This document shows, one piece after another, positions 1 to 23,977 of a stretch of DNA of 23,977 nucleotides. A model generated the notes under the pieces. The model searched no databases and was not told the DNA's origin. It saw only the letters and a list, made by a program, of their open reading frames with translations. Both the position numbers and the translations under genes were made by a program. The stretch is from a virus, in the IMG/VR virus record IMGVR_UViG_3300009155_003259, positions 1 to 23,977 of that record; one strand, 5' to 3'. Numbering within the stretch: position 1 is the stretch's first letter; each line of letters begins with the position of its first letter.

Positions 1-106
1 AGCCTAAGCTATTGACCCTATTTCATGTAGTCTAAGATTGCGTCAGGTGCCCCTGTTGCTCCTTTCTTAAACTACCTAACGGTGTAGGTAACCTAATGTG
101 TTTACA

Positions 107-140
107 TATAGTGCCCAGAACTTAATCTGGGTACACTATA
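107..140 (-). other. Strong RNA hairpin in the left noncoding region
   Basis: Bases 107-119 pair with 126-131 and 134-140, giving a 13-bp stem with a 2-base bulge (132-133) and a 6-base loop. It lies downstream of the promoters at 209-237 and 304-332, so it would be part of their transcript. It has no clear U-tract, so I read it as structured RNA or a processing signal rather than a terminator. A second short hairpin (169-175 with 182-188, 7 bp, 6-base loop) lies just upstream in the same transcript. No ORF starts in bases 1-375. Confidence 0.5.
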
Positions 141-208
141 CGAAATTGAATTTTTAACGAACTTGCTACACAGTGTCGATGCACTGTGCTGTTTTCTAAC
201 TAGTCTCT

Positions 209-237
209 AGTATAACACCAAGTGCAATACTGGTCAA
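209..237 (-). promoter_or_regulatory. Sigma70-type promoter, left repeat copy
   Basis: On the minus strand TTGACC (232-237), a 17-base spacer and TATACT (209-214), with a TG dinucleotide giving an extended -10. It fires leftward into the structured noncoding region at 1-205 and whatever lies past the window edge. Confidence 0.75.
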
Positions 238-247
238 CTTGTTTTGC

Positions 248-273
248 AAAGTCCTACAACTTGGAAGGACTTT
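248..273 (-). terminator. Hairpin between the two promoter repeats
   Basis: Perfect 8-bp stem (248-255 with 266-273) and 10-base loop. It would end or process a ~50-base RNA begun at the right-hand promoter. The stem ends in UUU but is followed by GCAAAAC, so intrinsic termination would be weak. Confidence 0.4.
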
Positions 274-303
274 ACAAATCTTGCTGCTTTCTAACTAGTC
301 TCT

Positions 304-332
304 AGTATAACACCATGTGCGATACTGGTCAA
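304..332 (-). promoter_or_regulatory. Sigma70-type promoter, right repeat copy
   Basis: On the minus strand TTGACC (327-332), 17-base spacer, TATACT (304-309), again with extended -10 TG. It lies just downstream of the tRNA-Gln gene, so it cannot serve the tRNAs. It starts a new transcription unit going left. Confidence 0.75.
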
Positions 333-346
333 CTTGTTTCTTAATG

Positions 347-364
347 CCCTTTCAATACAAAGGG
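347..364 (-). terminator. Hairpin after the tRNA-Gln gene
   Basis: A 6-bp stem CCCTTT/AAAGGG with a 6-base loop, 12 bases beyond the CCA end of tRNA-Gln. It may mark the 3' end of the tRNA transcript. No U-tract follows, so processing is as likely as termination. Confidence 0.35.
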
Positions 365-375
365 ACTTTGTTACA

Positions 376-449
376 TGGCAGACGTGCCAGGGCTCGAACC
401 TAGAACGACAGAGTCAAAGTCTGTTGTGTTACCATTACACCACACGCCT
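376..449 (-). tRNA. tRNA-Gln(UUG)
   Basis: A full cloverleaf can be drawn on the minus strand: acceptor AGGCGTG/CACGTCT, anticodon stem ACAGA/TCTGT with loop CTTTGAC (anticodon TTG), T-loop TTCGAGC, discriminator G and an encoded CCA. The length is 74 bases. It lies 8 bases after the tRNA-Leu gene and was probably cut from the same precursor. Phage tRNAs typically supplement rare codons or replace tRNAs destroyed by host nucleases. Confidence 0.95.
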
Positions 450-457
450 ATAAATTT

Positions 458-535
458 TGGTACCCTTGCTCGGACTCGAACCGAGAGAACTCTTCCTTTT
501 GAGAGAAGCGACTTTGCCAATTTGTCCACAAGGGT
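458..535 (-). tRNA. tRNA-Leu(CAA) with a class I-sized variable loop
   Basis: Cloverleaf on the minus strand: acceptor ACCCTTG/CAAGGGT, 3-bp D-stem GAC/GTC with 11-base D-loop, anticodon stem CTTCT/GGAAG with loop CTCAAAA (anticodon CAA, U33 and A37 present), T-stem CTCGG/CCGAG, discriminator A73 and encoded CCA; 78 bases. The anticodon specifies leucine, but the variable region is only 6 bases (AGTTCT), whereas bacterial tRNA-Leu normally has a long paired variable arm. The 3-bp D-stem is otherwise class II-like. It starts 1 base after the stop of the radical SAM gene, so the two are probably co-transcribed. Confidence 0.88.
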
Positions 536-536
536 G

Positions 537-1295
537 TTATTTTTTTCTTTTGTGAAATACCACTGGCTGGAAATCAAATTCACCAGGGCAAAATTCACAT
601 TGATCAATGGGTTGATTTCTTGAGTCTACAAAGTCTGTCAACTGTTGCTCAGTGCAGTCCACACTCAATGGTTGATACTGAGCCAACAACTGTTCTTGCC
701 TTGCATCCATGATTACTGATTGCTGTGTACAAAACTCTGGCAACACAGCCATCACAGGACACTTGTACAGTTTTCCTTTGAATACAGTGTGACTATGCCT
801 CATGGTGCAGGCTTTGAATGCAGTTATCGGATTGCTCTGATGAACAACAAATGCATCACCTTGCGGGATGATTGCAGCCGGAGTAAATTCTGTATTGTCA
901 ATAAGGTTGCCCCATTGTCGTTCTAATGCAGGTCGCATCTCAGGTCGATGTACACTTATACCCCACCCCACATGGTATTTGCTGTAAGAGTCGAGATCTT
1001 TTGCTATTTTTGCATTAGTGCCATTACTCTGAATCATGATAGTGGTTTCTGGCCACAATCTGCGAAGATTCACGACCCAAGTTTCTAAACCGGGATGCAA
1101 GCTGGGTTCACCACCAATGATCACTATCATTGATGCATTAATACGTTGACTCCAGGCTTCAACAGCAGGTGCAGAATCTTCCCATGAGTAGTGACCACGG
1201 AAATCGTGATCATTGAACCTATTGCAGTTGGTGCAGGCCAGGTTGCATTGATTGGTGATGTAGAACTCTATCACTGAGTCTAAGAATACGGACAT
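537..1295 (-). CDS. Radical SAM protein with C-terminal cysteine clusters
   Basis: A 252-residue radical SAM enzyme. Near the N-terminus C-NLA-C-TN-C is the CX3CX2C motif that binds the SAM-cleaving 4Fe-4S cluster, and GGEP (about residues 81-84) contacts SAM. The C-terminal third has further cysteines (ACTMRH, YKCPVM, PEFC, CEFC), as in SPASM/twitch domains that hold auxiliary Fe-S clusters. Such enzymes often modify peptides, but the substrate here is unknown. The start ATG has no Shine-Dalgarno. Four bases upstream lies a TAAATAA motif shared with the gene at 8801-9463. The tRNA-Leu gene follows one base after the stop. It is distinct from QueE at 19865-20728 and from the large radical SAM gene at the right edge. 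Confidence 0.85.
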   Translation of the reverse strand: MSVFLDSVIEFYITNQCNLACTNCNRFNDHDFRGHYSWEDSAPAVEAWSQRINASMIVIIGGEPSLHPGLETWVVNLRRLWPETTIMIQSNGTNAKIAKDLDSYSKYHVGWGISVHRPEMRPALERQWGNLIDNTEFTPAAIIPQGDAFVVHQSNPITAFKACTMRHSHTVFKGKLYKCPVMAVLPEFCTQQSVIMDARQEQLLAQYQPLSVDCTEQQLTDFVDSRNQPIDQCEFCPGEFDFQPVVFHKRKK

Positions 1296-1298
1296 TGA

Positions 1299-1317
1299 TT
1301 ATTTACGCACTATTTTG
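1299..1317 (-). promoter_or_regulatory. Shared 19-base start-proximal motif, copy A (late-promoter-like)
   Basis: The minus strand reads CAAAATAGTGCGTAAATAA, ending 3 bases before the ATG of the radical SAM gene. A copy with one difference (T for C) is at 9468-9486, before another gene. The GTAAATAA core resembles the T4-type late -10 element TATAAATA, so this may be a variant late promoter. Confidence 0.5.
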
Positions 1318-1522
1318 AATGCGTATATTAAAACACACTTACTATCCCCTCGGGTGGCAAAACCCAAAGTTAAACATGTTCTACCATGAAAGACAATGAA
1401 TGTATTTTAATATGACAAATTTTTTTATCTACAAGAAGATAAGCCATCCTCGTCACCGCCCGTTCGCCCCATGTTTAAAGTGCAGGGCCAGGTCCTCGTT
1501 ACCTGTTCTTCACACTATACTA
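1318..1522. other. Intergenic stretch, possible gene remnant
   Basis: About 200 bases without a supportable gene. On the minus strand near 1455-1508 an open run ending in LALHFKHGANGR, followed in the next frame by RGWLIFL, looks coding-like but has no start codon, contains a stop and changes frame. It may be a decayed gene. A small hairpin CAGGT/ACCTG is also present (about 1488-1504). No promoter or terminator is convincing. Confidence 0.25.
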
Positions 1523-1897
1523 TTATTGCCAAGAATTGGTTTTTAAGTATCGAATTGCGTTAGACAATGTATCTATCTTGTCTTTCGCAAATCCTAACAT
1601 CAAATTGCAATTATTGCACAATAAGCCTCTTACTTTACCAGTTGTATGACAATGATCAACTGACAATCCTTTATTAAGAACAGTCTGATGTTGATCACAT
1701 ATCAAACAACACCCATTTTGATGGGCAAACATTTTGTTATATTCTTCTAATGTGATTCCGTATTTTTTACGATAATCAAGTTTTCTTCCATATATTTTTT
1801 GCTTTTTCTTTTCTTCTACTACTTTACAGGTGGAACATCGTATGTGATTTTTTCCTGTTTTATTAAATTCTATTCCGCAATCTTTGCATAACTTCAT
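1523..1897 (-). CDS. Recombination endonuclease VII-like nuclease
   Basis: A 124-residue protein of the endonuclease VII family (T4 gp49 is 157 residues). It has CX2C pairs near the N-terminus (C4/C7, C21/C24) and the family core at residues 47-104: a zinc-binding C64-LI-C67 paired with C94-NN-C97, and the catalytic DHCHTTGKVRG stretch (D81, H82) with N98. Gp49 resolves Holliday junctions during T4 packaging, but short family members are also common as mobile homing-type nucleases. It sits alone behind a terminator, flanked by noncoding DNA, which suits a mobile insertion. The RBS AAGAGAG precedes the ATG by 6 bases. Codon use is AT-richer than in most neighbours. Confidence 0.88.
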   Translation of the reverse strand: MKLCKDCGIEFNKTGKNHIRCSTCKVVEEKKKQKIYGRKLDYRKKYGITLEEYNKMFAHQNGCCLICDQHQTVLNKGLSVDHCHTTGKVRGLLCNNCNLMLGFAKDKIDTLSNAIRYLKTNSWQ

Positions 1898-1910
1898 ATT
1901 TGGCTCTCTT

Positions 1911-1946
1911 TAAAAGAAGAAACCCGGAAGTTGTTAATTTCCGGGT
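1911..1946 (-). terminator. Intrinsic terminator before the endonuclease VII-like gene
   Basis: A perfect 8-bp stem ACCCGGAA/TTCCGGGT (1922-1929 with 1939-1946), a 9-base loop and, in minus-strand sense, the tail TTTCTTCTTTT. It would end the short transcript begun at 2109-2137. The tail runs into the RBS region of the next gene. Confidence 0.75.
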
Positions 1947-1972
1947 CCTTGGATGTTGAGTATGCTATTTTG

Positions 1973-2101
1973 TTATACTCGGTCTCCTTGGACCCAGGCC
2001 CCGCGATCATAATTCATCTCAATCGCAAACCACAAGGCGGGGCAGGTGCCCTGACTTGGTGTCAGTGATTTGAGTGTTAAATGATGTATCGAGTGTGTCA
2101 T
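1973..2101 (-). CDS. Candidate 42-residue protein boxed by its own promoter and terminator
   Basis: The ORF begins MTHSIHHLTL and ends with ALWFAIEMNYDRGAWVQGD followed by RV. Its second half has protein-like composition. The ATG lies 7 bases beyond the -10 box of a strong promoter, so the mRNA would be leaderless; there is no Shine-Dalgarno. An intrinsic terminator follows 27 bases after the stop, so this is an isolated transcription unit of about 190 bases. I do not recognise the family. The alternative is a small noncoding RNA that contains a chance ORF, or translation of only the C-terminal part from the internal ATG (M29). Confidence 0.5.
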   Translation of the reverse strand: MTHSIHHLTLKSLTPSQGTCPALWFAIEMNYDRGAWVQGDRV

Positions 2102-2108
2102 AGCATGT

Positions 2109-2137
2109 ATTGTATATGTTTATTTATACCTTGTCAA
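2109..2137 (-). promoter_or_regulatory. Overlapping early (sigma70) and T4-type late promoters
   Basis: Minus strand TTGACA (2132-2137), 17-base spacer, TACAAT (2109-2114). Inside the spacer lies a perfect T4 late -10 element TATAAATA (2121-2128). The two could serve the same small unit at different infection stages. Confidence 0.75.
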
Positions 2138-2189
2138 CCTCTAAGATTGATTTTTTTACAGTATTTTGGCAAAAAAGTTAAAGATATTT

Positions 2190-2405
2190 TTATTGTGACT
2201 GTGCAGATTCCAACGCATCAGCAGCTTCTTCCAATAGGTCTGCAATACGGTCAGGGGCACCTTCCTGTACACTTTTACGTGAAGTGATCTGTCGACGGAT
2301 CTCTGCTCGCTTGCGCAAACGGAACACTAGACTTTGTTCACTCACAGGCAAATGACTTTCGTCCTTGGCCATCAGTTCCTCAAAGCGGTCAAATTCTTCG
2401 TTCAT
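2190..2405 (-). CDS. Small acidic/helical protein, unknown function
   Basis: A 71-residue protein starting MNEEFDRFEELMAKDE. The start is chosen because its ATG overlaps the stop of the RNA ligase gene (ATGA), with GGAG about 7 bases upstream; an in-frame upstream extension lies inside the ligase. It is rich in Glu, Arg, Leu and Ala and predicted largely helical, with no motif I recognise. It is the last gene of the HD-ligase unit. About 55 gene-free bases separate it from the promoter at 2109-2137. Confidence 0.75.
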   Translation of the reverse strand: MNEEFDRFEELMAKDESHLPVSEQSLVFRLRKRAEIRRQITSRKSVQEGAPDRIADLLEEAADALESAQSQ

Positions 2406-3292
2406 ACCATCTCCAAATAGTCTCGCACCCATGCCAGGCGTGCTTGTTCATCCATAAGGGTATACAGCTCTATGTTAGCACGAATATGTGATAAGAGTCC
2501 GTAATATTCCTCGTCAATTTGTTCCCGGAATTCTTGTGTCATCAACTTGTCAGTACGAGGGTTACGTGCCACCCACTTTGCAGTTAGATAGTATGGGCTT
2601 TTGATCTTGGCACTCACTCGATAGTCATCTGTATAAAATACAAAACCTTCATGCCGAACAGTTTTCACTTCTCGCATTAGTTCGCCCAGAGTACAACGCT
2701 TCCATTCTACCACGTGGTCTGACAATGCATATTGGTGATACAGGCTGAGTCCATCGTTTTCGCTACGGCTTTCCCAAGTCTTTTTACGATAGCCCAGCAA
2801 GTACAGTCCTGGCTTTTCTACAATGATGTGTGGATCATTTGCATGCACACACTCAAACATAAAAGTCAAGTCAGGGAAGCCACTCACATACCGTTCAAAG
2901 GTGCCGCGACGCCGGTCAATGAAGGAGTTGGCCATGTCTACAAAGTCACCGGATGTGGATCCAGTTGTACTCACCAGCAACCCGCCGTTGTGCCATGTCA
3001 CTGCAACCATAAATCCATTGACCTTACGAAAGCATTCTACCACAGTATCTTCACTCAGCACAGGAGACTTGGCTTCTACACCGTAGTTGTAGATCTTTGT
3101 GAATGGCCGTGACACCACATTGAAGTCCTCATCCACGATGGTACCGCGACATTCTTCCAAAAAATCATTCCACAAGTTGTCGTAGAACACAGCCTTACGA
3201 TACTTGAGAACGTAGATACCATCGCCGGCAGGCTTCATACTAACCAACTTTGGGTTGGCTAGCACAAACTCCTTCAATAGTTCTTTGTTCAT
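2402..3292 (-). CDS. RNA ligase, T4 Rnl1-like
   Basis: A 296-residue ATP-dependent RNA ligase. The nucleotidyltransferase motif I is K90-V-N-G93, where the lysine takes AMP. It is preceded by LEECRGTIV (about 45-53), typical of Rnl1-type phage ligases. Motif IIIa-like FMFEC (144-148), motif IV EGFVFY (215-220) and motif V K229-I-K231 follow. Rnl1 enzymes seal broken tRNA anticodon loops after a kinase has healed the ends, as in T4 defence against the PrrC nuclease. Start ATG with GGAG 9 bases upstream, 1 base after the HD gene stop, so it belongs to that operon. A second ligase of a different family lies at 12465-13490. Confidence 0.9.
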   Translation of the reverse strand: MNKELLKEFVLANPKLVSMKPAGDGIYVLKYRKAVFYDNLWNDFLEECRGTIVDEDFNVVSRPFTKIYNYGVEAKSPVLSEDTVVECFRKVNGFMVAVTWHNGGLLVSTTGSTSGDFVDMANSFIDRRRGTFERYVSGFPDLTFMFECVHANDPHIIVEKPGLYLLGYRKKTWESRSENDGLSLYHQYALSDHVVEWKRCTLGELMREVKTVRHEGFVFYTDDYRVSAKIKSPYYLTAKWVARNPRTDKLMTQEFREQIDEEYYGLLSHIRANIELYTLMDEQARLAWVRDYLEMV

Positions 3293-3293
3293 T

Positions 3294-3800
3294 TCACGCT
3301 CCTACAATGCTGCGGGCACGAGCCATCAATGCGGCGTCACCGCGGGTCAATACTTCCAACAACATGCGCTTTTCTTCCAAATAGATCTTGGCGAAAGCAG
3401 GGTCATGTGCCATGATGCTGCGGCTGTTAGCGATCAAGTCAGCCAACTTCACAGTTTGTGCAGCAGCAGGGGCCATTGCAATATGCTCACGGTCCCGGGC
3501 CTTGCGAACAGCTCTGTTGCCATCTTCGGGGCAGCTGACATCAGTCAACCAGCTGACCAAAGACGCAACTTCATGTCCAAATTCACGGGTGATATCTTCT
3601 ATGGTCAAACCAGTGTCTTCCACTGTGTCGTGCAAGTATGCAGCAGCCACCATCACGTCGGTGTGAGGCACAGTTGCAACAATACCTGCAACTTCTGTAG
3701 GATGCACAATGTACGGCTCAAAGGTGTACTTGCGCACTTGTCCAACCGCAGCGTGGGCAGCGGTGGCAAATACTCGGGCTCTTTCTACCATTGTCATCAT
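3294..3800 (-). CDS. RelA/SpoT-type HD hydrolase (MESH1-like)
   Basis: A 168-residue single-domain HD phosphohydrolase. The metal ligands are visible: H33 (in YIVHP), H57-D58 (in AYLHDTVEDT) and D121 (in VKLADLIAN). The sequence HDTVEDT, together with AH near the N-terminus and YIVHPTEVA, is the signature of the (p)ppGpp hydrolase domain of SpoT/Rel and the stand-alone MESH1 and SAH enzymes. No synthetase domain is present. It could hydrolyse (p)ppGpp and blunt the host stringent response, but NADPH or another nucleotide substrate is possible. Start: ATGATG after GGAG; the second ATG (3797) has better spacing. It has its own strong promoter and leads the operon with the RNA ligase. Confidence 0.85.
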   Translation of the reverse strand: MMTMVERARVFATAAHAAVGQVRKYTFEPYIVHPTEVAGIVATVPHTDVMVAAAYLHDTVEDTGLTIEDITREFGHEVASLVSWLTDVSCPEDGNRAVRKARDREHIAMAPAAAQTVKLADLIANSRSIMAHDPAFAKIYLEEKRMLLEVLTRGDAALMARARSIVGA

Positions 3801-3826
3801 ATACTCCAGTGTCTGTTTATGTGTTT

Positions 3827-3855
3827 ATTATAGCAGAACGGGCAATTCCGGTCAA
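3827..3855 (-). promoter_or_regulatory. Sigma70-type promoter of the HD hydrolase operon
   Basis: Minus strand TTGACC (3850-3855), 17-base spacer, TATAAT (3827-3832). The -35 lies in an inverted repeat CCGGTTGACCGG. The spacer closely resembles that of the promoter at 14253-14281 (shared CCGTTCTGC before the -10). Confidence 0.85.
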
Positions 3856-3871
3856 CCGGGTTGCATTACAA

Positions 3872-4924
3872 TTAAGTTTGAAATATAAACTCTTGAGATA
3901 AAATTCCACCTCTGCGGAGATTGATTAAAATTTCATCCCAGTTGGATTTAAACGCCCAGTTTTCAAAAGAACTTGGACGTTGATTTAGTCCATAAAATAT
4001 TAATGTGTGTAGTTCGTCGGAAAAATCACCGGTTGCATACCAAAATTTATCAGCAGTAGGATATGTTTTTTGTGGCTGGTGGGTTTTCTTGGGCATAAGA
4101 ATTGCTCCGGCAGGATATGTCAAAGTTTGAAACAAAGACAACATATTTTTTTGTTCTCTACCAGTAATAGTCTCTTTGAATTTTTTTGGAAAGTATCCTA
4201 GTGACTCAAACTTTGGTACGAGTTCTGACAGATATGCATTTAGAACAGCGGATCCTGAACCAGTACAAATCGATTCTGGAGTATCCATGATTTGATTAAA
4301 TGCTCTATCAATGTATAAAAATTTCCAACATTGTTGATCATCATCAAACCATATGTTAGGCTGTTGAAATCCAAACAAATCAAACTGATTTACATCATCC
4401 AATATGGGATAACATTGATTGTATTCATAAATGCCTTTCATCATGCCCGGCTCTACATAGCAAAAATGCATGAACTTCTTGTGCCACTCAGAGTCAGAGT
4501 AAAACCAATTAAAATAATTGTTGTTGCAATTGATTACTGTTAACTTAGTTGATGCAAATTTTTCTTTGTAGTTTTGTGCAATTGGAATAGCACATCGATC
4601 AACTTCGGCCAAATTACAAAACACAACCAGTGGATCAGTTGGAGTATATCGAATCATCACAATTTCGTCAAACACAATGTTGTATTTGTAGGCAGTATCA
4701 AGAACTATACGCGAGTCTGGCCCGCCCGAAAACCAAAAACGCAGATACGAATGTTGATCTCTAAGTTGAATCAAATGATCTCTAATTGCGTGTTCAAAAC
4801 TAATAGCTGGATTGATTGAGAATTTGTAATTGTCAAACCCGTTGCCCAATACAAATTTATAATCAGTAGTATAGTCTATATCCCATTGGGAATATACAAT
4901 TTTTGTATCATTGACGTAGTGCAT
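3872..4924 (-). CDS. PP-loop ATP pyrophosphatase-domain protein
   Basis: A 350-residue protein with a P-loop-like FSGGPDSRIVLD (about residues 64-75), the SGGxDS signature of PP-loop (N-type) ATPases that adenylate a substrate, as in asparagine synthetase, LarE and tRNA-thiolation enzymes. No glutaminase domain precedes it and no CX2C tRNA-thiolase motif is seen. The rest is aromatic-rich with no domain I recognise. The ATG overlaps the stop of the TctC gene (TAATG), so translation is coupled. It is the last gene of the transporter cluster. The locus is clearly AT-richer than the HD/ligase genes beside it, suggesting separate acquisition. The substrate cannot be inferred. Confidence 0.75.
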   Translation of the reverse strand: MHYVNDTKIVYSQWDIDYTTDYKFVLGNGFDNYKFSINPAISFEHAIRDHLIQLRDQHSYLRFWFSGGPDSRIVLDTAYKYNIVFDEIVMIRYTPTDPLVVFCNLAEVDRCAIPIAQNYKEKFASTKLTVINCNNNYFNWFYSDSEWHKKFMHFCYVEPGMMKGIYEYNQCYPILDDVNQFDLFGFQQPNIWFDDDQQCWKFLYIDRAFNQIMDTPESICTGSGSAVLNAYLSELVPKFESLGYFPKKFKETITGREQKNMLSLFQTLTYPAGAILMPKKTHQPQKTYPTADKFWYATGDFSDELHTLIFYGLNQRPSSFENWAFKSNWDEILINLRRGGILSQEFIFQT

Positions 4925-5787
4925 TATTTTTTGATTGATTTCAACAAAAAGTTAACTTGTTCGTCGGTTGATGCTGTAGACATTTTTGTAAAAAACTGTC
5001 TGGTCTTGAAATAATCTTGAAGCGGTTGAGTTTGCAACAAACGAGCCATATCAGACCGTAGTTCAGTTTGAAGATTGGCAGGAATATTTTTGGAAGAAGC
5101 ATAAACCATCATGTAATAATTCATTACACTTTGATTGATCTCTCCCAATGGGCGTGTGCTCAGTAACTCGGTTGGACCAGTATTGTGAGTACATACAGCT
5201 TGACCATTGCGTTCAATGACCTTGCCCGACGTTCCTAACACATACTCAGTTTCTTGTGCAGCAGCAGCACGAATCTGTGCCCCACTACCGCTGTAGATTA
5301 CAGTTTTGACTGTGCCAGGGCTGGCAGCTTTGATAGCATCAGTGACCCAATTCAAAGTGCTTGGGAATGACTGTACACTAATACGATATGTACCGGGCGT
5401 GGTAAAAATAGCATCAGGTGCAGTCTTACCAACAGCACAAAGATAATCGGGTGCATAATACCAAATTGATATCATATTTTGTGCAGTAGGCGGCACAAGA
5501 TAGCATTCATGATCAAGAGGCAACAAATGGTCTCTATTAGACCACACTGCTATTGTTGGTTTTTTGGTATTTTTAAGATCCTGTGCCATAGCTGCACAAT
5601 TGCCATTGTACAACACAATCGATGTATCCCATCCCAGTTGTTTAAGGCCGGGGGTTAGTAGTTCGGCAATATTTTGATCATTTGAACCGCCACCCCAGGG
5701 GATTAAAAATGTAAATGTTTTGTCAGCTGCGGACGCACCGGCAGCGATAACCATTGCAGTTACGAGAGTTAATAGTTGTTTAATCAT
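4924..5787 (-). CDS. tctC: TctC/Bug-type periplasmic solute-binding protein
   Basis: A 287-residue protein with a clear Sec signal peptide: basic start MIKQ, hydrophobic core, cleavage expected after ASA (about residue 20). The mature part begins with a beta strand and IPWGGGSNDQN (29-39), matching the P-(F/W)-x-x-GG-xx-D ligand loop of the Bug family. Bug/TctC proteins bind carboxylates and feed the tripartite tricarboxylate transporter (TTT). The adjacent TctA-type permease gene (20-base gap) supports this strongly. RBS AAAGG is 8 bases before the ATG. It is divergent from bacterial members, and several cysteines in the mature part are unusual. A carboxylate ligand is inferred, not shown. 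Confidence 0.8.
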   Translation of the reverse strand: MIKQLLTLVTAMVIAAGASAADKTFTFLIPWGGGSNDQNIAELLTPGLKQLGWDTSIVLYNGNCAAMAQDLKNTKKPTIAVWSNRDHLLPLDHECYLVPPTAQNMISIWYYAPDYLCAVGKTAPDAIFTTPGTYRISVQSFPSTLNWVTDAIKAASPGTVKTVIYSGSGAQIRAAAAQETEYVLGTSGKVIERNGQAVCTHNTGPTELLSTRPLGEINQSVMNYYMMVYASSKNIPANLQTELRSDMARLLQTQPLQDYFKTRQFFTKMSTASTDEQVNFLLKSIKK

Positions 5788-5807
5788 AGAGTATCCTTTC
5801 TAGTTAA

Positions 5808-7112
5808 TTATAAAACATATAGCTGTAAAAGTCTATATGCAGTTGGCCAAAAATACGGACCCAGCATCCATACAAAAATCATTGGAACTGGATCAATTTT
5901 TTTCTTGTACAAAAAATATCCCACCACAGTGGAAATTGCAAAAACAATCATGTAAAAGACTGAGCGGTCTGAGTCCATGCCCAAATACCAAACATCACAT
6001 GCTATCAATGCAAAAATAAAATAAAATACATATTGGTAATATCTGGCAAACCAGTTGATCATTTGAACAATATAATGCACACAAAATGCAAGACATGCCA
6101 CTACTCCAACTGATATACCCACGGCCATTTTCAAATAAGTATCCGCATTGAGTTGGTTAATCGACCAACCGCGATCGGTCAGCAAATTGACCACTATGGC
6201 CTCACTTGGTTGTATTGCCACACCAAATACCAATAATGGAAACAGCACAGATATCACAGCCGCATTGTCGGCTGCTTCCGCTGAACTTATTCTTGTCAAT
6301 GCAGTGCTAGATTTGATCTTGGATTCAACAAAATGTGCAGTAGCAGCACTTACTGTTACTCCAATCAACGGCAACAGTCCTGTTAAAAATCCAATAATAG
6401 TACCTCGGGCCATCACTGCGGCTGGTACCAATTGTACAGGTTGACTGGTATCAATTTTGTTGTGATCTACTGGACTTGCATTGGACATATCTGCCATGGC
6501 AGCAAACAACATAGGGATGGCATACATGCCTAACAGTATAGGAAGGAAAGGCAAGCCATTGACCAAAAATTCTACCCCCATGGTCAGGATAGATTTACCT
6601 AAAAACTGGTTGTATCCAATCAAGCTACCTACTAGCCCAATCACACACAATAGTAAATTTGTTTTGAATTTATTTCCAGACCAAGCCAGCGCAGAAACTG
6701 CTACCACGACTATAATGACAAAGAATACATCTGTGCGAAGAAAATATCGAAATTCAGTACCAAACTGAATTAACAAGCTCAGCATTGCTACAGATGCTAA
6801 CGTGGCAACAGCACTAGCCTGTCCAGTCCTATACAATGCAGTCCATAACAAGTCGGAGTTGATGATTTCTTGTCGTTCTTTAAGAACTGGAATGGCCGTG
6901 ACATCACCAGCAAGGCCAAGCCACAGCCCAACTACACTTGAGCTAAACTGCCCGCAAGTGATCATGGTAGCATAAAATGCAATCAAAGTGTTGAATTCTA
7001 AATGTGCCACAAATGGATATAGCATGATCATCATCACGCTGTCTCCTATTGCTGGCAACATTCCTACCAAGAGTCCTATTGGGATTGCAAGAAATATTAT
7101 AAAAAATTCCAT
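5808..7112 (-). CDS. tctA: TctA-type permease of a tripartite tricarboxylate transporter
   Basis: A 434-residue, very hydrophobic protein with about 11-12 membrane segments. The TctA layout is visible: an N-terminal GLLVGMLPAIGDS loop (TctA: G-x-PGxG), a segment with GQFSSSVVGLWLGLAGD (TctA: yyGGs...P) and a mid-protein repeat of the first motif, GFLTGLLPLIGVTVSA. The C-terminus ends in PMIFVWMLGPYFWP, like the TctA P-x-x-LG-x-x-LG-P region. With the TctC homologue next door this is a proton- or sodium-driven carboxylate importer. I found no separate TctB (small 4-helix subunit). It follows the oxygenase stop by 6 bases. A transporter of this type in a phage is unexpected. Confidence 0.8.
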   Translation of the reverse strand: MEFFIIFLAIPIGLLVGMLPAIGDSVMMIMLYPFVAHLEFNTLIAFYATMITCGQFSSSVVGLWLGLAGDVTAIPVLKERQEIINSDLLWTALYRTGQASAVATLASVAMLSLLIQFGTEFRYFLRTDVFFVIIVVVAVSALAWSGNKFKTNLLLCVIGLVGSLIGYNQFLGKSILTMGVEFLVNGLPFLPILLGMYAIPMLFAAMADMSNASPVDHNKIDTSQPVQLVPAAVMARGTIIGFLTGLLPLIGVTVSAATAHFVESKIKSSTALTRISSAEAADNAAVISVLFPLLVFGVAIQPSEAIVVNLLTDRGWSINQLNADTYLKMAVGISVGVVACLAFCVHYIVQMINWFARYYQYVFYFIFALIACDVWYLGMDSDRSVFYMIVFAISTVVGYFLYKKKIDPVPMIFVWMLGPYFWPTAYRLLQLYVL

Positions 7113-7118
7113 GACAAT

Positions 7119-7964
7119 TTATAATTGTATCTGCTTGACCAAGTGTTGGTTGATGTTATTGATGATCCAATGGTCTGATGAGTTATTAATCATGCCACTG
7201 ATTCTTAAAAACACCCTAGGAACCCAGGCAGTATTTGCTGTGTAGTGCATTCGATTACAATTATCAAATACCACTGCATCCCCAATTTTCCAATTGGTCC
7301 AATATTGATCATCTACTCCCAACACATGCCCGGGTACATAATCAGTCAGTGCCATCAACAATCTAATAGATGTCATGCCTCTGATTGACTTTGTGGACAC
7401 ATCAAATGGCAAATCTAATACTGTAGGATTGCTAGCAGCTATGTTCCGCCACATGGTCAACATAGTATCCACATGTGCTGGAAAAATACAAGCAGTTGGT
7501 TGATATTGTATTGCTACGGCACAATGCTCTAGATCAAATGCTTGTGCTATGGTTAATAATTCAGGATACGCTACAGGATTGATTATACTGTGTGTTACCG
7601 AATTGAATCCTGCGGCTTTTTGCATAGCATGCTCACCACCTAGATAATTGGTATCAAAAGAACTATTTGAAGCAGTAATATGCTTGTTGTCTTTGGAGAT
7701 TTTATTAGCTAGATCTATTAGAGTTGGGGATGTGACTGTGGCAATATGCTCTATTTTGTATTCTCTAATAGTGATACTGGTTGCTAACTTAGAAATTTTA
7801 TATACATCGGGTCCTAGAATGTCTATGAGATTTTCATAGTTGTCCATCCAAGAAAAATAATCTCGCACTGTTTTTATATTGGCATATTGTGTCTGATAAA
7901 AAGACAAGGCTGATACGGTCAAATTATCTACTTGAATTTCACGGCCAATAATATCAGTGTTCAT
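7119..7964 (-). CDS. 2-oxoglutarate/Fe(II)-dependent oxygenase-like protein
   Basis: A 281-residue protein. The iron facial triad is visible as H164-V-D166 (FPAHVD) and a distal H240 (NRMHYTAN), followed by R250 (VPRVFLRISG), the arginine expected to hold 2-oxoglutarate. Between them WKIGDAVVFDN is the typical strand before the distal histidine. This is the double-stranded beta-helix core of aspartyl/asparaginyl-hydroxylase-like or phytanoyl-type dioxygenases. I see no clue to the substrate. The ATG follows the phosphoesterase stop by 1 base; an upstream GTG start is possible but lies inside that gene. TctA follows directly, so it shares the transporter operon. Confidence 0.75.
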   Translation of the reverse strand: MNTDIIGREIQVDNLTVSALSFYQTQYANIKTVRDYFSWMDNYENLIDILGPDVYKISKLATSITIREYKIEHIATVTSPTLIDLANKISKDNKHITASNSSFDTNYLGGEHAMQKAAGFNSVTHSIINPVAYPELLTIAQAFDLEHCAVAIQYQPTACIFPAHVDTMLTMWRNIAASNPTVLDLPFDVSTKSIRGMTSIRLLMALTDYVPGHVLGVDDQYWTNWKIGDAVVFDNCNRMHYTANTAWVPRVFLRISGMINNSSDHWIINNINQHLVKQIQL

Positions 7965-7965
7965 G

Positions 7966-8511
7966 TCAGTGATGCTCTTTGATTGCACCCTTCAAGCCAA
8001 GTCGAATTGCTTCGTCCATGGAGATAGCAATTGCACCAGTGGAATCCATGCCAACATCCACAGCACGATATCGCTCCATTCCACTTGTGCCACCGTGAAG
8101 ATGACCATGCAAGTGTACTGAACCGCAATGCATTTGGTCCCATTCTGCAATAGGATAGTGAAACATCACAACTTTGATTTCGTTGAACTGCACATCCAGA
8201 TACTTGTGGACTTCGCAAAAACATGCACGGAATTCAGGATCCTGCAAGGTCTTGCGGTCGTGATTGCCTTCAATCAGGATTTTGTTGCCGTTGCAACGCA
8301 TCATGTATTCTGCTGCTTTGGCCGCTGGCAAGAACGCTACATCGCCTAGGATGTACACAGTATCTTCAGGAGCAATCATGGCATTCCATTCAATTACCAT
8401 TTGTTCGTTCATGTATGCAACATCGTCACGAAATCGTGCCCGTGTTACAGGGCAGAACTTCATGATGTTTTTGTGCCCAAAGTGCAAGTCAGATGTTACC
8501 CAAGTCTTCAT
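7966..8511 (-). CDS. Calcineurin-like metallophosphoesterase
   Basis: A 181-residue phosphoesterase with all metal-binding motifs in order: D8-L-H10 (SDLHFGH), GD57 (ILGDVAF), GNH84D, H118 (FHYP) and G136-H-L-H139. Small phage enzymes of this type can hydrolyse phosphodiesters or phosphomonoesters; the substrate is not evident. The start is set at MKTWVTSDLH because motif I must lie at the N-terminus and the ATG sits just after the stop of the preceding gene. It is second in the operon started by the promoter at 8771-8799. Confidence 0.88.
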   Translation of the reverse strand: MKTWVTSDLHFGHKNIMKFCPVTRARFRDDVAYMNEQMVIEWNAMIAPEDTVYILGDVAFLPAAKAAEYMMRCNGNKILIEGNHDRKTLQDPEFRACFCEVHKYLDVQFNEIKVVMFHYPIAEWDQMHCGSVHLHGHLHGGTSGMERYRAVDVGMDSTGAIAISMDEAIRLGLKGAIKEHH

Positions 8512-8512
8512 A

Positions 8513-8764
8513 TTATTTCTGTTTTGTTTGGCCAATGCGGCTGGCCTTATTCCAGGTGTACGCTACCCCATCAGGAGTCTTACCATCCACCACAGCATCC
8601 ACACCAGGTTTGCCCACGTGGTTGGGATCTTCTGATACCATGGTAACAAAGATCATGCCCAGCTTGCGAAAGGCCTCGGTATACTTCAATGCTTCGTTTA
8701 GGGTAACGGCATCATGTGCGTGTGACCAATTGGTCACAGGATCTGTATAGTAGATTTTAAACAT
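8513..8764 (-). CDS. Small hypothetical protein, first gene of the transporter operon
   Basis: An 83-residue protein starting MFKIYYTDPVTN. I do not recognise the family. It may fold as alternating beta and alpha elements. The ATG lies only 6 bases beyond a perfect TATAAT box, so the mRNA should start at or next to the ATG (leaderless); an upstream in-frame ATG would overlap the promoter. The operon behind it holds a phosphoesterase, oxygenase, TctA, TctC and the PP-loop protein. Confidence 0.75.
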   Translation of the reverse strand: MFKIYYTDPVTNWSHAHDAVTLNEALKYTEAFRKLGMIFVTMVSEDPNHVGKPGVDAVVDGKTPDGVAYTWNKASRIGQTKQK

Positions 8765-8770
8765 AACCCT

Positions 8771-8799
8771 ATTATATAGCATAGCACTATTCAAGTCAA
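8771..8799 (-). promoter_or_regulatory. Sigma70-type promoter of the transporter operon, leaderless
   Basis: Minus strand TTGACT (8794-8799), 17-base spacer, TATAAT (8771-8776), then only 6 bases to the ATG at 8764. It fills the space after the stop of the amidotransferase-like gene. Confidence 0.85.
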
Positions 8800-8800
8800 G

Positions 8801-9463
8801 CTATGTTGACATAAGGGTGTGGGTAAATTGCAACAACAGTTGATGATGCAGTCCTTGATGCCAATGTGGTGCTAGATATTGCCAGGGTTTTTGATACCAT
8901 AATCGGGTACTTTCTAAATGACAACCAATCACCCCAACTCTGTTTTGAATGATAGCCATTGGGTCACCATTTGCATATCGACCCACAGTGGTAAATTTGG
9001 TCTCATCACCAATCAGGGCACACCCGTCCCAGAAGAACATGTTATGCGGTTGGCCTTGCCAATCAATTGCGGTAACAGTTCCGTAACTTCTACGTACCTC
9101 AGCACCCGGACGTTTGATGTATTGTTCGCACTTTACGTCCTGCAAAATATCAAAAAACCAATGCCCGGCCCAGTATGCTCCCATGCAAATGCCCAAGTAT
9201 CTGCCGCCGGATTCCACAAAATCAGCTATCATGTTGGCTTGTTTACGCAGGAAGAAATCATAGTAGCGATCAGCTTCGCCAATCCCCCCTGGAAACACAA
9301 CCATTGCTGCCTGTGCCAACAAGTCTGAATTTAGAGTTTTTTCGTTGAATCTCTGTACGCGATAGTGACTGCCTAGACTCTTTTCTACCCCATCACAGCT
9401 TTGATTGCTGCATTCAGGATGATGAGAGAACAAGGCAATCAGGGGTTTATGGGCATCCAGCAT
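8801..9463 (-). CDS. Class I glutamine amidotransferase-like protein (BPL_N type)
   Basis: A 220-residue protein with the class I amidotransferase fold: FPGG at 57-60 (oxyanion loop), the nucleophile elbow GICMGAYWAG with C93, and H182/E184 in GCHLESTRLWY as candidate catalytic partners. The pattern best fits the N-terminal domain of fungal biotin-protein ligases (BPL_N), whose stand-alone bacterial relatives have no settled role. A hydrolase or glutaminase activity is likely, but a partner synthetase is not adjacent. It has no Shine-Dalgarno; a late-promoter-like motif shared with the radical SAM gene at 537-1295 ends 4 bases upstream of the ATG. Confidence 0.75.
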   Translation of the reverse strand: MLDAHKPLIALFSHHPECSNQSCDGVEKSLGSHYRVQRFNEKTLNSDLLAQAAMVVFPGGIGEADRYYDFFLRKQANMIADFVESGGRYLGICMGAYWAGHWFFDILQDVKCEQYIKRPGAEVRRSYGTVTAIDWQGQPHNMFFWDGCALIGDETKFTTVGRYANGDPMAIIQNRVGVIGCHLESTRLWYQKPWQYLAPHWHQGLHHQLLLQFTHTLMST

Positions 9464-9467
9464 GTTG

Positions 9468-9486
9468 TTATTTACACACTATTTTG
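9468..9486 (-). promoter_or_regulatory. Shared 19-base start-proximal motif, copy B (late-promoter-like)
   Basis: Minus strand CAAAATAGTGTGTAAATAA, ending 4 bases before the ATG of the amidotransferase-like gene. It matches 18 of 19 bases of the copy at 1299-1317. Confidence 0.5.
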
Positions 9487-9496
9487 CCCTGTATTT

Positions 9497-9880
9497 TTAA
9501 TCTGTGTCTGGCCAAGGTTCTACCAACCACCCTATAGCAAATAGGTCTTGACGTATTTCATCAGTAACGGTACTTTCCCCTACGTAGCCTTTGGTGCCAG
9601 TCTCATCACCATTGCCTAGTCCGCCGCCCATGCCCGAACAATACCAGTCCATGTAGTCGCCTTGCTTGCGTATATCAGCAATGATCCCGCCAGCTGATCG
9701 CCAACTACGTGTCCATTTTAAATCTGCAACTCTAGGCCAAACATCGTTTTTTTGAAACACATTATTACACATGGCCGCATAGAGATTCTGGGCGTATGTA
9801 TCGCTGTCAATCACTTTCTTTGCCATCCATCCAGATGTGACAATGTCCTTGTCGAGATCATTGGCAGGATCTTGTCTCAT
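9497..9880 (-). CDS. Conserved phage protein, unknown function
   Basis: A 127-residue protein. The centre, WRSAGGIIADIRKQGDYMDW followed by YCSGMG, and the C-terminal VTDEIRQDLFAIGW resemble a small protein that recurs in T4-like phages of aquatic bacteria, with no known role. The ATG overlaps the stop of the next upstream gene (ATGA at 9877-9880), so translation is coupled. It has no membrane segment or signal peptide. Confidence 0.75.
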   Translation of the reverse strand: MRQDPANDLDKDIVTSGWMAKKVIDSDTYAQNLYAAMCNNVFQKNDVWPRVADLKWTRSWRSAGGIIADIRKQGDYMDWYCSGMGGGLGNGDETGTKGYVGESTVTDEIRQDLFAIGWLVEPWPDTD

Positions 9881-10080
9881 TGCAAAGTGCGGGATTCATC
9901 CTGGAGATCGGCTTTGACTCGATCCGGCAGATCCGCAAAATCAACTTCCGTGCTTTGTGCAGCAAGTTCTTCGGGAGTCATGGATCCAAACATTTCTTCA
10001 AGTTCTGTTATCAAGGCATCTAGTTCTTCTTGAGAGCCATCAAAGTCATCAAACGCTCCTGGTGCAAACTGTACTTTCAT
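9877..10080 (-). CDS. Small acidic protein, unknown function
   Basis: A 67-residue, strongly acidic protein (MKVQFAPGAFDDFDGSQEEL...) of mostly helical character. Acidic phage mini-proteins can be inhibitors or DNA mimics, but nothing here proves that. The start has AAGGA 7 bases upstream; the frame extends further upstream only into the tRNA gene. It is coupled to the next gene by an ATGA overlap. Confidence 0.75.
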   Translation of the reverse strand: MKVQFAPGAFDDFDGSQEELDALITELEEMFGSMTPEELAAQSTEVDFADLPDRVKADLQDESRTLQ

Positions 10081-10099
10081 AATGTATCCTTGTGATAAA

Positions 10100-10177
10100 T
10101 GGTGGGACCTCTGTGAGTCGAACACAGCACCAACAGATTATGAGTCTGCTGCTCTAACCAACATGAGCTAAGGTCCC
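10100..10177 (-). tRNA. tRNA with CAU anticodon (elongator Met or Ile2)
   Basis: Cloverleaf on the minus strand: acceptor GGGACCT/AGGTCCC, D-stem GCTC/GAGC with GG in the loop, anticodon stem GCAGA/TCTGT with loop CTCATAA, T-stem CTGTG/CACAG, discriminator A and encoded CCA; 78 bases. It lacks initiator features. The anticodon CAU could be elongator Met, or Ile2 if C34 is changed to lysidine; sequence alone does not settle it. It lies between two small protein genes, apart from the other tRNAs. Confidence 0.93.
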
Positions 10178-10187
10178 TGGTTATTTG

Positions 10188-10385
10188 TTACGCCAAACGA
10201 TCTACGTTCTGGCCATTGCGATTCATGCGCCTGTTCATTTCTACATGTTTGGCTTCGTCAATTTCATGTTGATGTTTGATTCGTACCTCATCCTGCAAAC
10301 GTTCAAGGTGACGGCGATCCACACGGCGAATCTCTTGAAGCCTGTAAACTTCGTTATTGTGTGTGTGGATGCTGTCAACTTTCAT
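10188..10385 (-). CDS. Small charged helical protein, unknown function
   Basis: A 65-residue protein starting MKVDSIHTHNNEV, very rich in Arg, His, Glu and Asn and probably one long helix. The ATG at 10385 is preferred to an upstream in-frame TTG; Shine-Dalgarno is weak. The stop lies 11 bases before the 5' end of the CAU tRNA. I do not recognise the family. Confidence 0.65.
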   Translation of the reverse strand: MKVDSIHTHNNEVYRLQEIRRVDRRHLERLQDEVRIKHQHEIDEAKHVEMNRRMNRNGQNVDRLA

Positions 10386-10407
10386 AATATTACTTATCAA
10401 TCACTTG

Positions 10408-10557
10408 CTATTCCGAATAGCTGTCAACTTCTGTTAACTCGGCCACTTGATACACCATGTCCACTGACACATCCAACATACCAGAAATGGTCACTGGTCG
10501 GTAACCTTCTTCAAGTAGAGATCTAATCTCTTCAATCAGTTGTTTTATTTTGCTCAT
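10408..10557 (-). CDS. Small HTH-like protein
   Basis: A 49-residue protein starting MSKIKQLIEEIRSLLEEG. The middle (YRPVTISGMLDVSVDMVYQV) has the spacing of a helix-turn-helix in which a position-sensing helix is followed by V-x-x-DMVYQV, so it may bind DNA as a mini-regulator. RBS AAGGA lies 7 bases before the ATG, which is preferred to a further upstream in-frame ATG. It follows the kinase gene by 32 bases. Confidence 0.65.
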   Translation of the reverse strand: MSKIKQLIEEIRSLLEEGYRPVTISGMLDVSVDMVYQVAELTEVDSYSE

Positions 10558-10589
10558 ATTATTCCTTTTGTTTTGAAATTCACATGGGT

Positions 10590-11053
10590 TCAACTAGCAT
10601 TCCAAATCTCTGCATATCCTTCTTCTTCGGTAGGTTCTTCCCAACCGTCGATCATGCTACGCATAACATGATCGGAATGCTCTTTCCAACACGGCTGGCC
10701 AACCGCCGAGCCAGTTCTTCAGCCTCGGGGGTGCGAAACACCACAGCAATATGTTCATAGTCAGGCAACATGCGGAACTTCTTCAGACGACTTTTGACTG
10801 TGGTTGAGGTCTGATCCCAAATTATACTATGATTGTGCTCACGTGCAAATACAACTTGTTCAGTCATCAAGTCCACAGCCGTGGGCATGTACTCCTTGAA
10901 CACTTGATTGTAGGTTTTGCCTTGTGCTCTGGCATAGTCTTCCACAAACGCATCTGTACTGACTATAGTCAGCCCCAGGGCCCAGTCTTGGTCCCGTATC
11001 CAGGTGCTTTTGCCTGCGCCCGGAACTCCTACTAATACGTAAACTTTTGACAT
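10590..11053 (-). pseudogene. Polynucleotide kinase (T4 Pnk kinase-domain type), frameshifted
   Basis: A P-loop kinase of about 154 residues when the frame is repaired. Walker A is GVPGAGKST (residues 8-16), STDAF matches the T4 Pnk NRDDY region, and RLASRVGKSIP is the lid. The frame then runs into an early stop at 10652. In the -1 frame from about 10673 the sequence continues as DHVMRSMIDGWEEPTEEEGY to a stop at 10590. T4 Pnk has VPIDVLRSM at this point, so the shifted frame is the true C-terminus and one base appears to be missing. The start is set at MSKVYVLVG, where TAATG overlaps the previous stop and GAGAAG precedes it. The enzyme would phosphorylate 5'-OH RNA ends before ligation. It has only the kinase half; no phosphatase domain is present. 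Confidence 0.8.
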
Positions 11054-11166
11054 TACTTCTCTACAATTCGATATTGACTTTTTGGATAGCGTTCTTGCAG
11101 CCATTCAATCAGGCCTGGCTCCCAAGGCAGTTTAACTGATTCATAACGATTGGTAATGTATTTCAT
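11053..11166 (-). CDS. 37-residue protein coupled to the kinase
   Basis: A short ORF starting MKYITNRYESVKLPWEPG and ending YRIVEK. Its ATG overlaps the stop of the upstream gene (4 bases) and its stop overlaps the kinase ATG (TAATG), so it sits tightly in the operon, the best evidence that it is real. Basic and aromatic-rich; no family recognised. Confidence 0.65.
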   Translation of the reverse strand: MKYITNRYESVKLPWEPGLIEWLQERYPKSQYRIVEK

Positions 11167-11387
11167 TCTTCAACTCTGAAATGTTCTTTAATATCGTTAA
11201 CCAACTCAACCGCCCATACTGGTTCGGCATATTGAGCCGCTTCATTCCCAATCTTATCCAAACATTCCTTCACAATCAACTCGGCGAACTTTTCTGCATT
11301 GAGCAGACGAATCTTTGTATCTGGATCTGCCATGTTAGGCACCCATTCCATAGACTGTTCTTTTAGTTGTCGAATTCGTTCATTCAT
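11163..11387 (-). CDS. Small hypothetical protein
   Basis: A 74-residue protein starting MNERIRQLKEQSMEWVPN, largely helical and acidic. The first ~15 residues and the FAELIVKECLDKI stretch resemble short proteins scattered through T4-like and other large phages, with unknown role. Overlaps its upstream neighbour by 4 bases and the 37-residue ORF by 4. Confidence 0.75.
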   Translation of the reverse strand: MNERIRQLKEQSMEWVPNMADPDTKIRLLNAEKFAELIVKECLDKIGNEAAQYAEPVWAVELVNDIKEHFRVEE

Positions 11388-11605
11388 TCTTCGTGTCCTA
11401 GTGTTTGAGGGCTGTGATCCAGTCGATCAATGTCGTTTTCACGATAGAAGAATGCATCTGGATCCGTTATTGTAACACACAAATCGCTATGATGCAAGTC
11501 ATAATCCACAAAGTTGTGTTCAGAATCATACACTCTGAATTTGTAAACACCGGCAGCAACTTGGATCAACACACCTTCCGTACCATCAGCTGACGTTGGT
11601 TTCAT
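11384..11605 (-). CDS. Small hypothetical protein, beta-rich
   Basis: A 73-residue protein starting MKPTSADGTEGVL. The first half (GVLIQVAAGVYKFRVYDSEH) looks like paired beta strands; the second half is acidic with two His-Asp patches. RBS AGGAGAG is 5 bases before the ATG, a strong site. No family recognised. Confidence 0.75.
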   Translation of the reverse strand: MKPTSADGTEGVLIQVAAGVYKFRVYDSEHNFVDYDLHHSDLCVTITDPDAFFYRENDIDRLDHSPQTLGHEE

Positions 11606-11619
11606 TGTTCTCTCCTAAA

Positions 11620-11805
11620 TTAAGTATCGCCTAATTGCCGTTCAAGATCTTCAATACGTTTTTCATAAACATCACGTAATGCATCTCGTTCATCCTCTAC
11701 GCTGGATAGTTCTTGTTGTAGATAAGTTATTTGTCCACGCAACCAAATAATCTGTTGCTCAAGTTCAAATATCTTTTCTCGTTGTGGATCTTCATCCTCG
11801 ATCAT
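11620..11805 (-). CDS. Small coiled-coil protein
   Basis: A 61-residue protein that is nearly all coiled coil: heptads of Leu/Ile run from FELEQQIIWLRGQ to RIEDLERQL. It is a likely dimerising or scaffolding mini-protein of unknown partner. RBS GGAG 7-8 bases upstream of the ATG. Confidence 0.7.
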   Translation of the reverse strand: MIEDEDPQREKIFELEQQIIWLRGQITYLQQELSSVEDERDALRDVYEKRIEDLERQLGDT

Positions 11806-11845
11806 TCTTCAACTCCAAAATGTTGTTTCAATCTTGCTTTTGCTA

Positions 11846-12187
11846 TTATTCGGCATGCCAGTTACCTTGCAAACAATGCAAGAATTCATGCCCTACTGTA
11901 CGCATATCTACCTTTTCAGGCAAAATTATCAAGCATCGATCTGGCCATTGCCAAGTACAAGCCAATGCACCGTTGGGAAATCCACCCAATCCAAAATTTC
12001 GACTTTGAGCATTGCAGACTGCTTGAATTTCGGACGCTTTGACATACTGTATCTCTACTGTTGTTTTGTTGGTACTATTTTTTTTCATATCAAACACACG
12101 ACTACCAGAATTATCAAAATTCCACTGTGCGTTTGCAGTGCTTGCAACCAAACATATTGCAACAGATAACACAAGATTTTTCAACAT
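11846..12187 (-). CDS. Secreted mini-protein with HExxH metallopeptidase motif
   Basis: A 113-residue protein with a clear signal peptide (MLKNLVLSVAICLVASTANA, cleavage expected after residue 20). Near the C-terminus VGHEFLHCLQGNWH contains HEFLH, the HExxH zinc motif of metallopeptidases, with a further His 9 residues on (HEFLHCLQGNWH) that could be the third ligand. Four cysteines in the mature part could form disulphides in the periplasm. It is too short for a classical zincin, so it may be a minimal protease fold or use the site structurally. It sits beside a small two-helix membrane protein. Role at the envelope is inferred. Confidence 0.7.
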   Translation of the reverse strand: MLKNLVLSVAICLVASTANAQWNFDNSGSRVFDMKKNSTNKTTVEIQYVKASEIQAVCNAQSRNFGLGGFPNGALACTWQWPDRCLIILPEKVDMRTVGHEFLHCLQGNWHAE

Positions 12188-12192
12188 AATTA

Positions 12193-12465
12193 TTACTTAA
12201 TTTGAAATAAACAATACACACTCAAGGCAAAAACAGCCACAAACCCAGCTGTGTCAATCAGTTCAGAATACGATCCAGTCTTGCGAAGTGCCTGTGCAAT
12301 TAGATCAGTCAGTCGTTTAAAACTCTGATTTAAATTGCCATTGAATATCCCATCAATGATCAAGGCCACAGCCATAGCAAACATTGCCACAGTTACAACA
12401 TTCAACAATATCAACCATTGATAATAAGATATCCACTTGTCAAGATCTTTTATGTAGAATGACAT
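12193..12465 (-). CDS. Small two-helix membrane protein
   Basis: A 90-residue protein with two hydrophobic helices, about residues 16-40 (WLILLNVVTVAMFAMAVALI) and 69-88 (AGFVAVFALSVYCLFQ), separated by a ~28-residue charged loop. Its ATG overlaps the RNA ligase stop (TAATG). Size and topology allow a holin-like or superinfection-exclusion role, but no sequence signature supports either. It pairs with the secreted HExxH protein, which follows after 5 bases. Confidence 0.7.
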   Translation of the reverse strand: MSFYIKDLDKWISYYQWLILLNVVTVAMFAMAVALIIDGIFNGNLNQSFKRLTDLIAQALRKTGSYSELIDTAGFVAVFALSVYCLFQIK

Positions 12466-13490
12466 TACTTTTCTCCCAGCAGGTACCGGTTAGAGATAGC
12501 CTTGAAGCTCATGCCACCATGCACTTGCTTGAACACAATGCCTTCACGTTCGGGTCCTGTGATATCGCCCATCACACTCTTGCCTTCAGCAAACTTTAGG
12601 ATTTCTTCCACAGAGCCTGTACCAAGATTCCAATCAGTGTGCAGCACAGGAACATGCAGCAGTCCCATCTCCTCAACAAGAGCACGACGGAACATGGGGC
12701 TCAAGTATGCACCACCAAACACATCGTAGATATCAAACACACGGAACTCTGGGTCACGCAGTTTATAGATGTTGCCTTGGATGCCGGGCCCGATTAGTTC
12801 GCCTTGAACAGCAACATTCTTGTTGCCAAACAAACCGCGAATCTTTGCTTCAATCCCATCACGACGGGCCACAGCCCATAATGTGTTGCCTTCAGTTTCC
12901 TTTAGGTCCAGGTTACGTGAGCAAACACCGAATTCACCATCGATCAAGTACACAGTCATTGAAGAACCTTCCAGCTTTTCAGTAACTTCATACTCAGTGC
13001 CTGATTCGGCAGCAGCACGGATTTCTGCAACTAGATTTTGTGCCCGTTCTTGGTCAGTCTTGGGAATCTCAGATGGAAAGTTACCACGTGCCATACCAGC
13101 CAACTGAGCATTCATGGGCATTTCCCACTTCACAATGTTCAGCAATTCAGTAACATCTTCGCCCTCAACGAAAGAATTTGTTTGTGGAATAACATCATCA
13201 AGATTCAACAGCAAACCTTGAGATAGTTGGCCACGCAGCTTTACAGTACGCAGACGTTCACCGCGGATGCCTTCGAACTCACGAGGCTCCTTGCCCTTGC
13301 TTAGGAAAGCAGCAATCTCAGTAGGAATCCAAGAGTCAATCTCGCAATACACTGCACGATCGCCTACAGCAAACTCGCCCTTCTTTACCACTACCTTCCA
13401 TCCACCAATGGTAGCGCACTCAATTGCATCTGCACCTTCAATCGGGGTGAGTGCATCAATCTTACGAATAGTAGCCATCTTGCGAGTCAT
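12465..13490 (-). CDS. RNA ligase, DraRnl/Rnl5 type
   Basis: A 341-residue ligase of the Deinococcus Rnl (DRB0094, Rnl5) type. The first ~110 residues form the OB-like N-terminal domain typical of that family (VVVKKGEFAVGDRAVYCEID). The nucleotidyltransferase domain has motif I K172-L-E-G (the lysine adenylated by ATP), CSRNLDL, the NVAVQGELIG motif, EGIVFK (motif IV) and FKAISNRYL (motif V). Rnl5 enzymes seal 3'-OH RNA nicks, preferably RNA on a template, unlike Rnl1. RBS AAAGGA lies 7 bases before the ATG; it overlaps its neighbours at both ends (ATGA, TAATG). Confidence 0.92.
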   Translation of the reverse strand: MTRKMATIRKIDALTPIEGADAIECATIGGWKVVVKKGEFAVGDRAVYCEIDSWIPTEIAAFLSKGKEPREFEGIRGERLRTVKLRGQLSQGLLLNLDDVIPQTNSFVEGEDVTELLNIVKWEMPMNAQLAGMARGNFPSEIPKTDQERAQNLVAEIRAAAESGTEYEVTEKLEGSSMTVYLIDGEFGVCSRNLDLKETEGNTLWAVARRDGIEAKIRGLFGNKNVAVQGELIGPGIQGNIYKLRDPEFRVFDIYDVFGGAYLSPMFRRALVEEMGLLHVPVLHTDWNLGTGSVEEILKFAEGKSVMGDITGPEREGIVFKQVHGGMSFKAISNRYLLGEK

Positions 13491-13648
13491 AAATTTCCTT
13501 TAACTTTTTTTGATTTGCACTGGTCTTGTTCAAACAAATCAATATAATAGAATCGTTTGTATTTTTCTAATCGTTCAGGGCTGTTACATGCATGGAAATA
13601 ACCCTGTACGCTAGTCTTAAATTTGCAGTCTTTACACTGATCAGGCAT
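13487..13648 (-). CDS. 53-residue cysteine-rich protein
   Basis: A short ORF starting MPDQCKDCKFKTSVQGYF and ending KVKGNL. C5-x2-C8 together with C21 and C44 gives four cysteines that could bind zinc or an Fe-S cluster. The stop overlaps the start of the RNA ligase (ATGA) and the ATG follows the upstream stop by 1 base, so it is operon-embedded. No family recognised; too short to class as a known zinc ribbon. Confidence 0.7.
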   Translation of the reverse strand: MPDQCKDCKFKTSVQGYFHACNSPERLEKYKRFYYIDLFEQDQCKSKKVKGNL

Positions 13649-13649
13649 T

Positions 13650-13856
13650 TTATTTCTTTCCAATCTTTGATACTACGTTAGCCTTGCTCACATGCAGTTG
13701 GTACAGGAACCTGCGGTACGCTCGCAATGAGGCAATGCTCATTGGATCTGTCTTGCCTTCAAGTTCGGCAATCTTTGCTTCTAACTCTTGTTCTTTTGCA
13801 CGGTGGCGCTCAATGTCTGCATTGAGCCCTTTTGTTTTGTTCCAAAAGAATTTCAT
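13650..13856 (-). CDS. Small coiled-coil protein, unknown function
   Basis: A 68-residue protein starting MKFFWNKTKGLNADIERH, with a coiled coil over residues 12-35 and a basic C-terminus. Start chosen at 13856 because AAGGAG lies 7 bases upstream; a longer in-frame start is inside the previous gene. Confidence 0.75.
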   Translation of the reverse strand: MKFFWNKTKGLNADIERHRAKEQELEAKIAELEGKTDPMSIASLRAYRRFLYQLHVSKANVVSKIGKK

Positions 13857-13866
13857 AACGTTCTCC

Positions 13867-14226
13867 TTATAATCCCAACAGTTCGCGTTCAAAATCAGTC
13901 AACTTGGCCAATGCTTCTTTCTTGGCTGCTTCACGCTCTGCTGCCTTACGACGGTCTTCGTCCAGCTGATCCAGGTCCCACATTAGGCTTTCCAAGTCTA
14001 TCTGGGCCTGCATAGAGTGTACTGGAGACAATGTCCAACTGTCACGCCCCTCGACCAGAAGGAACTTGGAGTTGCGTACTGTGAGACTAAAAGAGTTAGG
14101 ACTATTCGTAGCTCGTTCCAACTGTGCCATCAACAGGCCAGGGAAGGCAGCAACTTCTTCTGCTTCGCGCTGAGCCATAAATGCTTCATTCTCAGCTGTG
14201 AGTTCTGCTTTTGTCTTACGTGCCAT
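13867..14226 (-). CDS. Charged coiled-coil protein, unknown function
   Basis: A 119-residue protein (MARKTKAELTAENEAFM...) with helical ends and a central beta-like stretch (SFSLTVRNSKFLLVEGRDSW). The C-terminus is rich in Lys, Glu, Arg and Ala repeats. RBS AAGGAG is 6 bases before the ATG. It is first in the unit started at 14253-14281 that continues into the coiled-coil, Cys-rich and RNA ligase genes. Confidence 0.75.
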   Translation of the reverse strand: MARKTKAELTAENEAFMAQREAEEVAAFPGLLMAQLERATNSPNSFSLTVRNSKFLLVEGRDSWTLSPVHSMQAQIDLESLMWDLDQLDEDRRKAAEREAAKKEALAKLTDFERELLGL

Positions 14227-14252
14227 GATCAACTCCTTGTTGCGATAAGTGT

Positions 14253-14281
14253 ATTATAGCAGAACGGTGATTTCTGGTCAA
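14253..14281 (-). promoter_or_regulatory. Sigma70-type promoter before the coiled-coil/RNA ligase unit
   Basis: Minus strand TTGACC (14276-14281), 17-base spacer, TATAAT (14253-14258). The -35 box contains the TGA stop of the upstream GIY-YIG gene. Spacer similar to that at 3827-3855. Confidence 0.88.
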
Positions 14282-14622
14282 CCGTTCTGCTTCACACGCA
14301 CATCAGTGTTCAGTGCAGGTGTGTACTGAGCAATCAGCTCGCGTTCCAATTTGTGTGCAGCAGCTTTGCCACGCACAATGTCCACAATCACAGCGGTGAT
14401 GCTGTCAGCACCTGCCATGCGAATTGCTTCGTACAGGCACCAAGATTTGTCCTCAGTGCGCGAACGATAGATGTGTTTGTTAACACGGCTACGCAGGCTC
14501 ATGGGGATTGTGCGCTGAGTCTTTGCAGTGATACCAATGTAAAACTCTGTACCAATATGCAGAGCATACACAATATGAGTGCGATCAACACGCTTTTTAC
14601 GAGTGGCTTTTGTTGCTTCCAT
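14278..14622 (-). CDS. GIY-YIG nuclease-like protein
   Basis: A 114-residue protein with the GIY-YIG pattern: VYAL at 18-21 stands for GIY, YIGIT (28-32) for YIG, followed by the conserved RSRVNKHI stretch with arginine and a glutamate near the end (ELIAQY). GIY-YIG domains cut DNA with one metal ion and include homing endonucleases and repair enzymes. With no extra DNA-binding domain, it is a single-domain form like those of other large phages. The start sits 6 bases after the TATAAT of its promoter, so the mRNA is predicted to be leaderless. Confidence 0.75.
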
Positions 14623-14628
14623 ACACGT

Positions 14629-14657
14629 ATTATAGCCGATCTAGCAAATCCGGTCAA
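14629..14657 (-). promoter_or_regulatory. Sigma70-type promoter of the GIY-YIG gene, leaderless
   Basis: Minus strand TTGACC (14652-14657), 17-base spacer, TATAAT (14629-14634), 6 bases before the ATG. An inverted repeat CCACA-CAAT-TGTGG lies directly upstream of the -35 and may be an operator or a terminator stem. Confidence 0.85.
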
Positions 14658-14687
14658 CCACAATTGTGTGGCATTTTTACAACACTT

Positions 14688-15050
14688 TTACTGTGTATAG
14701 TTCTCAAGAAATCGGTCTAAATCCCCATACAGATTCGCTAGAAATGCTTCCTTGGATCCGTAAAATTTGATATTGGAATTCTTTCTATCTAAATTGAGAT
14801 AATATGGGTCTTGTAATCTTTGATCCAACTGTACCAGTAGTTTGGGACGTATTTGTTCCAGTCGAATATCAAAATTATAATGCTCGATATTCATTCGTTG
14901 CATCACAATATAACCATGGGGACTAAGTCGCATGCCTGCACCTTGACGAGAATTACGCCACCAAGTTTGCATGGCCCAATCTAATCCGGGACGTTGAGAT
15001 TCAGGATACTGCCTGATCAGTGCTTCAGTAATGGCTTGTTTATTTCGCAT
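14688..15050 (-). CDS. Conserved phage protein, unknown function
   Basis: A 120-residue protein starting MRNKQAITEALIRQYPESQR. The pattern WAMQTWWRNSRQGAGMRLSP, then GDLDRFLENY at the end, resembles an uncharacterised T4-like phage protein family. The start is placed at 15050, which overlaps the upstream stop; a longer reading frame would run through the upstream gene. About 65 bases separate its stop from the next gene and hold that gene's promoter. Confidence 0.75.
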   Translation of the reverse strand: MRNKQAITEALIRQYPESQRPGLDWAMQTWWRNSRQGAGMRLSPHGYIVMQRMNIEHYNFDIRLEQIRPKLLVQLDQRLQDPYYLNLDRKNSNIKFYGSKEAFLANLYGDLDRFLENYTQ

Positions 15051-15336
15051 TGGGATATATCTTATCCCCTTGCTTGAGTAATACCACAGAAAACTTGTCA
15101 GTTCTAAACTGAACATTTAGTTTACGTGCCAAATTGATTGCGTGTCCGCTGTTTGAGAACGAAACCTTTTTATACTTGGGACCAGGATACTGTGTGAGCA
15201 AGTTAGAAGTCTTGAGATTGATAGGTCGGCCATCAAAGAACACTGCCCAGATACCTTCACTGGCTAATACTTGCTCAGTTTTGTAGGTCTGCTTGTTGGT
15301 GTTCTCAATTAATACCGACGGTTTTGGACGACTCAT
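15040..15336 (-). CDS. Conserved phage protein, unknown function
   Basis: A 98-residue protein. The stretch YPGPKYKKVSFSNSGHAINL followed by ARKLN and FRTDKFSVVLL resembles small uncharacterised proteins of T4-like marine phages. RBS AGGAG is 7 bases before the ATG and a late-type -10 element (CTAAATAA) lies just upstream. Confidence 0.75.
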   Translation of the reverse strand: MSRPKPSVLIENTNKQTYKTEQVLASEGIWAVFFDGRPINLKTSNLLTQYPGPKYKKVSFSNSGHAINLARKLNVQFRTDKFSVVLLKQGDKIYPNAK

Positions 15337-15353
15337 TCATTATACTCCTACAT

Positions 15354-15361
15354 TTATTTAG
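15354..15361 (-). promoter_or_regulatory. Possible T4-type late promoter element
   Basis: Minus strand CTAAATAA, 18 bases upstream of the ATG of the gene at 15040-15336, which also has a good RBS. Resembles the late -10 consensus TATAAATA used by phage sigma factors, with one weak position. Confidence 0.4.
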
Positions 15362-15378
15362 CAGAAATATATGTAGTT

Positions 15379-15588
15379 TTAGAAGTCTTTGCTGCCCAGT
15401 TCCACCGTAATAACTTGTTCTTTCTGTACCTGTAACAAGGTATTTTGCATGTCAATCATGGCCAACAGTATCTTGGTTATGTCAGCATGTAGGTCTTTGG
15501 CATCCTTCATGGACATCATGAAGTCACGTTGGCCACGTGCTTCATGTGCCTTTACTGAATCAACAAACCGATTGATATGGATACTCAT
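15379..15588 (-). CDS. Small helical protein, unknown function
   Basis: A 69-residue protein starting MSIHINRFVDSVKAHEARG, mostly helical with a probable short coiled coil (ITKILLAMIDMQNTLLQVQ). The ATG overlaps the methyltransferase stop by 4 bases. Family not recognised. Confidence 0.7.
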   Translation of the reverse strand: MSIHINRFVDSVKAHEARGQRDFMMSMKDAKDLHADITKILLAMIDMQNTLLQVQKEQVITVELGSKDF

Positions 15589-16124
15589 TTTTTAATACCA
15601 TAAAAATATAAATCTTGCAGTTCCCAATGTACCGTTCTAAAATTCCATTCGTTAAAATGAAGATTAAAATCAATCTTGCTTGTGAAATCTTCAGCAGTTA
15701 AATTTTTGTAGTATTCCCATCCAACACTGGTGGTCAACGAGTGTGTTGGTGATGTTCTTGATGTACCGTGTTCTGCACGACCAGTGGTAGCACAGGTGAA
15801 TATCACTATGCCATTGTGTTTGCACATTCTTATCATGTTGATAAATGTTTCTAACCAATAAGGATTGTGTTCAAAACATTCTGAAGAAATCACCACATCA
15901 AAATGATTTGATGGGCCATCAAACTCCTGCCCGCCCACAACCAAGTCCACTCCTTTACCGGGTGCAACATCCAACCCAATGTGCTGTGATGTATTTTGAA
16001 TTATGGATCGAATTGATCCATTTACATCATAGCTACCTACTTCTAAAAGTTTTGGAAATTTAAAAAAATCTGGAAATCGATCTCTAATTTCCGCAATAAA
16101 TTTTTGTTGTGATACGTGCGACAT
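15585..16124 (-). CDS. SAM-dependent methyltransferase-like protein
   Basis: A 179-residue class I methyltransferase fold: motif I LLEVGSYDVNGS (about 26-37) holds SAM, IGLDVAPGKGVDLV is motif II and FDVVISSECFEHN (motif IV region) follows. Short for a nucleic-acid methyltransferase and without an NPPY catalytic motif, it resembles type 11 small-molecule or glycan methyltransferases. Substrate unknown. It lies between a MazG-like gene and a small helical protein with 4-5 base spacing. Confidence 0.8.
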   Translation of the reverse strand: MSHVSQQKFIAEIRDRFPDFFKFPKLLEVGSYDVNGSIRSIIQNTSQHIGLDVAPGKGVDLVVGGQEFDGPSNHFDVVISSECFEHNPYWLETFINMIRMCKHNGIVIFTCATTGRAEHGTSRTSPTHSLTTSVGWEYYKNLTAEDFTSKIDFNLHFNEWNFRTVHWELQDLYFYGIKK

Positions 16125-16129
16125 AGTTG

Positions 16130-16519
16130 TTAGGAAAATTTGTTAAAAGCACCTGTCTTTTTCAAGAATGGTTTCAAGTTTGGGGGTTCCCAACCTTGTG
16201 GTTTGAGTACCTTGCCATCTTCACGCTTGCGTACCTTGCCATTGGCTTCAATCTTTGCAAAATTAGTAGACATGACTTCTTTCCACGCCGCTTCTCCATC
16301 AAAGCCTGCACTATGTATAGCACCAATGGTAACAACCAGTATATCAATTAGTGCGTCCAATGTTTCAACTTGATCATCAGATAATGTTGCTTCTAACAAT
16401 TCTTGATATTCTTCACTAATGAGATTAACATACATGGCAAATTGTTTTTCGTCAAACCCGTCAACACTTTGATCACAGGCTCGCATAAATTTTTCTTGAT
16501 CACGGAAGAGATTTGACAT
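16130..16519 (-). CDS. MazG-like nucleotide pyrophosphohydrolase
   Basis: A 129-residue all-alpha pyrophosphohydrolase. SEEYQEL (35-41) is the EExxE metal-binding motif and ETLDALIDILV (52-62) the second acidic set, followed by a conserved NFAKI. The fold (MazG/PRA-PH) hydrolyses NTPs or dNTPs to NMP and PPi. Phage MazG has been proposed to affect ppGpp and to clean nucleotide pools; it could complement the HD hydrolase at 3294-3800. It overlaps its upstream neighbour by 20 bases. Confidence 0.85.
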   Translation of the reverse strand: MSNLFRDQEKFMRACDQSVDGFDEKQFAMYVNLISEEYQELLEATLSDDQVETLDALIDILVVTIGAIHSAGFDGEAAWKEVMSTNFAKIEANGKVRKREDGKVLKPQGWEPPNLKPFLKKTGAFNKFS

Positions 16520-16958
16520 TGGCTTCTTCTCGGGTGTAAAATGGACCTTGATACTGATAACGTTCTAGTGTAATCAGTTTGGGACTTTGTACAATAGCCC
16601 AGGTTCGGCGTTGCTTGACCTGATACCATCCGGCTGCAAACCACGAACGTGACTTGCGATTCTTGGTATACAATGGCAATTTGTGTTGCACATCCCAGAT
16701 GGGATTGTATACTCGAGATCCTGATGGATATCCTTGTACTTGAAAACTGGCAGATTCTCGATTGGGCTTGTTACCCACTGCTGGAAATTCAATATCAACT
16801 TGTTTGCGGATCATTGCAATGGTCTTGAATGGCATGACCCGATTGTTGATTCTGACTGCAAAACCATCTCCTGTGGCTTCTATGTTGCCGACCTTTTTAT
16901 CATCCTGTGTAAGAATGTAAAACTGATCTTTAACTATGGGTTTGGCTATAATTCTCAT
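16500..16958 (-). CDS. Conserved phage protein, unknown function
   Basis: A 152-residue protein. The segment VYNPIWDVQHKLPLYTKNRK followed by SRSWFAAGWY resembles a family seen near replication genes of T4-like phages; function unknown. It overlaps the exonuclease by 29 bases and the MazG-like gene by 20, so translation is coupled. RBS AAAGGAA lies 7 bases upstream of the ATG, inside the exonuclease gene. Confidence 0.75.
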   Translation of the reverse strand: MRIIAKPIVKDQFYILTQDDKKVGNIEATGDGFAVRINNRVMPFKTIAMIRKQVDIEFPAVGNKPNRESASFQVQGYPSGSRVYNPIWDVQHKLPLYTKNRKSRSWFAAGWYQVKQRRTWAIVQSPKLITLERYQYQGPFYTREEANVKSLP

Positions 16959-17952
16959 CTAGTGTTCCTTTATAGGTTTCGTTGAGCCAGCGAGCATACT
17001 GCTCTGCTGACTCAGATATCTTTGTGAGTTCGTACTTGCCGCAAAACTTCATGAATCTCACACCAACTTGACCAATGTCTTTGTGACTGATCTGTTCACG
17101 TATTGCACCATCTACTTTGTCTTTGATCTCTTTGGGTTGTGCAGTAAGATCAATCAGCACACGATTGCGTTCGTAATCGTCTTTCACACGATGTTCGTCG
17201 CCATTGTGGTCAGACCAACGCTGAAGCATGAGATTGTTCCAATTGAAGCCTTTAGAATTGCGGTCTTCGAATGCTTCTTGCAAACCAACTTTGTTTTTGG
17301 TGCCTTTGGTTCGCACACCAGGATAAGCCGAAAATACGTTGTCAGATGTATCACCACGCATGCATTTTTCAAACAACAGCCATTCTGGATCAGGAATTGT
17401 TTTGTCTGTCTTGGTCTTTTTGTCTTTCACACGTCGACCCTTGGCATCAAATATGCCTGTTACCGTGTGAAGTTCATCGGTAATGCCATTATATTGGCTA
17501 ACATTGGGTGCTAGTAATTGCACAAAATCTGTATCTGATGAAATCACGTAGTGCTCGTCCTGCGGATGCAAGGCTATCCAGCGAGCAATCACGTCGTCTG
17601 CTTCGGCTTCAGGATGTCGGATAACGCTACAGTTAGTACCTTCAGCCAAGTATTTAGTGAGGCTATCATAGGTCTCCCAAAACAATTTATCCTCTTCTTG
17701 TTCTGTGTCCGATAATGCAGCACGAGCCACAGCACGGTTTTTCTTGTAGGGACCATAAAAGTCCTTGCGCCATGATCTCCCTTCAAGTGCGAAAATCACA
17801 TGATCTGCTTGAAACTGTTTGTGTACTTTGTTCACACTGCTCATTACAATGTGTAAAGCATATCCTACTTTTTCCCAAGCATCGGCAGCACGGAAAACAG
17901 AGTGGCGAGCACGGAAAAAGGTATTAGCTGTATCAATCAGGAGATATCGCAT
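16930..17952 (-). CDS. T4 RNase H/FEN-type 5'-3' exonuclease
   Basis: A 340-residue flap endonuclease/5'-3' exonuclease, like T4 RNase H (305 residues). Acidic metal-binding residues are in order: D7 (LLIDTAN), EAEADD (115-120), SSDTDF (138-143) and RGDTSDN (199-205). In T4 it removes RNA primers and trims flaps on the lagging strand. RSWRKDFYGPYKKNR (59-73) is the basic region that contacts DNA. It overlaps the SGNH gene by 20 bases and the gene at 16500 by 29. This is the clearest core replication gene of the window. Confidence 0.9.
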   Translation of the reverse strand: MRYLLIDTANTFFRARHSVFRAADAWEKVGYALHIVMSSVNKVHKQFQADHVIFALEGRSWRKDFYGPYKKNRAVARAALSDTEQEEDKLFWETYDSLTKYLAEGTNCSVIRHPEAEADDVIARWIALHPQDEHYVISSDTDFVQLLAPNVSQYNGITDELHTVTGIFDAKGRRVKDKKTKTDKTIPDPEWLLFEKCMRGDTSDNVFSAYPGVRTKGTKNKVGLQEAFEDRNSKGFNWNNLMLQRWSDHNGDEHRVKDDYERNRVLIDLTAQPKEIKDKVDGAIREQISHKDIGQVGVRFMKFCGKYELTKISESAEQYARWLNETYKGTLDENYSQTHS

Positions 17953-18649
17953 GGGGATCCAATATATTGTTTTCTATACAGTATTGTAACACAAATTCAG
18001 CCCAAAAGCAATGGGCATCTTTACCGAAATGCCACGATCCGTCACTGACCGGTTCAAATCGATCACGCAGAATTTCATTGTATGTGAATTCTAAATATGG
18101 TGCTAGATAAGAATCTTTCCAATCCAGCTGCTGGGCGATACGATCAAACGAATTGTTACCGTTGAAGAACACATGCGGGATCTTCATCTCATCCAGATCC
18201 AGATGCAGTTGCCAAATTTCTTGATGCCAATGTTGTTGGCATTTGGACCAATCTACATCGACCACAAACTGCCGGTACTGATCTTGCAATTCTGCAGGAA
18301 CATAATCTAATCCTGAGCTGCCCACTTGCAAGTATTCACCATTGTGCAACCACTCTTCTCGCTCCCAAGTGCTCCACTGTATGATTGCCACAGCAGATTC
18401 CCAGGGTTGTAAACTATTCATCCAGTTTCGTGTGGTGCGAAGAATTCTATAGTTGGATGCAGCAGATTCAGCATCACATACCAACTCAATGCCTAATTTG
18501 TTGGCCAGTTGTTGTCCCCAGCTCACTGCTAGATTAGCAGGATGTGGTCTACGCCCCAGTTCAGGATAGCCATCATCCTCGGCAAATGCGGCAGGCGATA
18601 CTGCTTCTGCACCTGCTGTATGGCTATCGCCGTTGACGTACAGCTTCAC
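17933..18649 (-). CDS. SGNH/GDSL-hydrolase-like protein
   Basis: A 238-residue protein starting from GTG (VKLYVNGDSHTAG). G7-D8-S9-H10 is block I of SGNH hydrolases with serine as nucleophile, NGNNSF (about 168-173) is a candidate block III asparagine and KDAHCFWAEF near the C-terminus supplies the D-x-H pair of block V. Such enzymes deacylate lipids or sugars, so a surface-glycan esterase is plausible; W-rich stretches are unusual. The GTG start overlaps the preceding stop by 4 bases, which settles it; no nearby ATG exists. Confidence 0.75.
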   Translation of the reverse strand: MKLYVNGDSHTAGAEAVSPAAFAEDDGYPELGRRPHPANLAVSWGQQLANKLGIELVCDAESAASNYRILRTTRNWMNSLQPWESAVAIIQWSTWEREEWLHNGEYLQVGSSGLDYVPAELQDQYRQFVVDVDWSKCQQHWHQEIWQLHLDLDEMKIPHVFFNGNNSFDRIAQQLDWKDSYLAPYLEFTYNEILRDRFEPVSDGSWHFGKDAHCFWAEFVLQYCIENNILDPHAISPD

Positions 18650-19068
18650 GATACTTCTGTGCGACCGTCACCAATGTCTGTGCTACGTACCCACACACCA
18701 CTCTTGCTGATGGCTTTTTCTTGTTCCCAAGTTTCCATCACAACATGGCGGCATACATTTTGGAACCAACGGTCCACTATTTCAGAATCAGTATCGTCTT
18801 TTTTGATCATGTAGCCAGCTTTGACCAGTCGTGCCACAAAGATCTCATTCCAGTCTAATTCAAATGCACCTTGATGCAAGTTTTCCAGATCCACATCCAT
18901 ACTGAGAATATTCACATACGGTGCATTGTTCTCTGTGGCCAATTGCTTGGCAGTCTTTGGTTCCTCTTTGGGGGGCCTGGATCGTGACGCAGGTGTTGCT
19001 GCTTTGGGGTTGGGTAACTTTTGTTCTACAGGTGCGGGTTTCTTTCGAAACATATCAAAAAATGCCAT
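18646..19068 (-). CDS. Conserved phage protein with proline-rich linker
   Basis: A 140-residue protein. Residues 1-47 are a basic, proline- and lysine-rich tail; then a folded domain follows with FELDWNEIFVARLVKAGY and a C-terminal WFQNVCRHVV. The folded part resembles an uncharacterised T4-like phage protein. RBS GAGGA is 5-6 bases upstream. It overlaps the SGNH gene through a GTGA junction. Confidence 0.75.
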   Translation of the reverse strand: MAFFDMFRKKPAPVEQKLPNPKAATPASRSRPPKEEPKTAKQLATENNAPYVNILSMDVDLENLHQGAFELDWNEIFVARLVKAGYMIKKDDTDSEIVDRWFQNVCRHVVMETWEQEKAISKSGVWVRSTDIGDGRTEVS

Positions 19069-19069
19069 A

Positions 19070-19537
19070 TTAATCCTCTTTTACTTCTATCCAAGTGTAG
19101 TCACCTAGCCATTTGACTTGGGCAATATATTCATAATGTTCAGGCGCACTACTGCTCCAGTCATTGGGGCCCGATCTTACCAAGATGGTTTTCTTTTTAT
19201 CTTTATCAAAAACCAACCAATAAGTCTGCCCATGATGTGTTTGAAACTGATACTCGGCAGCATGTACTGCATCTGTTATTTCCAAGCGTCGTTTGATATC
19301 TTGTGCTTGTGATTCTAACACTCGAACTAGATCCATGATACGATTGTATTCTTGTTGAGAATGCATTCTGGCAACATTGATCATGATATCTTTTTGTTTT
19401 TCAACAGGCACAAGATCAAACTTTGGACCCAGTGTGGACGTGGCATACGGGGTTACATTTCTGTTGAGGAAATGCACCAGTGTACCTGTTGATTCACTGT
19501 CAAAACTGCTGACACCGTTGGCTGAATTTTTAGTCAT
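19070..19537 (-). CDS. DUF2452-like protein
   Basis: A 155-residue protein. PYATSTLGPKFDLVPV (about 30-45) is the DUF2452 opening, followed by a long helix pair and a C-terminal beta region with H-G-Q-x-Y-W-L and SGPNDW...YTWIEV. This family (human C1orf50 among its members) has no known function. Start is set at MTKNSANG because its ATG overlaps the upstream stop (ATGA); an upstream TTG frame is less likely. Confidence 0.75.
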   Translation of the reverse strand: MTKNSANGVSSFDSESTGTLVHFLNRNVTPYATSTLGPKFDLVPVEKQKDIMINVARMHSQQEYNRIMDLVRVLESQAQDIKRRLEITDAVHAAEYQFQTHHGQTYWLVFDKDKKKTILVRSGPNDWSSSAPEHYEYIAQVKWLGDYTWIEVKED

Positions 19538-19770
19538 CTTTTCAGTTGCCAAATCAAAAACTCATGTTTTTCAACCCAATAGGTTTCTTCAACTGGCTCC
19601 CCGGGACCATGTATCCATCTAGTACCATGATATGCTTGCCTGCCCCATAATGATTTTCCGCTGATAAAACAGTTCTTTGGAAACCAACACACCTTTAACT
19701 GCCAGCCGGTTGCTCTATTCAATCCGTAATCTTCTGATTGAGGTGGGGGTGCAAAACTATCCATAGGCAT
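19534..19770 (-). CDS. Small Trp-rich hypothetical protein
   Basis: A 78-residue protein starting MPMDSFAPPPQ, rich in Trp and Tyr with a KVCWFPKNCFISGKSLW core. Start is the ATG at 19770, 3 bases in from a GTG that overlaps the previous stop; either may be used. The stop overlaps the DUF2452-like gene. Confidence 0.65.
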   Translation of the reverse strand: MPMDSFAPPPQSEDYGLNRATGWQLKVCWFPKNCFISGKSLWGRQAYHGTRWIHGPGEPVEETYWVEKHEFLIWQLKR

Positions 19771-19772
19771 CA

Positions 19773-19865
19773 CTAACTATCCATCCTGTCATTTTCATTT
19801 GAACGATAGCACATGTATAATATCCCTACAATATATCCAAGTAAAAATCCCCAAATAAATGCCAT
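19773..19865 (-). CDS. 30-residue single-helix membrane peptide
   Basis: A tiny ORF: MAFIWGFLLGYIVGILYMCY makes one transmembrane helix with small-residue (GxxxG-like) spacing, then a short hydrophilic tail SNENDRMDS. Its ATG shares a base with the QueE stop (TGATG), so it should be translated by coupling, and its stop abuts the next gene. Membrane micropeptides of this type often regulate a partner in the membrane; partner unknown. Confidence 0.6.
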   Translation of the reverse strand: MAFIWGFLLGYIVGILYMCYRSNENDRMDS

Positions 19866-20728
19866 CAAGTGCCCCACTCGTTCTTGAACAAAGGAACTTG
19901 AAGTCGATCACTGTAGCGCCAGCCTTGATTCATGGCCAAGATAGCCACATTCTTATTGTTCAACGCATATACACTTTCAACTCCGCCAATGGGCATGAGA
20001 TACACATGACCCTTGAATCCTGCTGCACGATATTCTGCCACTGCACGTTGAGCATCTGCAAAATCTTCATTGGTAGAAATTACCAGTTTCAAGTATGTGT
20101 GCCCAACATCTTGGTATTGACACACAATCTTGGGACAAATAGCATCTGACCACTTCTCACCTGAACAAGGCAGTTTAGCACTCACACTAAATGTCAATGC
20201 TTCTCGGCCACGTGCCTTGTTACCCAGTGTCCAGTTTAACAAATATTTTCTAAACTCAGTGCTGAGTTCTTGAGTACCATTTGTTTCAAATGTGATCTCT
20301 CGAAGTCCGGCCATCTTGGGATCATCTAACAAACTAGGATATGCACGTTGCCAACCTAGCAATGGCTCGCCACCTGTGATCACAAGATGTTCGTCACGCC
20401 ATTCCTTAAATGGCAGCATGGTCACAATGTCTTCGGCAAGTTCAGTATTTTTACGTACAGGACTTAGATTCTTAAAGTCAGGATGCCAGCTGGCATAGCT
20501 ATCGCAACCAGTACTGACCAGTGGCAGCTCTTTGTATTTTTTAAACGGATGCATAGCATTCATGACTGCTATTTCATCTGCTTCTTTGCTTAGTTCACCG
20601 CGTGGCATACCAAATCCTGCGCATTTGAAGTTGCATCCAAACACACGCAAGAACACACTGGGCACCCCCATATACCGTCCTTCTCCTTGAATTGAGTAAA
20701 ACAATTCTGCTACTTTTAGTTTGCTCAT
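19865..20728 (-). CDS. queE: QueE-like 7-carboxy-7-deazaguanine synthase
   Basis: A 287-residue radical SAM enzyme resembling QueE, which makes 7-carboxy-7-deazaguanine for queuosine or deazaguanine DNA bases. SIQGEG (12-17) is the substrate-binding motif, GGEPLL contacts SAM and VSAKLPCSGEKW fits the C-terminal part. The iron-sulphur motif is split: C32-NFK-C36 is followed by a 38-residue insertion before C75 in GCDSYASW, which matches the canonical third cysteine (CX3CX2C). Canonical QueE are ~220-240 residues, so the insertion explains the extra length. QueC, QueD and FolE are not in the window. Its ATG overlaps the methyltransferase stop. Confidence 0.85.
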   Translation of the reverse strand: MSKLKVAELFYSIQGEGRYMGVPSVFLRVFGCNFKCAGFGMPRGELSKEADEIAVMNAMHPFKKYKELPLVSTGCDSYASWHPDFKNLSPVRKNTELAEDIVTMLPFKEWRDEHLVITGGEPLLGWQRAYPSLLDDPKMAGLREITFETNGTQELSTEFRKYLLNWTLGNKARGREALTFSVSAKLPCSGEKWSDAICPKIVCQYQDVGHTYLKLVISTNEDFADAQRAVAEYRAAGFKGHVYLMPIGGVESVYALNNKNVAILAMNQGWRYSDRLQVPLFKNEWGT

Positions 20729-21504
20729 ATTTTTTGTGCTTTAATTAACAAATGCCAACCTAGATATTCTTTAACTGCTGCTCGCATGTCTTCGGGCATG
20801 GCAGCAAACCAAGGCTCCAATTCGTACTCGCCAGTGCGATACTTAACTACATTATACATGAAACAATGATCTTGTCTAATCCTTAGGACCTCAAATTGTC
20901 CTTTTAAGAGATCATAAATTTCTTCTTTGCTATAGGCCTTGGCATACGGGCAATCTGCTTGTGCTTCAAATTGATCTAGGCCTTTTTGGATCATAGCATA
21001 CTTCCACGAATTCTTTGCGTATACCAACATACGGAACTCCCCGCCGGGCACTAATGCAGCATGGATGTTATTCAAACAAGTAGTCATGTCCGGATAGTGG
21101 TGCAATACCCCGCAACTGTATACTAGATCAAATTTTCCTAGACCGGCAACCGCAGCAGTATCTGCACCATCCATCACATGGAATTTGCCAGTTAACCCAA
21201 ACACTTCAAATCGTTGTTGACTCATGGCCACCGACTCTGCTGAAAGATCAATACCCACATAATCTGCACCGTGACGTGCAAACTCCACAGCATCTGACCC
21301 AATTCCAGATCCTATTTCTAAAACACGTTTGCCGCGCCAAAGATGAAAACTAGCAAAGTCACGTAGATGAGGTTCTACAAAGAATCTACGTTCCAAAACT
21401 TCATTCCAATATTGTTCTGTGCCCGGAACACTAAGACTGTGCTTGACGTTGCAAGGCTGAGTATTCCAGTACTGTTTAATTTTGTCTACAAGGTCAGTGG
21501 TCAA
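20725..21504 (-). CDS. SAM-dependent methyltransferase
   Basis: A 259-residue class I methyltransferase: motif I VLEIGSGIGSDAVEFARHGA (about 60-79), motif II YVGIDLS, and the motif IV region FDLVYSCGVLHHYPD (about 125-139). The VLHHYPD signature is typical of type 11/12 methyltransferases acting on small molecules, lipids or sugars rather than DNA. The only plausible start is a TTG at 21504, 11 bases inside the preceding gene. It sits between QueE and a glycosyltransferase-like gene. Confidence 0.85.
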   Translation of the reverse strand: MTTDLVDKIKQYWNTQPCNVKHSLSVPGTEQYWNEVLERRFFVEPHLRDFASFHLWRGKRVLEIGSGIGSDAVEFARHGADYVGIDLSAESVAMSQQRFEVFGLTGKFHVMDGADTAAVAGLGKFDLVYSCGVLHHYPDMTTCLNNIHAALVPGGEFRMLVYAKNSWKYAMIQKGLDQFEAQADCPYAKAYSKEEIYDLLKGQFEVLRIRQDHCFMYNVVKYRTGEYELEPWFAAMPEDMRAAVKEYLGWHLLIKAQKI

Positions 21505-22327
21505 GATCAGTGCTACTCCATGATTTCATTAGACCCTTATGATCTAATTTCAACATCTTTTCCCAGATGTTTATTTTGTTTTCTATACCCAATTTAAAAT
21601 GTGTTAGATCATATCCTGATTTTTCCAAATAATGTGCAATCTTGTTGGCATCATCTTGTCGGCGCATACGCCATGACATGTGATTGAAATCTCTAGGATG
21701 TGCAGGATTACCTTCTAGCATAGGACGATTCTTAAACACATTATCACCATTCAGACCAGTGAGATCAAATCGTTGATGTTCAATCATCACAGGTATAGTA
21801 ATCACAACATCCAACATCCATGCAACCTGGCTGGTCCATGCATCATTGAGTTGGTGTGGTGATATGTGTCCGGTAAGTTCTAACCATTTTTTTGGCAGGA
21901 TAGGGAAAATAGCATATGGATGATCATGATTGGTTTCTGCTCGCAGCAGTGCAAATTGATTGTTGTATTGTCGAATCACGTTATCCCAATGAGGAGTGGT
22001 CATTACTGCGTCATCGTTCCAGACTAGATACCAGCGAGCATCAACATGTTTTGCCAAGAAATTCACATATTCATTAAGACGTATATAGCCCAACGGAACA
22101 AAATTCAAAGCCAAATATTCTGCACCGATCAAATCTAACCATGGTTTTAAATCAGTGTTAAAATATTCCAGTCCAACAGAATCGTCTTGATCAAATGCCA
22201 ATAGTAATTTTATTGACTTATGATCAGCTGCATGATCATACAGTGATTTCACACTGGTCATCAGTGCAGTGGTTCTTCCTCGGGTAGGTAATAATACCCC
22301 GATATCATACTCGAAATTACAATTCAT
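21494..22327 (-). CDS. Glycosyltransferase family 2-like protein
   Basis: A 277-residue protein with a GT-A-like start (IGVLLPTRGRTTALMTSV) and the nucleotide-sugar/metal site ARWYLVWNDDAVMTTPHWD, with NDDA standing for the D-x-D motif. No membrane segment, so it is cytosolic. Target could be DNA (as in T4 base glucosylation), a virion protein or host glycan. Start is the ATG at 22327, preferred to an upstream TTG. It overlaps the next methyltransferase by 11 bases. Confidence 0.7.
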   Translation of the reverse strand: MNCNFEYDIGVLLPTRGRTTALMTSVKSLYDHAADHKSIKLLLAFDQDDSVGLEYFNTDLKPWLDLIGAEYLALNFVPLGYIRLNEYVNFLAKHVDARWYLVWNDDAVMTTPHWDNVIRQYNNQFALLRAETNHDHPYAIFPILPKKWLELTGHISPHQLNDAWTSQVAWMLDVVITIPVMIEHQRFDLTGLNGDNVFKNRPMLEGNPAHPRDFNHMSWRMRRQDDANKIAHYLEKSGYDLTHFKLGIENKINIWEKMLKLDHKGLMKSWSSTDLDH

Positions 22328-22344
22328 AATTTTTAACAATTATT

Positions 22345-23977
22345 TTATATGGTTAATAATTTTTTCTTCTTCACGGAAAAACTACCTTGTGCTTTGGCAC
22401 TTCCGGCACCACGTTGCGTTCCATTTGCATTTTCAACTCCCACAAGATCCACCGTGGCTTTACCAAAGTTTCTGCGTCTTGCAAAATAAAACAATTCTAA
22501 GAATCGATTAAGACTCATAGTTTTATCCTCTGGAAAGTCCAATCGATATGTTGTATAAGTCTTTGTCAGGGGTTGATTAAAACTCAAGTAATCCCAAATA
22601 TTATAATCTAACTCAAGATTCATAGGATATTGATTTCTATCATTGTACTTGATATAGTAACTTCTTTGTAGTTTCATTAGGCTGGTTGATAAATCTTCGG
22701 GTAGATTGTAGCGTTGTAAAAATATTTCCAAGAAATCATACAACTCATCTACTCGATCTTCTTGATGCATGTTCATGCTGGTTCTGTGTATGATATTCCA
22801 CCCGTGTATTTCCACACCAATCTTGGGATGGTTGATTTGACCAGTGGTCATCCAATTAGAAAAGTATTGTCTTGTTTCGCTTTGTTCTTTTTTCAACCAA
22901 TGATTGGTCATAAAATATGCAAACAACTCTTCGTAGTAATCATTATAATCGATACCTGTGTATTTGTTAATAAATCTAGCAACCAGTGTGGCAAATCCAT
23001 TGATGTGGAATGTGGTCTGGAACCAGGAAAAGATCTGTGCATCCAACATCACTGGTGTGGGCATGTCTTTGGTACCGGTGATGACATCAATGCTTTCTTC
23101 AATGTGTTCCACACTGTAACTGCCAGCAAAGTAATCTGTAACAGGTTGGCTGGTAATCTTGAACAATTTTTTCTGCAACAGATTCATTTCGGCATTTTCC
23201 AACAACTGCGCTTGAAACACAGTGATACCAGTGTGCTGATTTAACTCGTACAATGCATAAAAGTTTTTCTTCCAGGTTGTCAAGGTCTCACCTGGCAACC
23301 CAAGTATGAGTTCTGTGTATGCAGGAATATTACGCTGATCACATAATTCAAACACTTCTTCCAGTTTGTTCATCTCCATATTTTTGCGGCGAATATTTTC
23401 CAACACATCTTGGTCTAGACTTTGTACACTCAGTGTTAATCCTTGATTGAAGCCACGAGCATCCAACAGTTTCTTTACAATGTCAATCACTTCTTTCTTT
23501 TGATTTTTAGCCCAGGCCACACTAAACGTGCGTGGAGAACCGTATTTTTCTTGGCACTCAATTATCTTGTCAGCAATCATACCATCACGTTCAGGGAACA
23601 TGCCAAAATTAGCATCGGTAATTGAGATCCAATCAAAGTTGCGTTTGGCCATCCATTCTAGTTCTTCAAACACACGTTCAAGTTCAAACTTTTTAACTTT
23701 GTTGTAGGTTAAACTGCCCCAGTCACAGAATGTACAAGCAAACGGACAACCACGATTGGTTTCCAATGTACCTTGCCATGTTATGTCAGGATGATCAGCA
23801 ATCATCTGGTCAAAGATACCTGCCAAGTATGGGCTGGGCACTTCCTCTAATGATTCGATACGTTTGGAATCCTGGGTTTGTATTGCGAGGCCATTTCTGT
23901 TGATCAACAGTCCGGGTACATTTTCCCAATCTTTAGTTTCAAAGTGCTGTAGCACACGTTTGAAAGTTATTTCGCCT
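22345..23977 (-). CDS. Large radical SAM protein (B12-binding type), 5' truncated by the window
   Basis: At least 544 residues; the reading frame is open to the right edge, so the N-terminus is missing. About residues 73-85 of the visible part, ETNRGCPFACTFC, contain the CX3CX2C radical SAM cluster, followed by DWGSLTYNKVKKFELERVF and, later, LGLPGET. Residues just inside the edge (FKRVLQHFETKDWENVPGLL) look like the linker after an N-terminal cobalamin-binding domain, as in BchE/MiaB-like P-methylases, so a B12 domain probably lies beyond the window. The C-terminal ~300 residues resemble no domain I know. B12-radical SAM enzymes methylate or rearrange unactivated carbons; substrate unknown. 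Confidence 0.8.
   Translation of the reverse strand, partial: GEITFKRVLQHFETKDWENVPGLLINRNGLAIQTQDSKRIESLEEVPSPYLAGIFDQMIADHPDITWQGTLETNRGCPFACTFCDWGSLTYNKVKKFELERVFEELEWMAKRNFDWISITDANFGMFPERDGMIADKIIECQEKYGSPRTFSVAWAKNQKKEVIDIVKKLLDARGFNQGLTLSVQSLDQDVLENIRRKNMEMNKLEEVFELCDQRNIPAYTELILGLPGETLTTWKKNFYALYELNQHTGITVFQAQLLENAEMNLLQKKLFKITSQPVTDYFAGSYSVEHIEESIDVITGTKDMPTPVMLDAQIFSWFQTTFHINGFATLVARFINKYTGIDYNDYYEELFAYFMTNHWLKKEQSETRQYFSNWMTTGQINHPKIGVEIHGWNIIHRTSMNMHQEDRVDELYDFLEIFLQRYNLPEDLSTSLMKLQRSYYIKYNDRNQYPMNLELDYNIWDYLSFNQPLTKTYTTYRLDFPEDKTMSLNRFLELFYFARRRNFGKATVDLVGVENANGTQRGAGSAKAQGSFSVKKKKLLTI

Follow-up and report, generated by a model that had tools for sequence, protein, structure and literature searches.

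A pair of adjacent genes in the window, the whole 23,977-base IMG/VR virus record analysed here, is best read as a phage-encoded importer of small acids: a binding-protein-dependent, gradient-driven, secondary-active system of the tripartite tricarboxylate (TTT) kind, made of only two proteins (a TctA-family permease and a TctC-type binding protein), which would work either free of TctB or with the TctB of the host. We put the probability of this reading at roughly 60%. It draws on the assignment of the permease to TctA by Pfam, the homology of its partner to TctC at the level of profiles, with a fold match in support, the pairing of the two genes in 81 of 83 viral loci, the absence of TctB from all of these loci, their location in phage DNA and the purifying selection that acts on them. 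We propose that the phage makes a secreted TctC-type protein, which would bind a small solute, probably a carboxylated one, in the periplasm of the host; the inner-membrane TctA of the phage would receive the solute from this protein and, in the infected cell, move it inward on an ion gradient. The phage would make no TctB of its own, so that TctA would have to function by itself or use the TctB of the host. For the phage pair, transport as such, its direction, energy coupling, substrate and timing are what we infer from this evidence.

Both open reading frames are found on the minus strand at the positions given by the initial annotation (Table 1), in a tight same-strand run composed of an oxygenase-like gene, tctA (after 7 nt), the tctC-like gene (after 21 nt) and a PP-loop gene, the start of which overlaps the tctC stop. 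Values of dN/dS calculated between relatives (0.08-0.10 for tctA, 0.04-0.10 for the tctC-like gene) demonstrate that both genes are under purifying selection. Scans of the window for sigma-70 promoters and terminators gave results at or near chance, with fewer promoter-like matches than in shuffled sequences, and the single match to the T4 late-promoter motif in the window is located away from the tctA-tctC operon, at chance level.

Table 1. Coordinates of the features discussed in the text (in the window unless a locus is named).
Feature	Position	Strand	Basis and remarks
tctA, TctA-family permease, 434 aa	5808..7112	-	divergent viral clade; PF01970 E 1.4e-40, alignment and motif counts, tree
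tctC-like gene; 287-aa product with signal peptide, predicted periplasmic binding protein	4924..5787	-	HHalign to bacterial TctC, AlphaFold2 model and PDB matches
PP-loop (SGGPDS) protein, 350 aa, third cassette gene	3872..4924	-	homologue likewise placed in L035; within the 83% block common with L003
2-oxoglutarate oxygenase-like protein with the motif HVD...H...R; gene immediately upstream of tctA, outside the moving cassette	7119..7964	-	HHalign and motif positions
BPL_N/GATase-like protein	8801..9463	-	Pfam PF09825 E 3.8e-14; 48% identity to L035 protein (blastp)
RNA ligases and HD_4 hydrolase	2402-3292, 12465-13490, 3294-3800	-	Pfam, NCBIfam
~145-aa protein, examples from other viral loci	L049 5465-5905, L053 1019-1456, L093 987-1424	-	no Pfam match

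The permease matches the Pfam TctA family (PF01970) with a score of 139.7 bits (cut-off 28.9), covering positions 2-422 of the 423 in the profile. The TctA-like character proposed for it initially is therefore upheld along the full length of the protein, with ~11 helices by a simple hydropathy count instead of the ~12 suggested. Beyond close relatives, the nearest TctA is that of a 68-kb virus contig (L035), with 32% identity, and identity to the bacterial TctAs found does not exceed 25%. The divergence from bacterial forms claimed earlier is supported. In the tree, the window and L035 permeases are located on a very long branch that stands apart both from a larger clade of viral permeases and from every bacterial TctA, the exact placement of branches of such length being unsure. 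Judging by these sequence comparisons, we assign the window permease to a second, deeper viral TctA clade, an additional member of which (L196) is cut by the contig end.

The N-terminus of the binding protein reads as a typical signal peptide (MIKQLLTLVTAMVIAAGASA/ADK), and the start of the protein comprises this signal-peptide-like stretch and the glycine-rich motif FLIPWGGGSNDQ. Searches of Pfam, PHROG, NCBIfam and PDB sequences returned no match for the window protein; the TctC/Bug HMM (PF03401) identified neither it at E<=0.1 nor its relatives at E<=10, and on the larger viral clade this HMM reached only E 0.002, in one record. Profile-profile comparison with a template of 30 bacterial TctC proteins related both viral groups to this family (HHalign: window clade including L035, 92.5%, E 4.8e-7, 244 columns; larger viral clade, 98.5%, E 3.5e-15; reversed and shuffled templates, <=1%; window sequences alone, without L035, only 18.6%). 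In the larger clade, viral binding proteins were also matched by a bacterial TctC HMM, with E-values as low as 4.6e-12. The AlphaFold2 model of the window protein built from 41 homologues, bacterial TctC included, has a pLDDT of 82, while four close relatives alone gave no usable model (pLDDT 43). A Foldseek search of PDB with the former model, whose alignment held bacterial TctC, reported TctC/Bug-type proteins as all of the top 16 matches (Bug27, BugD, MatC, RPA4515, TphC and a terephthalate-binding protein among them), with a clear gap before the next group. Because of the bacterial sequences in the alignment and the failure of the four relatives alone to yield a model, the predicted fold backs TctC membership but is not independent proof of it. 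Bug/TTT proteins of uncultured Caudovirales phage are also present in BFVD, a collection of predicted viral structures. Taken together, the profile comparisons, with the fold match in support, indicate that the binding protein is homologous to TctC. The initial annotation had called it a Bug/TctC-like protein with a signal peptide and had proposed profile searches of both proteins as a check; these place the permease in TctA by Pfam and its partner in TctC by profile-profile comparison, with L035 included.

A scan of a virus collection with a mixed TctA alignment identified 194 virus stretches encoding TctA, the best 80 of which were retained. The 83 viral loci read form 41 clusters at 95% identity and 14 at 80%. 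In 81 of them a TctC-like gene adjoins tctA, 74 times downstream (often with an overlap of a few bases) and 7 times upstream, and the other two (L040 and L092) stop at the contig edge; the same gene pair, which the initial annotation had suggested seeking in aquatic virus contigs, is widespread in viruses. With a custom TctB HMM, a TctB gene adjoining tctA was detected at 79 of 80 bacterial loci (in the remaining one, L127, TctB is fused to TctA, which makes 80/80) and at 0 of 83 viral ones, a contrast limited by the choice of the bacterial loci as best matches to the TctA alignment and by the fragmentary nature of many viral contigs, from which a distant, unlinked tctB could escape. A cruder count of small neighbours with at least 3 helices gave 73/80 for bacteria versus 0/83 for viruses, and a search of 50 viral records, up to 172 kb long, with Pfam TctB gave no match at E<=10. 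TctB, which had been remarked upon as missing from the window, is seen neither there nor in its longer relatives, and both the pairing of tctA with a binding protein gene and the absence of TctB are systematic across viruses.

In 26 loci of the larger clade, the gene immediately upstream of tctA lies on the other strand and encodes a conserved ~145-aa protein with 1-2 helices (Table 1). We considered it as a hidden TctB and rejected it on account of its strand, its too few helices and the lack of a Pfam match. The window ORF 12193-12465 (90 aa, two helices) was dismissed as well, as too short and 5 kb distant.

Two uses of the pair other than a self-contained importer deserve consideration. 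According to the first, phage TctA and TctC would replace the corresponding host subunits, use the host TctB and thereby change the host's TTT import. The retention of TctB, adjoining or fused to TctA, in all 80 bacterial comparison loci suggests that this subunit matters, and the small subunit of TRAP transporters was found to be essential (review: PMC5812351). On the other hand, TctB is poorly conserved between systems (PMC5812351) and a phage TctA with <=25% identity to bacterial ones would have to fit the TctBs of its hosts; moreover, TctB is missing uniformly across two deep viral clades, and archaeal TctA is mostly stand-alone (PMC5898192). We regard the replacement of host subunits as rather unlikely. 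Within the preferred reading, that of a two-protein importer, we lean towards a TctA that does without TctB over one that borrows it from the host, because the absence is consistent across two deep lineages and the literature describes poor conservation of TctB (PMC5812351). The broader proposition, that a minimal TctA-TctC importer needing no TctB has been retained by tailed phages of two or more deep lineages, is tentative, and we would give it slightly worse than even odds.

The second alternative arises from the signature G-Hy3-G-Hy3-G-Hy2-P-G-Hy-G, which in TctA occurs in TM1 and TM7. The window permease deviates from it, with PAIG and PLIG at the respective positions, and L035 has PALG and PYVG. 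Alignment and motif counts indicate that in the window clade the PG glycine is absent from both repeats and the last C-terminal helix is missing, with the other signature glycines mostly retained; the larger viral clade keeps PG in TM7 and mostly lacks it in TM1. The altered signature weakens the label of a typical transporter TctA for the window permease, not its homology. As the conserved PG is absent from both repeats and the last helix is missing, transport in the window clade may be altered, and the change of the signature makes a non-transport role a serious rival for this clade. The pair would then serve in sensing or in a change of the envelope, e.g. as a TctC-type signal receptor or in the exclusion of other phages. 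Besides the modified permease, this would accord with the ability of TctC homologues to signal, as BctC does (PMC5812351), and with the company of a PP-loop enzyme instead of a catabolic gene; it is at odds with the TM7 signature retained by the larger viral clade and with the strict pairing of permease and binding protein, which is what an importer needs and what is seen. For the pair as a whole we consider a function other than import decidedly improbable, and retain the importer as the preferred reading.

The window-clade pair was found on five virus records, i.e. the window and four further contigs. One of these is 99.9% identical to the window across 18.5 kb; another (125,567 bases) is colinear with it, with ~94% identity around the pair, and encodes a T4-type family B DNA polymerase (E 1e-194), a clamp loader and PhoH. 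A match of this contig to the "terminase" family phrog_2 was rejected, as the gene in question is that of PhoH. The two other contigs have in common with the window an 83% block that starts exactly at the tctA start codon; in L003, at fine scale, the block ends 12 nt past the PP-loop stop, and the gene immediately upstream of it differs from that in the window. Given these sharp edges, tctA, the tctC-like gene and the PP-loop gene behave as a three-gene cassette. All three genes also occur in L035, where tctC comes first, tctA second and the PP-loop gene third; its PP-loop homologue (7293-8369, plus strand) is related to the window protein by HHalign (86.9%, E 4e-6), and the PP-loop gene is the constant third member of the window-clade cassette. 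The PP-loop protein itself (SGGxDS motif) has no match in Pfam. The amidotransferase-like gene of L035, 48% identical to the BPL_N/GATase-like gene of the window, shows conservation of this gene near the pair, a link that is an association only.

An origin of the pair in host DNA, misjoined to or recently caught by a phage contig, retains hardly any probability: some public "phage" records with TctA do resemble bacterial DNA, but on the five virus records the pair lies in different flanks (identities of 99.9%, ~94% and 83%), replication genes of the T4 type are present on the 125-kb relative, the larger clade sits near terminase and tail sheath genes, and no bacterial TctA above 25% identity was found. 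The pair is phage-borne, as initially stated, and an assembly join can in practice be dismissed. A tblastn search of isolate phages detected TctA only as distant matches in bacterial-looking records (AGRM01000002, OR845272, OR851239 and MT835892 in the phage collection; 21-33% identity) and nothing for the binding protein.

Analysis of the genomic neighborhood revealed a T4-type DNA polymerase on 7 of the 33 viral contigs searched, including the 125-kb relative of the window; several loci of the larger clade have genes for terminase and tail sheath a few kilobases or less from tctA. In that clade, the genes that recur nearby encode a methyltransferase, a P-loop protein weakly matching sulfotransferase and an oxygenase-like protein (25 loci). 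The product of the gene directly upstream of tctA in the window has homologues encoded close to tctA at 25 further viral loci (HHalign: 97%, E 1.2e-10), and a 2-oxoglutarate oxygenase-like family recurs near tctA in both viral clades (e.g. L100 4589-5269, plus strand, and 24 other loci). A tie of the adjacent oxygenase to imported 2-oxoglutarate is no more than a suggestion, as 2-oxoglutarate oxygenases are common in aquatic phages.

Elsewhere, the window encodes two different RNA ligases, of the T4 Rnl1 and DRB0094 types, an HD_4 domain hydrolase (PF13328) and a radical SAM protein (22345-23955, minus strand), whose best NCBIfam match, the KedN5 B12-dependent methyltransferase family, is below the family cut-off. 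A ~58-base direct repeat (~95% alike; 187-244 and 282-339) is located just downstream of tRNA-Gln and tRNA-Leu, and also occurs in relatives.

TTT-family genes have been noted on viral contigs before, as single annotations: a tctA domain, with its role given as unknown, on SUP05-associated viral contigs (PMC4164917), a tricarboxylate-transport gene on a myovirus contig from an oxygen-minimum zone (PMC8115048) and the BFVD entries. In the passages covered, neither of the two papers describes the pairing with TctC or the absence of TctB, and a search of main texts, with few subscription papers among them, found no description of a conserved TctB-less viral pair. A review gives the function of TctB as unknown (PMC5812351), and there is so far no characterised TctB (PMC13390454). 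With viral pairs of this kind, the need for TctB, and its purpose, could be examined in ready minimal systems, and a natural TctB-free form, if true, would show what TctB is for. A further suggestion from our results is that phages of the T4 type bring along a route of uptake from periplasm to cytoplasm, with a binding protein of their own; such a route would hint that infection is limited by the supply of a particular solute.

As in bacterial TctABC and BctCBA (TC 2.A.80), the gene of a TctA-family permease adjoins that of a TctC-type binding protein. The phage pair differs from these systems in having no TctB and a TctA at most 25% identical to the bacterial ones found, and the window clade additionally in the altered TM1 and TM7 signature and the three-gene cassette with a PP-loop protein. 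A complete TTT system has a four-TM TctB encoded with TctA or fused to it; this feature was sought in the viral loci and is absent, and we therefore class the pair as a variant of the TTT kind and not as a complete system. The stand-alone TctA of Archaea (arCOG04469; PMC5898192) resembles the viral one in occurring without TctB; however, archaeal TctA mostly lacks TctC too, whereas viral TctA is almost always paired with a binding protein (PMC5898192 for the archaeal proteins).

Follow-up and report, generated by a model that had tools for sequence, protein, structure and literature searches.

Comparison of gene order and protein identity among related contigs showed that three genes, tctA (a TTT-family permease), a tctC-like gene (a putative secreted solute-binding protein) and a gene for a PP-loop ATP-pyrophosphatase-like protein, move between phages as one conserved and co-transferred unit. 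The explanation we favor, with moderate confidence, is that this unit would encode a phage-borne TTT-type carboxylate importer without a phage TctB, coupled to swappable and optional tailoring enzymes. The viruses that carry the cassette are uncultured and come from lakes and the ocean.

Gene run and phage setting of the cassette

The window analyzed here is an IMG/VR virus record of 23,977 bases (G000). Six open reading frames lie in positions 3872–8764, all on the minus strand, as the first-pass annotation had placed them, with predicted starts at 8764 (83-aa protein), 8511 (phosphoesterase), 7964 (oxygenase), 7112 (TctA), 5787 (TctC) and 4924 (PP-loop protein). The run is tightly packed, with about 2 bases between the phosphoesterase stop and the oxygenase ATG. 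The last two genes, for which translational coupling had been proposed, overlap: the tctC stop and the PP-loop start share TAATG both in the window and in locus L003.

The 83-aa protein (8513..8764) had no significant match in Pfam, PHROG or NCBIfam. It is followed by a calcineurin-like phosphoesterase (7966..8511; phrog_547, E 2.8e-52; Pfam Metallophos), a 2OG-Fe(II) oxygenase-like protein (7119..7964), TctA (5808..7112, 434 aa), the TctC-like protein (4924..5787, 287 aa) and the PP-loop protein (3872..4924, 350 aa). A class-I glutamine amidotransferase-like protein (8801..9463, minus strand; Pfam BPL_N, E 3.8e-14) lies directly upstream of the run. None of the cassette genes matched the PADLOC defence models.

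That a single promoter precedes the six genes was upheld in part. A sigma-70-type site (TTGACT-17-TATAAT, 8771..8799, minus strand) agrees with the consensus at 11 of 12 positions and is conserved in locus L004, but such sites are overall no commoner than in shuffled sequence (32 in 12 kb versus 29.6, sd 6.0). Its -10 element is very close to the ATG at 8764, so the 83-aa gene would be leaderless. A similar site (TTGACC-17-TATAAT, 3827..3855, minus strand, 11 of 12 matches), directly past the PP-loop gene, is predicted to separate the transcript of the HD/ligase genes from the cassette. The claim that base composition sets the run apart likewise held locally: GC content is 35–41% over approximately 4–8 kb compared with 47–48% in the HD/ligase genes. 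Yet the window has further stretches that are just as rich in AT, among them 22–23.5 kb (35–37% GC). Composition is therefore weak evidence, and we dropped AT-richness as the mark of a foreign operon.

All of the records examined are metagenomic and many are fragments. A gp23 match was found in 3 of 47 records, and the record that holds the T4-like locus L018 (G005) has gp23; a terminase match was found in 8 of 52. Neither was matched in the five window-type records, whose phage status rests on other phage genes. A window exonuclease, for example, is nearest to those of jumbo phages PA5oct, XaC1 and RaK2 (approximately 49% identity). In representative records of other lineages the neighbors of the cassette include tail sheath, terminase, tail, tail fiber, PhoH, head/packaging and DUF6267 proteins. 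Judged by these phage genes, the cassette genes lie in phage DNA; a bacterial origin of the window contig was considered and dropped. In eight T4-like loci (L055, L056, L070, L071, L091, L092, L102 and L103) tctA-tctC sits beside terminase and/or tail-sheath genes, which would be an unusual place for metabolic cargo.

The three-gene block in close relatives

Four IMG/VR contigs (G001–G004) hold relatives of both tctA and the PP-loop gene. Across the block, G004 and the window encode identical proteins. In G003 (125 kb) the complete gene order is preserved at 92–98% identity. G002 (31.8 kb) and G001 (16.6 kb) gave identical matches where the two overlap and represent a second phage lineage, in which tctA, tctC and the PP-loop gene are 85, 93 and 87% identical to the window; the PP-loop gene of G001 is cut by the contig end and is 86% identical over the truncated copy. 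G001 and G002 lack the 83-aa gene, the phosphoesterase and the oxygenase upstream of tctA, and among these relatives the 83-aa gene was found only in G003 and G004.

Alignment of the window with L003 showed homology running from the tctA ATG to just past the PP-loop stop, with different flanking genes on both sides. Other genes shared by the two are only 40–78% identical. Within the block, dN/dS values were 0.09/0.92 for TctA, 0.04/1.02 for TctC and 0.07/0.87 for the PP-loop protein (ratios of 0.04–0.10). From this block of identity and these ratios, the three genes form a block under purifying selection, and the oxygenase and phosphoesterase are optional.

These data divide the six-gene operon that had been proposed. 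Related phages preserve TctA-TctC-PP-loop, in the window and its four close relatives and in rearranged form in two further loci (L046 and L081), but not the six genes as one unit. The phosphoesterase probably shares a transcript with the cassette in the window phage and lies outside its core; belonging to a common phage family (phrog_547) and missing from G001 and G002, it was dropped as a pathway member.

The surroundings of the block in the second lineage were also of note. Upstream of the cassette in G002 (L003:3137-5596) are sulfotransferase, acyl-carrier-protein-like and fatty-acid-desaturase-like genes, the last two named from sequence and the desaturase without a family match. The amidotransferase-like gene at 8801–9463 was not found in L003.

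The transporter pair across phage lineages

The window TctA is certain by family profile (Pfam PF01970, E 1.4e-40). The GxxxGxxPxxG motif occurs twice in it (residues 13 and 241), and approximately 11 hydrophobic segments are predicted from hydropathy. No close match was found in 50,697 phage records, and no close bacterial relatives of the window TctA or PP-loop protein were found in the genome contigs scanned. Profile scans built on near-identical rows returned only the known contigs and L018. A scan with a four-row TctA alignment gave 194 relatives, of which the best 80 were kept; these correspond to 79 loci, which are therefore a biased sample, and with L018 make the 80 loci analyzed. Beyond the window and its close relatives, TctA was found in a further 75 viral loci, one of them L046, among the best 80 of the 194 matches.

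A tctC gene was present in 78 of the 80 loci (best 80 of 194 plus L018); the other two, L051 and L103, are cut short by the contig end, within tctA or immediately past it. In this sample 73 loci have one type of TctC (cluster c1) and five the window type (c40). Clustering 79 of the 80 TctA proteins at 80% identity, with one of no more than 400 aa left out, gave 14 clusters, and tctC adjoins tctA in all 14. Other neighbors in the same set of best matches plus L018 were more variable: a methyltransferase (c2) occurs in 10 of the 14 clusters, a P-loop protein (c3) in seven, a PP-loop motif gene in six (in three of them adjacent or next but one on the same strand) and an oxygenase homologous to that of the window in five, always within three genes of tctA. 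The methyltransferase (e.g., L069:12039-12701) matched Methyltransf_23 below the cut-off (E 0.0005) and no PHROGs family. Eight of the 14 clusters in the loci from the best 80 of 194 matches thus have no PP-loop gene.

L046 was the closest outgroup among the best 80 of the 194 TctA matches. Its tctC, tctA and PP-loop genes, in the order C-A-P, overlap by a few bases, with TctA 32% and TctC 25.5% identical to the window proteins, and a gene 48% identical to the amidotransferase-like gene of the window lies just upstream. In L081 the order is P-C-A, on one strand beside tail-fiber genes. A different arrangement was observed in the T4-like phage locus L018 (L018:5577-12691), where two AMP-binding enzymes and an Asp/Asn beta-hydroxylase-like gene surround tctA-tctC, an alternative set of enzymes for activating and hydroxylating acids.

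In a tree of 11 phage TctA representatives and 14 bacterial and archaeal sequences, the latter from plasmid records only, TctAs of T4-like and related phages formed one clade (95/100) near the large bacterial TctAs. The window type and L046 formed a second clade (100/100) on a long branch. Phage TctAs were monophyletic in 18% of bootstraps with these 11 phage and 14 cellular rows, by which a single phage origin of TctA is neither shown nor excluded.

The window protein that directly follows tctA is called TctC-like mainly because of its position, a signal-like N-terminal stretch and its counterpart before tctA in L046 (E 1e-17). It is 93% identical in L003. PF03401 was not found in it, nor was any significant Pfam, PHROG or NCBIfam match, and a plasmid search gave none at E≤1. 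Against a 12-sequence HMM it scored E 0.11, compared with 0.33 for shuffled sequences. Together with its L046 counterpart it gave a colinear alignment of 191 columns with a larger TctC profile (probability only 21%, E 0.001). When the search was reversed, ranks 1–3, 6, 8 and 9 of 773 went to known TctC proteins, each at E >0.1. A fold search with the low-confidence model was uninformative, and the absence of TctC/Bug chains from its rows shows nothing. These comparisons weakly support a TctC identity for the window protein itself. By contrast, the TctC of T4-like phages is certain from profile alignment with bacterial TctC (hhalign 99%, E 6e-18).

We did not detect TctB in any of five records at E≤10 or of 47 at E≤1, many of the records being fragments and TctB being poorly conserved. 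The accessible text of a review (PMC5812351) counts TctB among the components of the TTT system and calls its function unknown.

Enzymes of the cassette and its proposed function

The PP-loop protein of the window has an SGGPDS motif, and S-G-G-x-D-S is invariant in an alignment over three phage groups. The loop opens a Rossmann-like core, as judged from the motif and the secondary structure of a low-confidence model. No significant Pfam, PHROG or NCBIfam match was found, no glutaminase domain was seen and asparagine synthase (PF00733) was not found at E≤10; the PP-loop proteins of L112 and L062 matched PF00733 only below the cut-off. The L046 protein is homologous by profile (hhalign E 4e-6) and came first among 1,243 other proteins, at E 9e-4; the phage records gave a single match, at E 9. 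Structure models of the PP-loop and TctC proteins, built from three close sequences, were poor (mean pLDDT 37 and 50). The core of the PP-loop model weakly resembles the folds of LarE, NadE and GuaA, with matches to LarE, GuaA and NadE at Z 4.6–5.2, below or tied with unrelated rows. The protein thus resembles the N-type PP-loop ATPases (NadE, GuaA, LarE; asparagine synthase) in its SGGxDS loop and similar predicted core, and differs from them in lacking a family match and a visible glutaminase domain and in having a C-terminal two thirds that is unmatched.

Separately, the record of L018 holds an asparagine-synthase-like PP-loop gene approximately 10 kb from tctA (L026:931-1713), between two radical-SAM-like genes named by eye from sequence.

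The oxygenase has an HxD...H...R pattern whose residues H164, D166, H240 and R250 are invariant in eight aligned phage homologues, seven of which come from other tctA-tctC loci (BLAST E down to 1.8e-9). It had no significant Pfam, PHROG or NCBIfam match. No curated 2OG-oxygenase family was matched by more than one of the eight homologues (best E 0.049, Asp_Arg_Hydrox), and the region resembles AtsK at E 0.024 only. A homologue of one tctA-linked oxygenase occurred in only one of 50,697 phage records. A homologous oxygenase near TctA, the co-occurrence that the first-pass annotation had proposed as a check, recurs in T4-like and other phages but not in G001 and G002, and the gene appears to be an optional partner of the cassette.

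Under the importer reading, TctA as permease and TctC as secreted binding protein would make up a TTT-type system for carboxylate uptake that is produced during infection, and for this system a phage TctB may be dispensable, or TctB may be host-supplied. The PP-loop ATP-pyrophosphatase would most likely adenylate a carboxylate, plausibly the imported acid or a compound derived from it, as a step toward amide or thio-type ligation, and the upstream oxygenase would be an optional tailoring enzyme. The amidotransferase-like protein, which has GxCxG and HxE motifs, is a possible ammonia donor, and its link to the cassette is tentative. We infer that transport is inward, that the substrate is a carboxylate and that the enzymes act on it; the dicarboxylate that had been named, with its import followed by hydroxylation or activation, may be read in the same way. 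The logic of such a pathway is reasonable given that bacterial TTT operons often carry enzymes able in principle to use the imported acid, including, in one case, a TauD/TfdA dioxygenase beside tctB-tctA-tctC in a plasmid operon.

This importer reading draws on the TctA-TctC pairing, shown by the locus comparisons to recur in many phage lineages, with the oxygenase recurrent beside it. Against it stand the failure of the window TctC to match PF03401, the absence of TctB, the eight clusters without a PP-loop gene and the poor models. A broader proposal, which we regard as a doubtful possibility, is that several unrelated phage lineages hold a portable “import and activate” pathway, in which a two-part TTT system without TctB and a PP-loop ligase and/or 2OG oxygenase would convert an imported acid into a compound that infection needs, with the amidotransferase perhaps as the ammonia source.

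Alternatively, TctA-TctC could be a plain nutrient importer feeding host central metabolism, the PP-loop protein and oxygenase being unrelated cargo (e.g., for RNA modification) in a hypervariable region. We consider this unlikely, even though TctA-TctC is the sole pairing in all 14 clusters (best 80 of 194 plus L018) and its partners vary by lineage between methyltransferase, P-loop protein, oxygenase, AMP-binding enzymes and PP-loop protein. In G001/G002 and L046 the PP-loop gene travels with the transporter genes, overlapping them. Distantly related phages again have the oxygenase close to tctA, while among the 50,697 phage records just one has a homologue of one such oxygenase and none a close TctA. 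Less probable still is a small-molecule or surface-modification pathway, in which the enzymes would build or tailor an amide, sulfated, methylated or hydroxylated acid, the transporter would supply the precursor or recover the product, and uptake for growth would be incidental. The methyltransferase in 10 of the 14 clusters (best 80 of 194 plus L018), the AMP-binding pair and hydroxylase-like gene of L018 and the sulfotransferase, ACP-like and desaturase-like genes of L003 agree with it, but no product, scaffold enzyme or exporter was identified and the enzyme sets are not constant. An envelope role, such as exclusion of other phages or membrane alteration, with the enzymes unrelated, is very improbable: in some T4-like records terminase and tail-sheath genes flank the cassette, which probably puts it in a late region, but TctA keeps both transport motifs under purifying selection and the secreted binding protein is retained throughout.

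Measured against bacterial TctABC/Bug systems, the phage cassette, as predicted, shares a TctA with a duplicated motif and an adjacent secreted binding protein (clear for T4-like phages), as well as neighboring substrate-using enzymes, once a TauD dioxygenase on the bacterial side. It differs in that TctB was not found in 52 phage records, that the window TctC falls beyond PF03401, that gene orders are A-C-P, C-A-P and P-C-A, and that phage TctA splits into two clades, with a very long branch leading to that of the window. The uptake genes of phages are usually single ones, and a permease with a binding protein and enzymes that could act on the imported acid would be viral cargo hardly described so far.

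A phage-encoded uptake gene is known from cyanophage pstS (PMC6359870), whose periplasmic binding protein is thought, in the portion of that review available, to raise nutrient uptake; here both permease and binding protein are phage-encoded, with linked enzymes. The same review also lists viral tctA. Among SUP05 viral AMGs, a tctA domain match and a 2OG-Fe(II) oxygenase were reported in marine viral contigs with their role called unknown, and the accessible text describes no tctC, tctA-oxygenase linkage, PP-loop gene or cassette (Roux et al. 2014, PMC4164917). “Tricarboxylate transport” genes appear in one myovirus-like island (available portion of PMC8115048), and the word “phage” does not occur in the accessible text of the TTT review (PMC5812351). 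In the parts of the open-licence PMC literature that were available, no description of a tctA-tctC pair or PP-loop linkage in phages was found; phage tctA was thus already known as a domain match, and the cassette, as far as found in those sources, was not previously described. If the pair kept in 14 TctA clusters with linked enzymes functions as proposed, infected cells would scavenge a specific dissolved acid for the virus, and the cassette would offer a natural experiment on whether TctB is dispensable for a TTT transporter.

Elsewhere in the window, a radical SAM protein (537–1295) weakly matched prokaryotic viperin models. Positions 19865–23955 contain a row of genes that we take, in part from Pfam matches, to be a QueE-like radical SAM, a methyltransferase, a glycosyltransferase-like protein and a second radical SAM.

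Follow-up and report, generated by a model that had tools for sequence, protein, structure and literature searches.

A one-base frameshift in a polynucleotide kinase-like gene is private to one virus record and adjoins a patch of foreign-looking sequence

The polynucleotide kinase (PNK)-like gene described here is broken by a one-base frameshift that is private to a single contig, and the break lies directly at one end of a 48-bp stretch of foreign-looking sequence. We consider a strain-chimera arising from metagenome assembly to be the most likely cause, with a probability of roughly 0.6. The stretch of DNA analysed, hereafter the window, is the entire 23,977-base virus record in IMG/VR. Although the frameshift is genuinely present in the record, it most likely does not reflect the biology of the phage.

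On the minus strand, an ATG at 11053 opens the zero frame of the kinase gene, which encodes 133 amino acids before a premature stop at 10652 (10652-11053, minus strand). Residues 1-127 of this product are homologous to its relatives, and the last six (IMLCVA) are off the family frame. The conserved kinase C-terminus, DHVMRSM…EIWNAS, lies in the -1 frame, whose product from 10673, DHVMRSMIDGWEEPTEEEGYAEIWNAS, runs for 27 residues to a stop ending at 10590 (10590-10673, minus strand). This displaced tail shares 25 of 27 residues with the C-terminus that the near-identical record L002 encodes in frame (BLASTP E 3e-18), which excludes an open frame arising by chance. Relative to all relatives compared, the window is one base short within 10673-10675, an interval inside which the exact base is not assignable. 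A preliminary description of the window had placed both frames and the tail correctly, and its proposal that the true C-terminus sits in the other frame is borne out by the relatives.

Scanned with the 133-aa protein, IMG/VR yielded 299 relatives, and the best 80 were fetched from the viral contigs. Most of the matches stop at residue 127 or 128, the point where the window leaves the family frame. In every one of the best 80 of 299, the kinase is a single uninterrupted frame of 153-156 amino acids that runs into the tail; the contrary case raised beforehand, natural homologues with an early stop and no tail, is absent from this set. Two near-identical records allow the comparison to be made over much longer distances. 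G002 (47,497 bases) aligns with window positions 1-18522 over 18,523 bp with 20 mismatches and 1 gap, and G001 (10,165 bases) aligns with positions 7450-17610 over 10,162 bp with 12 mismatches and 1 gap. Each is 99.9% identical to the window, and the single gap in both alignments is the kinase frameshift. Since the kinase is intact in both, the frameshift is private to this contig. Neither the best 80 of 299 relatives nor a junction-pattern search yielded the gap in any other record; the sole exact match to the junction pattern, L082, proved to be an unrelated sequence. Nor is the record generally rich in indels, which is ruled out by the one gap in 18.5 kb and by the state of the other genes: among the 35 reading frames covered by G002, the kinase alone is broken in the window, and the other 34 match G002 save for substitutions and one frame that runs off the G002 contig end. 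A distant blastn comparison of window positions 10000-12500 with cultured phages gave, among the matches listed (20 of 37 records), only short places at the tRNA.

The preliminary description recognized the frameshift and overlooked the cluster of substitutions that adjoins it. Eight positions within 10626-10673 (10626, 10627, 10629, 10632, 10647, 10648, 10656 and 10665) differ from the otherwise near-identical G002, and the gap at approximately 10674 borders them. In other words, 10626-10674 holds 8 of the 20 substitutions and the sole gap of the entire 18,523-bp alignment. The flanks on either side are free of differences for approximately 6.9 and 7.6 kb, the next differences lying at 3067 and 17533. 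When 20 differences were placed at random 20,000 times, 8 never fell within 40 bp, and the largest cluster was 4. G001 and G002 disagree with the window at the gap and at all eight patch positions; at every one of the latter, G004 as well as G001 matches the G002 allele. These observations bear on one possible explanation, an isolated one-base sequencing or consensus error independent of the patch. Single-base gaps are common errors in general, but the sole gap in 18.5 kb falls at the patch edge, and we estimate the chance of an independent placement so close at approximately 0.003 by length alone. A plain error or a simple deletion, both suggested earlier, is therefore a poor fit, and we regard the isolated error as quite improbable. 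The gap and the patch very probably share one cause.

The nature of the patch is indicated by comparison with a relative further removed, L003. Seven of the 48 patch positions distinguish L003 from G002, and at five of these the window has the L003 base; the agreement of five of the eight substitutions with L003 has a chance probability of approximately 3e-6. Across the patch the nearest allele is that of L003 (43/48), not that of G002 (40/48), and the gene upstream of the patch is identical to G002. Read in its true frame, the patch amounts to six codon changes, four of them synonymous. Because the changes so often equal L003 and are mostly synonymous, the patch is a diverged, natural and functional allele rather than noise; the sequence around it equals that of G002, and the frameshift falls at the boundary between the two. 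A burst of random mutation or poor sequence quality is ruled out on the same grounds.

Two further groups of differences from G002 were observed. A second, smaller cluster lies at 2588-2677 (minus strand), in a T4 Rnl1-like RNA ligase gene, with five mostly amino-acid-changing differences in 90 bp; G003 has the G002 alleles there and G004 has the window alleles where comparable, again a mosaic pattern. Two adjacent differences at 18502-18503, approximately 20 bases from the G002 contig end, are probably an artefact of that contig end.

We propose that in the virus population the PNK-like, kinase-only gene is normally intact and encodes 154 amino acids. The record holds a diverged relative's allele at approximately 10626-10673, with the frame breaking by one base where this stretch meets the main sequence. 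Most likely, the metagenome assembler merged reads or contigs of two co-occurring strains and mis-joined them at the patch, in which case no phage would carry the broken gene as such, and a complete 154-aa kinase would be produced. We infer, in particular, that the joining occurred in the computer and not in the cell. Two facts favour this reading: none of the relatives has a broken copy of the gene, and the gap occurs in no other record (best 80 of 299). The window also displays the local discordance typical of a strain-chimera, in that the patch segment matches another lineage than its flanks do. Related strains in metagenomes can give rise to chimeric contigs (PMC7299287), and the window resembles such contigs in that a segment with the allele of one strain is embedded in the contig of another, although here the comparison is made with the consensus sequence alone. 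A literature search for a similar case returned nothing specific. Against assembly, a real recombinant would give the same consensus sequence. Furthermore, searches of viral_contigs and genome_contigs gave no exact donor for the patch, and L003 and the window do not have long flanks in common at the patch edges.

A real event would be homologous recombination with a diverged relative over a very short tract, or a template switch assisted by a hairpin, that replaced approximately 48 bp and lost one base at the edge of this segment, leaving a phage variant with a truncated kinase that is probably inactive. Consistent with this, the patch matches natural alleles, and kilobases of identical sequence flank it, the outcome expected of a small gene conversion. 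Inverted repeats also meet exactly at the lesion: an imperfect repeat with 11-nt arms and a 4-nt loop ends there (10649-10674), and an outer repeat has 8-nt arms at 10596-10603 and 10674-10681. The changes at 10656 and 10665 would, by the geometry of pairing, make the inner hairpin more perfect. However, the intact alleles of L002 and L005 fold equally strongly, the template-switch version leaves four further L003-shared substitutions outside the hairpin unexplained, and a null allele should be rare given that the gene is intact in 80 of the best 80 of 299 relatives. The inverted repeats could fit a real templated event or a mis-join during amplification or assembly alike. We therefore consider a real event possible but less likely than a mis-assembly. 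Much the same holds for its hairpin-associated form, in which a natural phage population exchanged approximately 48 bp for a diverged allele by micro-recombination or template switching and broke the frame in the same step.

The preliminary description had also raised programmed -1 ribosomal frameshifting, by which the full protein would be made from two frames. The tail frame can be read back to codon 112 without a stop, and the zero and -1 frames overlap by approximately 60 nt. The region also folds stably (z -3.9). Nevertheless, a search of the overlap for a slippery heptamer (X XXY YYZ) found none, in agreement with what had been noted from the sequence. A two-frame organisation is not conserved among homologues: all of the best 80 of 299 relatives are single-frame, and none needs a shift. 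The fold itself was rejected as a recoding signal, as it is also present in the intact L005 (z -4.0) and L002 (z -3.7) and is weak in others. The missing heptamer and the single-frame relatives rule programmed frameshifting out for practical purposes, and we assign it a very small probability.

In virus records derived from metagenomes, broken genes and apparent frameshifts are easily misread as pseudogenes or recoding. Because the break is private and lies at a strain-mosaic junction, it should be taken neither for a lost RNA-repair gene nor for programmed frameshifting. Should the junction be real, it would represent very short-tract recombination inactivating a phage gene, and if the hairpin-associated event were true, a gene-inactivating gene conversion would have been caught in the act in an RNA-repair-type kinase.

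A predicted role of the kinase in RNA end repair is plausible because the window also contains two different RNA ligase genes, at 2402-3292 (minus strand; RNA_lig_T4_1) and at 12465-13490 (minus strand; phrog_968 type with a PHA02142 OB-fold). A calcineurin-like phosphoesterase (7966-8535) lies within the same 24 kb, and these four genes possibly form a dispersed RNA-repair set. The window has other contents as well. A full-length TctA-family tripartite tricarboxylate transporter membrane protein is encoded at 5808-7112 (minus strand; Pfam PF01970, E 1.4e-40), beside a secreted protein (4924-5787, minus strand) that has no Pfam match and by eye resembles a TctC-type binding protein. Both genes are approximately 97% conserved in G003, a relative of 125 kb. 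It is unusual for a virus contig to encode a nutrient transporter. Three radical-SAM proteins (537-1295, 19865-20728 and 22345-23955, minus strand), two above the Pfam cut-off and one weak and QueE-like by eye, occur with a methyltransferase (20725-21504). Genes for tRNA-Gln(ttg), tRNA-Leu(caa) and tRNA-Met(cat) are located at 376-535 and 10100-10177 (minus strand).

On the strength of sequence comparison and a structure model, the product is best called a kinase-only PNK-like P-loop kinase, for which 5'-OH RNA or DNA ends are a putative substrate. The model, of the intact relative L002 with a 30-sequence alignment, reached a mean pLDDT of 85.9 and a pTM of 0.78 (the other four models, 60-82). 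It has the fold of a P-loop kinase. The displaced tail supplies helix 128-136 and the final strand (149-152) of this fold, and the lesion would remove both. When searched with Foldseek, its top 14 matches were PNK kinase domains, the closest being Clostridium thermocellum Pnkp (E 6e-9), mammalian PNKP (approximately 1e-8) and T4 Pnk (4e-6). All 30 members matched phrog_505, polynucleotide kinase, and the phage polynucleotide kinase family scored 44 bits with the intact L002 versus 33 bits with the 133-aa frame of the window. In a sequence-profile search of the PDB, phosphoseryl-tRNA kinase was best, followed by Pnkp1. Within the tail, M134, P141, E145, G146 and E149 are invariant among the 30 aligned members, and I150 and W151 are nearly so; K15 and S16 of the Walker A motif, D34, D80 and R121 are likewise invariant in the 30 relatives. 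The earlier label of polynucleotide kinase thus stands at the level of fold and family, but assignment as a T4-type Pnk is not supported.

In T4 Pnk, D35 is the general base, R38 the arginine that binds the substrate phosphate, and R126 the lid arginine. The window kinase resembles T4 Pnk (1ly1, 1ltq, 2ia5) in its Walker A motif GxxGxGKS and in having D34, D80 and R121 at the equivalents of D35, D85 and R126, as assigned by HMMER alignment to 1ly1, and the sequences match with an E of 0.011 (single) or 1.8e-4 (profile). In contrast, it has no C-terminal HAD 3'-phosphatase domain, the identity is approximately 21-24%, and the counterpart of R38 is a valine, V37, invariant in 30 relatives, although the alignment is weak and the arginine could come from elsewhere. 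The 5'-kinase domain of C. thermocellum Pnkp (4gp6/4gp7/4jst) is closest in fold (probability 1.00, TM 0.75/0.68), and its profile match (E 4e-5 to 4e-4) covers nearly the whole length, including the tail. However, identity is 19-20%, and the gene described here is a stand-alone gene of 154 amino acids without the joined phosphatase and ligase. O-phosphoseryl-tRNA(Sec) kinase (3adb, 3a4l) gives the best sequence-profile match (E 4.7e-7), which includes the tail 'IPxxVxxxMxxxFxxP', but it is longer, with a further C-terminal region, and its fold match is weaker than that of PNK.
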